Positions 1 through 64,000 of a DNA stretch of 64,000 bases are shown piece after piece (position 1 is the first letter of the stretch; every line of letters begins with the position of its first letter). Both the position numbers and the translations under genes were made by a program. The notes below the pieces were generated by a model that worked only from the letters and a program-made list of their open reading frames with translations, was not told where the DNA came from and ran no database searches. Location of the stretch: contig NZ_LHZU01000141.1 of NCBI RefSeq assembly GCF_001580995.1, positions 1-64,000 of the forward strand. The letters are read 5' to 3'. The stretch comes from Acetobacter senegalensis. Its GTDB lineage: Bacteria > Pseudomonadota > Alphaproteobacteria > Acetobacterales > Acetobacteraceae.

Positions 1-986
1 GGATCATTCCCGCCATTACGGTGCCCGACCGCAACGGCCATCCCGCCAATGTGGTGCTTGGGTTCCCCACTCTGGAGGAATATGAAACGGACAGCGCCCA
101 CGCCAACATCTATTTTGGCGCCCTGATTGGCCGTTACGCCAACCGATTGGCCAACGGAACCTTTCCGCTGGATGGCCAGACCATTCATACAACCGTCAAC
201 AACCCACCTAACACCCTGCACGGTGGCCTGAACGGGTTTGACAAGAAAATATGGCATGTGCGCCAACTCTCTGGCCTCCCCCATGCAGTGGGGGCCGAAC
301 TGACTCTGACTAGCCCGGATGGTGAAGAAGGCTTTCCCGGCACGCTGCACACCACGGTGGATTACATTCTGGATGACAGTAACCGCCTGAGCATTCGCTA
401 TCGCGCCACCACGGATCGGCCCACCGTGGTAAATCTCACCAACCACAGCTATTTCAACCTCGCAGGTGAAGGGGCCGGGTCCATTGAAAACCATACGCTC
501 CAGATCAACGCGGACTCCTTCACGCCGGTTGATCACGCAGCCATTCCCACCGGGCAGATTGCGTCCGTCGGCAATACGCCGCTGGATTTCCGCACCCCTC
601 ATCGAATTGGCGACCATCTGCGGAGCAACCATCCTCAAATGCTGATCGGTCGCGGGTATGATCACAACTGGATCGTGAATGGATATGATGGCAAAACCCA
701 GCGCCTTGCCGCTACGGTAACTGATCCGGTCTCAGGCCGAACGCTCTCGGTATTCACCACGCAGCCGGGCATACAGGTTTACACGTCAAATTCGCTGGAT
801 GGCACCTATGCTGGCCCCTCAGGCCACGCGTACCGCCAGACGGATGCCATTGCACTGGAAACCCAGCACTATCCTGACTCTCCCAACCATCCTGCTTTTC
901 CAACCACCACCCTGCGCCCCGGCGAGCAGTTTGACCACACCACCAGCTTCCAGTTTGGCATAGCGGGCACCTCCACAACGCCATAA
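1..986 (+). CDS. galM: Aldose 1-epimerase (mutarotase), 5' end cut off by window edge
   Basis: This enzyme interconverts the alpha and beta anomers of aldoses such as glucose and galactose. The reading frame is open from the first bases of the window, so the true start lies upstream; the GTG at 21 is an internal Val, not a start. Family motifs are visible: the substrate-binding LHGG, the catalytic-His segment NLTNHSYFNLAG, the YDHNW block, and the C-terminal catalytic Glu in ALETQHYPDSPN. The C-terminus is complete and a GC-rich hairpin follows. About 30-40 N-terminal residues are probably missing. The product may be cytoplasmic or exported; the missing N-terminus prevents a decision. Confidence 0.93.
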   Translation, partial: IIPAITVPDRNGHPANVVLGFPTLEEYETDSAHANIYFGALIGRYANRLANGTFPLDGQTIHTTVNNPPNTLHGGLNGFDKKIWHVRQLSGLPHAVGAELTLTSPDGEEGFPGTLHTTVDYILDDSNRLSIRYRATTDRPTVVNLTNHSYFNLAGEGAGSIENHTLQINADSFTPVDHAAIPTGQIASVGNTPLDFRTPHRIGDHLRSNHPQMLIGRGYDHNWIVNGYDGKTQRLAATVTDPVSGRTLSVFTTQPGIQVYTSNSLDGTYAGPSGHAYRQTDAIALETQHYPDSPNHPAFPTTTLRPGEQFDHTTSFQFGIAGTSTTP

Positions 987-1016
987 AACGGGGTGCGAGA
1001 AAGAGGGAAAGAAAGT

Positions 1017-1048
1017 CCGTCCGTCCCGGGAAACGGACGGCGGCTTTT
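1017..1048 (+). terminator. Probable terminator after the aldose epimerase
   Basis: An inverted repeat CCGTCCGT / ACGGACGG (1017-1024 and 1033-1040) is followed by CGGCTTTT. It lies about 30 bases after the epimerase stop codon, as expected for a rho-independent terminator. Confidence 0.6.
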
Positions 1049-1156
1049 CTCTTCTGCTTTCTGGTCTCCAGATTTCTTTGTGGAGAAAACACCCGATGCG
1101 CCCCTGGAAGAGCCTCTGGGGCGGGCTTCACCCTCGCTTCCCTCCAAGCACAGCAC

Positions 1157-1191
1157 AAAAAAAAACGGGGCCTCCCGAAGAAGGCCCCGTT
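1157..1191 (-). terminator. Rho-independent terminator of glnA
   Basis: On the minus strand AACGGGGCC pairs with GGCCCCGTT (1183-1191 with 1164-1172), followed by a run of nine T. It lies about 30 bases downstream of the glnA stop codon. Confidence 0.85.
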
Positions 1192-1221
1192 CCTATCCGC
1201 CAAAAGGTCTGAAAAGACTGA

Positions 1222-2667
1222 TCAGACGGAGTAGTACATTTCAAATTCAACCGGGTGCGGCGTGTGTTCGAAGCGATACACGTCTTCCCACTTGATGTTG
1301 ATGTAGCTTTCAATCTGGTCCTTGGTGAACACACCGCCAGCCAGCAGGAACTCGTGATCAGCCTGCAGCGCTTCCAGCGCTTCACGCAGGGAGCCTGCAA
1401 CTGTCGGGATCTGCTTCAGTTCTTCCGGCGGAAGATCATACAGATCCTTGTCCATGGCATCGCCCGGGTGGATCTTGTTCTTGATACCATCCAGACCAGC
1501 CATCAGCATGGCAGCGAAGGCCAGATAGGGGTTAGCCGTGGGGTCCGGGAAGCGGACTTCAACGCGCTTTGCCTTGGGGTTGGTTGCGTAAGGAATACGG
1601 CAGGATGCAGACCGGTTGCGAGCGGAATAAGCCAGCAGCACAGGTGCTTCAAAGCCGGGAATCAGACGCTTGTAGGAGTTGGTGGAGGGGTTGGTGAACG
1701 CGTTCAGCGCCTTGGCGTGCTTGATGATGCCGCCGATGTAGTACAGCGCGGTATCAGACAGGTCAGCATAGCCATTGCCAGCAAAGGTCGGCTTGCCGTC
1801 TTTCCAGATGGACTGGTGAACATGCATGCCGGAGCCGTTATCCCCATAAATGGGCTTGGGCATGAACGTTGCGGTCTTGCCGTAGGACTGCGCGACGTTG
1901 TGGATACAGTATTTGTAGATCTGCATGAAGTCAGCAGAACGCACCAGCGTATCGAACTTGGTGCCCAGTTCGTGCTGGGACTGCGCCACTTCATGGTGGT
2001 GCTTTTCGATCGGCAGGCCCATTTCACCCATGGTTGCCAGCATTTCCGCACGCAGGTCGGATTCGCTGTCCACCGGAGCAACGGGGAAATAGCCGCCCTT
2101 CACGCCCGGACGATGGCCCATGTTGCCTTCCGGGTATTCCTTCAGGGAAGCGCCAGGCCCTTCAATGCTGTCCAGCTGGAACTTGCCGAAGTTGGGGCCG
2201 GTGCCAAAGAGCACGTTATCAAAGATAAAGAATTCGGCTTCCGGACCAAAGAACGCTGTATCACCCAGCCCGGTGGACTTCAGATACTGTTCTGCCAGTT
2301 TGGCGGTGGAGCGCGGGTCACGGTTATAGGGCTGCCCGGTGGACGGCTCGATAATGTCACAGAACAGGATCAACTGCGGACGGGCAGAGAACGGGTCCAT
2401 TACTGCGGTTTCAGGGTCCGGCAGCAGAACCATGTCGCTTTCGTTGATGGCTTTCCAGCCAGCAATGGAAGACCCATCAAACATGAAGCCTTCGGTAAAG
2501 GTATCGTCCTCAATCGTGGTGACGTACTGCGTGGTGTGGTGCCACTTGCCGCGCGGATCTGTAAAGCGCAGGTCAACCAGTTCAACCGAATTCTCCTGAA
2601 TCAGGTCAAACACCTTGGCAATTGCTGCGGCTTTGGCATCACTCGCAGACGTTGTCTTTTTCACCAT
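1222..2667 (-). CDS. glnA: Glutamine synthetase, type I
   Basis: It makes glutamine from glutamate, ammonia and ATP in the cytoplasm. The 481-residue product matches bacterial GSI along its length, with about 12 extra residues at the N-terminus (Lys/Ala-rich) compared with the usual 468-470. The motif [10 protein letters not shown] near residue 410 contains the Tyr that is adenylylated by GlnE in enterobacterial-type GSI, so covalent control is likely. Metal- and ATP-binding blocks ([18 protein letters not shown]) are intact. It follows glnB by 115 bases on the same strand, the common alphaproteobacterial glnB-glnA operon order. A strong terminator follows the gene. Confidence 0.97.
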
Positions 2668-2782
2668 TCTCTCTTCACCTACAACCTGTTGCGCACCGGA
2701 ACTCTTCCAGCACAGCTAGGATTATCAAACGCACGCCATGCCCTGCGGCATATCCTGAACCCGCACAAGGGCCGGACAGCCA

Positions 2783-3127
<345 letters not shown>

Positions 3128-3361
3128 TCATCAATATATCACTGCTGTACCCTGTTTGAGGGGTCCGTCTTCACTGCTGCCGCACCCGTGAGGGCATGGA
3201 CGCTCAAGCCGAACGCATCCAAACTTGCACGGGTTGGCCACCGGAGCAATCGGGCAGATAGGAAATAGTATCGATAAAGCACTGACCTCCCCACCCTGAT
3301 GCAGGCATGGCACCAGTTTTTCCCCCTTAATTTACCCTAGACCTCAACAAGGAACCCAGAC

Positions 3362-4534
3362 ATGACAAAACCGCTGAACAGACAGTTAGCGGCGCTGCCA
3401 ACCACCATTTTTACCGTTATGTCTGAACTGGCCCGCCAGCACGGAGCCATAAATCTCGGTCAGGGCTTTCCGGATACGGAAGGCCCGCACGATATTGTGC
3501 AGGCTGCGGCAGACGCCCTGCTTGACCAGCGCAATCAATATGCGCCTCTCACAGGTCTGCCAGAATTACGCGCAGCCGTAGCCCATTCAAACGCCCGGTT
3601 TCAGAGAATCGAGGTTGATCCCGAGTCTGAGGTGGTCGTGACCTCTGGTGCGACGGAAGCGCTTGCAGCATCCCTCATGGCGTTGATCGAACCGGGCGAT
3701 GAGGTGGTTCTGATCGAACCCCTTTATGATACCTATCTGCCTATGGTCCGCCAGCTTGGCGGGGTCCCCCGTATCGTGCGGCTGGAACATCCCGGCTGGA
3801 CCCTGCCCAGGCAAGCACTGGCGGAGGCCTTTTCCGCCCGCACCAAGGCGATTCTCCTCAACACCCCCATGAACCCCACTGGCAAAGTGTTCTCCCCCGA
3901 TGAACTGACGTTCATCGCGGGGCTGCTGAAGCAGCACGATGCCTATGCCATCTGTGACGAAGTCTATGAGCACCTGACCTTCAATACCCCTCATCTCTCC
4001 CTTATGGCCCTGCCTGACATGCGGGAGCGCTGCCTGCGCATTGGCAGTGCCGGGAAAAGCTTCTCCCTGACCGGGTGGAAAGTGGGCTACGTTACCGCCC
4101 CTGCCCCGCTTGCGGCGGTGGTGGCCAAGGCTCATCAGAATCTGGTGTTCGCCACGCCCCCCAATCTTCAGCGCGCGGTGGCCTACGGCCTGAACAAGGA
4201 CGAACGCTATTTTGTCGAACTCTCGGCCGATCTGGCCCACAAGCGCGATCTTCTCTCCGCCGGATTACGTGGGGTTGGGCTGGACGTCCTGCCCTGCCAA
4301 GGCAGCTACTTTGTCATGGCGGACATCACCCCGCTGGCGAATGGGCTGGATGACATGGCCTTCGCCCGCCTGCTGACAGAACAGGCCGGTGTGACCACAA
4401 TCCCGGCCTCCGCCTTTTATGAACCCTCCAATGGTGCTCCCCCCACACATCTGCTGCGCTTTGCATTCTGCAAGCAGGAAAGCGTGTTGCAGGAAGCCGT
4501 AAACCGTATTGAAGCGTGGCATAAACGCATCTGA
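3362..4534 (+). CDS. PLP-dependent class I/II aminotransferase
   Basis: A 390-residue fold-type I aminotransferase. The opening TIFTVMSELARQHGAINLGQ and the block TGLPELRAAVA are typical of the methionine/kynurenine aminotransferase subgroup (YbdL/KAT-like, often annotated as probable N-succinyldiaminopimelate or methionine aminotransferase). The PLP lysine lies in GSAGKSFSLTGWKVGY, and the MNPTGKVF and CDEVYEHL motifs are intact. The start is supported by AAGGAA about 10 bases upstream. It appears monocistronic; tRNA-His follows in the same direction. Exact substrate cannot be read from the sequence. Confidence 0.9.
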   Translation: MTKPLNRQLAALPTTIFTVMSELARQHGAINLGQGFPDTEGPHDIVQAAADALLDQRNQYAPLTGLPELRAAVAHSNARFQRIEVDPESEVVVTSGATEALAASLMALIEPGDEVVLIEPLYDTYLPMVRQLGGVPRIVRLEHPGWTLPRQALAEAFSARTKAILLNTPMNPTGKVFSPDELTFIAGLLKQHDAYAICDEVYEHLTFNTPHLSLMALPDMRERCLRIGSAGKSFSLTGWKVGYVTAPAPLAAVVAKAHQNLVFATPPNLQRAVAYGLNKDERYFVELSADLAHKRDLLSAGLRGVGLDVLPCQGSYFVMADITPLANGLDDMAFARLLTEQAGVTTIPASAFYEPSNGAPPTHLLRFAFCKQESVLQEAVNRIEAWHKRI

Positions 4535-4608
4535 AAAAATTTTGCGCTCGTCCCTCACTCTTGCATTGACGGACGGAGCGCATTTCTCTAAACGACCCCT
4601 AGCTGTGT

Positions 4609-4685
4609 GGCGGACGTAGCTCAGTCGGTAGAGCGCCGGTTTGTGGTACCGGTTGTCGCGGGTTCGATCCCCGTCGTTCGCCCCA
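4609..4685 (+). tRNA. tRNA-His (GTG anticodon)
   Basis: The cloverleaf folds completely. The acceptor stem GCGGACG (4610-4616) pairs with CGTTCGC (4675-4681), and the extra 5' G at 4609 opposite C73 is diagnostic for tRNA-His. The anticodon stem is CCGGT/ACCGG with GTG at 4643-4645. The T-arm is GCGGG-TTCGATC-CCCGT, and CCA is encoded at 4683-4685. Confidence 0.96.
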
Positions 4686-5346
4686 GCTATATATTTCCCT
4701 TGAAAATTAACATTTTTGTTTATGGGCCACTCAGGTTCCTCTGTTTGCAGCATGCTGTGCATGCGGCCAGCAGCCCCTGAAGCAACTGTTCTGACTGCTG
4801 CTCCGGCCTTTGCGCTTCTTTAAAAGAAGGAGAACCGGGCAAAGCCAGTCTCACTCCTCACCGCGGCATCATAAAATTCAAATCTCCTGAACTCTCAGGC
4901 CATGGTGGCGTTGTAACACCCGAACTGTAACCAGACGTGATGCAACCCGTTTTGACAGGAGATGAACAGTGCCCTTGAAGAAGGACTGCTCGCGAGACGC
5001 CCTCCAGCAAAAACGCAGACATGAACTCTGGCGTAACAGTTTTCTGTTCACACGACCGCCGATCTCCCCATCGCTCATGACACCCGAGACCAGCGCCTGT
5101 TGTTCCGCGTCCTTGCCCGCTTCTCCGGCAAAGCTTCTTGCCCCTTCCGTAGCGGACGCTTCTGGCGCGCTTTCCCTTCATGCTGCTCGCAGGAAGGCGC
5201 CCCACGGATCGTAAACAGGTCACGGCCTGGCCCCACAAGACCTTCCTGCTGCACGATTTTCCAAAAATATCAGCCATCATGAACTGGTGGCCGTTCTGCG
5301 CGTCTTCACTCATGCCGTGAACAGACGGCGAAAGGATTGCATTCCG
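4686..5346. other. Intergenic stretch with no supported gene
   Basis: About 660 bases lie between tRNA-His and the glycosyltransferase. Overlapping reading frames exist on both strands but none has a convincing start, codon pattern or recognisable protein. The last part holds the AAAGGA ribosome-binding site of the glycosyltransferase at about 5331. I see no clear RNA gene. Confidence 0.5.
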
Positions 5347-6483
5347 ATGCTCATTACGGACACAGACGCCCAGACCCATCAGCTCACTACTTTTCAGCCT
5401 CTCTCTTCATCCTATCTGCAACGATCACGTATTGTCGCCATTCCGGCCTGTAATGAGGCCGAACATATTGTGCCCTGCCTTATGGCCCTTGCCCGGCAGG
5501 AAGACTTCCTGCCCCACAAAGTAATTGTATGGGTCAACAACACACAGGATGACACCCGGCAACAGATTCACGCCTTGCAGGATGCCCTGCCTTTTGCGGT
5601 AGAAAGCGTTTCTGTTTCCTATTCACCAGATCAGGCGCATGCAGGCCGTGCCCGGCATGATGCCATGGCCCATGCAGCCCAACACGCACCACCCGATGCC
5701 CTTCTTTTTACCACAGATGCAGATGGAGAAGTTGCACCAGACTGGATGAAGCAGACCCTTGAAGCGTTCATCCGCTACAATGTCGCCGCCGTTTTTGGGC
5801 GAGCCCTTCTCCTTCCTTCCGAATTTCAGAAAATTCCTTTGCATCTGCATCAGGATGACGAGAAGGAGCAAGCCTACGCGGCTTTACTGGAACACATCAA
5901 AGCCCTTCTGGTACCAACCCCCTATGACCCATGGCCCCGCCATAACGAACGCTCGGGTGCCAGTATTGCTGTAACCCGCGAAGCATGGCAGCAGGTGGGC
6001 GGTATTCCGCCTGAACCTTTGAGTGAAGATCGGGCCTTTTACACCGCATTAAGGCAGGCGGCCCTCCCCGTACGCCACGCCCCAGACGTGAAAGTCTATG
6101 TCTCCGCGCGTCTGGTAGGGCGCGCCCGTGGGGGCATGGCTGATACCATTGCCCGACGCATCATGCAGCAGGATGATTATCTGGATGACGCACTGGAACC
6201 CGTTTCCATATGCATGCTGCGGACGAGGCGTCCACTCAAAGAGAATAAGAAATATCTTGATATAAAAAATATTCTTTCAAATTCCCCAAAAAAACCTGTT
6301 CGCGTAAAGCGTGCTGACCTGCACCTGCATCTCCGCAGAGCCCAACGCGTCATTGATTTTCTGCTTCACAAACAGGCCTACTCGTTTTTTACGGTGCCGC
6401 ATACCGCAGGCGATCCAGCCGGTAGGTCTCGCCCCGCTCAGTATGGTCGGTCACCCAATGATATTGATGACAAGCCTGAATAA
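5347..6483 (+). CDS. Family 2 glycosyltransferase
   Basis: A 378-residue GT-A fold glycosyltransferase without transmembrane segments, probably cytoplasmic. The nucleotide-binding IPACNEAEHI opens the domain (about residue 30), the metal-binding DxD is in TTDADGEV (about 120), and a catalytic-type ED sits in LSEDRAFYTALR (about 225). The start at 5347 is chosen over an upstream frame start at 5287 because AAAGGA lies about 10 bases before it. The last 95 bases overlap the 3' end of the methyltransferase on the other strand. It converges on the deacetylase/methyltransferase operon, and functional linkage to it is inferred from content. Donor and acceptor are unknown. Confidence 0.85.
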   Translation: MLITDTDAQTHQLTTFQPLSSSYLQRSRIVAIPACNEAEHIVPCLMALARQEDFLPHKVIVWVNNTQDDTRQQIHALQDALPFAVESVSVSYSPDQAHAGRARHDAMAHAAQHAPPDALLFTTDADGEVAPDWMKQTLEAFIRYNVAAVFGRALLLPSEFQKIPLHLHQDDEKEQAYAALLEHIKALLVPTPYDPWPRHNERSGASIAVTREAWQQVGGIPPEPLSEDRAFYTALRQAALPVRHAPDVKVYVSARLVGRARGGMADTIARRIMQQDDYLDDALEPVSICMLRTRRPLKENKKYLDIKNILSNSPKKPVRVKRADLHLHLRRAQRVIDFLLHKQAYSFFTVPHTAGDPAGRSRPAQYGRSPNDIDDKPE

Positions 6484-6985
6484 AGCATTCGGCAGCTTCA
6501 TCTCCAGTGCAAGGCGTATCTGTTTCGCCGGTCCAGTTAACCGTCATTAACGTTGCAGCCTGTGACAGATTTTCCATAATGCGTTCAACAAGTTTTTTAA
6601 TATCGCCCGGTGCCATGAAATACAGAACTTCTGAAATCACGATCATATCGCAGCCACCTACCGCAGATATGGGGTAATCTTCGGGTAAAAACCCTTCAAA
6701 AAATTTTACGTTTTTCAAATCAGAACATCTGTTCCGGGCTATATGTAAGGCCGTGGAAGACGCATCCACCGCCAGAACGCGCCCACACCGTGCAGCAAGA
6801 GCCTTGGTGCCCACCCCTACGGCACACCCGAGTTCAACACAGAAATTGATCTGCTGCTTTGGTAGGCATGACAGAAGACGAGACAGTTTTTCCTGTTCAT
6901 ACAGACTATTTTCAAAATTCCACGGATCAGGATTTTTCTGAAACAGGGCATCAAAAATATCGGGAGACCATGTTTTCTTGGTCAT
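6389..6985 (-). CDS. NodS-like class I SAM-dependent methyltransferase
   Basis: A 198-residue Rossmann-fold methyltransferase. The N-terminal pattern FDALFQKNPDPWNFENSLYE resembles the NodS family (N-methyltransferases acting on deacetylated chitooligosaccharide in rhizobia). SAM motif I is VELGCAVGVGT and the acidic ribose-binding residue is in VLAVDAS. It is the last gene of a three-gene operon: its ATG overlaps the PIG-L stop codon by four bases (6982-6985). Its 3' end overlaps the convergent glycosyltransferase. The NodS resemblance suggests methylation of a freed amine on a glycan or glycolipid, but this is inference. Confidence 0.85.
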   Translation of the reverse strand: MTKKTWSPDIFDALFQKNPDPWNFENSLYEQEKLSRLLSCLPKQQINFCVELGCAVGVGTKALAARCGRVLAVDASSTALHIARNRCSDLKNVKFFEGFLPEDYPISAVGGCDMIVISEVLYFMAPGDIKKLVERIMENLSQAATLMTVNWTGETDTPCTGDEAAECFIQACHQYHWVTDHTERGETYRLDRLRYAAP

Positions 6986-7713
6986 GACAAAAGATAGATT
7001 TCATATGTCTGAATGATCTTTTCCAACAGATTTTCCGGCATGACAAATCCATCTGGATCATCCTGTATCACTAGCCCGCGCTGGCTTTCATGAGCCTCCA
7101 CCGCATGCCGTTTTGTGGCCAGATGCGCGCCTATGTCTAACCGCCACCCTGCTGGAAAAGGTTGATCAAGAACACCGTCAGACGGCAGGGTAAGACCCCA
7201 GACCGGATAAGCCAGCAAGCGCAGATGGGGCAACATGGCTTTCAAAACTTTCCCCATCAGCCACACAGCTTCATGATCACAATGCGGATCATGCCGCCAT
7301 GGCACCAGAAGCGTATTGCAATCATAATGGAGGGCCAATTCGGCCAAACGATCCACAGTGCTCCTGAATTCCTGCCCTTCTGTTGGAACCGCCGTATCAC
7401 GCAGGCCCAGAAAATAAAGGCGTTCCGGGGGAAGGCCCAGAATTCTTGCAGCCTCGCGCGCCTCTTTCTCTCTTTGCTGCGTCAGGCGCTCCTCCGGCCA
7501 CTCTCGTGATGCTGGATGAGAGCCTGACCCATCTGAAACGATCACCACCACTGGCGGGCGGCCTCTGGCCACAGCTTCAGCAATAAAGCCGCCACATCCC
7601 AGACTTTCATCATCTGGGTGCGGAGCAAGAATCAACGCCGTTCCTGGCGCTATTTCTTCAATATCCCTTACCGGAAGGCGGAAAAGTTCTGAAATGAGCT
7701 CTCCATTTTTCAT
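6982..7713 (-). CDS. PIG-L family deacetylase
   Basis: A 243-residue zinc-dependent de-N-acetylase of the PIG-L/LmbE family (relatives act on GlcNAc-PI, mycothiol and bacillithiol precursors). The metal site motif APHPDDESLGCGG is at about residue 30 and the second metal motif HDPHCDHEA at about 165, so the active site appears intact. No signal peptide or membrane segment is seen. It overlaps the upstream acyl-CoA dehydrogenase-like gene (7710-7713) and the downstream methyltransferase (6982-6985) by ATGA junctions, implying translational coupling. Probably it removes an N-acetyl group from an amino sugar made with the neighbouring glycosyltransferase. Confidence 0.9.
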   Translation of the reverse strand: MKNGELISELFRLPVRDIEEIAPGTALILAPHPDDESLGCGGFIAEAVARGRPPVVVIVSDGSGSHPASREWPEERLTQQREKEAREAARILGLPPERLYFLGLRDTAVPTEGQEFRSTVDRLAELALHYDCNTLLVPWRHDPHCDHEAVWLMGKVLKAMLPHLRLLAYPVWGLTLPSDGVLDQPFPAGWRLDIGAHLATKRHAVEAHESQRGLVIQDDPDGFVMPENLLEKIIQTYEIYLLS

Positions 7714-8843
7714 GATCTATCTTCCGGCCATTCACGGTCTGCAAACCACGCTGCCGCTTCTGTCAGGGTTTCATCAGGGGCCGGTTGGCGCAGATACGTG
7801 GCCAAATCCCGTAGTGTCTGTTCAACACGCTTACCGTGAATAAATGCGGAAAGCCCCAGCGCCTGCTGAACCAGCGTTATAAGCTGCACGCCCGCCTGCT
7901 CAACAGCAATACGGGCCAGATTCACCATGGCTGCGCACTCCTCTGGTTCAGCAGGCGTGCCATAAACAGATCGGGCTGCACGATGCACCCACAGGCTTGC
8001 CGTCTCGCGCAGAATAAGCGCTTCACCAATACGCCGCTGTTGATGCGGATTTTCCGCCCGCCCCCGCGCCTGAAGCTCTTGACGCATCAGGTCCACCAGC
8101 ACATCCATGCCGCCCAGCGCTACGGCTGACCCACGCCATGCCCCGGCAGAAAATTCCGGTTGCCGCAAATAATCACCAGGCCGGCCGATAATCGCATCGG
8201 GTGAAATCTCCATTCCGGAAAAATTGTGGGCGCCAGTTCCACTCCCTGCCATACCTGTCAGGTGGCCGGGCCCTTTGCCAATCCGCTCAGGCTCATCGGT
8301 AGAGACCAGAACCATGACGTCCTGCCCCAGTGCATTCCGTGCAGTGATCAGGGCCATACCCACCTGGCGCACGCCACTACAGAACCCTTTAGCTCCCTTT
8401 AACTGATACCCGGTTGCCGTCAGTTCCAACGTGACCGGCTGGGCACCGTCAGTCACCCAGATTCCGCCCAGAACGCCTTGTTTCACAAAAGCAGCCAAAG
8501 CGTTCCGTTGGGTGTCCGAACCATACAGGGACACAAGCCGCACAACATTGATATGCCCTTCCAGACATCGCCCCAGAGACAGGCTCAGTCGCCCCGAAAT
8601 GCGCAGCAGATCAATCAGCCCTTGCATTCCCTCAGGCGATTCATGCAGCCCTAATCCACCATTTTTGACAGGCAACGCAGCAGACAATGTCCCCAGTTGC
8701 GTCAGTTGATCCAACAATACCGAGGGAAACGCGCCTTCTTCCCCTCCTGAAATGGTCGAAGGATGAGCCGCGCAAAGCCGCTTTAACGCGCTGCGGAAAG
8801 CGGCAATATCCTGCGTTTTTTCGGGCAGATAGCAAACGGGCAT
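7710..8843 (-). CDS. Acyl-CoA dehydrogenase-like flavoprotein
   Basis: A protein of about 377 residues with the acyl-CoA dehydrogenase architecture: an N-terminal helical region, a middle beta domain (GGIWVTDG, LKGAKGFCSGV) and a C-terminal helical domain. The ATG at 8843 is preferred over the GTG at 8882 because AGGGAG lies about 10 bases before it. The C-terminal stretch reads RDLATYLRQPAPDE where classical enzymes carry the EGTxEI block with the catalytic Glu; that block is not visible. It may therefore be a non-standard family member, for example a flavin-dependent oxidase or hydroxylase. It is the first gene of the operon with the PIG-L and NodS-like genes. Confidence 0.82.
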   Translation of the reverse strand: MPVCYLPEKTQDIAAFRSALKRLCAAHPSTISGGEEGAFPSVLLDQLTQLGTLSAALPVKNGGLGLHESPEGMQGLIDLLRISGRLSLSLGRCLEGHINVVRLVSLYGSDTQRNALAAFVKQGVLGGIWVTDGAQPVTLELTATGYQLKGAKGFCSGVRQVGMALITARNALGQDVMVLVSTDEPERIGKGPGHLTGMAGSGTGAHNFSGMEISPDAIIGRPGDYLRQPEFSAGAWRGSAVALGGMDVLVDLMRQELQARGRAENPHQQRRIGEALILRETASLWVHRAARSVYGTPAEPEECAAMVNLARIAVEQAGVQLITLVQQALGLSAFIHGKRVEQTLRDLATYLRQPAPDETLTEAAAWFADREWPEDRS

Positions 8844-9088
8844 GACTGGCGTTCTCCCTGCTGACACCGGGTGCCAGAACACGCACCAAACGCATCAGAA
8901 AAGAAGAAGTTCATCTTTCGTCCTCTCTGCCAGGCACGGAACCAACGCGCAAAGACCCGTTTGAAAGGCTTCCGTGACCCTGTTTTTCTATAAAAAGAGA
9001 AGATCGGCTGGATAATATCTTGAGGGTCAGAGAGCAAGAACTGTTATTTTTGTGTCATATTTTTTTATTTTGTTTGTTTTTTAGATTA

Positions 9089-9103
9089 GGATAACTCTTA
9101 TCC
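9089..9103. promoter_or_regulatory. Short perfect palindrome, possible operator
   Basis: GGATAA and TTATCC flank a three-base spacer in an A+T-rich region, about 30 bases before the start of the 57-residue membrane protein and about 245 bases upstream of the divergent acyl-CoA dehydrogenase-like gene. It is the right size for a small regulator site, but there is no functional evidence. Confidence 0.35.
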
Positions 9104-9133
9104 ACCAGAGATAATATTGAAAAAGAGACGATC

Positions 9134-9307
9134 ATGCTTGTCCCTAAAAGAATTTCCTGGCTTCATATATCATATACTTTTCTTGCAATTGCTGTTCTCT
9201 CTCTGTGGTCTGGATACAGTAAATCGCATCTTCCCATCAAAATTTTGTATTTTATTCCTATTTTCCTGTCTTTAAGAATTTTATGGAAATCAAGAAAAAA
9301 TAAGTAA
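9134..9307 (+). CDS. Small hydrophobic membrane protein, 57 residues, unknown function
   Basis: This is a short frame of 57 codons, starting MLVPKRISWLHISYTFLAIA and ending with the basic tail WKSRKNK. Two hydrophobic segments (about residues 9-26 and 34-51) are separated by a short polar turn, consistent with a two-helix inner-membrane protein with both ends positive and cytoplasmic. AAAGAGA lies about 8 bases before the ATG. The surrounding DNA is clearly richer in A+T than its neighbours, which may mean transfer. I do not recognise the family. It could be an accessory peptide of a membrane complex. Confidence 0.5.
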   Translation: MLVPKRISWLHISYTFLAIAVLSLWSGYSKSHLPIKILYFIPIFLSLRILWKSRKNK

Positions 9308-9495
9308 CCCAATATTCTCTCGTTCTTTCATAAAATCATATGACCTGCCTCTTGATCAGGAACCATAGAAAAAGCCATGTTTTCCATCTGTGATTGGGAA
9401 GCTACGAGAACGCCTTAAGGAATGGCGAGTATTATCCTGAGCTTCTTTTCCATCGCCTCAATCATGATCTGGATGGTCTGAATGGCGATCAGAGC

Positions 9496-9658
9496 GAGAG
9501 GCTGTTTGAGCCGTTTGTCTGCTCAGCGTGATAGGTCTTTATATAGCGGAATAGTTTGGATTTTTGTGCCTATGGCCCGTAGTGCTCTCCCAATCCACCT
9601 GCCGGGTTCAAAACACCAATCACCAACTCGGAATTGATGGTGTTTCAAACAGGCTCTC
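9496..9658. mobile_element. Candidate 163-bp MITE-like or IS remnant
   Basis: The left end reads GAGAGGCTGTTTGA and the right end, read on the minus strand, GAGAGCCTGTTTGA: 13 of 14 bases are identical in inward-facing orientation. The trinucleotide AGC flanks both sides and could be a target duplication, or chance. No transposase is encoded inside. Copies of the end motif recur elsewhere in the window. Confidence 0.4.
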
Positions 9659-9678
9659 AGCGGAAGAACCAGCGGGGC

Positions 9679-9708
9679 AGAAGAAAGGGGTAAAATCCCG
9701 TTTCTTCT
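9679..9708 (-). terminator. Hairpin downstream of the peptide transporter
   Basis: AGAAGAAA and TTTCTTCT (9679-9686 and 9701-9708) enclose an inner GGG/CCC pair. The hairpin lies 27 bases after the transporter stop codon on the minus strand. There is no long T run after it, so the terminator call is moderate. Confidence 0.45.
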
Positions 9709-9734
9709 ACCCCGTTACCATAAATGTGCGGAAA

Positions 9735-11234
9735 TTATTCCGCTTGCCGGGCTTCCTGCGCGGCACGATGCTGCGCATCCCACCGGCGGGTGAACGGCAG
9801 GCACAGTGCAAAAAGCAACGTGCAACCAACAGCCAACAAGAACAGGGTGCGGAACAACCCTGCATAGATAGGCAATGTTACAGATGGGTCCCCACCACTT
9901 ACGGCAGACCCCATAGCAGCCAGATTGGCCATCATGCTGCCCAGATACATGGCGACCCCGTTTGATACACAATAACTGCCCATCATGAAGCCGCCCACAT
10001 TGGCAGGCACATAACGCGCCACCACGGCCAGACCCAGAGCACTGATCAGCAACTCTCCAACAGACAAGGCACCGTAAGCCCAGAACATCACCCACGGAGA
10101 CACAAGGGTTGTGCTTGTGGCCGCACTCCACCACCAGATCAGAAAGGCCAGTGCTACCAACGAGAACCCAACAATAAATTTCTCGGCAATGGGAAAACTC
10201 CATCCCCGATCTTCCATGGCTTTATACAGCCAGGACAGAACAGGGCTGGCAGCCATGATCCACACCGGATTAAGTGCCTGAAACTGCCCGGCGGACATGG
10301 AAAACAGCGGCACACCAAACAGCGTAAACTGAGACTGCACATCACGCAGCGCAAACAGCGTGAGTGACGTGACCATCTGCTGATAAAATACAAAATACAG
10401 CATGGTCTGCACAATCAACAGATAAGCCAACCGCAGGCCGGGCCGATGCGCTGGCGTTGCCCGCCGGTACAACAGAACCCAGATAATGCCGATAACCAAC
10501 GCCGCAATCCAGACACAGGCCTTCCCTGCTGCGGGCACGCCCAGAATGCCCACCATGACCACAAGGGCCACCACCACCCCGGCCAGCACACCGGCAAGAT
10601 GCCGGGGCACAATAAGCCGGAAATCCGGCGCGGAACCGATATTCCGCAAGCGGCTCCGGAAAATTCCATAGCAGACAAGGCCAAACACCAACCCGGCCGA
10701 ACATACCAGAAAGGGCGGGCCCCACCCGTAATGCTGCTGCAACCACGGTGTTAACAGGAGCGAAAACGTGGAACCAACGTTGATGCTCATGTAATAAATG
10801 GTGAAAGCCACATCTATCCGGGCATCATCCCCTTCATAGATACGGCGTACCAGATTGGCGGCATTGGCCTTGAACAGGCCGTTCCCCAAGGCAATGACGG
10901 CCAGCGCCACGAACAGGGCAAACTGCCCACCCAGATCCAGCCCCAGCAGAGCATAGCCAATGGCCAGCACGGCGGCCCCCATTGTCATGGTGCGCCGGGA
11001 CCCCAGCAGGGCGTCTCCAATCCAGCCACCAATAGCCGGGGCGGCATAGGTCACGGCGGAAAACGTGCCCCACAGCAGATTGGCCTGAGCATCATCAAAC
11101 CCAAGGCGTTGCACCATATACAGCAGCAGGATGCCCTGCATGCCGTAGAACCCGAACCGTTCCCACAGTTCGATAGCCAGCACGACTGAGAAAGACTGCG
11201 AACGTGTTGGCGAAGAAGACAAAGATGCCGTCAT
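9735..11234 (-). CDS. POT/PTR2 family proton-coupled oligopeptide transporter
   Basis: A 499-residue inner-membrane symporter that imports di- and tripeptides with protons. The hallmark ELWERFGFYGMQG in the first membrane helix contains the proton-coupling ExxER motif, and GNGLFKANAANLV and FTIYYMSINVGS match the PTR2 signature blocks. The overall layout resembles E. coli DtpA/DtpB with 12-14 membrane helices. The ATG at 11234 has AGGA four bases upstream; the GTG at 11261 is an alternative with the SD too close. It appears to be monocistronic and divergent from icd. Confidence 0.93.
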   Translation of the reverse strand: MTASLSSSPTRSQSFSVVLAIELWERFGFYGMQGILLLYMVQRLGFDDAQANLLWGTFSAVTYAAPAIGGWIGDALLGSRRTMTMGAAVLAIGYALLGLDLGGQFALFVALAVIALGNGLFKANAANLVRRIYEGDDARIDVAFTIYYMSINVGSTFSLLLTPWLQQHYGWGPPFLVCSAGLVFGLVCYGIFRSRLRNIGSAPDFRLIVPRHLAGVLAGVVVALVVMVGILGVPAAGKACVWIAALVIGIIWVLLYRRATPAHRPGLRLAYLLIVQTMLYFVFYQQMVTSLTLFALRDVQSQFTLFGVPLFSMSAGQFQALNPVWIMAASPVLSWLYKAMEDRGWSFPIAEKFIVGFSLVALAFLIWWWSAATSTTLVSPWVMFWAYGALSVGELLISALGLAVVARYVPANVGGFMMGSYCVSNGVAMYLGSMMANLAAMGSAVSGGDPSVTLPIYAGLFRTLFLLAVGCTLLFALCLPFTRRWDAQHRAAQEARQAE

Positions 11235-11477
11235 AAAGTCCTGACCATATTGTGATAACACTCCCTAGAACAGATATGCCTACCCCGTGCAAGCTGCGGG
11301 AAACTGGCCTTTTATGAGCACACTCCGCCAAGGCAGGCACGCCTGCAACGGCTGTGCTGTCAGGAATGTGAATAGCCGCTGGCTCTCAAGGCTTTTAATT
11401 CGTTCATCCGCCTCTTGCATGATGCCCATACGCATTGCGCAAATTTTTCGAGATTTTTTCTGGAACGGATTTCAACC

Positions 11478-12698
11478 ATGGCAAAAATCAAGGTCAAAAA
11501 CCCCGTCGTAGAGATGGATGGTGATGAAATGACCCGTATTATCTGGCATTTCATCCGGGAACGGCTGATTTTGCCCTATCTCGATATTGACCTGAAATAC
11601 TATGATCTGGGCATTGAACATCGTGACGCCACGGACGACAAGGTGACGGTTGAGGCAGCCGAAGCCACAAAACGCTATGGCGTTGCGGTGAAATGCGCCA
11701 CCATCACCCCGGATGAAGCCCGCGTGAAGGAATTCGGGCTGAAGCGGATGTATCGCTCCCCCAATGGCACCATCCGCAACATTCTGGATGGCACCATCTT
11801 CCGCGAACCGATCATCTGCTCAAACGTGCCGCGTCTGGTTCCACACTGGACCAAACCGATTGTCATCGGTCGTCACGCCTATGGCGATATCTATCGCGCG
11901 GCGGAAACCAAGATCCCCGGCCCCGGCAAGGTTACCCTTACCTATGTGCCGGAAGGTGGCGGTGAAACCGTGACGCTGGATGTGCATGACTTCAAGGGCC
12001 CCGGTGTGGCCCTTGGCATGCACAACACCCGCGCCTCCATTGAAGGCTTTGCCCGCGCTTCCCTCTCCTACGGGCGGGATCGTGGTCTGCCGGTGTATCT
12101 GTCCACCAAGAACACCATTCTGAAAGCCTATGATGGCATGTTCAAGGATGTGTTTCAGGAAGTGTACGACAAAGAGTTCAAGGCAGACTTCGAAAAAGCC
12201 GGCCTGACCTACGAACACCGCCTGATTGATGACATGGTAGCCTGCGCCCTGAAGTGGAACGGCGGGTATGTCTGGGCCTGCAAGAACTATGATGGCGACG
12301 TGCAGAGCGACATTGTGGCACAGGGCTTTGGCAGCCTCGGGCTGATGACCTCCGTTCTGCTGAACCCCACGGGAGATGTGGTGGAAGCTGAAGCCGCCCA
12401 CGGCACAGTTACCCGCCACTTCCGTGAACACCAGAAGGGCAAGCCCACCAGCACCAACCCCATTGCCTCCATTTTCGCATGGACACGCGGGCTGGCGTAC
12501 CGTGGCAAGTTTGATGACACCCCGGACGTGGTGCATTTTGCTGAAACACTGGAAAAAGTGTGTATCGACACGGTGGAATCCGGCCAGATGACCAAGGACC
12601 TCGCCATTCTGGTTGGCAAGGATACAAAATGGCTGGACACGCAGCCTTTCCTTGATGTGCTGGATGCCGGGCTGAAAAAGGAACTCGCCAAATCCTGA
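11478..12698 (+). CDS. icd: NADP-dependent isocitrate dehydrogenase
   Basis: It catalyses oxidative decarboxylation of isocitrate to 2-oxoglutarate in the TCA cycle. The 406-residue sequence beginning [20 protein letters not shown] is the homodimeric eukaryotic-like type (IDH1/IDH2-like) common in alphaproteobacteria, rather than the E. coli-type Icd. The substrate-binding blocks KSPNGT-like (RSPNGTIRN) and NYDGDVQSD are present. An upstream frame start at 11415 is rejected because the family starts at the MAKIKV segment. A strong terminator follows. Confidence 0.95.
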
Positions 12699-12725
12699 CC
12701 TGAAACATCCTTCAGGTAGCATGGC

Positions 12726-12758
12726 AGAGGGGGCGCTCCTGGGCGCTCCCTCTTTTTT
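12726..12758 (+). terminator. Rho-independent terminator of icd
   Basis: AGAGGGGGCGC pairs with GCGCTCCCTCT and is followed by TTTTT, about 30 bases after the icd stop codon. Confidence 0.88.
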
Positions 12759-12856
12759 ATGGGTAATGTTGTAGGGCTACCCCATTGCGCCCGCCCGCGT
12801 GGTAGCGCAAAAAAACAGCTTTCATCAGCCGGACCAAAGGGGAGATCCGCCGCGCC

Positions 12857-13876
12857 ATGACTGACATGCCGATTGAGACAGACGTCGCCATTATCGGCGC
12901 TGGCCCTGCCGGGCTTTTTGCCGCCTTTCAATGCGCCATGTTGCGCCTGCGGTGTTTGTTAATTGACGTTCTGCCGGAAGTAGGTGGCCAGTGCGTGGCG
13001 CTGTACCCAGAAAAACCCATCTATGATATTCCGGCCTGCCCGGCGGTAGAAGGGGCGCAGCTTATTGCCAATCTTGAAAAACAGATTGAACCTTTTGCCA
13101 TCCCTCGCCTGCTGAAACACCGCATTGAAAGCCTGACCGGCCACCGCGGCGCCTTTACGCTGGGCACGGACAAAGGGGCGCAGGTCAACAGTAAGGCTGT
13201 TATCATTGCTGCCGGGGCGGGTGCTTTCGGCCCCAACCGGCCGCCACTTGATGGGCTGGATGCCTTTGAAGGCACAGGAGCCGTGCAGTATTACGTGCGC
13301 CGGAAAGCTGATTTTGAAGGCCGACGCATTGTGATTGCCGGCGGCGGCGATTCCGCACTGGACTGGGCTCTGGCGCTGAAAGACAAGGCGGAAAAACTGT
13401 ATCTTGTTCACCGTCGGGATCGCTTCCGTGGCGCGCCGGAAAGCCTGCGCCTGTTGGATGAAGCTGTTGCCGCAGGGCAGATTGAAAAAGTGGTGCCTTA
13501 TCAGCTTCATGCCCTGCGTGGGCAGAACGGCGTGCTGGAAGCTGTGGAGGTTGCAGATCTGGATGGCGCAACCCGTGCGCTAGAGGCCGATACCCTTCTG
13601 CCCTTCTTCGGGCTGGCAACAGACCTTGGCCCCATTGCCCGTTGGGGCGTGGATACCGTGCGTTCCACCATCCCGGTTGTGCCCTCAAGTTGTGAAACCA
13701 ACATGCCCGGCGTGTTCGCCATTGGCGATGTGGCCACCTACCCCGGCAAACTGAAACTCATTCTGCAGGGCTTCAGTGAAGGGGCCATGGCTGCGCATGC
13801 CATCTACCCCATTGTGAACCCGGATCAAGCGCTGCATTTTGAATACTCCACCAGCAAAGGGGTTCCCGCTGCCTGA
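12857..13876 (+). CDS. Ferredoxin-NADP reductase, thioredoxin reductase-like type
   Basis: A 339-residue flavoprotein that moves electrons between NADP(H) and ferredoxin or flavodoxin. The FAD-binding motif IIGAGPAGLFAAFQ is at the N-terminus, the NADPH-binding motif IAGGGDSALDWAL in the middle, and FAIGDVATYPGK near the end. The redox CxxC of thioredoxin reductases is absent, which places it in the TrxR-like FNR group (YumC type). The start is supported by GGGGAGA. The stop is about 130 bases before alr; linkage is not obvious. Confidence 0.88.
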   Translation: MTDMPIETDVAIIGAGPAGLFAAFQCAMLRLRCLLIDVLPEVGGQCVALYPEKPIYDIPACPAVEGAQLIANLEKQIEPFAIPRLLKHRIESLTGHRGAFTLGTDKGAQVNSKAVIIAAGAGAFGPNRPPLDGLDAFEGTGAVQYYVRRKADFEGRRIVIAGGGDSALDWALALKDKAEKLYLVHRRDRFRGAPESLRLLDEAVAAGQIEKVVPYQLHALRGQNGVLEAVEVADLDGATRALEADTLLPFFGLATDLGPIARWGVDTVRSTIPVVPSSCETNMPGVFAIGDVATYPGKLKLILQGFSEGAMAAHAIYPIVNPDQALHFEYSTSKGVPAA

Positions 13877-14008
13877 GACCGACCTTTGCGTCCTTTTCAC
13901 TCTTATGGATAATAAGGTCTCTTGAACGGAAAGAGGGAAAGCAGCCATGCATATGATAAGGCCAGACCGCCTTCTTCTGCTTTCCCTCCCCCGAATCCCC
14001 TCGGCCTC

Positions 14009-15139
14009 ATGAGCATACCGCCGCAGAATGGATGGGAAGGTGGCCGCCTGCTGATTGATCTGGCCGCCATTGCCGCCAACTACATGATCCTTCACTCTCT
14101 TGCGGGGCCGCAGACAGAAGCTGGCGCGGCAGTGAAAGCCAATGCCTACGGGTTGGGCCTGGCTGAAATTGCGCCTGTTTTATACGAGGCTGGCTGCCGC
14201 ACTTTCTTTGTGGCGCATCTGGCCGAAGGCGTGGCCCTGCGGAGCCTGATTGCCCCGGACAGCCGTATTTTCGTGCTGCATGGCCCACCACCCGATACCG
14301 CACCCGCATTTCTGGCCCATAATCTGCTGCCCGTGCTGAACAGCCTGCCGCAGATTCAGGAATGGCAGGCTCTTGCCCAAAATGAAAAGAGTGCCCTCCC
14401 TGCGGCCTTGCAGCTGGATACCGGTATGTCCCGTTTTGGGCTGACAGAAGACGACGTGAACGCACTCAGCCACAATAACGGGCTGGCCGGAATTGAAACC
14501 ATACTGGTGATGAGCCATCTGGCGTGCGCTGATACACCAGAGCACCCGCTGAACCGGCACCAACTGGACACTTTTGAACGCTTGCGTAAACGGCTGCCAC
14601 CGGCTCCGGCGAGCCTCTCCGCCTCATCCGGCATATTTCTTGGGCCGGAGTGGCGGTTTGACCTCGTGCGACCAGGGGCTGCCCTATACGGAATCAATCC
14701 CACACCGGGGCAACCGAACCCAATGCAGCCCGTCATTCGGCTGCAAGCCCGTGTGATCCAGACGCGCCACGTACCGGCTGGAGCCCATGTTGGCTATGGC
14801 GCGACCTTTGTGACCCAACGCCCCACTAACATCGCATTGTTGGGCATTGGGTATGGAGATGGCTTTCCGCGAAGGCTTGGCGGAAAAGGTGTGGCCGTTT
14901 TTCCTGAACAGCCTGACATCAAACTGCCAATAATCGGGCGTATCTCCATGGACTCACTCGCTGTGGATATTACGGATCTTGCAGGGCTGCCCCCCGCGCC
15001 CGGCGTAGCTTTTGATCTGATTGGCCCCCATAACCCCCTTGATGAAACGGCTTTTCTGGCAGACACCATCGGCTACGAATTGCTGACAGATCTCGGTTCA
15101 CGCTACCACCGCACCCACCACGATCCCCGGAAAGGATGA
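14009..15139 (+). CDS. alr: Alanine racemase
   Basis: It interconverts L- and D-alanine for peptidoglycan and, here, probably for alanine catabolism. It has 376 residues. The PLP lysine is K43 in AVKANAYGLG and the catalytic Tyr is in HVGYGATF (about residue 265). GRISMDSLAVDIT and GYGDGFPR are family blocks. A longer frame begins at a TTG (13922) but its extra 29 residues do not look like the family, so the ATG at 14009 is taken. dadA starts four bases after the stop, making this an alr/dadX-dadA operon. Confidence 0.93.
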   Translation: MSIPPQNGWEGGRLLIDLAAIAANYMILHSLAGPQTEAGAAVKANAYGLGLAEIAPVLYEAGCRTFFVAHLAEGVALRSLIAPDSRIFVLHGPPPDTAPAFLAHNLLPVLNSLPQIQEWQALAQNEKSALPAALQLDTGMSRFGLTEDDVNALSHNNGLAGIETILVMSHLACADTPEHPLNRHQLDTFERLRKRLPPAPASLSASSGIFLGPEWRFDLVRPGAALYGINPTPGQPNPMQPVIRLQARVIQTRHVPAGAHVGYGATFVTQRPTNIALLGIGYGDGFPRRLGGKGVAVFPEQPDIKLPIIGRISMDSLAVDITDLAGLPPAPGVAFDLIGPHNPLDETAFLADTIGYELLTDLGSRYHRTHHDPRKG

Positions 15140-15143
15140 CACC

Positions 15144-16400
15144 GTGAAAATCATCGTTCTCGGCGCCGGCGTCATTGGCACCACCTCTGCCTGGTACCTG
15201 TCCAAACTGGGCCATGAAGTGACCGTGGTGGACCGCCAGCCTGCACCCGGGCTTGAAACCTCTTTTGCCAATGCAGGGCAGGTTTCGCCCGGATATTCCA
15301 CGCCCTGGGCAGGACCATCCTTGCCGTTACAGGCCATGAAGTGGATGCTCCAGCGGCACCATAGTCCGCTTGTTATCCGCAAGCGGTTTGATCTGGCCAT
15401 GTTCCGGTGGATTGAGCAGCTTCTGAAAAACTGCAACGCCCATGCCTATGACATCAACAAATCCCGCATGTTGCGCGTTGCTGAATACAGCCGTGACTGT
15501 CTGGACGCGCTGCGTGAAGAAACCGGCCTGACGTATGATGACCGCCAACGCGGGCTGATCCAGCTTTTCCGCACCAACAAACAGGTGGACAAGATTCAGC
15601 GGGATATGCGCCTGCTCTCTGAAAGCGCCATTCCCCATACGCTGCTGACGGTAGACCAGATTCTGGAACACGAACCCGGCCTGGCCCATGCACGACACCT
15701 GTTGAAAGCAGGGCTGTATCTACCGGGAGATGAATCGGGCGATGCCCACGTTTTCACGCAACGCCTTGCCAAGATGGCGGAAGCTCAGGGCGTCACCTTC
15801 CTTTACAATACCACTATCAAAGGAATGGATGCCGCTGCGGATGAGATCATGTCTGTCCGCACCAGCGCTGGCCATCTGCGGGCAGATGCCTATGTCGTGT
15901 CTATGGGCAGCTACAGCCCATTATTGCTGAAACCATTGGGAATTCACCTGCCTGTTTATCCGGTAAAAGGCTATTCCCTCACGCTGCCCCTGACAGATGA
16001 AAGCCACGCCCCTTCGTCCACTGTGAATGATGAAACCTACAAGGTTGCCATCACGCGGCTGGGCAACCGTATCCGGGTAGGCGGCACGGCTGAATTAACG
16101 GGCTATAATCTGCGCCTCAGCCCGGACCGGCGCGAGACACTTGAGCTCTCGTTCTCTGAACTGTTTGGCGGGGGAGATCTGTCAGCCGCAACATACTGGA
16201 CAGGCCTGCGCCCCAACACACCAGACGGCACACCCGTTATCGGCCCGGTATCCGCATTCAGAAACCTGTGGCTCAATACGGGTCATGGCACCTTGGGCTG
16301 GACCATGGCCTGTGGGTCAGGCCGTCTTATTGCTGATCTGATTCACGGCAGGAAGACCGATATCCCGGCTCTGGATCTTTCCCTCAGCCGTTACGCCTGA
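15144..16400 (+). CDS. dadA: D-amino acid dehydrogenase, small subunit type
   Basis: An FAD enzyme that oxidises D-alanine and other D-amino acids to 2-oxo acids and passes electrons to the respiratory chain at the inner membrane. The 418-residue product begins MKIIVLGAGVIGTTSAWYLS with the dinucleotide-binding GxGxxG. The segments SFANAGQVSPGYSTPW and NTGHGTLGWTMACGSG are diagnostic of DadA. The start is GTG with AAAGGA about 8 bases upstream. It is coupled to alanine racemase, so L-alanine can be converted to D-alanine and oxidised to pyruvate. Confidence 0.94.
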   Translation: MKIIVLGAGVIGTTSAWYLSKLGHEVTVVDRQPAPGLETSFANAGQVSPGYSTPWAGPSLPLQAMKWMLQRHHSPLVIRKRFDLAMFRWIEQLLKNCNAHAYDINKSRMLRVAEYSRDCLDALREETGLTYDDRQRGLIQLFRTNKQVDKIQRDMRLLSESAIPHTLLTVDQILEHEPGLAHARHLLKAGLYLPGDESGDAHVFTQRLAKMAEAQGVTFLYNTTIKGMDAAADEIMSVRTSAGHLRADAYVVSMGSYSPLLLKPLGIHLPVYPVKGYSLTLPLTDESHAPSSTVNDETYKVAITRLGNRIRVGGTAELTGYNLRLSPDRRETLELSFSELFGGGDLSAATYWTGLRPNTPDGTPVIGPVSAFRNLWLNTGHGTLGWTMACGSGRLIADLIHGRKTDIPALDLSLSRYA

Positions 16401-16433
16401 AGGTTTTCAAAGCAGCCCCTTAAATGCCCATAA

Positions 16434-16468
16434 AAAACGGGGCCGGAGAAATTCCCGGGCCCCGTTTT
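16434..16468. terminator. Bidirectional terminator between dadA and the small exported protein
   Basis: AAAACGGGGCC pairs with GGCCCCGTTTT. The A run on one side and T run on the other allow termination from both strands of the convergent genes. Confidence 0.85.
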
Positions 16469-16527
16469 CTGAATCAACCCTGTTCAGGCCAAAGACAGGC
16501 GGACCTTAAGCCCGCATTGCCTCCAGA

Positions 16528-16827
16528 TTACTGAGCAGAAGAATCGGTCCCTGAAGCATCGCCTTCAGCAGCCTTCTTGGTCTTCTTGTGACCATGATGG
16601 TGCTTCTTGCTGTGGTGCTTCTTGCTCTTCTTTTTGGTGCCTTCTTCCTTGCCGGTTTCAGCAGCACCAGAAGGAGCCGGAGCAGCTTCCGGGGTGGTCG
16701 GGGCTTCAGCGGTCGGAGCAGAAGGCGCAGCCGGTGCCGTAGCAGGCGCTTCCTGAGCAAAAGACGGAGCAGCCGCGCCCAGCAGAGCAACAGTGGACAG
16801 AGCTGCGAGAAGACGACGAGAAATCAT
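16528..16827 (-). CDS. Small exported Ala/Pro- and Lys/His-rich protein, unknown function
   Basis: A 99-residue protein with a clear Sec signal peptide (MISRRLLAALSTVALLGAAA, cleavage after SFA about residue 24). The mature part has an Ala/Pro/Glu-rich linker followed by a strongly basic Lys/His tract (about residues 65-87) and an acidic tail. No fold is recognisable and the mature protein is probably disordered. GGAGA lies about 9 bases before the chosen ATG; an upstream in-frame ATG at 16842 is less likely. The His tract could bind metal or cell-surface polymers. Such low-complexity exported proteins are common but uncharacterised in acetic acid bacteria. Confidence 0.7.
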   Translation of the reverse strand: MISRRLLAALSTVALLGAAAPSFAQEAPATAPAAPSAPTAEAPTTPEAAPAPSGAAETGKEEGTKKKSKKHHSKKHHHGHKKTKKAAEGDASGTDSSAQ

Positions 16828-17083
16828 GAAAAATGTCTCCAAGAATAATCAGGCCCATCTAGACCATGATTTATAATGCCAGAGCGGTGTATGAGATCAT
16901 GCATACGGCTGGCTTGGCATGAATCATATCATGCTGCAAAACGCGCGTCTCGCACTATAATTCTAAAAAACAGAAGCGTGCCGTGAGTTTGACGCAAGGC
17001 CACCTAACTCCCGACACAATCTCCTACAAGAGGGAAACCGGGCAGATGCCTGATTCCCCTCCTTCTGGCGAAGCACCCTGTTT

Positions 17084-18730
17084 TCAGGCGGCAAATACTT
17101 TGGATATCGCTGCCTGAGCTTCATCCTGAATCGCTTTCAGATGCGCTTCACTTTTGAAGCTTTCGGCATAGATCTTGTAAACATCTTCCGTGCCGGACGG
17201 ACGTGCTGCAAACCATCCATTTTCGGTCACAACCTTAAGGCCGCCAATCGGCGCATCATTCCCCGGCGCCCGTGTCAGCTTGCTGATGATCTTGTCCCCT
17301 GCAAGGGTTTCCAGCGGAAACTGCTCGGGTGTCAGCTTGCTCAGCTTGGCTTTCTGTTCGGGGGAAGCCGGAGCATCAATGCGGGCGTAGTAAGGTGTAC
17401 CCAGACGCGCGATGATCTCATGATAATGCACGCTCGGGTTCTTACCCGTTTTGGCCGTAATTTCCGCCGCCAGCAGGCCGAGAATGATCCCGTCCTTATC
17501 CGTGGTCCAGACCGTGCCATCACGCCGCAGGAAGGTGGCACCAGCACTTTCTTCCCCCCCGAAACCGAGGGAACCATCAAGCAGGCCGGGCACAAACCAT
17601 TTCAGCCCAACGGGTACTTCCACCAGTTTACGCCCGATATCCTTGGCAACACGGTCAATCAGGCCACTGCTGACCAGCGTTTTGCCAATGCCCAGATCCT
17701 TGCCCCATTCCGGACGATTCTGGAACAGATAGGAAATTGCTACAGCCAGATAATGGTTGGGGTTCATCAGGCCATCCGGCTGCGCCACAATACCGTGCCG
17801 GTCTGCATCCGTATCGTTAGCGAAAGCCACATCAAAACGGTCACCCATCTCGATCAGGCGCGCCATGGCATAAGGAGAGGAGCAGTCCATGCGGATCTGT
17901 CCGTCCCAGTCGGCCGTCATGAAGGAAAATGTCGGGTCCACTTCCGTGCTGACAACCGTGGCGTTCAGGCCGTAGCGGTCAATAATCGGCTGCCAGTACC
18001 CCACAGCAGCGCCACCCAGCGGATCAATGCCAATCTTTACCCCGGCATCCCGAATGGCCTTCATATCAATAACGGCGTCCAGATCTTCCACATACGGGGT
18101 CACGTAATCATGGCCCTTGATGCAGGCGGCTTTTTTGGCCTCTTCATACGGCAGGCGTTTTACATCTTTCATGCCATCAGCAAGAAAGCCGTTCGCCATA
18201 TCCTGAATGGCCTTGGTAATGCTTGTATCCGCCGGGCCGCCATTGGGGGGATTATATTTAAACCCGCCATCAGAAGGCGGGTTGTGGGAAGGCGTGATCA
18301 CCACCCCATCGGCCAGCCCCGTGGTGCGGCCTTTGTTATAGGTCAGAATGGCATGGGAAATAACGGGCGTGGGTGTGTAACCGCCTTTTTCATCAATCCG
18401 CACATCCAGACCATGTGCGGCAAAAACCTCGATAGCGGATTTCTGGGCCGGGCCGGAAAGAGCATGGGAATCCATGCCGATAAACAGCGGTCCATCAATA
18501 CCTTCCGCCTTCCGGTGGCGGCTGATGGCCTCGCAAATAGCCAGAATATGATTTTCGTTAAAGCTCGTATGGAATGAAGAGCCACGATGCCCGGATGTAC
18601 CAAAGGACACACGCTGCGTTGGGATCGAAACATCAGGCTTGCGATCATAATAGGCAGCAATCAGTGCTGGAATATCCGTCAGTTGAGCAGAAGGAAGAGT
18701 CTTGCCGGCCATAGGGCTGATCTGAACCAT
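17084..18730 (-). CDS. pgm: Phosphoglucomutase (alpha-D-glucose phosphate-specific)
   Basis: It interconverts glucose 1-phosphate and glucose 6-phosphate, linking central metabolism to UDP-glucose and exopolysaccharide. The 548-residue length is close to E. coli Pgm (546). [10 protein letters not shown] at about residue 45, the active-site Ser loop [11 protein letters not shown], the metal loop [11 protein letters not shown] and the sugar-binding [11 protein letters not shown] are all present, with the phosphate-binding [14 protein letters not shown] at the C-terminus. The ATG is preceded by TAAGGA. It appears to be monocistronic. Confidence 0.95.
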
Positions 18731-18881
18731 TACTGTAAAAATCCTTACATCTCTACGGGCTATCGGCTAACGCCCGAACTCCTGAATGGCATGCAGAAAA
18801 CCATGGATTGTGCTGGATGCCCAGAGAGGAGTGGCCCGACAGCAGGAAAAAGCGGGCAGACTAGTGCCCCTTGCCATCACC

Positions 18882-20006
18882 TCATGCTTTACGAATCACC
18901 GTCGCGGTAATGGTCTGGTGCGGTTCAAACCCGAGCGCAGCATACAGAGCGATAGCGGCCGTATTGCTGGAATAGGAATGGAGGAATGGCTGCTCCCCCC
19001 TGGCCAGAATACGGCGGGCCACCACCCGCATGAGGAACCGTGCATAGCCACGGCCCCGATAGTCAGGATGCGTGCAGACCCCGCTGACTTCCGTAAAATT
19101 TCCGGGTTTCAGCCGCTCACCCGCCATGGCGACCAACCGCCCCTGATCGCGAATGCCCACAAATGCCCCCAGCCGATACGTCTGAGGCAAAAACGGACCG
19201 GGAGCCGTCAGTCTGGCAAGGGCCAGCATATCAGCGGCATCCACCTTCCCCAGATCACAGTATGAAAGAGTGCTGTCTTCAGCAGGCACATCCCGCGCCA
19301 CCATCTGAAGGCATTCCGCCGAACGCACTTTTCTGATCTGGGGAGGAAAAACCGCTTGTTCCTTTTCCATCACCCAGAGTTCTGCGCCGTCCGCCAGAGC
19401 CACCAGCGCGTCCCAGTTTTGCGCACTGTCCTCCCTGACGGCGCCAAACGGACTGATAGCCGGGTCAAAACAGCGCACGACGTCATTGCCCTTTGAGAGC
19501 GCAGCCTGCCGCCCCGTGAGCGCGTTCCAGACAGGCCTGTCCAACACGTTCCGGGCCGCACGCGCTTCACCCGCGGGAGAAGAGGCTTCTGACAGCAGCC
19601 GTCTGGCTGTGGTGAGTGCTGATGCCAGTTCCTGCTGCCCTGCTTTATCCAGACGGGTAAGAACGGCCGCAATTTCATCATGCTGGCGTTGATCAATATC
19701 CGAGAAAAGCGCCCACCCCTCCGCCGTCAGACTGATGGGGCGGGAGCGTCCATCCTGGCCGGAGCGATCGCGCGAAACCCAGCCGTGCTTTTCAAAACGA
19801 CTGATCATCCGGCTGAGGTACCCCCGATCCAACCCAAGCATGGCCTGCAAGGCGCTGGCCTGCACCGGTTCATTCCCGGCTATTTCCAGCAGCAGGCGGG
19901 CTTCTGAAAGGCTGACCCTGCTTCCCAGAAAATGGGTATCCAGCGCGCCAATAAAACGCGTGTAAAACCGATTGAATGTCCGGATGGCGTCTATTGTCTG
20001 CTGCAT
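18882..20006 (-). CDS. MarR-type regulator fused to a GNAT acetyltransferase
   Basis: A two-part protein of about 374 residues. Residues about 1-140 form a MarR winged helix (LSEARLLLEIAG, the recognition region LDRGYLSRMISRFEKHGWVSRDRS, and the wing DGRSRPISLT). The C-terminal third is a GNAT domain with the acetyl-CoA loop VCTHPDYRGRGYARFLM and the closing NTAAIALYAALGFEPH. The middle, about residues 165-260, looks like the N-terminal half of a two-lobed FR47-like acetyltransferase. The ATG at 20006 is used; a TTG at 20042 is possible but would lie inside a palindrome. It is divergent from a beta-lactamase. It may sense or modify a small molecule. Confidence 0.85.
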   Translation of the reverse strand: MQQTIDAIRTFNRFYTRFIGALDTHFLGSRVSLSEARLLLEIAGNEPVQASALQAMLGLDRGYLSRMISRFEKHGWVSRDRSGQDGRSRPISLTAEGWALFSDIDQRQHDEIAAVLTRLDKAGQQELASALTTARRLLSEASSPAGEARAARNVLDRPVWNALTGRQAALSKGNDVVRCFDPAISPFGAVREDSAQNWDALVALADGAELWVMEKEQAVFPPQIRKVRSAECLQMVARDVPAEDSTLSYCDLGKVDAADMLALARLTAPGPFLPQTYRLGAFVGIRDQGRLVAMAGERLKPGNFTEVSGVCTHPDYRGRGYARFLMRVVARRILARGEQPFLHSYSSNTAAIALYAALGFEPHQTITATVIRKA

Positions 20007-20026
20007 TTCGGCAGGATGCAGGCAAT

Positions 20027-20045
20027 TAGTTGCTAAAGTCAACTA
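20027..20045. promoter_or_regulatory. 19-bp palindrome upstream of the MarR-GNAT gene, likely operator
   Basis: TAGTTG and CAACTA flank a seven-base spacer, giving a 19-bp dyad of the size and TTGC/CAA character typical of MarR-family operators. It lies 21 bases upstream of the proposed ATG of the MarR-GNAT gene and about 140 bases before the divergent beta-lactamase, so autoregulation and control of both genes are plausible. Confidence 0.5.
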
Positions 20046-20185
20046 TATATCCCGTCATTTCCTTTCCGCCCTACGTGGCTGAACTGCCCACACACATCCC
20101 GCACAGGATGATGTCACTCTTCCTTTGACAAAACCTGCTCATCGGAGGGCTGATAAAGAGAGAATAAAGCAAGGAAAGGCACACC

Positions 20186-21046
20186 ATGAGGAGACGACAT
20201 TTTTTATGGGGCAGTTCCGCCTTGCTCGCCACACCCGCTATCGCTGGCACATCAGCGCCCATCGTGATCTCGCAGTATGAGAACGAGACCGGTGGTCACG
20301 TTGGTTTCTACGCAGAAAATACAAAAACCAGAGCAACTCTTGGCTGGCGGACAGACGAACGCTTTGTCATGTGCAGCACATTCAAGGCCTCCCTTGCGGC
20401 TTGTGTGCTGGCCCGCGTTGACAAAGGACTGGATACTCTTGAACGCCCGCTCTCTTACACTGCGGCGGATATCGGGGATCTTTACGCGCCTGTCGCCAAG
20501 GCCAATCTGGCAAAAGGCCAGATGACCATCCGAGAACTCTGTGCTGGCGCGGTAGAGCAGAGTGATAACACCTGCGCCAATCTGCTACTGGCCCACATTG
20601 GCGGGCCTTCTGCTCTAACGGCTTTCTGGCGGCATCTTGGGGACAAAACAACACGCCTTGATAATGTGGAGCCCTACCTGAACCGCACTCCACCGGGCGG
20701 CATACAGAACACCACCACCCCGCGCTCCATGGCTTTTATTCTACAGCATCTGGTGTCGGGACCGGTTCTGTCCGCTCCCTTCCGCACTATCCTGACAGAC
20801 TGGCTCATCAGATGCCGGACGGGCGAGCACCGGCTCCGCGCAGGGCTTCCGAGCGCATGGAAGATTGGAGATAAAACAGGCAATAATGGCGAGGATGCTG
20901 CAGGAGATATTGCCGTTATCTGGCCGCACCCTGAAACCAGCATTGTTGTCTGCGCCTACACTCGGGGCGGCCACCCGACGGAACAGCAGCTTTCCTCTGT
21001 TTTTGCGGGGATAGGCAAACTGGTGGCAACACGGCTGACAGCCTGA
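20186..21046 (+). CDS. Class A beta-lactamase with Tat-type signal peptide
   Basis: A 286-residue periplasmic serine beta-lactamase. The signal RRRHFLWG fits a twin-arginine motif. The catalytic elements are complete: CSTFK (nucleophile Ser and Lys), QSDNT (SDN loop), VEPYLN (Glu of the omega loop, ExxLN) and DKTGNN (KTG box). A Cys precedes the nucleophile as in KPC/SME-type enzymes, but the Cys usually found after KTG is replaced (NNG), so the disulfide of those carbapenemases is not expected. It is divergent from the MarR-GNAT gene. Substrate range cannot be told from the sequence. Confidence 0.92.
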   Translation: MRRRHFLWGSSALLATPAIAGTSAPIVISQYENETGGHVGFYAENTKTRATLGWRTDERFVMCSTFKASLAACVLARVDKGLDTLERPLSYTAADIGDLYAPVAKANLAKGQMTIRELCAGAVEQSDNTCANLLLAHIGGPSALTAFWRHLGDKTTRLDNVEPYLNRTPPGGIQNTTTPRSMAFILQHLVSGPVLSAPFRTILTDWLIRCRTGEHRLRAGLPSAWKIGDKTGNNGEDAAGDIAVIWPHPETSIVVCAYTRGGHPTEQQLSSVFAGIGKLVATRLTA

Positions 21047-21071
21047 CACATCGCGGCAGGCCTCCCGATAC

Positions 21072-21105
21072 AAAAAAACCTGCCTGCATTTTCATGCAGA
21101 CAGGC
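21072..21105 (-). terminator. Rho-independent terminator of typA
   Basis: On the minus strand GCCTGTCTGCAT pairs with ATGCAGGCAGG (one mismatch), followed by TTTTTTT. It lies between the convergent beta-lactamase and typA stop codons. Confidence 0.85.
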
Positions 21106-21168
21106 TTCCTTCGGGCAATTACCCCGTTCCTTTTACAAGACGGCTACGCCTTGCAATCAGACTGACGC

Positions 21169-22992
21169 TTAGGACGCATCACCCTTACGTTCACGCTTCT
21201 TGCGTTCGTTCGGGTCCAGATAGCGCTTGCGCAGACGGATGGCAGATGGTGTCACTTCCACCAGTTCATCGTCTTCGATGTAGGCAATCGCCTGTTCCAG
21301 AGACATACGGCGCGGCGGGACCAGCAGCAGAGCTTCATCCTTGCCTGCGGCACGAATGTTGGTCAGCTTCTTTTCACGGACTGCGTTCACTTCCAGATCA
21401 TTTTCACGGGAATGCTCACCGATGATCATGCCCACGTAAACTTTTTCACCCGCATTCACAAACAGCGTACCACGGTCCTGCAGAGAGAACAGGGAATACT
21501 GGGTGGTTGAACCATCTTCCGCAGAGATCAGAGACCCGTTACGGCGGCCTTCAATGGTGCCAGCATAAGGCTGATACCCATAGAACAGGCGGTTCATGAT
21601 ACCCGTGCCGCGCGTGTCGGTCAGGAATTCGCCATGATACCCAATCAGCCCGCGAGACGGGATGATGAAGGTCAGACGCACCTTGTCCCCACCAGACGGA
21701 CGCATATCCTGCATCTGCCCCTTACGCTGAGACATCTTTTCCACAACCACGCCGGAATAGGGCTCATCCACGTCAATGGTGACTTCTTCGAACGGTTCTT
21801 CCCGCTCACCCGTTTCCTCGTTCGTGCTGAACAGCACGCGCGGACGGCCGATGGTCAGTTCAAACCCTTCACGACGCATGGTTTCAATCAGCACGCCAAG
21901 CTGAAGTTCACCACGGCCAGCCACTTCAAAAGCTTCGCTTTCCGGGCTGTCAGTCACGCGGATAGCAATGTTACTTTCCGTTTCCTTGAACAGACGGTCA
22001 CGAATCTGGCGAGACGTCACCTTCTTGCCTTCACGACCACCCAGAGGGCCGTCGTTCAGACGGAACGTCATGGACAGGGTCGGCGGATCAACCGGAATGG
22101 CTTCAAGCGGTGCAGCCACTTCGGGGGACGCGATGGTGTCAGGAATAGTGGCTTCGGACAGACCGGCCACGGCCACAATGTCCCCAGCTTCCACTTCATC
22201 AACTGCCACACGGTCCAGCCCACGGAAGGACAGCAGCTTGGTCAGACGGCCAGTTTCCACCACAGAGCCATCAGCCCGCAGCACCTTTACCGGCATGTTG
22301 ACCTTGGCGCGGCCCTGTTCCACACGGCCCGTCAGCACACGGCCGAGGAAGTTGTCGTTTTCAAGGATGGTGGCCGTCATGGCGAACGGCTTTTCCTTGT
22401 CCAGCTTGGGTGCGGGAACATGCTTCAGGATCAACTCGAACATCGGGCTGAGGTCCTTGCGCGGTCCATCAAGCTCAACATCGGCCCAGCCCTGACGGCC
22501 AGAAGCGTACAGCATGGGGAAATCAAGCTGTTCATCATTGGCGCCAAGAGCCGCGAACAGATCAAAGATTTCGTTATGCACTTCGTCCGGGCGGGCATCG
22601 CCACGGTCAATCTTGTTCACAACCACAATCGGCTTCAGGCCACGGGCCAGAGCCTTGCCCACCACAAATTTGGTCTGCGGCAATGCGCCTTCAGCGGAGT
22701 CGACCAGCACAATCGCGCCGTCCACCATGCTGAGAATACGTTCCACTTCTCCGCCGAAGTCGGCGTGTCCGGGAGTATCGATAATGTTGATCCGGGTGTT
22801 CTGCCACACAACGGAGGTGCACTTGGCCAGAATGGTGATGCCCCGCTCACGTTCCAGATCATTGCTGTCCATGGCGCGTTCAGCAACCTGCTGATGCTCA
22901 TGGAATGAGCCAGACTGCTTCAGCAGTTCGTCAACGAGAGTGGTCTTGCCATGATCGACGTGTGCAATGATGGCGATATTACGGATATCCAT
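21169..22992 (-). CDS. typA: Ribosome-associated translational GTPase TypA/BipA
   Basis: A GTPase related to EF-G that binds the ribosome and supports growth under stress and 50S assembly. From the ATG at 22992 it has 607 residues, the usual family length, starting MDIRNIAIIAHVDHGKTTL. A longer frame to 23196 adds 68 residues without similarity and is rejected. G motifs AHVDHGKTT, DTPGHADFGGE and NKIDR are intact; the EF-G-like C-terminal domains (GRGELQLGVLIETMRREG, PSRGLIGYHGEFLTDTRG) follow. The downstream terminator is strong. No neighbour is clearly linked. Confidence 0.96.
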   Translation of the reverse strand: MDIRNIAIIAHVDHGKTTLVDELLKQSGSFHEHQQVAERAMDSNDLERERGITILAKCTSVVWQNTRINIIDTPGHADFGGEVERILSMVDGAIVLVDSAEGALPQTKFVVGKALARGLKPIVVVNKIDRGDARPDEVHNEIFDLFAALGANDEQLDFPMLYASGRQGWADVELDGPRKDLSPMFELILKHVPAPKLDKEKPFAMTATILENDNFLGRVLTGRVEQGRAKVNMPVKVLRADGSVVETGRLTKLLSFRGLDRVAVDEVEAGDIVAVAGLSEATIPDTIASPEVAAPLEAIPVDPPTLSMTFRLNDGPLGGREGKKVTSRQIRDRLFKETESNIAIRVTDSPESEAFEVAGRGELQLGVLIETMRREGFELTIGRPRVLFSTNEETGEREEPFEEVTIDVDEPYSGVVVEKMSQRKGQMQDMRPSGGDKVRLTFIIPSRGLIGYHGEFLTDTRGTGIMNRLFYGYQPYAGTIEGRRNGSLISAEDGSTTQYSLFSLQDRGTLFVNAGEKVYVGMIIGEHSRENDLEVNAVREKKLTNIRAAGKDEALLLVPPRRMSLEQAIAYIEDDELVEVTPSAIRLRKRYLDPNERKKRERKGDAS

Positions 22993-23211
22993 GAAAGGTG
23001 CCTGATTGTCCCTGCGCGTTCTGCCGCCACCAGTCATGCAAACGGGGCGGTTGAGTTGCGGTATAAAGAATGCTGGCCCCGTTGATAAGCGCCAGCGTGC
23101 AGAAATGCACGTAAAATCCTCACAAGGCGCCCAGAACCTGCCAGCAGGCCTTGCTGCTACGGGCCATAACTGCCCCCTGCCCCACACATTGGACACCCGG
23201 CCAGCTTGGAA

Positions 23212-23232
23212 TTAAGGATCATTCTCAATATA
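23212..23232. promoter_or_regulatory. Possible Fur-type box upstream of feoA
   Basis: GGATCATTCTCAATAT resembles half of a Fur box (ATTCTCA element) and lies about 40-60 bases before the feoA start. Only one half is convincing. Confidence 0.3.
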
Positions 23233-23272
23233 TACGTGACTCCTTAGTCCGTCTGAGCAGGATGACCAAGCC

Positions 23273-23635
23273 TTGCGCCTGAACCAGCTTTCCCTTCGCG
23301 CCGCCGGTGTGATTGACCATATAGAAGCCCTCTCCACGCACGATGCCATTGCCCAGCGTCTGGGTGAGCTGGGCTTTGTGCCGGGAGAACCGGTGAAGGT
23401 CATTGCGTTCGGCCCGCTGGGGGGAGACCCGATGGCGGTGGAAATCGGTTTTACGCGTTTCGCCCTGCGGCGCTCGGAAGCACACCGTATTGTGTTGCGG
23501 GACAACACAGCAGCCACCGCACCATCCTGCACAGCCCAACCCCATGAGCAGGCAGACCCTGCTGCATCCTCCCGCGCTGCCAGCACAGCAGACAGTTCCT
23601 CACATCAGGCCCCCGTGGCTGGTCCCTTTGCATGA
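23273..23635 (+). CDS. feoA: FeoA-like SH3-fold ferrous iron transport protein
   Basis: FeoA is a small cytoplasmic SH3-like protein that supports FeoB. The 120-residue product has the core LRLNQLSLRAAGVIDHIEAL and QRLGELGFVPGEPVKVIAFG typical of the family in about residues 1-75. It then has an unusual 45-residue Ala/Ser/Thr-rich tail. No in-frame ATG exists; a TTG at 23273 with AGGA about 11 bases upstream is taken as start. The feoB ATG overlaps its stop codon by four bases, so the two are coupled. Confidence 0.85.
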   Translation: MRLNQLSLRAAGVIDHIEALSTHDAIAQRLGELGFVPGEPVKVIAFGPLGGDPMAVEIGFTRFALRRSEAHRIVLRDNTAATAPSCTAQPHEQADPAASSRAASTADSSSHQAPVAGPFA

Positions 23636-25473
23636 CTGATCTCCCCCCTCTACGCGTCGCGCTGGTTGGCAACCCCAACTGCGGAAAAACGGCCATTTTC
23701 AACCAGTTGACGGGCAGTCGCCAGAAGGTTGCCAACTACGCAGGCGTGACGGTTGAACGTAAGGCAGGCCGTCTTGTCACTCCGGCAGGACGCCGCGTGC
23801 AGGTGCTTGATCTGCCCGGCACTTACAGTCTGGCAGCCACCAGCCCGGATGAAGCCGTAACCCGCGATGTCTGCCGTGGCGTCTACAAAGGCGAACCCGC
23901 GCCAGATCTGCTGGTAAGTGTTGTTGCCGCCACCAACCTGCGCCTGCATCTGCGTTTCATGCTGGAATTACGGCAGCTTGGTCGCCCCATGATTGTGGTG
24001 CTCAACATGATTGACGCCATTCGCAAACAGGGGCTCACCATTGATATCCCCCGCCTGCAGGCGGAACTTGGCGTGCCGGTTGTTAGTGCTGTGGGGATCA
24101 AGCGTGGCGGCTGCCAGAATATTCTTGCAGCCCTTGATGCGCCTGCGCCCACGCCCCCAACGCCCCTGCCTGAGGGCACGGACCTGCATGCGGAAGTACG
24201 GCGGCTTCTGGCGCTGTGTGTCGCCCGCACAACCGAACGCACACAGCTTTTTGAAGACAAGCTAGACCGCTGGGTGCTCCACCCCGTATGGGGCATGCTC
24301 ATCCTGTTTGTGCTGCTGTTCATCATGTTTCAGGCCGTGTTCTCCTGGGCACAACCTTTCATGGACATGCTCGATAACGGCATGAAATCTCTGGGGGACC
24401 ACGTGGGAGCCCTGCTGCCAGACGGCGTTTTGCGCAGCCTTGTGGTGGACGGCATTATTGCAGGCGCAGGGACGGTTATTGTGTTCCTGCCGCAAATTCT
24501 GATTCTGTTTCTCTGGATTCTGGCACTGGAGGAATCCGGGTATCTGCCACGCGCCGCCTTCATGCTGGACAAGCTGATGGCCTCGGCAGGGCTGAGCGGA
24601 CGCTCCTTCATTCCCCTGCTATCCAGCTTTGCCTGCGCCGTGCCCGGCATCATGTCCACCCGCACCATCCAGAACCCACGAGACCGGATGGTGACCATCA
24701 TGATCGCGCCGCTCATGACATGCTCGGCGCGGTTGCCGGTCTATGCGCTTCTGATTGGGGCGTTCATTCCTGCCCGGCATATTGCAGGTCTTTTCAACCT
24801 GCAGGGGCTTGTTCTTTTCGGGCTGTACGCCGCCGGAATCCTCAGCGCGCTGGTTGTGGCGCGTGTGTTGAAGCGGCGTGCCACCACAGATGAGCACCCG
24901 TTGCTGCTTGAACTGCCCAACTATCGTCTACCCGGCCTGCAAAGCCTGTCTATTGAACTGTGGCAGCGCGCACGCATTTTTCTATCCCGTGTAGGCACCA
25001 TTATTGTCACGCTCAGCGTGCTGATGTGGGCGCTTTCCAGCTTCCCTGCTCCCCCAGCCGGTGCCACAGGGCCAGCCATTGACTATAGTCTGGCTGGCCG
25101 CATCGGCCACCTGATGCTGCCCTTCTTCCAGTTCATTGGCTTTAACTGGCAGATCTGCGTGGCGCTTATTCCGGGCCTTGCCGCGCGTGAGGTTGCTGTC
25201 AGCGCGCTTGCTACCGTGTATTCGGTCGGTGCATCGGAAGCCGATGCCGCGTCCCAGCTTGCGCCCCTGCTTTCGGCCCAATGGAGCCTTGCAACAGCGT
25301 TCTCTTTGCTGGCATGGTATGTTTACGCGCCGCAATGCTTCTCCACTCTGGCCGTTATTCGCCGGGAAACCGGTTCCTGGCGACTGGTCTGGATCTCTAC
25401 AGCCTATCTGTTCGGCATGGCTTACGCGGCCTCTTTTCTGGCCTATCACATCACCCGACTGATCAGCGGATAA
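23632..25473 (+). CDS. feoB: Ferrous iron transporter FeoB
   Basis: The inner-membrane Fe(II) importer with an N-terminal G domain. GNPNCGKT (G1), DLPGTYSL (G3) and LNMID (G4) are at residues about 10-125. The membrane part contains the Gate blocks SFACAVPGIMSTR and LAAREVAVSALATVYS with the conserved Cys. At 613 residues it is shorter than the E. coli protein (about 770), as is common in alphaproteobacteria. It lies between feoA and a small Cys-rich membrane protein in one operon; a half Fur box is seen upstream. Confidence 0.95.
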   Translation: MTDLPPLRVALVGNPNCGKTAIFNQLTGSRQKVANYAGVTVERKAGRLVTPAGRRVQVLDLPGTYSLAATSPDEAVTRDVCRGVYKGEPAPDLLVSVVAATNLRLHLRFMLELRQLGRPMIVVLNMIDAIRKQGLTIDIPRLQAELGVPVVSAVGIKRGGCQNILAALDAPAPTPPTPLPEGTDLHAEVRRLLALCVARTTERTQLFEDKLDRWVLHPVWGMLILFVLLFIMFQAVFSWAQPFMDMLDNGMKSLGDHVGALLPDGVLRSLVVDGIIAGAGTVIVFLPQILILFLWILALEESGYLPRAAFMLDKLMASAGLSGRSFIPLLSSFACAVPGIMSTRTIQNPRDRMVTIMIAPLMTCSARLPVYALLIGAFIPARHIAGLFNLQGLVLFGLYAAGILSALVVARVLKRRATTDEHPLLLELPNYRLPGLQSLSIELWQRARIFLSRVGTIIVTLSVLMWALSSFPAPPAGATGPAIDYSLAGRIGHLMLPFFQFIGFNWQICVALIPGLAAREVAVSALATVYSVGASEADAASQLAPLLSAQWSLATAFSLLAWYVYAPQCFSTLAVIRRETGSWRLVWISTAYLFGMAYAASFLAYHITRLISG

Positions 25474-25489
25474 CAACAGGAGACGTCCT

Positions 25490-25726
25490 GTGACACAGAT
25501 TCTACTTGTCGGCCTTGTTGTCCTTCTCTGTGCCGCCTACTGGCTCCAGAGACTTGCACCTTCCGCCATGATCCCTCTCTGGCGTGCCCTCGCAGGGCTG
25601 CTGGCCGCCACACAGGCGCTTCCCGGCCTCCGCACCAAAGCGGAACGACTTGCCACACCTTCCGGCGCAAGCCCCGGCTGTGGCGGGTGCAAAGGCTGTG
25701 ATGATAAAAACGGCGGGTGCCACTAG
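25490..25726 (+). CDS. Small membrane protein with Cys-rich tail, FeoB-associated
   Basis: A 78-residue protein with one N-terminal membrane helix (about residues 3-20), a cytoplasmic basic linker and a C-terminal GCGGCKGCDDKNGGCH tail with four cysteines. The start is GTG with GGAGA upstream, 16 bases after feoB. Its layout recalls the FeoB-associated Cys-rich membrane proteins of Firmicutes (a short helix plus CxxC cluster), and I infer a role in Fe(II) handling or as a FeoC substitute. Homology to that family is not established here. Confidence 0.75.
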   Translation: MTQILLVGLVVLLCAAYWLQRLAPSAMIPLWRALAGLLAATQALPGLRTKAERLATPSGASPGCGGCKGCDDKNGGCH

Positions 25727-25879
25727 AACAGCGCCTCTTCTAGCGTTGCAACGCCGTCGCCCCTGAAAACCTGCCTAGCTGACAGATCAAAAACGGTCTT
25801 CAGAATAAAATCAAAGCAAACAGCCTTCATTGTGGCTCTGACACGCTGGTAGCCTGCTAAAAGCGCGCTACAAAGGGTC

Positions 25880-27046
25880 ATGTCTTCTTCCTCACAGGGG
25901 CGCATAAAACCCCTCTCCGCCACGCCCGTTCTACCCATCGCATGCTTGCTGGCGGTGGGTATGATTTTCGGTCTGACCTATGGGCTCAGCGCGCCCTTAT
26001 TCACGCTGGAACTGTTTGACCGGGGTTACGGCGCACAGATCATTGCCGCCAATGCCATGATGCACGCCGTTGGGGTTCTGAGCATTGCCCCGTTTCTGCC
26101 GCGCATTGCAGCCCATTTTGGGCCACGCCGCCCTCTGATCCTTGCCCTTGGGGTCATCGCTTCTGTGCTCTTGCTTCTGCCAGTGGTGCCCTCCATCTGG
26201 TTCTGGTTTCCCCTGCGGCTGGCTCTTGGCTGCGCCACGGAAATTCTGCTCATCCTGTCTGAAAGCTGGCTGAACCAGATCACAGCGGATCAGACCCGCA
26301 CACGCACCATGGGCCTCTATAGCTCCATGCTCTCATTAGGATTCGCACTGGGGCCCCTTATTCTTGCTGTGGCCGGGCGACACGGATTCACGCCCTACGC
26401 CATAAGTGCAGGCTTTGTCCTGACAGCACTGGTGCTGGTCTGCATGCCCTGGATGCACGCGCCCGCGCTGAAACGGGCAACCCATTCGGGGTTGTGGCGC
26501 TATATCACCCTCGCGCCTATCGCCATCGGCATTACGTTGCTCATGGCCATGCTGGAAGCCGCAGGGTCCTCCTTCCTGACACTTTACGCCATTCGTAACG
26601 GCTGGACCGAGCAGGCCGCCACGCTGCTGCTGTCTGTCATGCTGCTTGGGGCCATTACCCTCCAGTTTCCACTCGGCTGGCTGGGGGACCGTATGAACCG
26701 CAGGCACCTGATGATCGGCCTTGGCGTTGCCTCCTGCCTCGGCGCGTTGCTCTGGCCGCTGGGGATCACGCATCAACCATGGGCCTATGTGCTTCTGTTT
26801 GTGTGGGATGGTCTTTTTGCAGCTATTTATACGCTGGCCATGTCCGTCGTCGGCAGCCGTTTTTCTGGTGGAGACCTTGTCTCAATCTACGCGACAACCT
26901 CCGTTGCGTGGGGCCTGGGTGCCTTCATCGGCCCAGAAATGGCGGGCACGGCCATAGACATCAGCCGCCACGGCCTGCCTTACTTTGTCTCTCTGGCCTG
27001 CGGCCTGTTCACGCTCCTGCCCATTTTCCTCAGGAAAAGTGCTTAA
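25880..27046 (+). CDS. MFS transporter, YcaD-like
   Basis: A 388-residue major facilitator with about 12 membrane helices. The loop between helices 2 and 3 (PRIAAHFGPRRPLILA) and the helix 8-9 loop (GWLGDRMNRRHLMIG) carry MFS motif-A-like basic residues. The fourth-helix SESWLNQ and the motif GLYSSMLSLGFALGP resemble the YcaD/YfkF group, whose substrates are unknown. It lies 150 bases after the feo operon in the same direction and may be independent. Confidence 0.85.
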   Translation: MSSSSQGRIKPLSATPVLPIACLLAVGMIFGLTYGLSAPLFTLELFDRGYGAQIIAANAMMHAVGVLSIAPFLPRIAAHFGPRRPLILALGVIASVLLLLPVVPSIWFWFPLRLALGCATEILLILSESWLNQITADQTRTRTMGLYSSMLSLGFALGPLILAVAGRHGFTPYAISAGFVLTALVLVCMPWMHAPALKRATHSGLWRYITLAPIAIGITLLMAMLEAAGSSFLTLYAIRNGWTEQAATLLLSVMLLGAITLQFPLGWLGDRMNRRHLMIGLGVASCLGALLWPLGITHQPWAYVLLFVWDGLFAAIYTLAMSVVGSRFSGGDLVSIYATTSVAWGLGAFIGPEMAGTAIDISRHGLPYFVSLACGLFTLLPIFLRKSA

Positions 27047-27158
27047 GGCGCTCAGTAACGCACTGGACTGCCGCCTGAGGAGTCTTCTTCCCTACCAACG
27101 GAATAGAAGACTGAGACCTCGCGCCCTCTTCTTCCCCCATCCCTTAGTCGCAGGCAGT

Positions 27159-27200
27159 CACTCAGCACTCAGCACTCAGCACTCAGCACTCAGCACTCAG
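27159..27200. repeat. Six tandem copies of a 7-bp unit
   Basis: CACTCAG is repeated six times without change from 27159 to 27200. The stop codon of the minus-strand gluconolactonase-type gene (27197-27199) falls in the last copy, so copy-number change would not affect its protein. A variable-number repeat in the intergenic gap is likely. Confidence 0.85.
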
Positions 27201-28402
27201 GCAGGAGCAACGCCCTGTGTGTTCACCTGCAAGCGGTAAAGGGATTCCCCGGCGCACATGAACAACCAGTTCCGCTTGGGACCGCCAAATGTGAGGTTGG
27301 AGACTCCATGTGGCAGGCGAATGCGGCCGATCAGATGCCCTTCCGGATTGAACACGAACACACCGCACAGACCCAGTGGTCCCCCGGCCCCGCACCACAG
27401 ATTGCCGAAAATGTCGGCCTTCATGCCATCTGGCCCCATCTGCACGCCCTGAAACCGCATGTTGGTAAACAGGCGCGGATTGGCCAGTGTGTTATCCTTC
27501 TGGATATCAAACACATGAATGGCCTGATCGCCATCATGCCCATTCCCTCCGGGCTGCCGACCTGAGGAGATAGCGTAAAGACTTTTATGATCGGGCGAAA
27601 AACACAGTCCGTTGGGGTTAGGCAGTTGAGCCTGTGTCAGCACCGCTTCAATCCGGCCTGAAGGATCCACACGGAAGGTATGATCCGCCTGCCGTTTGTT
27701 GCCGCCAATCTCGCCAATCAGTTCTTCACCCAGACGCCAGCGTATCTTGCCATCCGGGTTGGCTTCACCGCCCGGTTCATCCGCATGGCCCTCGGTAAAG
27801 CCATCCCCATAACCGGGGTCTGTAAACCAGATGCCGCCATCCGGATGCACCACCACATCATTAGGGGAATTCAAGGGGCGACCTTCATAATGGTCCGCAA
27901 TCACGCGCACGGACCCATCATGCTCCCATCGGATCACACGACGCAGGAAGTGCTCGCAAGAGATCTGGCGCCCCTGATAGTCAAACGTATTGCCATTGGA
28001 GTGGTAGGATTCCGGGCGGAAAACCGTTACCTCTCCCGTCTCCCACAAATAGCGGTACTGACGGCTGGTTACGGTATCACTGAACAGCAGATAACGCCCT
28101 TCAGAAGACCAGGCAGGCCCTTCCAGCCATGTTCCCTGATCCCACACCCGATGAATGGTGGCGGCACTGAACAGCAAATCCCGGAAAGAGCGATCAATAA
28201 TCACCACATCCGGGTCTGGCGTATAAGACGGCGGCGCGCCCGGCCCCCACTGGCGGGGAGGGTTGGTCGTGACATCCGGTGGACGCACATTTTCCGTGAC
28301 ATCCGCCACCGGTGCAGCCCCGGTTGCAGCCAGCCCGGCAGAAAGGCACCCCAGCCCCTGTAATAATTTACGGCGCGGCAAGTGTCCGTTGGCTGGCTTC
28401 AT
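27197..28402 (-). CDS. Exported SMP-30/gluconolactonase family protein
   Basis: A 401-residue six-bladed beta-propeller lactonase. The N-terminus PRRKLLQGLG followed by a hydrophobic stretch and an Ala cleavage region fits a Tat signal, placing it in the periplasm, where acetic acid bacteria oxidise glucose to gluconolactone. Family blocks EGPAW, SPNDVVVHPDGGIWFTDPG and PNGLCFSPD carry the likely metal ligands (Glu, Asn, Asp). The start is supported by AGGAGA. It may hydrolyse glucono-lactone or another sugar lactone; the exact substrate is inferred. Confidence 0.87.
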   Translation of the reverse strand: MKPANGHLPRRKLLQGLGCLSAGLAATGAAPVADVTENVRPPDVTTNPPRQWGPGAPPSYTPDPDVVIIDRSFRDLLFSAATIHRVWDQGTWLEGPAWSSEGRYLLFSDTVTSRQYRYLWETGEVTVFRPESYHSNGNTFDYQGRQISCEHFLRRVIRWEHDGSVRVIADHYEGRPLNSPNDVVVHPDGGIWFTDPGYGDGFTEGHADEPGGEANPDGKIRWRLGEELIGEIGGNKRQADHTFRVDPSGRIEAVLTQAQLPNPNGLCFSPDHKSLYAISSGRQPGGNGHDGDQAIHVFDIQKDNTLANPRLFTNMRFQGVQMGPDGMKADIFGNLWCGAGGPLGLCGVFVFNPEGHLIGRIRLPHGVSNLTFGGPKRNWLFMCAGESLYRLQVNTQGVAPA

Positions 28403-28529
28403 CCGTTATCTCTCCTGCCTTGTACCATCATGCTGGCGGGGAAATACCGTGTCATACACCCCCTGTCATCCGGTGGTTCCGCACCGCTTCCCAGACCATA
28501 GAGCATGGAAAGCCATGCATTTCCCATTA

Positions 28530-29966
28530 TCAGGGAATTTTTGCCACCCGCAACAGATTGGTGGACCCTGCAACACCAAAGGGAACCCCTGCGGCAATGA
28601 CAATAGAATTGCCAGAGCTGCCCACCTTGGCCTGTGCAACTACTTCCTGCGCGATCGTCACCATTTCTTCTACACTGGTGCCGTTGCGCCGGTCATCGCT
28701 CACAAAAGCTCGCACACCCCATACCAGCGCCATGCGCCGGGCGGCTTCCTTAGTGGGGGTAATGCCCAGCACGAGGCAGAGCGGGCGTTCGCGCGCAATA
28801 CGGAACGCCGTAGCCCCCCGGTGTGTGTACGCCACAATAGCGGAAGCCTTGAGCGTGTCCGCCACCTGCTGGGCAGCGCTGGCAATGGCGTCCACCACGT
28901 AATCTTCTGGCGCAAGGCGGGCAACGGCCATCATGGACTGCCATTCCGGGTCCTGCTCAATGCGCCAGATAATCCGGTTCATGATCCGTACGGCTTCCCG
29001 CGGATACTGCCCCGCTGCAGATTCAGCAGAGAGCATGACGGCATCCGCCCCATCAAACACCGCCGTCGCCACGTCCGATGCTTCGGCACGGGTGGGCGTG
29101 GGGGAAGAAATCATGCTTTCCAGCATCTGGGTGGCAACAACCACCGGCTTGCCCAATTTGCGGGCCAGACGAATAATCCGTTTCTGGGCCAGCGGTACGT
29201 TTTCTGGCGGAAGTTCCACGCCCAGATCTCCACGGGCCACCATAACGGCATCTGTCAGCTCCAGAATAGCTTCCAGATTATCCATAGCCTGCGGTTTTTC
29301 CAGCTTCACCAGCAGGTTGGCCCGATCCCCGATCAGGGCGCGCGCCTCGCTCACATCTTCCGGCCGCTGCACGAACGAAAGCGCGACGTAGTCCACTCCA
29401 AGCCCCAGCGCGAACGCCAGATCACGCCGGTCCTTTTCTGTCAGGGCAGGAATAGGCAGCGTCACATCCGGTACGTTGACGCCTTTGTGGTTGGAGAGAA
29501 CACCCCCAATCTCAACCCGCGTATCCAGCCAGTCCGGCCCCACCTGCTCCACAATCACGGCCAGCTTGCCATCATCCATCAGCAGGCGGCTGCCGGGCTT
29601 GGCGACAGCAATAATTTCCGGATGGGGCAGACGGACGCGCGTTTCATTCCCCGGTTCATCCGAGAGGTCAAAACGGAACGGGGCCCCCGGCTTTAGCGTC
29701 ACCTTGCCTTCAGCAAAATTTCCTACACGCAGCTTAGGGCCCTGCATGTCTGCCAGAATGCCAATGGGTTCCCCCAGTTCCGCTTCCACCCGCCTTACAA
29801 TGGCATGGCGGGCGGCATGGTCCTCATGCGTGCCGTGGGAAAAGTTGAAGCGAAACACATCTGCCCCGGCCTGAGCCAGGTCACGGATTGTCTCATAATC
29901 GGAAGAAGCCGGGCCGAGCGTTGCCACAATCTTTGTACGGCAATGCAGCGCGTTTGTTGTAGGCAT
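28530..29966 (-). CDS. pyk: Pyruvate kinase
   Basis: It converts phosphoenolpyruvate and ADP to pyruvate and ATP. The 478-residue sequence starts with CRTKIVATLGPAS and carries the active-site blocks FRFNFSHG, MVARGDLGVE and the catalytic-Lys segment LLVKLEKPQAMDNL. TQMLESMI and DGADAVMLSAESAAG are family signatures. The C-terminal allosteric domain is complete. AAGGA lies before the ATG. It appears to be a single-gene unit, or cotranscribed with the SH3 protein upstream. Confidence 0.95.
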   Translation of the reverse strand: MPTTNALHCRTKIVATLGPASSDYETIRDLAQAGADVFRFNFSHGTHEDHAARHAIVRRVEAELGEPIGILADMQGPKLRVGNFAEGKVTLKPGAPFRFDLSDEPGNETRVRLPHPEIIAVAKPGSRLLMDDGKLAVIVEQVGPDWLDTRVEIGGVLSNHKGVNVPDVTLPIPALTEKDRRDLAFALGLGVDYVALSFVQRPEDVSEARALIGDRANLLVKLEKPQAMDNLEAILELTDAVMVARGDLGVELPPENVPLAQKRIIRLARKLGKPVVVATQMLESMISSPTPTRAEASDVATAVFDGADAVMLSAESAAGQYPREAVRIMNRIIWRIEQDPEWQSMMAVARLAPEDYVVDAIASAAQQVADTLKASAIVAYTHRGATAFRIARERPLCLVLGITPTKEAARRMALVWGVRAFVSDDRRNGTSVEEMVTIAQEVVAQAKVGSSGNSIVIAAGVPFGVAGSTNLLRVAKIP

Positions 29967-30002
29967 GATTTATCTTTTTCCTTATCCGCCCGCCACCGGT
30001 CT

Positions 30003-31010
30003 TCAGGAAGGTGAGATCGCTTCCTCTGCGTCCACACCCCAGATCGCACGACGGGATATCCAGCCGGTGTACTGCTTGACCGAAACCTTGCACCAGTCCG
30101 CACCAGCCGCACACTCTTTAACTGAGCCGACTGTACCCGGTTTCAGGATCGCCACAACCGGGGCATCAGTCCGGGCGCTGGCATAAAGCGGTACTGCTCC
30201 GGCAATAGATTTGGCATCATCAGCCGTCGCCACAGTGCCCAGCACGCGCGTATCCATATGACCGGAGGGTGGGATTTTCACGCCATTTTTATCCGTTTTT
30301 TCGGGAATAGGGCTTTCATCGCCGGGCGCCTCACCCGGAATCAGGAAGTCCCGACCACCAGAGATGGTTGCCTGCTGAACCCAGCCTTTCTGCCCGGTAG
30401 GATCTTCAACCAAGCGCCACACGTCAAATTCGCGCTCAATACGCATGGGCATGCCACGGCGATGATACACCCACAGAATGGGGAAGCGACGGCCCGGCCC
30501 GGCCCGCATATTCACTTCATCCGCCCGCAAGGAGGCATAACGGGGCAGAGGTAGCCCTGTTACAGAACCTTTCGGGGGTTCAGGCGGTGTTGCCTCGGGT
30601 GATGGTGCGGCATCTGCGGGAGCCGGTGCGGCAGTGGCCGCAGCCCCTGCGGCTACACCAGCGGCTCCGGCTGCAATGGCGGCCTTGTGTTTGTCCGCAC
30701 CATGATGAACTGCCGTTGCGTGATGGGCCTTGGCCTTTGCATCATGCGTTTTGGTCTCATGATGTGCCGCTGCGCTGTGCGCATGCTTGGCTGACGCCGC
30801 CTTCTGAGCAGAGGCATCCTTCGCTACTGCCTTTTTAGCCGCCGCTTTTTTTCTGGCAGCAGCATCATGGGCGGTAGAAGCCACATGCGCTGGGTGTTTA
30901 TGGGGGGCTGGCTTTTTTTCAGCCGCCACGGCACCAGACAATGCAACCATGCAGCCTGCAGCGCAGGACAGCAAGTGAAGCCGGAACATTGAAGACAATC
31001 TGAACATCAT
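30003..31010 (-). CDS. Exported bacterial SH3-domain protein with Ala/Lys/His-rich linker
   Basis: A 335-residue periplasmic protein. A Sec signal peptide (hydrophobic LLSCAAGCMVALSGAVAA, about residues 12-30) is followed by a low-complexity Ala/Lys/His region up to about residue 150. Two SH3_4-like domains follow: one starting LRADEVNMRAGPGRRFPILW (about 165-225) and one starting VPLYASARTDAPVVAIL (about 275-335). Such proteins often bind cell wall or regulate wall hydrolases. The ATG at 31010 has AGGGA seven bases upstream; a longer frame start at 31085 is rejected. Confidence 0.85.
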   Translation of the reverse strand: MMFRLSSMFRLHLLSCAAGCMVALSGAVAAEKKPAPHKHPAHVASTAHDAAARKKAAAKKAVAKDASAQKAASAKHAHSAAAHHETKTHDAKAKAHHATAVHHGADKHKAAIAAGAAGVAAGAAATAAPAPADAAPSPEATPPEPPKGSVTGLPLPRYASLRADEVNMRAGPGRRFPILWVYHRRGMPMRIEREFDVWRLVEDPTGQKGWVQQATISGGRDFLIPGEAPGDESPIPEKTDKNGVKIPPSGHMDTRVLGTVATADDAKSIAGAVPLYASARTDAPVVAILKPGTVGSVKECAAGADWCKVSVKQYTGWISRRAIWGVDAEEAISPS

Positions 31011-31099
31011 GGCTGCATCCCTGCCAAGAGCGGGCCATTGCGGCAAGAGGTTTGCACATCTCCCCGCTCTGACACCCTCCTCCAAACCCTGTTGGTCCC

Positions 31100-31594
31100 T
31101 TAGAAAACAGCCAAACGGGCTGCACCGGCCTGATCCAGAAAAGTAGGAAGCCCAACCACGGCCACACCCGCCAGAAGAGCCTGCTCAGACACAGACATGG
31201 CTTTCAACCCGGAGTCGCACACCATCAGGGTGACATCCTCAAGGTCATTCAACGCGGTGCGCAACGTTTCCAGCCCGGCAACCCCGGCTTCCTGCCGCGC
31301 TGCATCGCGCTCGGGCTGTTCAAGACCATCCCATTGCTCACAAAAGGCTGTCACCCCGGCACCCATGCCAAACAGAAGAACCGCCTGCCCCAATGCACTG
31401 GCTGTAACCGCCAGCATCAGCGCAGCATGCACCCGCTCGTATCGCGCCTCCACGATCATGATGGCCAGATCACACACCCCTCCTTCCGCATAGGCCGCCG
31501 CTGCGGACAAGCCGGACACCCCTGCAAGTGGCCCAACGGCCCCGGAAGCATGAGAACGGGGCGGCGTGTGGGAACCGGTAGAAGACGTGCTCAT
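31100..31594 (-). CDS. DsrE-like sulfur-relay family protein
   Basis: A 164-residue protein with a Ser/Gly-rich N-terminal 35 residues and a DsrE/DsrF-like domain: LAIMIVEARYERVHAALMLA, QAVLLFGMGAGV and LMVCDSGLKAMSVSEQALLAGV. The Cys in MVCDSG is at the position used for persulfide chemistry in relatives. Its ATG overlaps the stop codon of the moeB-like gene (31591-31594), so the two are translationally coupled and probably share a sulfur-transfer job, for example for a thiocarboxylated carrier protein. The carrier itself is not in the window. Confidence 0.75.
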   Translation of the reverse strand: MSTSSTGSHTPPRSHASGAVGPLAGVSGLSAAAAYAEGGVCDLAIMIVEARYERVHAALMLAVTASALGQAVLLFGMGAGVTAFCEQWDGLEQPERDAARQEAGVAGLETLRTALNDLEDVTLMVCDSGLKAMSVSEQALLAGVAVVGLPTFLDQAGAARLAVF

Positions 31595-32367
31595 GCGGAA
31601 ACATCCTGCTCGGCGCTGCAAACGGGGCATGTGGGGTCCCTTTGCAGGGCAATGGTGGTAAAGCGCGTGGCAAGAGCATCCCACATCAGAAGGCGTCCGG
31701 CCAGTGACGTGCCAAGCCCTAGCAGTTCTTTCAGGGCTTCTGTGGCCTGCAACGTTCCCATCACCCCTGTAACGGCGCCAAAAACTCCGGCCTCCCCGCA
31801 GCTCAGCCCGTCTGCCACCTCGTCTGTTTCCGGATAGAGACAATGATAACAGGGGCCACCCTCCCACGGACGAAAAGTGGAAAGCTGCCCCTCAAACCGC
31901 TGCACGGCAGCGGACACCAAGGGCTTGTACGCCCGCACACAGGCGGCGTTCACCAGATAGCGGGTGGCGAAATTATCGCATCCGTCACACACCAGATCAT
32001 ACCGTTGCACCAGATCATCCACCACGTCAGCCGTCAGCCGCATGGGCCACGTTTCAATGGTGACTTCCGGATTAAGGGCTTCCAGCCGGGCGCGGGCGGA
32101 GTCGACCTTCCGTGCCCCGACCGCGTCAGTCACATGCACAATCTGACGCTGAAGATTGGAAAGTTCGACGACATCATCATCCACAAGGCCAATCCGGCCC
32201 ACCCCGGCCGCAGCCAGATACAGCGCTACGGGAGAACCCAATCCGCCCGCGCCGATAATGAGCACGGAGGCCGCACGCAGGGCCGCCTGCCCCGTTCCGC
32301 CCACTTCGGGCAGCAGAATATGCCGGGAATAGCGCTGAATTTCGGCTTCAGTAAATTCAAGCGCCAT
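31591..32367 (-). CDS. moeB: MoeB/ThiF family adenylyltransferase
   Basis: An E1-like enzyme that adenylates the C-terminal glycine of a ubiquitin-like sulfur carrier (MoaD or ThiS). It has 258 residues from the ATG at 32367 (MALEFTEAEIQRYSRHILLP). The nucleotide-binding VLIIGAGGLGSPVALYLAAAG, SNLQRQIVH, DGCDNFATRYLVN and the Cys pairs CYHC and CPVC for zinc are present. No rhodanese domain is fused. A frame to 32397 adds 10 residues but lacks support. The MoeB versus ThiF choice is uncertain; absence of thi genes nearby favours MoeB. A DsrE-like gene overlaps downstream. Confidence 0.88.
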   Translation of the reverse strand: MALEFTEAEIQRYSRHILLPEVGGTGQAALRAASVLIIGAGGLGSPVALYLAAAGVGRIGLVDDDVVELSNLQRQIVHVTDAVGARKVDSARARLEALNPEVTIETWPMRLTADVVDDLVQRYDLVCDGCDNFATRYLVNAACVRAYKPLVSAAVQRFEGQLSTFRPWEGGPCYHCLYPETDEVADGLSCGEAGVFGAVTGVMGTLQATEALKELLGLGTSLAGRLLMWDALATRFTTIALQRDPTCPVCSAEQDVSA

Positions 32368-32552
32368 CAGTCTGTTTCCTTTCCAGAACAAGGTCATGGG
32401 CCCTGCAACCCGAGTTTTCCCGCGTTTTAAGAGGTCAGGACGGCTGTGTCATATCTTGAAAGAAATATGACAAATTAGTCATGAAACTATGCATGGGTGA
32501 CATGCGTCTGCTATATGTGAATTACCAATTTAGCATACGAGGATTGCATAGC

Positions 32553-33167
32553 ATGATTGCCCTCACCACATCCGGACGCCCTGCCCGGTTAGCCAGTCTG
32601 CCTTCGCGCCAGACCGCGCGAAAAGTGTGTGTTGGTGCCTCAGCGGCAGCCTTTGGTCTTTATCTTGCATCCCCTTTCGTCACACTCTGGACGATTGGAA
32701 CATCCCTCCAGTCACATGACATGACCTCCCTTGGTCAGGTTATCAACTGGGGATCACTTGATGCGTCCATCAAGCATCAGGCGCTCTCCGGTCTCAACCT
32801 GCTTCAGTCTGCATCGGATGATCTGCCGGAATTTGGCTCGTCCTTCGCCACCACGGCCGTTTCCAACGCAGTTGATATCAATGTCTCCCAGGCCAATCTG
32901 GGCACGTTGGTAGATGAAGCCATGCCCGCGGCTCTCCCCGCCAAGCAGGCTGCGCCCTCATTGGGCACGTTGATCAGCAAAACCTCGTTCCGCTTTGCAC
33001 GGCTGGACCAGTTTGAGGCCTCCGTGCCTCTGCCTGGTCATGAACGGGAAACGCCCCTGAAAATCGAAATGCGGATTCAGGGCTGGCGCTGGAAGATCAC
33101 AAAAGTGGACTTCCCCGTAGCGCGGCAACCCACCATGACCGCCTCGGCCACGCCCTCCAACGCCTGA
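32553..33167 (+). CDS. DUF2939 family protein
   Basis: A 204-residue protein with an N-terminal hydrophobic segment (about residues 25-45, FGLYLASPFVTLW) followed by a domain matching DUF2939 (ASPFVTLWTIGTSLQSHDMTSLGQVINWGSL). Such proteins are membrane-anchored with an exported or periplasmic domain; function is unknown. The ATG at 32553 has GAGGA about 10 bases upstream. It is transcribed alone and ends at a strong terminator. Confidence 0.75.
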   Translation: MIALTTSGRPARLASLPSRQTARKVCVGASAAAFGLYLASPFVTLWTIGTSLQSHDMTSLGQVINWGSLDASIKHQALSGLNLLQSASDDLPEFGSSFATTAVSNAVDINVSQANLGTLVDEAMPAALPAKQAAPSLGTLISKTSFRFARLDQFEASVPLPGHERETPLKIEMRIQGWRWKITKVDFPVARQPTMTASATPSNA

Positions 33168-33233
33168 GACCACCGCTTTCCTGTAAGGGCGGTTCAGCCG
33201 GGCGTTCGCATAACGCCGTCTGATGACCTCATT

Positions 33234-33273
33234 AAAAAAAGGCTGCACGCTCTGAAGCCATGCAGCCTTTTTT
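33234..33273. terminator. Bidirectional terminator after the DUF2939 gene
   Basis: AAAAAAAGGCTGCA pairs with TGCAGCCTTTTTT. It serves the DUF2939 gene and the convergent DUF3126 gene. Confidence 0.9.
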
Positions 33274-33315
33274 GCCTCTGGTGCCTGCACACCCTGCCTC
33301 AGCAGGGTGAAAGCC

Positions 33316-33549
33316 TCATTTTTCGGCCGGAAGATCTTCTTCAAGCAGAACCATGTTGATGGCGTAAGAGACTTCACCTTCATCATCATCGCGATGAATG
33401 GTACCAATCACTTCACCATTTACAGCCAGCTCAACAGACATGCCGGCACGCGGGGGCTTGTTGACCGTAAGTCCGGCAGATCCCAGCAGACGGCGCAGGG
33501 CAGTTTGCAAACGGGCGATTTCAGAAGGAGAAGGTGTGCTGCCGCTCAT
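33316..33549 (-). CDS. DUF3126 family protein
   Basis: A 77-residue acidic cytoplasmic protein. The sequence pattern LQTALRRLLGSAGLTV ... VIGTIHRDDDEGEVSYAINM ... LLEEDLP matches the small alphaproteobacterial DUF3126 family; its function is not known. AAGGATTGAG lies upstream of the ATG. Complete. Confidence 0.82.
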   Translation of the reverse strand: MSGSTPSPSEIARLQTALRRLLGSAGLTVNKPPRAGMSVELAVNGEVIGTIHRDDDEGEVSYAINMVLLEEDLPAEK

Positions 33550-33822
33550 GGGGACTCAATCCTTGGGGTGGGGTTTAGAGTTCAAAGTCAGATCATACAC
33601 AGCTACGGCAGAAACCACCGCGCCGCCATGGTCGGGAGGTTACCCTGATCTCTGACGAATTGCGCCTGCTATAGAATAGCCTGCCCTCCTGCCGCAACCT
33701 TTCCGTTTGAGCGCCTTCTCCGCGCCATTTTCCGGCGGCTATTCTTTCTCAAGTGTTTCATCGGGCCCTGAGCAGTTTTCCCGCCGTCAGCGCCCTCACG
33801 TTCAGGAAAGGAGACCGGTATC

Positions 33823-34347
33823 ATGCGTCTTGCCCGTTTCTCGGCCCTCCTCCTGCTTCTTGCCGGAACAGCCGGGGCCTTCTCCCTCACCCTTCAGGAT
33901 CGCCCTCTTCAGGCTGTCCCGCATCAGACACCCGATTCCTCTTCCACCCAGCTATTGCACATGATTGAAACGGATGGCGCGCGCCAGACTGCGGAGACCC
34001 TGAACAAAACGCACAAATGGTCTGAGGTGAGGCAGGCCGTCAGCAGCGGGCAGCCTGACAGTGCCCGCGTCATCCCGGCCCTCATGCCGCTGGCGGACCC
34101 TTCCACAGCGCACTCCCTGCGCTTGGCCCTGCGTTACGCCCTGCCCGCGCATCCGGCTGCTGTACTGGCCTCCACCACACAGGCCAGAGACCCCAATTTC
34201 AGTACTCAGGCCGTCTGCTCGCCAGAGGGTATGCCGCGTAGCTGGCGCATGCGGGCCAGACAGGCTGTGATGGCTATGCATGACATTCACTTTTCCGTGC
34301 GCGCCGATACATGCCTGAAGGCCTTGGATGGCCCTATCACCCCATAG
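33823..34347 (+). CDS. Secreted protein of unknown function
   Basis: A 174-residue protein with a Sec signal peptide (MRLARFSALLLLLAGTAGAF, cleavage about residue 19) and a mainly helical, otherwise unrecognised mature part with two cysteines (about residues 132 and 165) that could pair. AAGGAGA lies before the ATG. It stands alone between DUF3126 and the porin. Codon use is like its neighbours. I do not recognise the family. Confidence 0.65.
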   Translation: MRLARFSALLLLLAGTAGAFSLTLQDRPLQAVPHQTPDSSSTQLLHMIETDGARQTAETLNKTHKWSEVRQAVSSGQPDSARVIPALMPLADPSTAHSLRLALRYALPAHPAAVLASTTQARDPNFSTQAVCSPEGMPRSWRMRARQAVMAMHDIHFSVRADTCLKALDGPITP

Positions 34348-34847
34348 AAATTACTATCGGGCTTACGCATTCCTTTGTCCTTTTTTTGCCCCCTATCCGC
34401 AGAAGAGTGGGCTTTCCGGGCTGCATTCTCTGTCATGCTGGTATCGGAAAATTCTCTTTGAATTTTATTTTCACACGTAAACGCGAGATGACATTCTGCT
34501 CATATAGTCATACCTATTATGCAGATCAGAAAAAACCAAAGAGCATAGCCGGTGTTTTCACCTCACTATGCCACCCCATTCTAAGGTCATCGTGATGCAC
34601 AGCGTTTTCTACCAGATTGAACGGGCTTTTCCGCCCGCTTTTCCTTCTTTTTCCCCGCTGTCTTTTTCTCGCGCTGTCCTTTTCCATGCATTTGCGCGAC
34701 TTACGCCCCTCAGGCCCAGAAGCCTCCGGGCACACGTCTGACAGCCGCACAGGCTACCCAGACCGTACAGAGCCAGTTCCTTCAATAAACAAGCAAAAAT
34801 ACGGAACGGCTCTTTCTTCCAAACATGTCAGTTCAAAGTTACGAACC
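34348..34847. other. Upstream region of the porin, no supported gene
   Basis: About 500 bases. They contain a weak hairpin CGGGC/GCCCG at 34622-34637 followed by CTTTT. A long upstream extension of the porin frame (from 34617) does not look like a protein. The rest shows no gene; it probably holds the porin promoter. Confidence 0.5.
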
Positions 34848-36662
34848 ATGGAAAATATCGGCTACGCGATTCCAAAAAAGACTTTTTGGAGTGTGATGTC
34901 CTCTTCCCTCACGCCAGCGCCTCTCACATCTTTTGGCTTTCTTGCGGCCATGGCCTGCATTCCGGTTGCGGCACATGCAGCGCATGCGCCAGAAACGGCG
35001 CCTAATGCCGCCATCATGCAGCACCCCCATACCCCCACGTCTCATCCCGCCAGTAAAACAAGCACGCTGGCAGCCCCCCATGGGACCACGCCAGAACATG
35101 AACACCCAGAGCCCATGAAAAAACCGGGCTTTTGGGACAACATGCTCCTGCCTCCGCTGACCAGCCGACCGGAAGCCTACGGCCAGCCGCAGTCTCTGGA
35201 ACTCAAACCTCTGCCCTCCGCATTGCTGCATCAGGGGCCGTGGGGGGTATTCAATGCCAATACGGGCGCTGCGGCAGGCTTTGGCACCGTGGGCTATTAT
35301 GCTGTCTCCCGCTGGGCAGAGGATTGGTCCTCCCTGCGGAACAAGCGTAACCGTATCGATGCGCTGGACCCGCTGAAATATATCCCGTTCAATGATAGCG
35401 GCTCCATCTATCTGAGCCTGAGCGGTAACTTCCGCCATCACGGGTTTTATGACCAGAAAGCGGGGTTTGGTACGCTGCGCACCAGCCCGGCCTATCGGTC
35501 CAACCTGCGCTGGAACGCCGGGGCAGACCTGCATCTGGGCGAGCATGTACGGCTATATGGTGAACTGATGAGCGCCCAGGCGGGCGGCATAAACTACTTT
35601 GGTTATGCTGGTGGCCGCTGGCGGAGCAAGCTGGATGCCCAGCAGGCGTTTGTTGAAGTGCGCGGCCACATGCTGGGGGCCACCATGGGCGCCATGGTGG
35701 GGCGCATGACCTTTCTGGATGCCCCGCCATACGTGACCGCTGGCGCTGTATACCCCACGCTTCCCTACTCCTGGAACGGGCTGCGCGGTTATGCCTTCTG
35801 GAAGCGTTTCCGCTTTGACATCTTTGACCTCAGCCTCACGAACAACGCCCCGCCCGTTGCCTTTCATGATCAGGTGGGGTGGAGATCCCGGCTGTTTGGG
35901 GCGTACACATCCTACGCGCTGCCCAACTTCAAGTTCATGAACAGAAACAGCCAGGTTTTTGTTGATACATTTTATCTGGGCTATCTGCTGGCCAGCAACC
36001 CGATTGCCGCGCGCCAGGGCACCATTGCAGGGTCCACCCATCGCGATACCCCCGGCATGCGCCTGTGGGGCAATGCTGGCCCCATTGAATTCTCGCTGGG
36101 CGGCATGTGGCAGGGCGGCGAATTTCGTCCCGCCAACAATGGTCGCACCCGCCCGGTATCAGCCTACTCATTCAACGCCACTGTTTCATGGCGCTTTGCC
36201 AACTGGTGGGGGCGGCCAGCCATCGGGATTCAGGCGGACGATATTTCCGGCGGAGACACCCGCAAAAGCCAGACCAGCAGTTGGGGCAACTTCCTCTCTC
36301 CATATGTGCCTAGCGCGTACTATCTGGATCTCAGCACGTATATCGGCAACTCGAACCTCATTGATGTCGGCCCGATCGCCACAATCGCGACCAGCCGCAA
36401 CACATCCTTGCTCATGAAAGTGCCCGTTATCTGGCGCAGCAGCGTTCATGACGCCATTTATTCCAACCCCACGGCACCTTACTCTTTCCGGCCAAGCGGC
36501 GCTTACACTGCCACCATGCCGCAGGCCAGCTTTACGTGGCGTGCCACCCGGCACGTCACATTCAGTATAGACGGAGAATATGCCTTCGCCTCCAAATCCC
36601 TGATCAAGGCAGGGGCATCGTCAGGTGCTTTTGTGCAAACCAATCTGGAACTGACATTCTGA
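34848..36662 (+). CDS. Outer-membrane porin, alginate-export (AlgE-like) family
   Basis: A beta-barrel outer-membrane protein of about 604 residues. The signal peptide lies in the first 45 residues (hydrophobic PLTSFGFLAAMACIPVAAHA). A His/Pro/Thr-rich linker follows (about 46-95). From about residue 120 alternating aromatic strands such as SIYLSLSGNFRHHGFYDQ and VRLYGELMSAQAG and the terminal Phe of LELTF are typical of the alginate_exp barrel. ATG at 34896 with GGAG four bases upstream is an alternative start. It probably lets anions or sugar acids cross the outer membrane. It ends before a terminator-rich gap. Confidence 0.82.
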   Translation: MENIGYAIPKKTFWSVMSSSLTPAPLTSFGFLAAMACIPVAAHAAHAPETAPNAAIMQHPHTPTSHPASKTSTLAAPHGTTPEHEHPEPMKKPGFWDNMLLPPLTSRPEAYGQPQSLELKPLPSALLHQGPWGVFNANTGAAAGFGTVGYYAVSRWAEDWSSLRNKRNRIDALDPLKYIPFNDSGSIYLSLSGNFRHHGFYDQKAGFGTLRTSPAYRSNLRWNAGADLHLGEHVRLYGELMSAQAGGINYFGYAGGRWRSKLDAQQAFVEVRGHMLGATMGAMVGRMTFLDAPPYVTAGAVYPTLPYSWNGLRGYAFWKRFRFDIFDLSLTNNAPPVAFHDQVGWRSRLFGAYTSYALPNFKFMNRNSQVFVDTFYLGYLLASNPIAARQGTIAGSTHRDTPGMRLWGNAGPIEFSLGGMWQGGEFRPANNGRTRPVSAYSFNATVSWRFANWWGRPAIGIQADDISGGDTRKSQTSSWGNFLSPYVPSAYYLDLSTYIGNSNLIDVGPIATIATSRNTSLLMKVPVIWRSSVHDAIYSNPTAPYSFRPSGAYTATMPQASFTWRATRHVTFSIDGEYAFASKSLIKAGASSGAFVQTNLELTF

Positions 36663-37017
36663 TCGTATCAGCCTGATACACACCAGACTTTCCTCTAGCG
36701 GTGAGACCAGAAAACCAGAGGACCAACTCATCGGGGTTCCTCCGGTTCTCCCTATCCGCAAAGACCTGCAGGCTCTGCTTGCAGGTCTTTTTTTGTGAAA
36801 GAAAACGTCCTCCCTCGTATCAAGGGTACGCGGGGTCTTACCTCAGTTTCTCCTCCAGCCAGTTGCCTTCGCGTTTCATTCAGGGGCAGACAAGCCCGCT
36901 CAGGCATCGTATCGAGAAGGTTATGAAAAACGGCCAGCAGTCTGCCGCTCACTCATGCAGGAGCGGAGAGGCGGCTCCAGCCGTTCACTCCATAACGACC
37001 ATACGAGGCCTTCGCGT
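36663..37017. other. Gap between porin and OPT transporter
   Basis: About 355 bases. A terminator lies at 36760-36794; the rest is the upstream region of the OPT gene, with GAGG about 10 bases before its ATG. No other gene is seen. Confidence 0.6.
36760..36794 (+). terminator. Rho-independent terminator after the porin
   Basis: AAAGACCTGCA pairs with TGCAGGTCTTT and is followed by a run of T, about 100 bases downstream of the porin stop codon. Confidence 0.85.
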
Positions 37018-39006
37018 ATGACGCACTCTTCCCCCCTGAGAGAACTCACCCTGCGCGGGCTTATTCTCGGGGCCCTGATTACCGTCGTTTTTACGGCGTC
37101 AAACGTTTATCTGGGGCTACGCATAGGGCTTACCTTCGCCTCTTCCATCCCCGCAGCCGTTATTTCCATGGCTGTGCTGAAAGCACTGGGCAAAGGCACC
37201 ATTCTTGAAAACAACATGGTGCAGAGCCAGGCCTCCGCCGCAGGCACACTTTCCTGCGTGTTCGCCACTTTTCCCGGCCTGATCATGACCGGCATCTGGA
37301 GCAGTTTTCCATTCTGGCAGACCGCAGGGCTTTCACTGGCTGGTGGCATTGCGGGGGTCTTGTTTACCATCCCCCTACGTCGCGCGCTGGTGACGGAAAG
37401 CAGCCTCCCTTATCCGGAAGGTGTTGCCGCTGCGGAAATTTTAAGGGCCGGAGCAGAAGATGGAAACAGCCGGAGCCTCGGCGCGCTGATCAGCGGCAGT
37501 GTGGTCGCAGCCCTGTTTACATTTGCCAGTAACGGTTTGCGGGTGCTGGCCGATACGGTCACCGTCACCACCAGCGCAGGTGCTGCAGTGTTTCAGGCCA
37601 GCGGGGGTCTTTCCCTCGCGCTGATCGGGGCCGGATATCTGGTTGGGCTGGCGGGAGGGCTGGCCATGCTGCTTGGATGCATACTGGCCTGGGGGCTTGG
37701 CGTGCCATGGCTGACAGCCTACATGCCCAACCCGGACCATCTGAGCGCGGCCGACTTCGCGCAATCCATGTGGCTGCATAAGGTGCGCTTCATCGGGGCG
37801 GGTGCCATCGCCATGGCTTCTGTCTGGACGCTTGTGGAACTGATGGGGCCTGTGGCGCGCGGTTTGCGCTCCATGATTATGGCCAGCCGCGACCCACTGA
37901 CCACCGATCGGGACCGGGATCTCTCTCCGCGCATGCTAGGGCTTCTGCTATTGGTAACCGTGCTGTTGCTGGGCGGGTTTTTTGCAGCATTTCTGGCCCC
38001 AGTTGCTCATGGTATTTGGCCTGCCGTCATTGCTGCCGTGGCGTTCTGTGTGGTGTTCGGGTTCATCATGGCCGCTGCATGCGGCTACATGGCCGGAATT
38101 GTGGGGTCATCCTCATCCCCCATTTCCGGCATTGTCATTATTGCCGCTGTTCTTTCTGCCCTGATGATTATGGGGCTGGAAACCCTGGGGCTGATGCCTG
38201 CGGAACTTATGGCCAACAACCAGAAGCTGGCCATTGGTTTCACCATCCTGCTGCTCTCCGCCATTACCGCTATTGCCGCCATTTCCAATGATAATCTTCA
38301 GGATCTGAAAACCGGTCAACTGGTGGGCGCATCGCCCTGGAAACAGCAGGTCGCGTTGATTGCAGGGTGTGTTGTGGGGGCGGCCGTCATTCCGCCCGTA
38401 CTCAATATTCTCTATCAGGCTTATGGGTTTGCTGGTGCCATGCCCCGGCCCGGCATGGACCCCAGCCATGCCCTTTCCGCCCCGCAACCGGCATTGATCT
38501 CCCTGATTGCCAAAGGCATTTTCACCCAGTCTCTGGACTGGAGCATGCTCTCCGTGGGCATCGGGCTGGGCATAGGTCTGGTTATTCTTGATCTGTTGCT
38601 GCGCCGCCGCAAACTTTCCCTGCCACCATTGGGTGTGGCTGTAGGGATTTATCTGCCGCCATCTGTCAGCGTCACGCTGGCTGTGGGCGCGATCATGGGC
38701 TGGCTCCTGAAACGACGCATGGCGAAAAGCCACGCACAAACTGTGTCTTCTTCCGGCACGCAGACAGAAGCTGCGACTGAACATGACACCAGCGTTGGCA
38801 CCATGTTAGCCTCCGGCTTTATTGTGGGCGAAAGCCTGACCGGGGTCGCACTCGCCATCTTTTCTGGCGCGTTGGGGAAAGACGATGCTCTCTCCATCGC
38901 CTCATGGTTGCCCACCTCTACCACAACCTTGATGGGCTTTCTTGTTTTTTGCGGAATTTGTTTCTGGTTCTCCCGCATGGTTCTGAAGACCGGACCATCA
39001 AGCTGA
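37018..39006 (+). CDS. OPT family oligopeptide/metal-chelate transporter
   Basis: A 662-residue inner-membrane transporter of the bacterial OPT branch with about 15 membrane helices. It opens LRELTLRGLILGALITVVFT; the blocks NMVQSQASAAGTLSCVFA, SSLPYPEGVAAAEILRAG and SSPISGIVIIAAVLSAL are characteristic. The final helices include SGFIVGESLTGVA. Bacterial OPT proteins import peptides or metal chelates. The ATG at 37018 is preferred to a frame start at 36955, which adds a basic stretch without support. It is transcribed alone and converges on the siderophore receptor. Confidence 0.88.
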   Translation: MTHSSPLRELTLRGLILGALITVVFTASNVYLGLRIGLTFASSIPAAVISMAVLKALGKGTILENNMVQSQASAAGTLSCVFATFPGLIMTGIWSSFPFWQTAGLSLAGGIAGVLFTIPLRRALVTESSLPYPEGVAAAEILRAGAEDGNSRSLGALISGSVVAALFTFASNGLRVLADTVTVTTSAGAAVFQASGGLSLALIGAGYLVGLAGGLAMLLGCILAWGLGVPWLTAYMPNPDHLSAADFAQSMWLHKVRFIGAGAIAMASVWTLVELMGPVARGLRSMIMASRDPLTTDRDRDLSPRMLGLLLLVTVLLLGGFFAAFLAPVAHGIWPAVIAAVAFCVVFGFIMAAACGYMAGIVGSSSSPISGIVIIAAVLSALMIMGLETLGLMPAELMANNQKLAIGFTILLLSAITAIAAISNDNLQDLKTGQLVGASPWKQQVALIAGCVVGAAVIPPVLNILYQAYGFAGAMPRPGMDPSHALSAPQPALISLIAKGIFTQSLDWSMLSVGIGLGIGLVILDLLLRRRKLSLPPLGVAVGIYLPPSVSVTLAVGAIMGWLLKRRMAKSHAQTVSSSGTQTEAATEHDTSVGTMLASGFIVGESLTGVALAIFSGALGKDDALSIASWLPTSTTTLMGFLVFCGICFWFSRMVLKTGPSS

Positions 39007-39445
39007 GTCAGCCGCTTATTCTCTTACACTCCCTGTGGTGTGGTGCAAAACCATACCACAGGGAAATTGCCGCTCTCGCCATTTGCCATACCGTTCTCCG
39101 GCGGACAAAGGACGCTGGCAAAAAGCCCCTCCACCGCCTTCTTTCTCACTCAACACCATCCATAGGTATGATGAGCATTGGTGTGGAACAATGGTTTTCA
39201 GAACCACGCTCTACCAGACTGTTCAAACAGCCTCTTCATACGCCAGCCAAAGAAAGATCGTGACGCGGCTCAATCTGAAAAGCGCATTTGAAATGTAGGG
39301 GGCAAGGAAAGAGACTAAGAGCAAGCTTGGCCAAGCCTTGCTCTCCCTCTAACACATCACAAACAAAAAAGCGCCAGACACAAACATCTGGCGCTTTTTC
39401 CATAATCAAACCTGAAGAGAGACTCATCAGGTTTGATAGAAGACT
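39007..39445. other. Convergent intergenic gap
   Basis: About 440 bases. No convincing gene. A copy of the AGAGGCTGTTTGA motif lies on the minus strand at 39223-39235. Two hairpins end the gap near the siderophore receptor. Confidence 0.5.
39365..39399. terminator. Bidirectional terminator between OPT transporter and siderophore receptor
   Basis: AAAAAAGCGCCAGA pairs with TCTGGCGCTTTTT. A second perfect 11-bp dyad, ATCAAACCTGA/TCAGGTTTGAT, follows at 39405-39437, nine bases before the receptor stop codon. Confidence 0.85.
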
Positions 39446-41905
39446 TTAGTAATTAGCGGAAAGCTGGAACAGAAATGCGCGCCCGATAGAGGGGGTAACA
39501 CGGTTGCTGAACAGGTTGCCGTAGTTCAGGCGATTGGCAAGATTGTAGCCATTCATAGCCACTCGCCAATGAGAACCGAATTCGTGAGAAACCACGGCAT
39601 CAAATTCCACATTCGCCGGAACACGTGCCGTATTGGCCGGATCAAGGAACACACCTTCGCGCCATGTCACACCCCCACCAACAGTCAGGTTATACGGTGT
39701 TTTGGGTGCAATTTCGTAAGTGCTCCATACAGTCGCCTGATTCCGCGGAACATACTGAATCTGCTTACCAATATCGGCCAGCGTCCCCCCTGTGGTCTTG
39801 CTGTCATACCGCGCATAGGTGGCAATCATGTTCCAGTTTTTCAAGATCTGCCCTGACACACTCAATTCCAGGCCCTGGTTCCGCTGAGTATCACCAGAAT
39901 CCGTCACCTCTCCGCTGCTGGGGTCAGTCAGCATGGAGTTCCCTTTTTCCAGACGAAAAACAGATGCTGTAAAGCCAATCCGGTCATGAAAAGCTGAATA
40001 CTTGGCTCCAATTTCGTAAAGTCTGCTGCGTTCGGGTTTGAACTTGGAGTTTTTGGGAGACAAAGGTTCGGAACTGTTGGTCACATACAACCCAAGCGGC
40101 GTCGTGGACTCAGCCCAGTTGAAATACACCATTGTATGATCATTCGGTGTGTACATCAGGCTAACATTGGGGTTGAACGTATCCTGCTTCTGGCCCAGAT
40201 GCGTGTCAGGTGTGCTCGCAACACCGCCGGTGGCGTTATAATTGCTGCTCCAGTGATCCCACCGGAACCCTGCCTTGATAGAGAACCACGGCGCCAGCCA
40301 TGCCTGTTCCGAGAAGAACGCTCCCACATCTGTTGCGGCACTTGTCTTCCATTCCTTGCGGCCTACACCGTTTGGAATATTCACAAGATTTCCGGGGTTC
40401 AGTGATCCCACACCCACATCCAGACCCGGAATATAAGCCACAGGATTCAGCAGGTTCGCCCAGCGGCGGATAGCCGGATTATTATAGGCGTAATTCTGGC
40501 GGCGATCATAAATATGCTCAATATCAAAACCACCAATCATCTGGTGCTTGATACTGCCCGTGTTAAAATTGGCAACTGCCGAGGCCACATTCTGCACGGA
40601 CCAGTCATTCTGCTGGTAAGGGTTCGGGCCGCCTACCCCACCAATACGGGAAACCACTGCATTTTGTGGGTTGGATGAAAACAGTGCCGATGTACACGTT
40701 GCATCACAGGATTCCTGCGAGGCAGAGAAGTAACGGCTGTAAAGACCGCCGCGCGTATCATTATACACCGTAACGTATTTGTTGAGCTCCCAATGCAGGC
40801 GGCCAGTCAACATATCAACGTTGGAGGCGTCCTGATCAAATGTGGTGCCATACCAGTTGGTACGGCGCACGCCATATTCCGTAACCGGCTTGCCATAACT
40901 GGCACCCGGTTTTGTCACAACCGGCACACCATAATCAGGAATACGGTTATCGGTCTGGTGCATATACTCAATGGTATAATTGATCTTTTTACCCAGACCA
41001 AAAATGATGGACGGCGCGATACCCCAACGGTGGGAGTACACGGCATCACGCCCCACCATATTGCTTTCATTGCCCATACCTGTGATGCGGAACGCAATGC
41101 TGTCTGTAATCTTGTGATTAAAATCCAGCGTGCCACGATAATAGGCCCCGCTCCCGCCGGAGAAGCTGGCACTAACATGGTTCGCGGCAGTAGGTGTTTT
41201 GGTTGTAATATTGATCGCACCCCCTGTGGTGCCATTACCAAACACCTGTGAAGACGGCCCTTTGATGACCGTCACATGGTCATAATCAAAGCTGTCACGG
41301 GTATAAACACCAAAGTCACGCAAGCCATTTTCATAAATATCGTTCTGCGCTGCAAAACCACGGATAAGGAACTGGTCCCCCGCCATGCCGCCTTCACCTT
41401 CCCCAACGGAAGCAGTAATCCCCGGCACATTTTTCAGCGCTTCATCAAGAGATTTCACGTTCTGCTGCTGCATGAGGATCTGCGGCACAACATCAATGGT
41501 CTGCGGCGTGTGCAAAACGTCCTGCGGCATACGGCTCAAGCCAATAGGGGTCCGCAACGTGTTCATGGGAGACGCCGTTACTGTCCATTCTTCAGCTTCA
41601 GCGCCGTCCTGCCCTGCAATCAGGGTCGGACCATTCCCCTTTGCGTTGGCAAGCGTGGCTTTTGTACCCTGTGCAGCAGCAGGAGGCGTTGCGGCAACCG
41701 GCGTGGCTTTTACGCTGGCATCAGCATGCTGATGGTCCCTTTTATGATGCCGGTGGCCATGAGTTTTTGCATCTGTAAGGGAGTGATCCGCTGTTGCTGC
41801 GCACGCCTGATCTTCAGCCACACCAAACGCCGCAGTACATCCCAAAGTCAAACCCACCGCCAACGGCGCGGGCCGAAGACGCCGACGAACACTATATACA
41901 CGCAT
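39446..41905 (-). CDS. TonB-dependent siderophore receptor
   Basis: An outer-membrane receptor of about 819 residues importing ferric siderophores with TonB energy. The signal peptide is within the first 35 residues; a His-rich linker (about 48-65) and Ala-rich stretch precede the plug domain. The TonB-box-like EEWTVTASP, the plug block PQTIDVVPQILMQQQN, FLIRGFAAQNDIYENGLRD and VIKGPSSQVFGNGTTGGAIN place it with Fiu/FhuA-type siderophore receptors. The C-terminus ends with an aromatic residue (FQLSANY). ATG at 41905 is preferred over GTG at 41914. Fur-like boxes lie upstream, so iron repression is likely. Confidence 0.93.
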   Translation of the reverse strand: MRVYSVRRRLRPAPLAVGLTLGCTAAFGVAEDQACAATADHSLTDAKTHGHRHHKRDHQHADASVKATPVAATPPAAAQGTKATLANAKGNGPTLIAGQDGAEAEEWTVTASPMNTLRTPIGLSRMPQDVLHTPQTIDVVPQILMQQQNVKSLDEALKNVPGITASVGEGEGGMAGDQFLIRGFAAQNDIYENGLRDFGVYTRDSFDYDHVTVIKGPSSQVFGNGTTGGAINITTKTPTAANHVSASFSGGSGAYYRGTLDFNHKITDSIAFRITGMGNESNMVGRDAVYSHRWGIAPSIIFGLGKKINYTIEYMHQTDNRIPDYGVPVVTKPGASYGKPVTEYGVRRTNWYGTTFDQDASNVDMLTGRLHWELNKYVTVYNDTRGGLYSRYFSASQESCDATCTSALFSSNPQNAVVSRIGGVGGPNPYQQNDWSVQNVASAVANFNTGSIKHQMIGGFDIEHIYDRRQNYAYNNPAIRRWANLLNPVAYIPGLDVGVGSLNPGNLVNIPNGVGRKEWKTSAATDVGAFFSEQAWLAPWFSIKAGFRWDHWSSNYNATGGVASTPDTHLGQKQDTFNPNVSLMYTPNDHTMVYFNWAESTTPLGLYVTNSSEPLSPKNSKFKPERSRLYEIGAKYSAFHDRIGFTASVFRLEKGNSMLTDPSSGEVTDSGDTQRNQGLELSVSGQILKNWNMIATYARYDSKTTGGTLADIGKQIQYVPRNQATVWSTYEIAPKTPYNLTVGGGVTWREGVFLDPANTARVPANVEFDAVVSHEFGSHWRVAMNGYNLANRLNYGNLFSNRVTPSIGRAFLFQLSANY

Positions 41906-41952
41906 GAACCGCACTACCTGCTTTAGGAAAATAGAATAGTGCTGTTATCCAT

Positions 41953-41972
41953 AAATGATAATTATTCGCAAG
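41953..41972. promoter_or_regulatory. Fur-like box upstream of the siderophore receptor, proximal
   Basis: AAATGATAATTATTCGCA closely follows the GATAATGATAATCATTATC consensus in its central portion. It is about 50 bases upstream of the receptor start. Confidence 0.6.
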
Positions 41973-41995
41973 TTCATTTAGGGAATACCAGAAAC

Positions 41996-42019
41996 TGATT
42001 CCTATTCTCATTCTCATAA
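41996..42019. promoter_or_regulatory. Fur-like box upstream of the siderophore receptor, distal
   Basis: The minus strand reads TTATGAGAATGAGAATAGG, a tandem of the GAGAAT element typical of Fur sites. Together with the proximal box it suggests a two-site iron-repressed promoter. Confidence 0.6.
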
Positions 42020-42590
42020 AAAATTTTTTACTTTATCGGAAAACCTTTTTATTTCCTCAATTTCTCGGGATATCTGGTATCAAATCCGTTACAAAGCATA
42101 TCTAACCGTCAAATACTGCATAGCTCCCTCAAAAACGCTTTCCAGAAGAGCATTACTCCGCTTTCGAAATGAAGAGGAACTGACGTTTTCTATGCGCAAC
42201 GCATGAGATCTCACCTGTCTCAGACCTGTTTGAAAAGACAGCGATTAAGGGCACGGCACAAAACTTTTGAACCTGAACAGACCGATATGTAAGCCCCTGT
42301 GCGGGGCCCTTAAAACGAAAAAAGGACGCATTTTACGTCAAAGAAGACCGGTTATGCCCATACCGAGGCGTTTCAACCAGGCTGCTGTACATACGCCCTG
42401 TCCTCAAAGTCCAATCCTCATTCTTGTGTCCGCCGCTCCATGCCTTCAAAGCGGCGCTCCATCTCAGATGAATCAGGAGGCCCTCTTTCCTCCCTTTTCT
42501 GTTCAGGACGGTCGGCGCTGCGTGTTTTGCCCCGTCTCTCCGTAAGGTGACAAAGGGGCGACCTGTTAGCCTCTCGCCTTTCGGGCCAGG

Positions 42591-43448
42591 ATGCGCGAAA
42601 ACCAAGACAAAGACCTATCCGTGCATAGCCAGTATCAAGAGAAACAAGGACCAGAAAAAACCGTGCTGCTGAATGTGATTGAACGAGGCCCCGAAAACCC
42701 GACAGAAGCCCCCCATCTGCCGCCGATTGCACTATTGCATGGCATGTTCGGGCGCGCGCGGAATCTGGGCTTTGTGCAACGGCGGTTGGCCACCACACGC
42801 CGCACACTGGCGCTTGACCTCCGCAACCACGGAGAAAGCCCTCATGGGCCAGTCACCTATCAGGCCATGGCGGATGATGTGCTGGAAACATTGCAACACC
42901 ACAATGCTTTACCCGCCATGATACTGGGGCATTCCATGGGCGGCAAAACAGCCATGATGCTGGCCCTGACACACCCCACGCAGGTTCATAGTCTGGTGGT
43001 GGTTGATATTGCCCCCGCGCAGGGTGGTTTTACCCGCATGGATATTCCGACCGGGCTGGAAAATCTGGAATTCCCCCCCACGTTGGACCTTGCCGGGGCA
43101 AACGCGCTGCTGCGCCCCCTTATCCCGAATGAGTCTGTCCGGCAGTTGATGATCCAGAACATGCGGCTGGGAGATCACCCTGGCTGGCAGATCGGTCTGC
43201 ACGACATCATGGCCGGATTACCCGCCATCATGGGGTGGCCAGATCTGCCGGAAAACTGCGTTTATAACGGTCCGACACTCTTTATCCGGGGGGAAATCTC
43301 TCCCTATATCCAGCCCCGCAACTATCCCATCATGCGCAAACTTTTTCCGCACCATACGCTGGAAACCATAAGTGGCGCGGGGCACTGGGTCCATGCCGAC
43401 GCACCAAGACGGTTTGCTGAACTGGTGGAAGAGTTCTCAAAGCTCTAA
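42591..43448 (+). CDS. Alpha/beta hydrolase, YbfF-like
   Basis: A 285-residue cytoplasmic esterase-type hydrolase. The oxyanion segment LLHGMFGRARNLGF, the LDLRNHGESPH block, the nucleophile elbow GHSMGGKTA (about residue 112), and the C-terminal His in SGAGHWVHADAP form a complete catalytic set. This pattern resembles the E. coli YbfF group and its mitochondrial relatives. The N-terminal 20 residues are unusual in being polar and could be part of a longer start. Substrate unknown. Confidence 0.88.
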   Translation: MRENQDKDLSVHSQYQEKQGPEKTVLLNVIERGPENPTEAPHLPPIALLHGMFGRARNLGFVQRRLATTRRTLALDLRNHGESPHGPVTYQAMADDVLETLQHHNALPAMILGHSMGGKTAMMLALTHPTQVHSLVVVDIAPAQGGFTRMDIPTGLENLEFPPTLDLAGANALLRPLIPNESVRQLMIQNMRLGDHPGWQIGLHDIMAGLPAIMGWPDLPENCVYNGPTLFIRGEISPYIQPRNYPIMRKLFPHHTLETISGAGHWVHADAPRRFAELVEEFSKL

Positions 43449-43464
43449 AGGGCGAATTTCTCCT

Positions 43465-45129
43465 TTACAGCCCTAAGCCTTCCACCGTGCGGCCAGCCAT
43501 ATCCAGGGCAACCGCTTCTGCAATGCGGATACCGTCTATTCCGGCGGAAAGAATACCACCTGCATATCCGGCGCCCTCCCCTGCTGGGTAGAGGCCCGGT
43601 GTGCCTATGGATTGCCCATCTTGCCCGCGAGGCAGGCGCACGGGAGAGGACGTACGGGTCTCGACACCTGTCATAACCGCGTCTTCCATAGCGAACCCGC
43701 GCAGCTTCCGATCAAAACGCGGCAACGCCTCCCGCAGGGCTTCCACTGCAAAATCAGGCAGGCAGGTTGAAAGATCCGTGGGCGTTACGCCGGGTTTGTA
43801 GGATGGCACAACATTCCCCAATGTGGTGGAGGGTCGTCCGGCCAGAAAATCCCCCACACGCTGGGCGGGAGCGTTGTAATTGCAGCCGCCAGCCACAAAG
43901 GCCTGTCGTTCCCAATGGCGCTGGAAATCAATGCCTGCCAGCGGATCATCCGGATAATCCTCACCGGGGCGCAGATCCACCACCATGCCGGAATTGGCGT
44001 TTCGTTCCGCACGGGAATACTGGCTCATCCCGTTGGTGACCACCTGCCCGATTTCGGACGTAGCGGCCACAACCGTACCACCAGGGCACATACAGAAAGA
44101 ATACACCCCGCGTCCGTTACTGGCATGATGCACCAGCCTATATTCTGCGGCCCCCAGAAGCTTGTTGCCTGCACTCGGCCCGAACTGGGCGGTATCAATG
44201 ACCGATTGCGGGTGTTCAATCCGCACCCCGATGGAAAACGGCTTGGCCTGCATTTCCACACCTGCGTCCCGCAGCATGGCAAACGTATCACGGGCACTGT
44301 GGCCCACGGCCATGACCACGTGATCCGCCTCTATCACGTCACCAGCAGCCGTGCGCACCCCTTTTATCCGGCGTGTTCCATCCTTCAGAACCAGTCCGTC
44401 CACACGGGTGCCAAAGCGATACTCCCCTCCGGCGGCTTCAATCTCTGCACGGATATGCTCGACCATGGAAACCAGCCGAAACGTGCCAATATGCGGGTGC
44501 GCCAGATAGAGAATTTCCTCCGGGGCTCCGGCTTTTACAAATTCCTCCAGCACGCGGCGGCCCAGAAAGCGTGGGTCCCGCACCTGACTGTACAGCTTGC
44601 CGTCCGAGAACGTTCCTGCCCCGCCTTCTCCAAACTGCACGTTGCTTTCCGGTGTCAGCTCCCCGCGCCGCCACAGGGCAAACGTATCCACGGTGCGTTC
44701 GCGCACCACCTTGCCACGCTCCAGCAGCAAAGGCCGCAACCCCATGCGCGCCAGCATCAGCGCGGCCATGAACCCGCAGGGGCCAGCGCCTATCACGATT
44801 GGCCGTTTATATTCCGCCTTGCCCGCCAGTTCTGCGCCCTGCTCCACCGCCACCGGCTGCCGCCAGGACATATCCGGCGCTATGGTCACATGGGGGTTGG
44901 TCGGGTGGGCCGCCTGAAAACGTGCCAGAACGGCAGCTTCGTTCTTCACCACGCAGTCAACAGTGTACACAAGCTTGATGGCGCTCCGCCGCCGCGCATC
45001 ATGCCCGCGCCGAAACACGCTAATACTTTCCAGCTCATCCGGAGCCAGCGCAAGGCGCTCGCGCACCGCATCCTCCAGCGCCTGTGGAGGATGATCAAGT
45101 GGAAGCCGCAGTTCGGTCAGTCGAAGCAT
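43465..45129 (-). CDS. FAD-dependent oxidoreductase, COG2509-type
   Basis: A 554-residue flavoprotein. The N-terminal 100 residues (LRLTELRLPL ... RRGHDARRRSAIKLVYTVD) are a ferredoxin-like domain typical of this group; the FAD-binding VIGAGPCGFMAALMLARMG follows. NVQFGEGGAGTFSDGKLY and SFCMCPGGTVV are group signatures. The ATG at 45129 is used: AAGG lies about 8 bases before it. A longer frame (to 45288) would overlap the divergent CDF gene start. These proteins are widespread but of unknown substrate. Confidence 0.88.
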   Translation of the reverse strand: MLRLTELRLPLDHPPQALEDAVRERLALAPDELESISVFRRGHDARRRSAIKLVYTVDCVVKNEAAVLARFQAAHPTNPHVTIAPDMSWRQPVAVEQGAELAGKAEYKRPIVIGAGPCGFMAALMLARMGLRPLLLERGKVVRERTVDTFALWRRGELTPESNVQFGEGGAGTFSDGKLYSQVRDPRFLGRRVLEEFVKAGAPEEILYLAHPHIGTFRLVSMVEHIRAEIEAAGGEYRFGTRVDGLVLKDGTRRIKGVRTAAGDVIEADHVVMAVGHSARDTFAMLRDAGVEMQAKPFSIGVRIEHPQSVIDTAQFGPSAGNKLLGAAEYRLVHHASNGRGVYSFCMCPGGTVVAATSEIGQVVTNGMSQYSRAERNANSGMVVDLRPGEDYPDDPLAGIDFQRHWERQAFVAGGCNYNAPAQRVGDFLAGRPSTTLGNVVPSYKPGVTPTDLSTCLPDFAVEALREALPRFDRKLRGFAMEDAVMTGVETRTSSPVRLPRGQDGQSIGTPGLYPAGEGAGYAGGILSAGIDGIRIAEAVALDMAGRTVEGLGL

Positions 45130-45253
45130 GGCGTGACCTTCATCAGATGTGATAGGACAAAACTCAGAATAAGGGAGCCCGGGCTTCCTATGCCGGACAG
45201 CGTCTGAACGCAACGGCATGGTGGCACTCCAGCCCGCAAGGATGCAGCGTTTC

Positions 45254-46564
45254 ATGGCCGACACCACTCCACAGAACCCGCACAACACGGACAGAACCGC
45301 CCCCGCCGCAACTCCTGTACCTGAGGATTCTGGTCACACGCCCCACACAGATCACGCAGGCTACCGCCACGGAACGAAACAGACCGCTGACGGGCCTCAG
45401 GACTCCTTAGGGGCGCCAACAGGCACTGAAACGCCAGCCCACACACACACTGGCCATCAGGATGAGTCTGATCATCTGGACCACGGGCATGAGGCCTGCG
45501 CGCACGATCACCCCGAAGCAGAACAGCCCCATGGCTCGGCTGATCTCCATACCCATGATCATACGCATGACGCGCATGCTACCGGGAGCGATCATGATGA
45601 TGATCACCATCATGATCATGCTGGCCACGACCATCACCACCACGGATTTGGCCATCATCATGTTCATGCGCCTGCTTCCTTTGGCACAGCCTTTGCCATC
45701 GGCATCACGCTAAATCTGGTCTATCTGGCAGCCGAAGCCCTGTGGGGCATATTCTCTCACTCTCTGGCGCTGCTGGCCGATGCTGGGCATAATTTGTCCG
45801 ATGTGCTGGCATTGGCCGCTGCATGGTTGGCAGAAAAACTGTCCCAACGGTCCCCATCCGCCCGTTTCACATACGGGCTTCGGCGCTCTTCTATTCTGGC
45901 AGCACTTTCAAACGCCGTGATCCTGCTGGTTGTGACGGGAGGGGTAGCGTGGGAATCCGTTGGTCGCCTGCTGGAACCCGGCCCTGTGGCGGGCAAGACC
46001 GTCATGATTGTGGCGGCTGTTGGCATTCTGGTGAATGGCGGCACCGCCATGCTGTTCGCCTCCGGCCAGAAAGATGACCTGAACATTCGCGGCGCTTTTC
46101 TGCATATGATGGCAGATGCCGTCACCTCTCTGGCGGTGGTGATTGCTGGCGGTCTGGTTCTGCTGACCGGCCTGAACTGGATAGACCCTGCCGTCAGTCT
46201 GGCCATTTCCGCGCTGGTAGTACTGACTACCTGGGGCCTGCTCCGCGATTCCGTGGATATGGCGCTGGATGCCGTGCCCCGCTCTATCGACCATGCTGCG
46301 GTAGAGGACTTCTTGCGGACTGTTCCTGGTGTTGCCGATCTTCATGACCTGCATATCTGGCCCATCAGCACCACCGAAACCGCGCTTACGGTTCATCTGG
46401 TGCTGGTCTCTACGCCTCTTCCCACTGCCTCAGCTCAAACGGCCCTGTTGCAGGATGTGGTCGAGGGGCTACGCTCTCGTTTCAGCATTGCCCATCCAAC
46501 CGTGCAGATCGAGGAAGCCTGCTACGCTCCTTCCTGCCATCTGATAGACCCGCATACCGTCTGA
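45254..46564 (+). CDS. Cation diffusion facilitator with long His-rich N-terminus
   Basis: A metal/proton antiporter of about 436 residues. Its first 130 residues are a His/Asp/Glu-rich cytoplasmic tail (SDHDDDHHHDHAGHDHHHHG). Six membrane helices follow, with metal-site motifs LLADAGHNLSD (HxxxD, helix 2) and FLHMMADAVTS (HxxxD, helix 5), the pattern of Zn exporters such as ZitB/CzcD. A cytoplasmic domain with VADLHDLHIWPIS completes it. The start is uncertain among 45218, 45242 and 45254; AAGGA favours the last. It is followed 59 bases later by a second CDF. Confidence 0.92.
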   Translation: MADTTPQNPHNTDRTAPAATPVPEDSGHTPHTDHAGYRHGTKQTADGPQDSLGAPTGTETPAHTHTGHQDESDHLDHGHEACAHDHPEAEQPHGSADLHTHDHTHDAHATGSDHDDDHHHDHAGHDHHHHGFGHHHVHAPASFGTAFAIGITLNLVYLAAEALWGIFSHSLALLADAGHNLSDVLALAAAWLAEKLSQRSPSARFTYGLRRSSILAALSNAVILLVVTGGVAWESVGRLLEPGPVAGKTVMIVAAVGILVNGGTAMLFASGQKDDLNIRGAFLHMMADAVTSLAVVIAGGLVLLTGLNWIDPAVSLAISALVVLTTWGLLRDSVDMALDAVPRSIDHAAVEDFLRTVPGVADLHDLHIWPISTTETALTVHLVLVSTPLPTASAQTALLQDVVEGLRSRFSIAHPTVQIEEACYAPSCHLIDPHTV

Positions 46565-46623
46565 ATGCCTTGTTCCGCCCTACCGGCTCCCGTTCTCGTT
46601 TCGCATAAAAGGTTCCGCCTGTT

Positions 46624-47565
46624 TTGACCTTGCGTCTCCCTCTTCCTGAAAGCAACAAAGGCATTGCAGCGTGCAGCCTTGTTATCAGTCTTGTCGCGCT
46701 GGGGCTGAAATACGCCGCATGGGCCGTTAGCGGCAGCGTGGCGCTGTATTCCGATGCCGTGGAAACCATCATCAACGTGGTCGCAGCGGTCGGGGGACTG
46801 TGGGCTCTGGCTGTGTCTGAACGTCCGGCTGACCACAACCATACCTATGGCCATTACAAGGCCGAATATCTTTCCGCCGTGGCGGAAGGTACACTGGTTC
46901 TGGTGACAGCGTTCATTATCGGGCGGGAAGCTGTGGAGGGGTGGTTACACCCTCATCCCGCACTGGCTCCTTATGCAGGTGTGGCGCTGAACGGCATTGC
47001 CACCTTGGTCAATCTGGGCTGGGGCCTGACCATGCTTCAGGCAGGGCGCGCTCGCCGCTCCCCTGCTCTGGTGGCAGGCGGCCAACATGTGCTTTCTGAT
47101 GTGTGGACAGGCGTTGGGCTTGTGGTCGGTATTTTGCTGATTCCGCTGACAGGCTGGGTACGGCTGGATGCCGTTCTGGCAGGGCTGATTGCCCTGAACG
47201 TGCTCCGCGTAGGCTGGAACGTGATGAAAGACTCCATTGCCGGGCTGATGGATCAGGCTCCAGACCCTGAGACACTCGATCAGATCCGTGAAGTCATTGC
47301 CGATAACGGGCGCGGAGCCATAGAAGCGCATGATATCCGCACCCGTGTGGTCGGAGCCATGACCTTCCTTGATTTCCACCTGGTCGTGCCCGGCAGCATG
47401 AGCGTGCATGATGCGCACGAGATCTGTGACCGGATTGAAAACGCCCTGCGTGGCAAGATGGGCAATACCTTGGTGCATATTCATGTAGAGCCAGACAACA
47501 AGGCAAAGCATGAAGGGATTGTGTTCTGGCCCCGGCCCGAAACACCCGCCAGTAACAAAGCTTAA
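46624..47565 (+). CDS. Cation diffusion facilitator, FieF-like length
   Basis: A 313-residue divalent metal exporter without a His-rich tail. Helix 2 carries YSDAVETIINVV, differing from the usual DxxxD of FieF (Asp then Glu, with Thr where the second Asp would be). Helix 5 carries the normal QHVLSDVWTG (HxxxD). The C-terminal cytoplasmic domain (HDIRTRVVGAMTFLDFHLVVPG) is intact. The start is TTG at 46624. The changed helix 2 site suggests a different metal preference from its neighbour, perhaps iron, cobalt or manganese; this is inference. Confidence 0.9.
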   Translation: MTLRLPLPESNKGIAACSLVISLVALGLKYAAWAVSGSVALYSDAVETIINVVAAVGGLWALAVSERPADHNHTYGHYKAEYLSAVAEGTLVLVTAFIIGREAVEGWLHPHPALAPYAGVALNGIATLVNLGWGLTMLQAGRARRSPALVAGGQHVLSDVWTGVGLVVGILLIPLTGWVRLDAVLAGLIALNVLRVGWNVMKDSIAGLMDQAPDPETLDQIREVIADNGRGAIEAHDIRTRVVGAMTFLDFHLVVPGSMSVHDAHEICDRIENALRGKMGNTLVHIHVEPDNKAKHEGIVFWPRPETPASNKA

Positions 47566-47994
47566 GTTGCGATTGAGAACAGTCTCTCCCGACGGACTGA
47601 CGGTTCGTCTAGCGTCTATATGAGGCTGATATGCGCCTCTATGGTCTCGCTGGGTCTGTCAGGTCCATCTGGACGGTTCAAAAAACCCGTCCTTTTCGGT
47701 CACTTCAGAATCATAACCGATTGATGTTGCTCCTGACAGAAAAGTCCGGACAGGAAGCCTTCGCCCCCTCCTGTTGTTCAGCCGCAACAACTCTTCCCCA
47801 TCTGACTTTTTCAAACGCCTCTTGAGCGCCGTTTTCTGCGATGGTTAGCGAAATTCCCCTCTCTGACCGCATGTCACGGCGGGCACCATGCATTTCCCTC
47901 ATGAACAACCATTATAAAGAAAGACTTTGCTTTCTTCACAAAAGGAGCGTGTTACAAGGCTTCTAATATTTTCTCGGACTTTCAGGATAGTCTC
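47566..47994. other. Gap upstream of the ClC channel
   Basis: About 430 bases with no convincing gene. A 7-bp hairpin AAGAAAG/CTTTCTT lies at 47917-47936, about 60 bases before the ClC start. AGGA lies about 8 bases before that start. Confidence 0.5.
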
Positions 47995-49368
47995 ATGCCC
48001 GCCAGCGTGACAGTCACCACTGCTCATCTTCGCCATATCCGTGAGCAGACCAAAGCCGGCACCGTCAACTGGCGGCGCAAGCTCATCTACTGGTCCGGTG
48101 GCGTCATGGTGGGGATTGTGGCCGTTGCCTTCGCCGCGTTGGCGGACAAGGCGGCTGATCTACGCAACCACATTATCGCCCTCAGCCCCTGGCTGATGCT
48201 GATTGTCACCCCAGGAGGGCTCGCGCTCTCCACGTGGCTGACGCGCAAATGGTTCAGAGGCGCGCAGGGAAGCGGTATTCCTCAAGCCATTGCCTGCATG
48301 CATCTGCACGATTTCCGTGTGGTTGACCGCGTTCTTTCTCTTAAAATCGCCATCGCCAAAATTTTTCTGACCACTCTTGGGCTTCTCTCAGGCGCATCCA
48401 TCGGGAGAGAAGGTCCCTCCGTGCAGGTCGGCGCAGCCATCATGCATACGGTCGGCCGGTTTATTGGTGTTAATGACCCTACACGCCAGCATGCGCTCAT
48501 CAAGGCTGGCGGGGCAGCGGGGGTTGCCGCCGCATTCAACACACCACTGGCCGGAATTGTATTTGGTATTGAAGAACTGGCCCATTCCTATGAACAACGC
48601 ACCAGTGGCACCATGCTTACCTGCGTGGTTCTGGCCGGTGTGACAGCCATCGCGCTGGTGGGAAATTATACCTATTTCGGCCACACAGATTCCGTGGTGC
48701 CAGTTGGCATCAGTTGGCTTGCGGTTCTGGCATGCGGGATCATGGGCGGCGTAAGCGGCGGCATGTTCTCCGCCCTGCTCATCCGCATTTCACGTGGCAT
48801 TCCAGGCAAATTCGGAAAATTCGTTGCCACCCGGCCCATCACCTTTGCCGCCCTGTGTGGTCTGGTGCTTGCCATTATTGGTCTTCTCTCCGGTGGCATG
48901 ACCTACGGAACAGGCTACCTTCAGGCCCGTGACATCATTATGGGGGATGAGCACTACCCGGCTTCCTATTTTGTGCTGAAATGTCTTGCCACCATTGTTT
49001 CCTATTGCTCTGGCATTCCGGGCGGTCTTTTTGCCCCCTCTCTCTCCGTGGGCGCGGGCATGGGCGGCTGGATTGCACAGTTCCTGCCCCACACCACCCC
49101 AGGCGCAGTTGTGCTACTGGGAACGGCGGCCTACTTCGCGGCTGTCACCCAATCTCCCCTAACGGCAACCGTTATTGTGATGGAAATGTGTGACAACCAG
49201 CAGGTCACTCTCGCTCTGCTGGCCAGCGCGTTTCTGGCGTTTGGTGTCTCCCGCGCCATTTGCAGCCACGCCCTTTACGGCGCACTGGCGGTCAAGTTCC
49301 TGCGGTCTGCCAACCCACGCCCCGGTATGTCCACCCGCCCCGCAACAGCCACGGATACCGCACGCTGA
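47995..49368 (+). CDS. ClC family chloride channel or Cl-/H+ antiporter
   Basis: A 457-residue inner-membrane anion transporter. The anion-selectivity blocks GSGIPQA, GASIGREGPSVQVGA (with the gating Glu of GREGP) and SGIPGGLFAPSLSVGAG (GxFxP) are intact. The retained gating Glu suggests a regulated channel or exchanger. No CBS domains follow. It may help acid tolerance through charge balancing, known for such antiporters; that role here is inferred. Transcribed alone, ending at a strong terminator. Confidence 0.93.
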   Translation: MPASVTVTTAHLRHIREQTKAGTVNWRRKLIYWSGGVMVGIVAVAFAALADKAADLRNHIIALSPWLMLIVTPGGLALSTWLTRKWFRGAQGSGIPQAIACMHLHDFRVVDRVLSLKIAIAKIFLTTLGLLSGASIGREGPSVQVGAAIMHTVGRFIGVNDPTRQHALIKAGGAAGVAAAFNTPLAGIVFGIEELAHSYEQRTSGTMLTCVVLAGVTAIALVGNYTYFGHTDSVVPVGISWLAVLACGIMGGVSGGMFSALLIRISRGIPGKFGKFVATRPITFAALCGLVLAIIGLLSGGMTYGTGYLQARDIIMGDEHYPASYFVLKCLATIVSYCSGIPGGLFAPSLSVGAGMGGWIAQFLPHTTPGAVVLLGTAAYFAAVTQSPLTATVIVMEMCDNQQVTLALLASAFLAFGVSRAICSHALYGALAVKFLRSANPRPGMSTRPATATDTAR

Positions 49369-49404
49369 TTTCAGCTTCTGGAACGGAACAAGCGTCTACA
49401 AACA

Positions 49405-49438
49405 AAAAGGGAGCGCTGCATTAACAGCACTCCCTTTT
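49405..49438. terminator. Bidirectional terminator between ClC and the Hint protein
   Basis: AAAAGGGAGCGCTG pairs with CAGCACTCCCTTTT (one mismatch). The A and T runs on either side serve both convergent genes. Confidence 0.85.
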
Positions 49439-49467
49439 CTGTTTTAGTGTGAAACGGTTACCAGGTT

Positions 49468-51324
49468 TTACAGGCTGGCAACTTTCTGTTCCGTCTGCTC
49501 GCCTTCCAGCACGTAGGGACCAGCGGCAATAATCTGCACACTCAGCATGGCCAGCGCACCCGGCGTACGCTCAACCAGCGGAATTTCAGCATGCCCTGCT
49601 GTCCAGCGCATGCTGTGGCCAGCGTCCACACCATGCCAACCCTGCAAGTTTGCATCCTGCATGATGTTTTCCAGATTGCGGGCAGCACCGACCCCTTCCT
49701 GCAGGCTCATGTTGCTCACCAGAACACCCAACTGACGCCGGTCATCCACAAACGGACCAATTGTATCAGCCGGACGGCTGGTACGAGACACCAACCACAC
49801 GCGATCAATACCCGGCGGCAGCATGAAGAACACCTTGCCGTTCTGTTCACGAGCCTTGCGAATAATCGCGCCGCTTTCTGTCACCAGATGCACGTCAGCA
49901 TCATTGGTCACAACACGTGCGGGGGTAACAGCTTCAATTCCGGCATGCTTTGCGCGGGCTTCAATCTTGCGGAAAATCGGTTCCACAACAGCCTGAGCCA
50001 CAACCAGTGGCGCAGCAGCATCTTCCGCCCATGTACGAGCGGTCTTGTGGGAACCAGCGTTGAGGCTGACAACAGTACCTTCCTGCCGGAAAGAACCTCG
50101 GTTGCCGGTATCCAGATAGCTTTCCGTCATCACACCATCCGCCACAATAACGGAATGCTGCTCGGTTTCGATGTGATAGTAATCGTAAGATGTAATGGAG
50201 TGATCATAGAAAATGGATGCACCATTCACCAGCATGCGCACAGGCGTAAACAGACCATTGAAGAACAGGCAATGTTCTGGTGTCACCAGCATGTCCTTGT
50301 AGGGGACACCTTCCGCCAGCGCGTCTTTTAGAATACGCACCGGATACCCGGCTTCATCGTCCGGCAGACCAGCCTTGACCGCAACACGCGTCTTGCCAGC
50401 CCATACCACTTTCCGAACCACCTGCTGCCCATCCACGTAAGCGACAACACTGTCTCCCACCTGAATATCCTGAACAGCAACATCCCCTTCAGGAGTGCGG
50501 ATCATGGAGTCAGAGAGGAAGCAGGCACCGATATAAGTATTGCCGTTTGCATAAGTAATTTTAAGGGGATTTGTTGCCAAATCTTGTGAGTTTACAGAAT
50601 TATTATACGTTCCCACAGGAACATTAGCACCACTTGCGATCGTTACAGAGTAATTTGCAATGGTGCTACCATCGTTTCCTATAAGGGTAATTGTACGAGA
50701 CGTACCAGAACCCGAAATTACATAACCTGAAACGGGAGCAACAGTATTCTCAAGTTCAATTGTATCTTTTGCTGGATCGTAGCCAGTAATTGACTTTGTC
50801 CCCAAGTCAATCAACGTCCCACCAGCGTTAAGAACTAGCGTTCCACCACCAGTAGTAAAATTGATTGTTGATCCACCAAGAATGGTGGCCAAATTAACGC
50901 CTGATGAATAAGTGCCGCCATATCCAATATTAATTGTACTTCCGGACAACGCTGATGCGACCAGTCCGCTAGATGCTGTTAATGTTCCTCCGTAAACATT
51001 AAAAGTTTGCCCAGAAATAGCATTAACCGCAAACGTAACTGTTGTATCACCTCCAATGTAAAATGTATTTACTGCAAGCGCATTAACTAAAATACTAATA
51101 TCCCCCGTTGAACCGGGAACGGTCACAAAGGTACTACCCAAGAGGTCCGCCGCGACCACATCATCATCAGAACCAGTAATAATATTTCCAACTAAAGGAG
51201 AAGGAGATGCTATCGTATTACCAGATGCATCTTTGATCGTTACTGTTTGGGTAACCCAGCCAGAACCAACACTCCAAGTGGTCACCACATTTCCATCTGC
51301 ATCGTACGAGTAATAATCTGCCAT
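49468..51324 (-). CDS. Hint-domain protein with variable beta-repeat N-terminus
   Basis: A 618-residue protein. Residues about 1-260 are Gly/Thr/Ser/Asn-rich and repetitive, like a beta-helix surface protein (GSTINIGYGG, GSTINFTTGG). At about 265 a Hint (hedgehog/intein) module begins with the conserved Cys: ACFLSDSMIRTPEGDVAVQD; LVTPEHCLFFNG and VRMLVNGASIFYD follow. A further 200-residue C-terminal region of unknown fold ends the protein. The DNA of the N-terminal part is clearly A+T-richer than the C-terminal part, as in a mosaic gene. No signal peptide is seen. Hint_2-type proteins of acetic acid bacteria are secreted or surface-linked but uncharacterised. Confidence 0.82.
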   Translation of the reverse strand: MADYYSYDADGNVVTTWSVGSGWVTQTVTIKDASGNTIASPSPLVGNIITGSDDDVVAADLLGSTFVTVPGSTGDISILVNALAVNTFYIGGDTTVTFAVNAISGQTFNVYGGTLTASSGLVASALSGSTINIGYGGTYSSGVNLATILGGSTINFTTGGGTLVLNAGGTLIDLGTKSITGYDPAKDTIELENTVAPVSGYVISGSGTSRTITLIGNDGSTIANYSVTIASGANVPVGTYNNSVNSQDLATNPLKITYANGNTYIGACFLSDSMIRTPEGDVAVQDIQVGDSVVAYVDGQQVVRKVVWAGKTRVAVKAGLPDDEAGYPVRILKDALAEGVPYKDMLVTPEHCLFFNGLFTPVRMLVNGASIFYDHSITSYDYYHIETEQHSVIVADGVMTESYLDTGNRGSFRQEGTVVSLNAGSHKTARTWAEDAAAPLVVAQAVVEPIFRKIEARAKHAGIEAVTPARVVTNDADVHLVTESGAIIRKAREQNGKVFFMLPPGIDRVWLVSRTSRPADTIGPFVDDRRQLGVLVSNMSLQEGVGAARNLENIMQDANLQGWHGVDAGHSMRWTAGHAEIPLVERTPGALAMLSVQIIAAGPYVLEGEQTEQKVASL

Positions 51325-51642
51325 GCTGCCATTCCCTTTTATCAGGACACGTCACTCACGATGTGTCGATAATTATCAAAGGAGCCGCCTCCTCTTCTTT
51401 GAGTTACATAATTCCAAATAATTAATTTAAAGTTACTGAAATCCCTAATATTGCGATTCGCTTTGATTTTTTCTAACGCGTTTTTCTTTACTTCTTCTGC
51501 GCCTCGGCAAAACGCTGGTTACACAGCAAACAGGCCGCCTTCCTCCGCCCTGTCACGCAGCTTTCTTCCCTACTCTGGTGTGATACGGCACCGCGCCCTA
51601 TATGAGAGGCACCTGTTTCTGTTAACGGAGGCCCTGTTATTC

Positions 51643-52635
51643 ATGTCTGATGCGCCCCTTCCTTCTGATACTCAGGACGCACTTGTTCCTGTTACCGTGC
51701 TCACGGGTTTTCTGGGTGCTGGCAAAACCACCCTGCTCAACCATATTCTGACCGCCGAACATGGCCACAAATATGCTGTTGTGATTAACGAATACGGTGA
51801 ACTCGGTGTGGATAATGACCTTGTGGTCGATGCCGATGAAGAAGTGTTCGAGATGAACAATGGCTGCATCTGCTGCACCGTGCGCGGAGACCTGATCCGT
51901 ATTCTGGGTGGTTTGATGAAGCGCCGTGGCAAGTTTGACGGCATTATTATTGAAACCACGGGCCTGGCAGACCCCGCCCCCGTAGCCCAGACCTTCTTTG
52001 CGGATGAAGACGTACGCGCCAAAACACGGCTGGATGCTGTGGTGACGGTGGTGGATGCCCTGAATATCCTGCAAACCCTGAAGGAAAGCCCGGAAGCGCA
52101 TCAGCAGATTGCATTTGCCGATGTCATGATTCTGAACAAGACAGATCTGGTGGATGATGCACAGTTGAAACAGGTGGAAGACACCCTGCGCAGCATCAAT
52201 GCCATTGCCCCCATCCATCGTGCCCAGAAAGGCAATGTGAAGCTGACGGACGTTATGGACCGCGGTGGCTTTGATCTTCAGCGCGTTCTGGAACACATGC
52301 CGGACTTTCTGGAAAACCCGGAACACCACCATGAAGAGGATCTGAGCAGCGTTTCCCTGACGGTGAAGACCCCGCTGGATGCAGGCAAATTCCAGATGTG
52401 GATTGGCGCACTGCTTCAGGAAAAAGGAGCGGACATTCTGCGCACCAAGGGAATTCTGAATTTTGAGGGCCAGCCTGACCGCTTTGCCTTTCAGGCCGTG
52501 CACATGATGGCGGATGGCAATAACATCGGCCCATGGAAAGAAGGTGAACCCCGCGAATCCCGTCTGGTGTTCATTGGCCGCAACCTCAACCGGCCCCAGC
52601 TCCGCCGTGGGCTTGAAAGCTGTGCCGTAGCATGA
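51643..52635 (+). CDS. CobW/COG0523 family GTP-binding metallochaperone
   Basis: A 330-residue G3E GTPase. Walker A is GFLGAGKTT (about residue 23); the metal-binding CxCC appears as NNGCICCTVRGD; the NKTD box follows at about 165. The C-terminal CobW_C domain is complete. Close relatives deliver zinc to target proteins under zinc limitation (Zur-linked COG0523) or act in cobalamin synthesis. No cob genes lie nearby, so zinc is favoured. The ATG at 51643 has GGAGG 11 bases before it. The WD40 gene overlaps it by four bases. Confidence 0.9.
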   Translation: MSDAPLPSDTQDALVPVTVLTGFLGAGKTTLLNHILTAEHGHKYAVVINEYGELGVDNDLVVDADEEVFEMNNGCICCTVRGDLIRILGGLMKRRGKFDGIIIETTGLADPAPVAQTFFADEDVRAKTRLDAVVTVVDALNILQTLKESPEAHQQIAFADVMILNKTDLVDDAQLKQVEDTLRSINAIAPIHRAQKGNVKLTDVMDRGGFDLQRVLEHMPDFLENPEHHHEEDLSSVSLTVKTPLDAGKFQMWIGALLQEKGADILRTKGILNFEGQPDRFAFQAVHMMADGNNIGPWKEGEPRESRLVFIGRNLNRPQLRRGLESCAVA

Positions 52636-53684
52636 GCGAGACCCTGACCCTGCGTGGCCTGATTGAAAAACGGGGCGCATCCCGCGTGGTGGAAGGCCAT
52701 ATCACGTCTTGCGCTGCCTCCCGCGATCATCAACGCTTCGCCTTCACCACAGGCGAAGGGGATGTGATTGTCGCCCATCGGAGCGATCTGACCGATGCGG
52801 CAAGCTGGAATACCTATGCGGTGCATGATGGCCCAGCCCTCTCCGTAGCACCTGACACCGACCCGCATGGTTTTTTAACGGGTGGTGATGATGGGCGCCT
52901 GTGCCGTCTGGACATGCACGGGGAGATTGAGGAACTGGGCAAAAGCCGCCGGTGGGTGGAACATGTGCTCAGTTATGTGGACGGCAAAGCGTCCTACATT
53001 GCTGCCGCCATGGGCAAGCAGGTTGAACTGCGGGACGCTACCGGACGCACCGTGTTAAAAACGTTCGAGCATCCCTCCTCCGTGTCCGGCATCACGTTTG
53101 ACGCCAAGGGCAAGCGGCTTGCGGCCTCACACTATAACGGCGCTTCGCTGTGGTACACGCAGTCCAAGAGCAACAACCCGCGCCTGCTGGAATGGAAAGG
53201 CAGCCATATTGGTATTGCCATGCACCCGCAGGGCGAAGCGTTGGTGACTGCCATGCAGGATAATGATCTGCACGGCTGGCGGCTGTCTGATGGCCACAAC
53301 ATCCGCATGAGCGGCTACCCCACCAAGGTCCGCTCGCTCTCTTTTTCGGCCAACGGTAAGTGGTTGGCCACCAGTGGGGCGGATGTGGTTGTCATGTGGC
53401 CGTTCTTTGGCGGTGGCCCCATGGGCAAACCGCCAATGGAGCTGCCCGGTGCCGGTGGCGCGCTGTGCACCCGTGTGGCGTTTCACCCGGAGCAGGAAGT
53501 TGTTGCAGCAGGATTTGCCGATGGTACGGTGCTTATGATTGAACCTGCCACGGAACGAGTGCTACCAGTCTCCTTGGGCGGTAATGGTCCCATAAGTGCT
53601 CTGGCCTATAGCGCAGATGGCTGCATGCTGGGTTTTGGCACGGAAGAAGGACTGATCGGTCTGGTCGATCTGGCCGCTGCCTGA
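52632..53684 (+). CDS. WD40-repeat protein coupled to the CobW GTPase
   Basis: A 350-residue cytoplasmic beta-propeller. About seven WD-like blades can be traced (for example AASRDHQRFAFTTGEGDVIV, FDAKGKRLAASHYNGASLW, FSANGKWLATSGADVVVMW and YSADGCMLGFGTEEG). No enzyme domain is fused, so a scaffold or adaptor role is likely. Its ATG overlaps the CobW stop codon (52632-52635), implying translational coupling and joint function, possibly presenting client proteins for metal insertion. That is an inference from gene order. Confidence 0.85.
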   Translation: MSETLTLRGLIEKRGASRVVEGHITSCAASRDHQRFAFTTGEGDVIVAHRSDLTDAASWNTYAVHDGPALSVAPDTDPHGFLTGGDDGRLCRLDMHGEIEELGKSRRWVEHVLSYVDGKASYIAAAMGKQVELRDATGRTVLKTFEHPSSVSGITFDAKGKRLAASHYNGASLWYTQSKSNNPRLLEWKGSHIGIAMHPQGEALVTAMQDNDLHGWRLSDGHNIRMSGYPTKVRSLSFSANGKWLATSGADVVVMWPFFGGGPMGKPPMELPGAGGALCTRVAFHPEQEVVAAGFADGTVLMIEPATERVLPVSLGGNGPISALAYSADGCMLGFGTEEGLIGLVDLAAA

Positions 53685-53689
53685 CGCAG

Positions 53690-53718
53690 GTCTGCCAGAC
53701 CGTGTGCGTCTGGCAGAC
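53690..53718 (+). terminator. Perfect 11-bp hairpin after the WD40 gene
   Basis: GTCTGCCAGAC pairs exactly with GTCTGGCAGAC around a seven-base loop, starting six bases after the WD40 stop codon. There is no T run, so it may be a weak terminator or an mRNA 3' stabiliser. Confidence 0.55.
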
Positions 53719-53760
53719 AACATTTGCGTGACCTCAAGAAGCAGTGCGTTGCGTCTATCC

Positions 53761-53785
53761 GCTTCTCGCCAAATAGGTGAGAAGC
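53761..53785 (+). promoter_or_regulatory. Hairpin just before the ndh ribosome-binding site
   Basis: GCTTCTCGCC pairs with GGTGAGAAGC (one G-U pair) around AAATA, a 10-bp stem ending four bases before the Shine-Dalgarno sequence GGAGGG (53789-53794) of ndh. It could protect the mRNA or modulate ribosome access. Confidence 0.5.
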
Positions 53786-53804
53786 AATGGAGGGTTAATT
53801 TGGT

Positions 53805-55091
53805 ATGAGTGATCAGTTTCGGTTGGTGATTGTGGGTGGCGGTATTGCCGGGCTCGCTCTGGCCACGCGCTTGGGCAACAGCCTTGGCCGTGCGGGCAAG
53901 CTGGATATTACCCTGGTGGACAAAGGCTTTGCCCATGTCTGGAAACCCATGCTCCATTGCTTTGCCGCTGGCACAGCCCGGAACGAGAATGATCGCATAA
54001 CCTTCATCTCCCATGCGGCGGGGCATGGCTTCCGCTTCTGCTATGGTGAAATTGCCGGGCTGGACCGTACCAACCGCCGCATCACGCTCGCGCCGCTGGT
54101 AGAGCAGGATGATGAAGACGTCATTCTGGAAGAACGGTATCTGGATTATGATGCCCTGATCTTTGCCATCGGCAGTCGCGCCAATGATTTTGGCACCCCC
54201 GGCGTGGAACAACACTGCATCTTTCTGGATAACGTGGTTGAAGCAAACAACTTCAATGAACGCTTCCGCCATGCGCTGCTCCAGTCCTACGGGCGCGGCA
54301 CACCGCTTGATATTGCCATTGTGGGCGGCGGCGCGACCGGCGTGCAGTTGGCGGCGGAACTCCACAAGGCGTTAGAGATGGGCTCCCTCTACAACTTCAC
54401 GCCCCAGACGCCAGAAATGCGTGTCACGCTGCTGGAAGCCGGACCGCGTATCCTGCCTTCCTTCCCGGAAGATGTATCGGAAGGTGCCCGTAAACAGCTT
54501 GAAGCACTGAAAATTTCCGTGCGCACGGGTGCCATGGTCTCCGGTGTGGATGAGAAAGGCTTTATCCTCAAGGATGGCTCACGCGTGGATGCCCAGTTCC
54601 GTGTCTGGGCCGCCGGGGTGAAAGCACCGGATGTCACCCGCGTTCTGGATGGTCTGGACTGCGCCCGTGGCGGGCAGCTTGTGGTCAAACCCAATCTCCA
54701 GACCACACAGGATGATCGGATTTTTGCTGTCGGGGACTGCTCTTTCATTACTGAAAATCCGTTCCCGCCCACGGCACAGGTTGCACGGCAGGAAGCGCAT
54801 CATCTGGCAAAATATCTGCCGGACTGGATTTTGCACCAGAAGCCGGTGCCGCCCTTCAAATTCCATAACAAGGGCGCCATTGTCGCCTTGGGCAGCTACA
54901 ACGGCTGGGGCGCTTTTGCCGATGGCAAAACGTTTGGCGGCGGAGCCCTACGCGGCCTGAGTGCGCGCCTGGGGCATACAGCGCTCTACCGCCAGCATCA
55001 GATTGAACTATACGGTGTGACACGCGGCCTGATTGCCTGCTTTACAGACTGGCTGGATGGATTTGTGCGACCGCCGGTACGAATGGACTGA
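53805..55091 (+). CDS. ndh: Type II NADH dehydrogenase
   Basis: A 428-residue membrane-associated flavoprotein that passes electrons from NADH to ubiquinone without pumping protons. FAD-binding IVGGGIAGLALATRLG is at the N-terminus and the NADH-binding IVGGGATGVQLAAEL at about residue 170. AVGDCSF closes the FAD site. The C-terminal FHNKGAIVALGSYNGWG and the amphipathic end fit NDH-2. Transcribed alone from a hairpin-containing leader. Useful in acetic acid bacteria for fast NADH reoxidation, as known for the group. Confidence 0.94.
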   Translation: MSDQFRLVIVGGGIAGLALATRLGNSLGRAGKLDITLVDKGFAHVWKPMLHCFAAGTARNENDRITFISHAAGHGFRFCYGEIAGLDRTNRRITLAPLVEQDDEDVILEERYLDYDALIFAIGSRANDFGTPGVEQHCIFLDNVVEANNFNERFRHALLQSYGRGTPLDIAIVGGGATGVQLAAELHKALEMGSLYNFTPQTPEMRVTLLEAGPRILPSFPEDVSEGARKQLEALKISVRTGAMVSGVDEKGFILKDGSRVDAQFRVWAAGVKAPDVTRVLDGLDCARGGQLVVKPNLQTTQDDRIFAVGDCSFITENPFPPTAQVARQEAHHLAKYLPDWILHQKPVPPFKFHNKGAIVALGSYNGWGAFADGKTFGGGALRGLSARLGHTALYRQHQIELYGVTRGLIACFTDWLDGFVRPPVRMD

Positions 55092-55177
55092 CGCACCCCC
55101 TCCCCCATTCGGGCGAGGAAGCACTCATGACTATGTGTTCTACAACCATGCGCTTTTCAAACCGCATGGTTCCATAA

Positions 55178-55220
55178 AAAGAAAACCCCTGCGCGAACAC
55201 ATCACGCAGGGGTTTTCTTT
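55178..55220. terminator. Bidirectional terminator between ndh and the hsp20 pair
   Basis: AAAGAAAACCCCTGCG pairs exactly with CGCAGGGGTTTTCTTT. It serves both convergent units. Confidence 0.92.
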
Positions 55221-55250
55221 AGAGAGTCTTTACCAACAGGCTGGATCAGT

Positions 55251-55427
55251 TCAGTCGAGATACTTTGCTGTGCCTTTATTCAAACCTTCAATAAAGTGTT
55301 CGCACAGCATTTCCACAACTTCTCCCTTGGTGTTTTTCAACCGCACCTTGCACTCTCCGTCATTGACGGTGCCCAGCATGGTGTAATGGGTTCCAGAAAC
55401 TTCAACCTTGCGGCCTTTTACAGTCAT
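55251..55427 (-). CDS. Small protein in operon with hsp20, unknown function
   Basis: A 58-residue cytoplasmic protein, from MTVKGRKVEVSGTHYTMLG to KYLD. It lies 13 bases after the hsp20 stop codon with AAGGA upstream of its ATG, so it is very probably cotranscribed. The sequence alternates charged and hydrophobic residues as in a small beta-barrel or beta-sheet fold, with two cysteines. I do not recognise the family. It may be an accessory factor of the small heat-shock protein. Confidence 0.6.
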   Translation of the reverse strand: MTVKGRKVEVSGTHYTMLGTVNDGECKVRLKNTKGEVVEMLCEHFIEGLNKGTAKYLD

Positions 55428-55440
55428 TTTCCACTCGTCC

Positions 55441-55917
55441 TTATTCGGCCTTGATGGCAATATGCCGTTCAGCCGGTTTGCTTTCTGCCTTTTTGGGCAA
55501 CGTAATAGTCAACACACCCTGCTTGAGAGCGGCAGAAATCTTCTCCACATCCACATCTTCCGGAAGCGTGAATGTTTCCTCAAATGCTGCAAACTGACGC
55601 CCGCTAACGTGATGCTTCACGGGCTCTTCCGTGACTGGCTTTTTCTTTTCACCGCTGATTGTCAAAACACCATTGGATGTGCCGAGCTTGATATCTTCCT
55701 CGGAACATCCAGGCACTTCCGCAACAATCTGATAGGCTTTTGCTGTTTCTGTAATGTCAGTTGCCCCAAAACGGTGCGCTGCACTGGCATCGGGTGCCTT
55801 GTAATCTTCAAACAGGCGGCTCATCTGGCGCTGGAGCGCTGTGAACGGATCAGCCACGCGTACGCTCCCAACCGGAACACGCACAACAGGGGAACGACCA
55901 TTTGCTGAATACGTCAT
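55441..55917 (-). CDS. Small heat-shock protein, Hsp20/alpha-crystallin
   Basis: A 158-residue ATP-independent holdase. The alpha-crystallin domain runs from about residue 48 (DITETAKAYQIVAEVPG) to 145, with the EETFTLPEDVDVEKISAAL and GVLTITLPKK (conserved A-x-x-x-n-G-v-L) signatures. The N-terminus (about 1-47) is variable with PFTALQRQMSRLFEDY. The ATG has GAGGAGG upstream. It starts a two-gene unit with the 58-residue protein. No obvious ROSE or CIRCE element was seen in the short leader. Confidence 0.93.
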   Translation of the reverse strand: MTYSANGRSPVVRVPVGSVRVADPFTALQRQMSRLFEDYKAPDASAAHRFGATDITETAKAYQIVAEVPGCSEEDIKLGTSNGVLTISGEKKKPVTEEPVKHHVSGRQFAAFEETFTLPEDVDVEKISAALKQGVLTITLPKKAESKPAERHIAIKAE

Positions 55918-56234
55918 CTCATCCTCCTCTTTCCAGAGGCGCTACCATCCGTAGCCTCTGAACAGGGCGCATGATTTCGTGTTTCCGCTCACTCTCCTTT
56001 GATCCAGATCAATTAATCCGGAGAACAGTCAGAAACGCCGCAATGCGTATATCGCATGGCATGGGTCTTCATTGTTTTATGAAAAACTCTTCCATTTATA
56101 TGAATAAATCAAAACACCCATCCAGACCCACGGCACCGTACAGCAAAAGAGGATAGTACGCCTCCACCCCCTACCAGCTTCAATGACGACCCTCGCGCGC
56201 TGACAGTTGCCTCTTCCCGTTCTTCCTCTTCCAC

Positions 56235-56270
56235 AAAAAAAGACGGCAGAGCTTTTCACTCTGCCGTCTC
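56235..56270 (-). terminator. Rho-independent terminator of the aco operon
   Basis: On the minus strand GAGACGGCAGAG pairs with CTCTGCCGTCT and is followed by TTTTTT, about 60 bases after the acoC stop codon. Confidence 0.9.
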
Positions 56271-56330
56271 CAACCTGACCTTCCGTGAAGACAAAGAAGG
56301 CATCCTGACCGAATGCCTCCTGTGCCCTAA

Positions 56331-57470
56331 TCAGGCAGGCACACGTTCCTTCAGGAACTCTTCCGTCTCTTTATTGACCTCTGATGCTTTTTCCAGCTGA
56401 GGCAGATGCCCCACGCCCGGCAGAATATGTTTCTTTACAGAGGAAGGAACATTATCGGCACCTGCTACAGGCAGCACCTCATCGGCCTCTCCCCAGAAAA
56501 GCTGTACGGGCACTTTCGCCGCATCCAGCACAGGGCGCAGATCATCACCCTGCTCCCCATTGGGGAAGCAGGCCGCAGCAATGGTGCGCAGGGCGTCACG
56601 CGCCCCATCCAGACGGCGGGCACGCATGACGCTATCCACCATCTTCCGGCCTATCAGGCTTTTGTCATGCACCAGCTTTTCAAGTTCCTGCTGCATGGCG
56701 CGGTTCCGGTCCGCTTCAATAAAGCCGGTAATGAACGCCATGTTCACAGCCTTCTCCAGCCCGGCTGGCGCCAACAGGGAAAGAGAAGCGACTTTATCCG
56801 GGTGCTCACGCAGCAATGTGAGCGCAATACCCCCGCCCAGAGAGTGCCCCATAACATGCGCCTTGGGAATGGAGAGTGCCTCCAGCAGATCCCCCACAGC
56901 GCGCGCCAGACCAACAAGAGAACCGTCCTTCACCGCTTTGGTCGATGCACCATGGCCGGGCAGATCAAAGGCTATCACCCGGCGGCCAGAGGCAAGAGCA
57001 TCCTGCGTTAAAAGCCAGTTGCTGATATCACCGCCAAACCCATGAATGAGCAGAAGCGGTAGGTCATCTCCAGTCCCGACATCGCGCACGTTCAGACTAT
57101 ACTCACCAGCCTGCACCTGATGAGGTTCCGTATCGGCAGAGTTTGCTCCCTCCGCTTCTTCACCCGTGCTCTGTTCTGCCTGGAAACGGGTCACAAAAGC
57201 CTCGATATCCGCATCAGACACAGCAGGGTCAGCCAATACGCCAATCAGCGCACCAACGGGCAGCGTTTCACCGGCTGGTGCCACCTGCTTGCGCAGCACC
57301 CCTGCCGTGGGGCTTTCATATCCGCTGGTAATCTTGCTGGTTTCAATATCAGCCAGTTCATCACCCTGCTTCACGCTCTGCCCCGGTTCCACCAGCCAGG
57401 AGGCAAGTTTGCCTTCTGTCATGGCCAGACCGAATTTGGGCATTGTCAGGGGTACAATGGTATTTGTCAT
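56331..57470 (-). CDS. acoC: Acetoin dehydrogenase E2, lipoyl domain fused to alpha/beta hydrolase
   Basis: A 379-residue E2 component. A lipoyl domain (about residues 1-80) has the lipoylated Lys in DIETSKIT. A short acidic linker follows. From about 130 it is an alpha/beta hydrolase fold (LLIHGFGGDISNW, nucleophile GHSLGGGIALTL, closing His in PGVGHLPQLE) rather than a classical acetyltransferase domain. This layout is known for AcoC-type acetoin dehydrogenase components. It follows acoB by three bases. It should transfer the acetyl group to CoA. Confidence 0.92.
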   Translation of the reverse strand: MTNTIVPLTMPKFGLAMTEGKLASWLVEPGQSVKQGDELADIETSKITSGYESPTAGVLRKQVAPAGETLPVGALIGVLADPAVSDADIEAFVTRFQAEQSTGEEAEGANSADTEPHQVQAGEYSLNVRDVGTGDDLPLLLIHGFGGDISNWLLTQDALASGRRVIAFDLPGHGASTKAVKDGSLVGLARAVGDLLEALSIPKAHVMGHSLGGGIALTLLREHPDKVASLSLLAPAGLEKAVNMAFITGFIEADRNRAMQQELEKLVHDKSLIGRKMVDSVMRARRLDGARDALRTIAAACFPNGEQGDDLRPVLDAAKVPVQLFWGEADEVLPVAGADNVPSSVKKHILPGVGHLPQLEKASEVNKETEEFLKERVPA

Positions 57471-57473
57471 GGT

Positions 57474-58502
57474 TCAGGCAACCTCACGCGCATGCTGTTT
57501 CATGACGTTTTTCACAGCAGCTTCAATTTTTTCTGCACTGGGCATATAGAGTTTTTCAAGCGGTGTAGAAAATGGCACTGGCGTATGCGGTGGCACAACC
57601 CGCACAATCGGAGCCTTAAGCGCCCCAAAGGCACGTTCCGCCACAAGGGCTGAAATATCGCAGGCCATGTTGCAGCGTGGGCTGGATTCATCCACCACCA
57701 CAAGGCGGCCCGTTTCTTCCACACATTCCAGAATGGTGTCTTCATCAAACGGGGATGTGGTGCGGGGGTCGATCACGGTACAGGTAATACCCTGTTTTTC
57801 CAGCCGATCCGCAGCTTCATTCGCCATGCCAACCATGCGACCAATGGCCACAATGGTCACATCCTCCCCTTCGCGCGTCAGGTTCGCCTCCCCAAACGGG
57901 ATGGTGTAGGATTCATCAGGAACATCTTCCTCATCATCATACATCACCTTGTTTTCAAGGAAGATGACCGGATCATCATCACGGATGGCTTCAATCAGCA
58001 GCCCCTTGGCCTCATACGGTGAGGAAGGAATAACCACTTTCAGCCCCGGAATATGCGTAAACAGCGGATAAAGGGACTGGCTGTGCTGCGCGGCCGCATT
58101 GAACCCGGCGCCATACATGGCACGGATAACCATGGGCGTGCGGGCCTTGCCGCCAAACATATACCGGAACTTGGCTGCCTGATTAAGCACCTGATCCAGA
58201 CAGGACCCGATAAAATCAACAAACATCAGTTCTGCCACCGGGCGCAGGCCCGTTGCCGCAGCACCTGCTGCTGCCCCAATGTAGGAGGCTTCCGAGATCG
58301 GGGTATCCAGCACACGGTCTTCCCCAAATTCGGTCAGGAGACCCTTGGTCACCCCCAGCACGCCACCCCACGCATCCTTCACGCCGGATGTGCCGCCACG
58401 GCCGCCAGCCACATCTTCCCCCATCAGGATCACGCGCGGATCACGCCGCATTTCCTGCCGCAGGGCTTCATTAATGGCCTGACGAAAACTCTTTTTACTC
58501 AT
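57474..58502 (-). CDS. acoB: Acetoin dehydrogenase E1 beta subunit
   Basis: The beta subunit of the thiamine diphosphate-dependent acetoin:lipoamide oxidoreductase, 342 residues from the ATG at 58502 (MSKKSFRQAINEALRQEM). MGEDVAGGRGGTSG, the DTPISEASYIGAAAGAAATG block and the C-terminal ESSPRCNMACDISALVAE are typical of alpha2beta2 E1 beta chains. A frame start at 58538 adds 12 residues without support. It lies between acoA and acoC on one strand. Confidence 0.93.
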   Translation of the reverse strand: MSKKSFRQAINEALRQEMRRDPRVILMGEDVAGGRGGTSGVKDAWGGVLGVTKGLLTEFGEDRVLDTPISEASYIGAAAGAAATGLRPVAELMFVDFIGSCLDQVLNQAAKFRYMFGGKARTPMVIRAMYGAGFNAAAQHSQSLYPLFTHIPGLKVVIPSSPYEAKGLLIEAIRDDDPVIFLENKVMYDDEEDVPDESYTIPFGEANLTREGEDVTIVAIGRMVGMANEAADRLEKQGITCTVIDPRTTSPFDEDTILECVEETGRLVVVDESSPRCNMACDISALVAERAFGALKAPIVRVVPPHTPVPFSTPLEKLYMPSAEKIEAAVKNVMKQHAREVA

Positions 58503-58609
58503 TGTCTTTTCGTCCTTCTGTCCTGCCGGGCCGCACAATAATGCTATAACTGCTTACTGCGTTTATAGTGTGCTGCCAGCCGGCTCTGTTTCTGTTTGCC
58601 AGGTGGGGC

Positions 58610-59575
58610 TCAGTATTTCACATACACATCAGCCATCAGGGCTGAGTCTTCCGGCCATGGTGCTGCCTTGGCGGCAATCACGGAGCTTTCAACTTCATCC
58701 GCCACGGCTGCATCAATGTCATCCAGCGCGCTGGCTTCCAGCAGCCCGGCAGATGTCACCCGCTCACGGAAATGCTTCAGGCAATCATGGTTTTCTTTTT
58801 CTTCCGCCACTTCACCAGCAGCGCGATAGCTCATGGCATCGCCTTCAAAATGCCCATACCACCGGCTGAGATGCACATGCAGCATCACCGGCCCCTTGCC
58901 TGAACGGGCATAGTCAACGGCTTCACGTGCTGTTTCATACACGGCAAAGAAATCCGTGCCGTCACATTCCATGTAAGGCATACCAAACCCGGCGGCGCGG
59001 TCTTTCTGTGTGCCTGAACATGCATAAGACGCACCTGTGGCTTCACCGTATCCGTTATCTTCCACCACAAACACGGCTGGCAGTTTCCACACACTGGCCA
59101 GATTGAGGCTTTCAAGGGTAAAGCCCTCGTTTGAAGCGCCATCTCCATAAAAGGCAATGGCCACGCCATTATCTTTCAGAATTTTATGGGAAAGGGCCGC
59201 ACCGCAGATCAGCGGCGGGCCGCCACCAACAATCCCATTGGCGCCCAGCATACCCTTGGAGAGATCCGCAATATGCATGGAGCCCCCCTTGCCCCGGCAC
59301 ACGCCCGTCTGGCGGCCGTAGATTTCAGCCATCATGCCGCCAACATCCACGCCCTTGGCAATGCAATGCCCGTGGCCGCGGTGTGTGCTGGCAATGGTGT
59401 CATTATCCGTCAGATGCGCGCACACGCCCACTGCGGACGCTTCCTCGCCACAGTAAAGATGTACGAAGCCGGGAATTTCCCCTGTGGCAAATTCCACATG
59501 CAGCCGTTCTTCAAAGGCGCGAATGGTGCGCATGGCCCGATACGACTGAAGCAGTGTTTCTCTGGCAATCTGCAT
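58610..59575 (-). CDS. acoA: Acetoin dehydrogenase E1 alpha subunit
   Basis: The ThDP-binding alpha subunit, 321 residues. HRGHGHCIAKGVDV and the ThDP motif GDGASNEGFTLESLNLAS (GDG ... N) are intact, and EDNGYGEATG follows. The complex cleaves acetoin to acetaldehyde and acetyl-CoA, a catabolic route for acetoin in acetic acid bacteria. It is the first gene of acoABC. Neither an E3 gene nor the activator acoR lies in the window. AAGGA precedes the ATG. Confidence 0.93.
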   Translation of the reverse strand: MQIARETLLQSYRAMRTIRAFEERLHVEFATGEIPGFVHLYCGEEASAVGVCAHLTDNDTIASTHRGHGHCIAKGVDVGGMMAEIYGRQTGVCRGKGGSMHIADLSKGMLGANGIVGGGPPLICGAALSHKILKDNGVAIAFYGDGASNEGFTLESLNLASVWKLPAVFVVEDNGYGEATGASYACSGTQKDRAAGFGMPYMECDGTDFFAVYETAREAVDYARSGKGPVMLHVHLSRWYGHFEGDAMSYRAAGEVAEEKENHDCLKHFRERVTSAGLLEASALDDIDAAVADEVESSVIAAKAAPWPEDSALMADVYVKY

Positions 59576-59868
59576 GGTGGAGATCCTTCCCCTTATTATT
59601 GAGCGTTATGACCCGAAAGTTAGAGTGCCAACGCCCCCATGTTACGTACCGTTGCGCATACGTCAGCTCAATTCATGCGATTCACGCATATGTGAATTTC
59701 TTAATTTTTATGATACACTTTTGTTACTCCGTAACCGGCCTCGGCATGAGAATTGAAGGAATGGAAGCCACCTCGTCGCCTTACTTTTGCAGCCCATCCC
59801 GGCTATAATTTTCACACTTCTGAAAAGAGTTTGTGAGGAAAAATGCCTCACCTTGCCGGAGACGACAA
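59576..59868. other. Divergent promoter region of acoA and truncated hemoglobin
   Basis: About 290 bases. An imperfect dyad AATTCATGCG ... CGCATATGTGAATT (59671-59699) could be a regulator site. No sigma-54-type -24/-12 element was found on the acoA strand. No gene. Confidence 0.45.
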
Positions 59869-60249
59869 ATGCAGCCGCCCATTCCCCGCATTCCGGATGA
59901 GACACTCCGCAAGCTGATTGCCGTCTTCTATGCGCGCGTGCGCAAGGACCCTTTGATTGGCCCGGTCTTCAACGCATCCATTTCCGATTGGAACGCTCAT
60001 CAGGACACATTGTTCCATTTCTGGGCCTCCCTTCTGTATGGCAACACCGGCTATAACGGACGCCCGGTGCCAGCCCATTTCAAGCACCGCGAGCACATGA
60101 CGCCTGAGGCCTTCACGCGGTGGCTGACGCTCTGGCGCCAGACCACCACAGAACTCCTTACGCCGGAGGCTGCTGCGCTATTACAAAACCGGGCTGAATG
60201 CATCGGCAACAGCTTCCAGCGCGCCATGTCCTTTCAAAGTGGCGTGTAG
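59869..60249 (+). CDS. Group III truncated hemoglobin
   Basis: A 126-residue heme protein. The B-helix region LRKLIAVFYARVRKDPLIGPVF, the SDWNAHQDTLFHFWASLLYG segment and PVPAHFKHREHMTPEAFTRW (with the proximal His in the second half) match group III truncated hemoglobins. Some relatives bind oxygen or nitric oxide. The ATG at 59869 has GGAGA about 9 bases upstream; a frame start 12 codons earlier is not supported. Divergent from acoA, possibly sharing regulation. Confidence 0.9.
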   Translation: MQPPIPRIPDETLRKLIAVFYARVRKDPLIGPVFNASISDWNAHQDTLFHFWASLLYGNTGYNGRPVPAHFKHREHMTPEAFTRWLTLWRQTTTELLTPEAAALLQNRAECIGNSFQRAMSFQSGV

Positions 60250-60379
60250 CGCGGTCTGACCCGCCACATCATCAGGAACAGTGGGGCTCTTTTCCTGAAA
60301 ATCTGCGGGGTTCAGCCCCATTTTCACCATGAAAACCCGTTAACCCTCCGGCACATTCCTTCTGCCGGACACACCCCGT

Positions 60380-61561
60380 ATGCACCCTACAGGTTCCGAG
60401 GCCCTCTCACCCCCGCCCCGGCAGCGCAACAGGCGAATTGATCTGCTAAGGGGCGTCGCCATTCTGCTGGTGCTGTTTCACCATTTCTGCATCGCCTACC
60501 CGCTCAACCATTCCTCACTTGCCATGCTGCTAACGCCAGAAGGCGTGCGTGCCGTCGCCCGCAACGGTAATTATGGCGTAACGCTCTTTTTTGTCATTTC
60601 CGGCTTTCTGATCACCGGCAACGCACTGGCCCGGTGGGGGAGCCTTGCCGCGCTGGATGCCCGGTCTTTCTACGCCTTTCGCATAGCGCGCATTGTGCCC
60701 TGCCTGCTTCTGCTCCTGTGTGTGGTGAATGCTCTGGCGCTGGCAGGCCTACCCATTTTCGCCACACATATCCCCGGCATGTCACCACTGGCCGCCATGA
60801 TACGCGCCAACCTTGCCGCCCTTACCTTCAGCACAAATGTGTTTATTGCCCACCATGGCTGGGCCAATTACGCATTGGGTGTTCTATGGTCTCTCTCGGT
60901 GGAAGAAGTGTTTTACATCACCTTTCCACTTGTGGCTCTTCTGCTGCGCAGGCTGCCATTCATTCTGGTCTTCTGGGCCCTGATCGCCCTGATTGGTCCG
61001 TTCTACCGCATGGCCCATCAGAATGATGAATCCGGTTTTCTGTTCGCTTATTTTGCCTCTTTTGATGGCATCGCCATTGGCTGCATCGCCGCCGTTCTGG
61101 CCTCCAGATGGCGGTTGAATGAACGAATGGCGCGCATCCTCCAGCCTGTCGTCCTTGCGGGTATGGTAACGCTTTACCTCTATCGCTCAATTGGGGGCAC
61201 CAACATCTGGGGCGTATCCGCCATGGCGCTTGGCACGGCCCTGCTGCTGATAGCCTCTGTTCCGCATGCGGAGGGGCGCTTCATCTCCCACGTGCGGTTA
61301 TTACGCACTGTGGAATGGACTGGCCGCCTGAGTTACGAACTTTACCTGTTCCACCTGATTATTCTGGGGCTTTTACGCACCATTCTGCCTGCCAGCACCA
61401 TCAGCGCTACCGGGCCTGATCGGCTGATGATACTGGCCGTTTTCTTCGCTGCGTCCTGTGGCGTTTCCAGTTTGATTGGACGCTTCTTTGCCGAGCCCCT
61501 TAACCAGACACTCAGGGCGCGCCTGAAACAGCAACCACCAAAAATAGTAATTGAAAACTGA
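60380..61561 (+). CDS. Acyltransferase 3 family membrane protein
   Basis: A 393-residue membrane protein with about 10 helices. The opening RRIDLLRGVAILLVLFHHFC is the family's first helix with the active-site-type His, and NYGVTLFFVISGFLITG and WSLSVEEVFYITFPLVALL follow. This family (OafB/OatA-like) acylates glycans, lipopolysaccharide or polysaccharides, so it might decorate cell envelope or exopolysaccharide. No clear Shine-Dalgarno sequence precedes the ATG. Transcribed alone and convergent with the ABC transporter. Confidence 0.9.
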   Translation: MHPTGSEALSPPPRQRNRRIDLLRGVAILLVLFHHFCIAYPLNHSSLAMLLTPEGVRAVARNGNYGVTLFFVISGFLITGNALARWGSLAALDARSFYAFRIARIVPCLLLLLCVVNALALAGLPIFATHIPGMSPLAAMIRANLAALTFSTNVFIAHHGWANYALGVLWSLSVEEVFYITFPLVALLLRRLPFILVFWALIALIGPFYRMAHQNDESGFLFAYFASFDGIAIGCIAAVLASRWRLNERMARILQPVVLAGMVTLYLYRSIGGTNIWGVSAMALGTALLLIASVPHAEGRFISHVRLLRTVEWTGRLSYELYLFHLIILGLLRTILPASTISATGPDRLMILAVFFAASCGVSSLIGRFFAEPLNQTLRARLKQQPPKIVIEN

Positions 61562-61734
61562 TAAATTTGAAGGGAATGGTTTGAACGCCCGATGCCGCGC
61601 ATCGGCGCTCATGGCCAGTTCACTAAGACGCCACAAGGCCGCTTGGCCGACAGTCATACTCTCTGCCACGCGGCAATCTGCCGTCACAGTTTCCGTCATC
61701 CTGCTTCAGTAAAAAAGCAGGATGATGGCCTGCA

Positions 61735-63300
61735 TTACGGGGCTGCCAAGGGTTCAATAGGCCAATCCACCCGCGCCAGCGCACGTGGGGCCAACCATGC
61801 CATGATCGCAGAAAAGGGAAGCCCCACGAACAGAAGCCTCCACAACCATTCGGGTAGCGAATGTTCGGTAAACAGCAGGGTAACGCCCAACTGCACACAG
61901 ACAAAACTGCCCAGAAGATTGAAGACATGAATAACACCGGGGCGTGTTTGCCGGGTAAAGAGCAAAGGCAGGCTGGGCAGGTAACTGGCCCCCACCATGA
62001 CTGAAAAAATTGCCCCCATGCACAAAGGTAGTTCTGCCCACTTCTCAGCCCCAAACGCAATGCCCAACGGCGCGCAGAACAGCGCCGCCAGTGCTGCTGT
62101 CTGCACCGCCCGTTTGGCGTGTGTGGTATAAAGTGCACGCGCAAAGTCCGCCCGTGTGCCGTAACCTGCCAGATTGAGCAGAAAAGGCCAGTCCGCCCGC
62201 ACCAGCATCCATGACGCCAGACCATTGGCCGAAATCATGCAGATCATCTGCGGTGCCATCAGCATGGATTTTCTGATAGCGGCCCAATGCAGCATGCCGC
62301 CTGTCTGGAAGGCTTCAAAAACTACGTTCATGATAAAAAGAGCAATCAGAACAACCACACTGCTTGCCAGAAACCCGGCAGGCCCCGGCGTAACCATGGT
62401 GTTGGGCACGGGCGGCTTGCGCAACCATGGGAACTGCCACTGCATCAGGCGCATGATCCCGCTGCCAGCCTGCACATCACTTGAGGGTTTGATCGCACCG
62501 GACTGTATGGCAGGAGAAGCCCCACCCCCGTAGCCAGCTCCAGATGCTCCCTCCGCAACAAATCCTCTTTCGGCAAGCCCTCCTTGCGGGCGGGATGCTG
62601 GGAACCGTGCCTTGGCCGCCTGAAGGACTTTCCGCCTGTTTTCATAACTGGTCGATGCGGCTGTTAATGCGTCCCCTCCTGGCAGAGCCACAGGCTGAGG
62701 CCGATGACTAAGTTCGATCACGGTCAGGGCAAGCCCTACCGCCAGAAGTCCCGCCGCCACATACCATGGTGCTGATAGAATACGCTCCTGCGCCTGCGGA
62801 AACATGAAGGCGACAAACAACACAAACACCATGAACATTCGCAACCAGCGAACGGGCTTGCGCAGGTTTTTAGGGCCGGTCATATCGCCGCTTACGCCCA
62901 ACGCTAGACAGATGGCTTCCTGCGCCAGCACGTTCAAAAACGGTGCACCAAGACGAAGCAGAGGAACCGCCAGCAAAAGCACCACCGCCGCCAGAACAAG
63001 CAGCGCGGCCCCGTATTCAGCCTCAATCATGCCCGGCGTCATGCTGGCAAGGGGGCTCCTCACCTGCCGCCAATACTGGCATGCCACCCCGGTAATGGCT
63101 GCCTGCAAGCCAAGCCACCACCATGTACCAAAGGATTGCGGCAATTTGAACAGACCATTCTGCCAATGCGTGGCGGAGTGATCGGTAAAGGCGATGAACA
63201 ACGCCACGCCCGTCCATAACAGGCCGGTAAGTAACGTATAGTTTTCCCGCCAGAAGATGGGCGTGGCATACAGCCGCAACGCATGCAGGATATTTTTCAT
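61735..63300 (-). CDS. ABC transporter permease
   Basis: A 521-residue integral membrane protein with about 12 membrane helices in two halves (helices to about residue 180, then a Gly/Pro/Ala-rich cytoplasmic linker of about residues 190-290, then further helices). The long linker is of low complexity (GGLAERGFVAEGASGAGYGG). No specific family signature was seen. Its ATG overlaps the ATPase stop codon (63297-63300), so it is the partner of that ATPase. Substrate unknown. Confidence 0.78.
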   Translation of the reverse strand: MKNILHALRLYATPIFWRENYTLLTGLLWTGVALFIAFTDHSATHWQNGLFKLPQSFGTWWWLGLQAAITGVACQYWRQVRSPLASMTPGMIEAEYGAALLVLAAVVLLLAVPLLRLGAPFLNVLAQEAICLALGVSGDMTGPKNLRKPVRWLRMFMVFVLFVAFMFPQAQERILSAPWYVAAGLLAVGLALTVIELSHRPQPVALPGGDALTAASTSYENRRKVLQAAKARFPASRPQGGLAERGFVAEGASGAGYGGGASPAIQSGAIKPSSDVQAGSGIMRLMQWQFPWLRKPPVPNTMVTPGPAGFLASSVVVLIALFIMNVVFEAFQTGGMLHWAAIRKSMLMAPQMICMISANGLASWMLVRADWPFLLNLAGYGTRADFARALYTTHAKRAVQTAALAALFCAPLGIAFGAEKWAELPLCMGAIFSVMVGASYLPSLPLLFTRQTRPGVIHVFNLLGSFVCVQLGVTLLFTEHSLPEWLWRLLFVGLPFSAIMAWLAPRALARVDWPIEPLAAP

Positions 63301-64000
63301 CGTGACAGCGCCAGAAACAGTGTTTCCACATCCGGCTGCTGCACGGCCACGCCCTGCCCCAAGGCGGCATCATCCAGCCCCGGTTGCCAGCCAGAAACCC
63401 ACACCCCGCCATCTTCTGCCAGCGCCAGCACTTGCACCCCCCACTCGGGCCGTGGCAATGCGGACAGGTGCCTCACCTGCCCCTGCAACACGGCTTCAGA
63501 CACATCCAGCACAATCTGCCCGCGCCGCATGATGACAAAGCGATCACAGATATTTTCAAGATCAGAGATGATATGAGAGGAAATCAGGACCGTAGCACCA
63601 TGCTGGTGCGCATATTCCGGCAGCAGGCGCATAAAATCATGCCGTGCCTGAGGGTCCAGACTGGCAACGGGTTCATCCAGCACAATCAGGTCAGGCCGGA
63701 AGCGGAGCGCCAGAACAATGGCCAGGCGTTGCCTTTCCCCACCCGAGAGGGATTTGATACGCGCGGTAGGGTCCAGTGCCGCCCATTCCAGCCACCGATC
63801 ATCCTGAGGCGTGTCAGCGGGCCGATACCCGGCCAGATAGGTCAGCAGTTCCCCCACCCTAAACCATGTAAATCCTGTCAGGGTTTGCGGCACGAACCCT
63901 ATACGGTTGCGCACTTGCGGCGTGAGGGAATTTACATCCTCACCAAACAAGCGGATTTGCCCGGCATCGGCTGAAAGAAACCCCAGCAGACAACCAATCA
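63297..64000 (-). CDS. ABC transporter ATP-binding protein, 5' end outside the window
   Basis: The frame stays open to the window edge, so the start (including Walker A) lies beyond 64000. The visible 234 residues hold the Q-loop (GFVPQTLTGFTW), the ABC signature LSGGERQRLAIV, Walker B DLIVLDEPVASLDP and the H-loop VLISSHI. Its C-terminal 60 residues are a specific tail (WVSGWQPGLDDAALG). The TTG at 63950 is an internal codon, not the start. Translationally coupled to the permease. Confidence 0.92.
   Translation of the reverse strand, partial: IGCLLGFLSADAGQIRLFGEDVNSLTPQVRNRIGFVPQTLTGFTWFRVGELLTYLAGYRPADTPQDDRWLEWAALDPTARIKSLSGGERQRLAIVLALRFRPDLIVLDEPVASLDPQARHDFMRLLPEYAHQHGATVLISSHIISDLENICDRFVIMRRGQIVLDVSEAVLQGQVRHLSALPRPEWGVQVLALAEDGGVWVSGWQPGLDDAALGQGVAVQQPDVETLFLALSR

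Follow-up and report, generated by a model that had tools for sequence, protein, structure and literature searches.

Four adjoining genes of Acetobacter senegalensis appear to form a horizontally mobile, cytosolic general-stress module, in which a family-2 glycosyltransferase (GT), a PIG-L deacetylase, a NodS-like methyltransferase (MT) and a flavoprotein of the acyl-CoA dehydrogenase (ACAD) fold would together provide a route to an intracellular stress metabolite. A probability of about 0.55 is assigned to this reading. The genes lie in a 64,000-nucleotide stretch of DNA, analysed as a whole and called the window here, with the following features:

4610 to 4685, forward strand: tRNA-His, the left border of the set by comparison with the congener G030
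5347 to 6483, forward strand: GT, predicted soluble family-2 glycosyltransferase, 378 aa from ATG, with TDAD and SEDR motifs
6389 to 6985, reverse strand: MT, NodS-like SAM-dependent methyltransferase, 198 aa, with an N-terminal DPW..YE motif
6982 to 7713, reverse strand: PIG-L (LmbE-type) N-deacetylase, 243 aa, with intact HPDDE and DPHCDH motifs
7710 to 8843, reverse strand: ACAD-fold flavoprotein, 377 aa from ATG
8889 to 8913, reverse strand: candidate EcfG-type promoter facing ACAD, TGAAC-N16-CGTT, one mismatch to GGAAC
8938 to 8961, forward strand: perfect EcfG-like site, GGAAC-N15-CGTT, pointing away from the set

The coordinates were verified as 5347-6483 on the forward strand for GT and 6389-8843 on the reverse strand for MT, PIG-L and ACAD. 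Within this trio the ATGA overlaps reported in a preliminary description are found at both the ACAD/PIG-L and the PIG-L/MT junctions, and GT indeed converges on the trio, the 3' ends of GT and MT overlapping by 95 nt. The listed GT open reading frame begins upstream of the ATG, at a GTG at 5287, and ACAD has an in-frame GTG at 8882. By Pfam assignment the genes flanking the set are an aminotransferase and a POT transporter; in G030 the POT transporter gene comes next after tRNA-His, the set being absent between them. The set as DNA gave no match in the plasmid collection, nor did a suspected insertion-sequence remnant to its right (9300-9734).

The proposal that this is a four-gene unit conserved across unrelated genera was borne out by neighbourhood comparison, in which the genes do keep one another's company. 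A same-family PIG-L search gave a match in 46 other genomes, and ACAD is adjacent to PIG-L in 24 of the 29 best-scoring non-own loci examined. Around 29 non-own ACAD loci from 397 genomes of the phylum, the 1.5-kb flanks contain PIG-L in 25 (it is not beside ACAD in the other four) and MT in 28. The order ACAD, PIG-L, MT is found in 88/92 loci, i.e. 80 from Pseudomonas, the best 80 of 511, and 12 from plasmids; ACAD stands alone in two, on a Methylobacterium FF17 plasmid and in Pseudomonas anatoliensis. This survey is lopsided, the named-genome scan having used a pattern from a beta/gamma/actinobacterial ACAD alignment, with all of the best 80 of 511 confirmed hits being Pseudomonas, and the 80 Pseudomonas loci are mutually related and amount to few independent events. 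A cross-class ACAD alignment yielded no pattern stretch usable for the collection scan. Copies of the set occur in Acinetobacter, Deinococcus, Nostoc and Kitasatospora. Presence is patchy and at different sites: at least 6 of 289 genomes, own included, carry the set in a class-wide sample, where scoring stopped after the first few candidates of each genome, and the 16 non-own hits in the genus comprise 11 with the locus (L169-L179) and five without it.

Distances between the proteins also co-vary. In Mantel tests on 55 loci (Pseudomonas cut to 12 random loci, duplicate genome L039, identical to L012, removed) r is 0.93 for ACAD and PIG-L and 0.82 for both ACAD-MT and PIG-L-MT, against 0.61-0.70 for GT with the other three and only 0.41-0.43 for GT in the alpha-like subset; none of 999 permutations reached the observed r. 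GT is usually nearby in variable placement, and is by these sequence comparisons a looser member than ACAD, PIG-L and MT. In Methylobacterium aquaticum GT and ACAD share one 788-codon open frame. The loose placement of GT, together with the large size of the protein families, is what could be said for genes of separate pathways that are neighbours by chance; this is refuted by the conserved order, the overlapping frames, the shared Methylobacterium frame and co-evolution across phyla, and is scarcely credible. A further GT-ACAD fusion, suspected from a 779-codon ACAD gene of D. radiodurans, was rejected: the 400 additional residues give no hit to the GT profile, match GH53 no better than by chance (E 0.012) and have no solved relatives (best E 0.8).

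GT matches PF00535 (E 1.1e-12) with D124, D126, E227 and D228 invariant in 30 aligned rows. GT2 enzymes frequently act on envelope glycans, and among the structures that resemble the GT model are TarS/TarP, WrtF and chondroitin synthase; in Novosphingobium, moreover, three other glycosyltransferases adjoin the set. The set might on these grounds put an N-methylated hexosamine on LPS, a glycolipid or capsule. However, the recurring set has no membrane protein, carrier, flippase or acyltransferase, annotated GT copies in Acinetobacter, Pandoraea and Cupriavidus are just 214-227 aa long, and all four window proteins look soluble, the 19-aa hydropathy maximum among them being 1.58, i.e. without a strongly hydrophobic segment (1.22 for the window GT, and below 1.6 in 27/30 GT rows, some of them partial). 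Modification of an envelope or lipid-linked glycan is therefore considered improbable.

MT matches the NodS family PF05401 (E 4.7e-13, 49.9 bits, above the cut-off of 24) and scores 57.9 against the NCBIfam NodS equivalog, far under its cut-off of 300. In a PDB sequence search its best-scoring characterised protein is NodS, E 9.6e-29, with the next at 2.1e-16. PDB 4ISC, a solved "methyltransferase" whose deposited name carries no function, matches the MT profile with E 9e-59 over its 164 residues and is thus probably the structure of one MT of the set.

PIG-L matches PF02585 (E 2.4e-25, 90 bits against a cut-off of 28.2), with P31, H32, D34, D35 and E36 and also D142, H144, D146 and H147 invariant in 12 rows. 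Only PIG-L-type families match, which upholds the earlier statement that such a deacetylase stands in place of NodB. The profile is closest to diacetylchitobiose deacetylase (E 2.9e-19), with BshB and MshB ranking lower. A GT plus PIG-L start is shared with the synthesis of low-molecular-weight thiols, and a mycothiol- or bacillithiol-like redox buffer, made by sugar transfer and then PIG-L deacetylation, would suit the stress context described below as well as the matches to BshB1 and to BshB/MshB structures. The BshB1 match nonetheless reaches only 53 bits against a cut-off of 182.5, and PIG-L stays under the equivalog cut-offs for BshB1, BshB2, Mca and MshB. The glycosyltransferase partner in the bacillithiol and mycothiol pathways is GT4, not GT2; the set contains no cysteine ligase, and cysteine ligation would face competition from an N-methyltransferase. 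The known pathways were rejected on the missed cut-offs, the GT2 partner and the absent ligase, and a thiol buffer of this general kind is very unlikely.

The description of the fourth protein as an acyl-CoA dehydrogenase-like flavoprotein stands for its fold and probably fails for its activity. Pfam ACAD matches are weak and below cut-off (E about 6e-4 and 7e-4), and a confident AlphaFold2 model (pLDDT 93.3) confirms the fold; the VIA-align matches listed have Z 35.9-38.1 and rmsd 2.5-3.4 over 342-357 residues, with monooxygenases and true ACADs tied (38.1 vs 37.6) and not separated. The MCAD-type catalytic position is Glu in 0/67 members, a second position, which we take to be the IVD-type catalytic site, is Gly in 67/67, and the GTD loop is deleted in all 67. 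An ordinary acyl-CoA dehydrogenase was rejected on the absent catalytic Glu at both tested positions; with both catalytic-base residues and the loop missing throughout, the protein is therefore probably a flavin oxygenase or oxidase. Most members have Ser-Gly at the place that His-Asn occupies in the same genome's canonical protein. Two of the three own-genome ACAD references also lack the Glu, and only L161 is canonical. Conserved residues of the window protein are E95, H97, K152, S156-G157 and R352-Q353. Its best matches, by sequence profile and by Foldseek, are the DszC/TdsC monooxygenases; nitrososynthases rank lower, with KijD3 at Foldseek ranks 36 and 38 and no nitrososynthase among the 50 VIA-align matches listed. 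ACAD-fold nitrososynthases oxidise the amines of amino sugars. A class D flavin monooxygenase fits in fold and sequence; no flavin reductase is present in the four-gene set.

In the pathway that we infer, from its substrate and sequence of reactions to the flavin chemistry and what the product does, GT would transfer an N-acetylamino sugar to a small soluble acceptor, GlcNAc from UDP-GlcNAc being the simplest guess. PIG-L would then strip the N-acetyl group and MT would N-methylate the freed amine. The flavoprotein, presumably incapable of normal acyl-CoA dehydrogenase work, would oxidise or hydroxylate the product, possibly at the amine, to give a modified amino sugar as the intracellular stress metabolite. 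More tentatively, such products could be a new class of stress metabolite, N-methylated, flavin-oxidised (perhaps N-oxygenated) amino-sugar glycosides that act as intracellular protectants or redox compounds in four or more phyla (Pseudomonadota, Deinococcota, Cyanobacteriota and Actinomycetota), with plasmids and islands spreading the set as a portable trait of stress tolerance.

The set recurs in a general-stress context rather than in one of symbiosis or envelope synthesis. Among the Pseudomonas loci (best 80 of 511), 78/80 lie at most 9 kb from treZ/malQ/treY/glgX or Ku/LigD. Catalase, trehalose/GlgE or Ku/LigD genes occur at 8/16 annotated plasmid loci and in 0/8 control stretches (Fisher p=0.022), the controls having been hand-placed at round coordinates, after the loci were seen, on eight of the 16 plasmids; a looser stress-gene list gives 11/16 against 2/8 (p=0.08, not significant) and leaves 5/16 loci without any stress gene. 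In Sphingomonas sp. gentR genes named catalase and Zn-alcohol dehydrogenase lie immediately downstream of the set. Genes of these names, compared by name alone with the available part of a study of Sphingomonas melonis Fr1, are EcfG-dependent there (PMC6599016), and the same part does not name the four-gene set.

Much of this neighbourhood would also suit a GT2 acting on a trehalose- or glucan-type acceptor to make a compatible-solute analogue that bears an amino or N-methylamino group: the set directly follows treZ-malQ-treY-glgX in most Pseudomonas loci (best 80 of 511), and its neighbours are otsAB in Acinetobacter haemolyticus, otsB and GH65 in Legionella lytica and GlgE in Cupriavidus. 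Several copies, however, have catalase or Ku/LigD as neighbours and no annotated trehalose gene in the stretch, and a general stress island accounts for both kinds of neighbour. Among the listed window ORFs of 1-16000 no trehalose gene was recognised by eye, nor, partly by eye, any catalase or Ku/LigD gene. Trehalose or maltodextrin modification is thus a minority reading, well behind a general-stress module.

A link to the general stress response is suggested in part by promoter motifs. GGAAC-N16-19-GTT occurs in the 300 nt preceding the ACAD domain in 7/58 alphaproteobacterial loci, against 0.73 expected and 2/340 coding control segments; the antisense strand is equally enriched (6/58), and the perfect sense motif is missing in 51/58. 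An earlier count that included duplicate L039 gave 9/47 sense and 8/47 antisense with 0.57 expected; the duplicate was dropped from the 58-locus count, and the window was left out of both. The candidate site at 8889-8913 has a non-consensus -35 and carries little weight by itself, one-mismatch sites being fairly common at 0.73 per kb per strand; its motif and spacing are kept in the sister species G556. The own genome carries a cluster of PhyR-like, NepR, ECF sigma and HWE-kinase genes.

No report of the four-gene set was found in the open-licence PMC literature apart from supplementary tables, and the available part of PMC8092242 contains nothing on it. If the proposed reading is true, many genomes, those of pseudomonads, Acinetobacter and acetic acid bacteria among them, contain a common mobile four-enzyme pathway whose genes bear four generic names that nothing connects, and which may yield a stress protectant not yet known. 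This would explain the wide conservation of an "acyl-CoA dehydrogenase" without a catalytic base, and suggest NodS-type amino-sugar N-methylation far beyond symbiosis. Because the four genes are compact, the pathway is directly testable by expression in a laboratory host.

The Nod-factor core (NodC, NodB, NodS, NodA) includes glycosyl transfer, N-deacetylation and N-methylation. The parallel drawn with it in the preliminary description holds for the logic of the steps, with MT in the NodS Pfam family, NodS as its nearest characterised relative and a deacetylase neighbour in 25/29 phylum loci; it does not extend to a Nod system. Unlike NodC, a membrane-embedded chitin oligosaccharide synthase, the window GT2 appears soluble; PIG-L replaces the NodB-type polysaccharide deacetylase; MT passes the PF05401 cut-off and not that of the NodS equivalog. 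Pfam assigns no NodA acyltransferase among the four proteins, the flanking aminotransferase and the POT transporter; a flavoprotein is present instead, and the context is one of stress. A true Nod cluster was rejected on the soluble GT, the PIG-L deacetylase and the lack of an acyltransferase in the set.

With the PIG-L/LmbE deacetylases (diacetylchitobiose deacetylase, BshB, MshB) the window PIG-L has the HPDDE and DPHCDH motifs in common, and differs in that its type recurrently neighbours an N-methyltransferase-like protein. DszC/TdsC and the nitrososynthases KijD3 and DnmZ likewise have the ACAD fold without the catalytic-base Glu, and Ser-Gly is as in the DszC alignment; the window protein, however, is ~20% identical to them, comes without a reductase in the set and has invariants of its own (E95-x-H97, Y225, R311, R352-Q353). 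Finally, the alpha loci of the set may resemble the alphaproteobacterial EcfG regulon in their upstream motif enrichment.

The locus at 5347-8843 consists of two arms, a minus-strand trio encoding an acyl-CoA-dehydrogenase-fold flavoprotein (ACAD), an LmbE-type N-deacetylase (PIG-L) and a NodS-like SAM-dependent methyltransferase (MT), and a plus-strand gene for a soluble family-2 glycosyltransferase (GT):

7710-8843, minus strand: ACAD, sub-threshold ACAD domains in Pfam
6982-7713, minus strand: PIG-L, Pfam PF02585
6389-6985, minus strand: MT, Pfam NodS, PF05401
5347-6483, plus strand: GT2, Pfam PF00535

ATGA overlaps join ACAD to PIG-L and PIG-L to MT, and the convergent GT gene shares 95 nt with the 3' end of MT; the ORF positions agree with the ATGA-overlapping trio and converging glycosyltransferase of the preliminary description. 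NCBIfam equivalog cut-offs are reached by none of the four proteins.

Conservation of the set is nearly certain. The preliminary description took a lack of joint conservation as grounds against its proposal; the comparison showed the opposite, the partners adjoining in most loci compared. PIG-L matches occur in 47 of 120 same-family genomes, own included (E 0.001), and the ACAD adjoins PIG-L in 24 of the 29 best-scoring non-own loci of the family. Phylum-wide, the ACAD profile matches in 30/397 genomes, with PIG-L beside it in 25 and MT in 28 of 29 non-own loci. Among named plasmids, those carrying the set come from Komagataeibacter (the best plasmid match), Roseomonas, Bradyrhizobium, Jiella, Sphingomonas, Sulfitobacter, Paracoccus, Novosphingobium, Cupriavidus, Pandoraea, Acinetobacter, Legionella lytica, Deinococcus, Nostoc and Kitasatospora, some plasmid copies being rearranged or having parts missing. 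In 92 named loci (12 plasmid loci and the best 80 of 511 Pseudomonas loci from a scan of named genomes) the order ACAD, PIG-L, MT within 6 kb is kept in 88, and 75 have a GT match no further than 6 kb away. The four exceptions to the order are Legionella lytica (PIG-L, MT, GT, ACAD), Cupriavidus (L079), where PIG-L lies outside the operon beside a catalase, and two lone ACADs. These module-type ACADs, on a Methylobacterium sp. FF17 plasmid (L076:8893-10059) and in Pseudomonas anatoliensis (L123), have no PIG-L, MT or GT within 6 kb. In 43 of the 92 loci (Pseudomonas again the best 80 of 511) a further PIG-L match is found no more than 6 kb from the ACAD, in one Pseudomonas locus followed by an alpha/beta hydrolase gene (L082:11936-13989).

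Over 55 loci protein distances correlate at 0.93 for ACAD and PIG-L, 0.82 with MT and 0.61-0.70 with GT, values reached in 0 of 999 permutations; the GT correlation falls to 0.41-0.43 among 37 alpha-like loci. GT placement also varies (n=54): same strand downstream in 20, same strand upstream in 19, convergent in 15. A single 788-codon open frame in Methylobacterium aquaticum comprises GT and ACAD, its first part aligning to the GT profile (E 9e-68). The Deinococcus radiodurans ACAD gene (L070:7528-8727) has an additional ~400-aa N-terminal domain for which family and solved-structure searches gave no convincing relative (GH53, E 0.012), and a helicase gene lies between PIG-L and MT there.

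Within the genus the ACAD is found in only 17 of 49 genomes, own included, and the flanking aminotransferase in 45. In the window and in the sister species (G556), tRNA-His and a POT transporter flank the set; these two are ~0.7 kb apart, and the set absent, in congener G030, and in three other congeners the set lies at most about 1 kb from a tRNA-Thr. ACAD, PIG-L and MT occur together in all 11 congener loci examined. In congener G514 (contig C1, ~1219563-1223983) the ACAD match is in two pieces ~3.3 kb apart, probably through an insertion.

A stress context for the set is likely. The Pseudomonas operon usually follows treZ-malQ-treY-glgX and less often LigD/Ku, one of these genes lying within 9 kb in 78 of the best 80 of 511 loci. 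Catalase, trehalose/GlgE or Ku/LigD genes accompany 8 of 16 annotated non-Pseudomonas plasmid loci (Bradyrhizobium, Sphingomonas, two of Acinetobacter, Legionella lytica, Sulfitobacter, Novosphingobium and Cupriavidus), against 0/8 control stretches taken elsewhere on 8 of the 16 locus-bearing plasmids (Fisher p 0.022). Adding PRC-barrel, CsbD and general-stress proteins brings the loci to 11/16; on this loose list (Hsp20 and PRC-barrel included) controls score 2/8, which is not significant (p 0.08). Genes named catalase and Zn-alcohol dehydrogenase stand directly downstream of the set in one Sphingomonas; in another, S. melonis Fr1, EcfG dependence is reported for a catalase and for a Zn-alcohol dehydrogenase (PMC6599016).

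The motif of EcfG, the alphaproteobacterial general-stress sigma factor, was counted over 58 alphaproteobacterial loci in the 300 nt preceding the ACAD domain, and occurs in 7 sense and 6 antisense (0.73 expected per strand), as against 2/340 coding control segments. An earlier count gave 3/16 upstream of GT (0.19 expected), and 0/48 upstream of PIG-L and 0/42 upstream of MT (~0.5 expected each). In the window these features precede the ACAD:

8913-8889, facing ACAD: EcfG-like site with one mismatch, motif and spacing common to the sister species
8938-8961, facing away from ACAD: perfect EcfG-like motif match
9134-9307, plus strand: 57-aa ORF, hydrophobic by eye, ~170 nt downstream of the perfect site

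The small ORF is missing in the sister species, since the alignment ends at 8913 and restarts at 9725. The window's genome encodes NepR, with two sigma-70-family genes and an HWE/HisKA_2 kinase alongside, and also a divergent ORF that by eye reads PhyR-like (sigma-like part and receiver).

The term "acyl-CoA dehydrogenase-like flavoprotein" stands for the fold, which is ACAD-like in a confident predicted model (pLDDT 93.3), and not for the catalytic residues. In a comparison of 67 module proteins with one canonical ACAD from the window's genome, none keeps the YEG-motif catalytic Glu (38 Pro, 20 Ser, 9 other), and all 67 have Gly at the second known base position, which we take to be that of isovaleryl-CoA dehydrogenase. 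They lack the GTD loop, and most carry Ser-Gly in place of the canonical His-Asn (64 Ser, 62 Gly). An acyl-CoA dehydrogenase role was therefore rejected. E95, H97, W129, K152, Y225, R311, R352 and Q353 are among residues invariant down to 20% identity with the window's ACAD; the lost canonical residues together with these argue that what is conserved is presumably an enzyme, though one other than an acyl-CoA dehydrogenase. Structural Z-scores fail to tell dehydrogenases from monooxygenases; DszC/TdsC monooxygenases rank first by Foldseek and sequence profiles, and the chances that the flavin chemistry is that of a monooxygenase are about even.

The PIG-L retains HPDDE and DPHCDH motifs, and its profile has diacetylchitobiose deacetylase as best PDB match (E 2.9e-19), ahead of BshB, teicoplanin deacetylases and MshB. 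The top PDB match of the MT profile is 4ISC (E 9e-59), a solved methyltransferase without functional name that by sequence appears to belong to the module MT family; NodS is second (E 9.6e-29) and phosphomethylethanolamine methyltransferase well behind NodS (E 2.1e-16). NodS itself acts on Nod factors, N-methylating their sugar once it has been de-N-acetylated. The GT has the Asp-x-Asp and Glu-Asp motifs known from active GT2 enzymes, and a GT-A-like predicted model (mean pLDDT 85.1) whose nearest neighbours include WrtF, PcManGT and TarS (Z 20.1-21.3 over 176-206 residues).

The simplest order employing all four enzymes would be sugar transfer by the GT, de-N-acetylation by PIG-L, N-methylation of the freed amine by the MT, and flavin-dependent oxidation by the ACAD-fold protein; every step would take place in the cytosol, with the general stress response as inducer. 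Steps one to three derive from the family chemistry of the enzymes, and amino-sugar N-methylation is given a probability of about 0.6; we infer the oxidation step and the identities of acceptor and product. No published account of the set was found in the full text of open-licence papers, and there is a realistic chance that the product is a new metabolite class. As to the Nod-like logic proposed for the set, membership fails on NodC, NodB, the NodS equivalog and NodA; what the set does resemble is the part of Nod-factor synthesis that comprises GlcNAc transfer, deacetylation and N-methylation.
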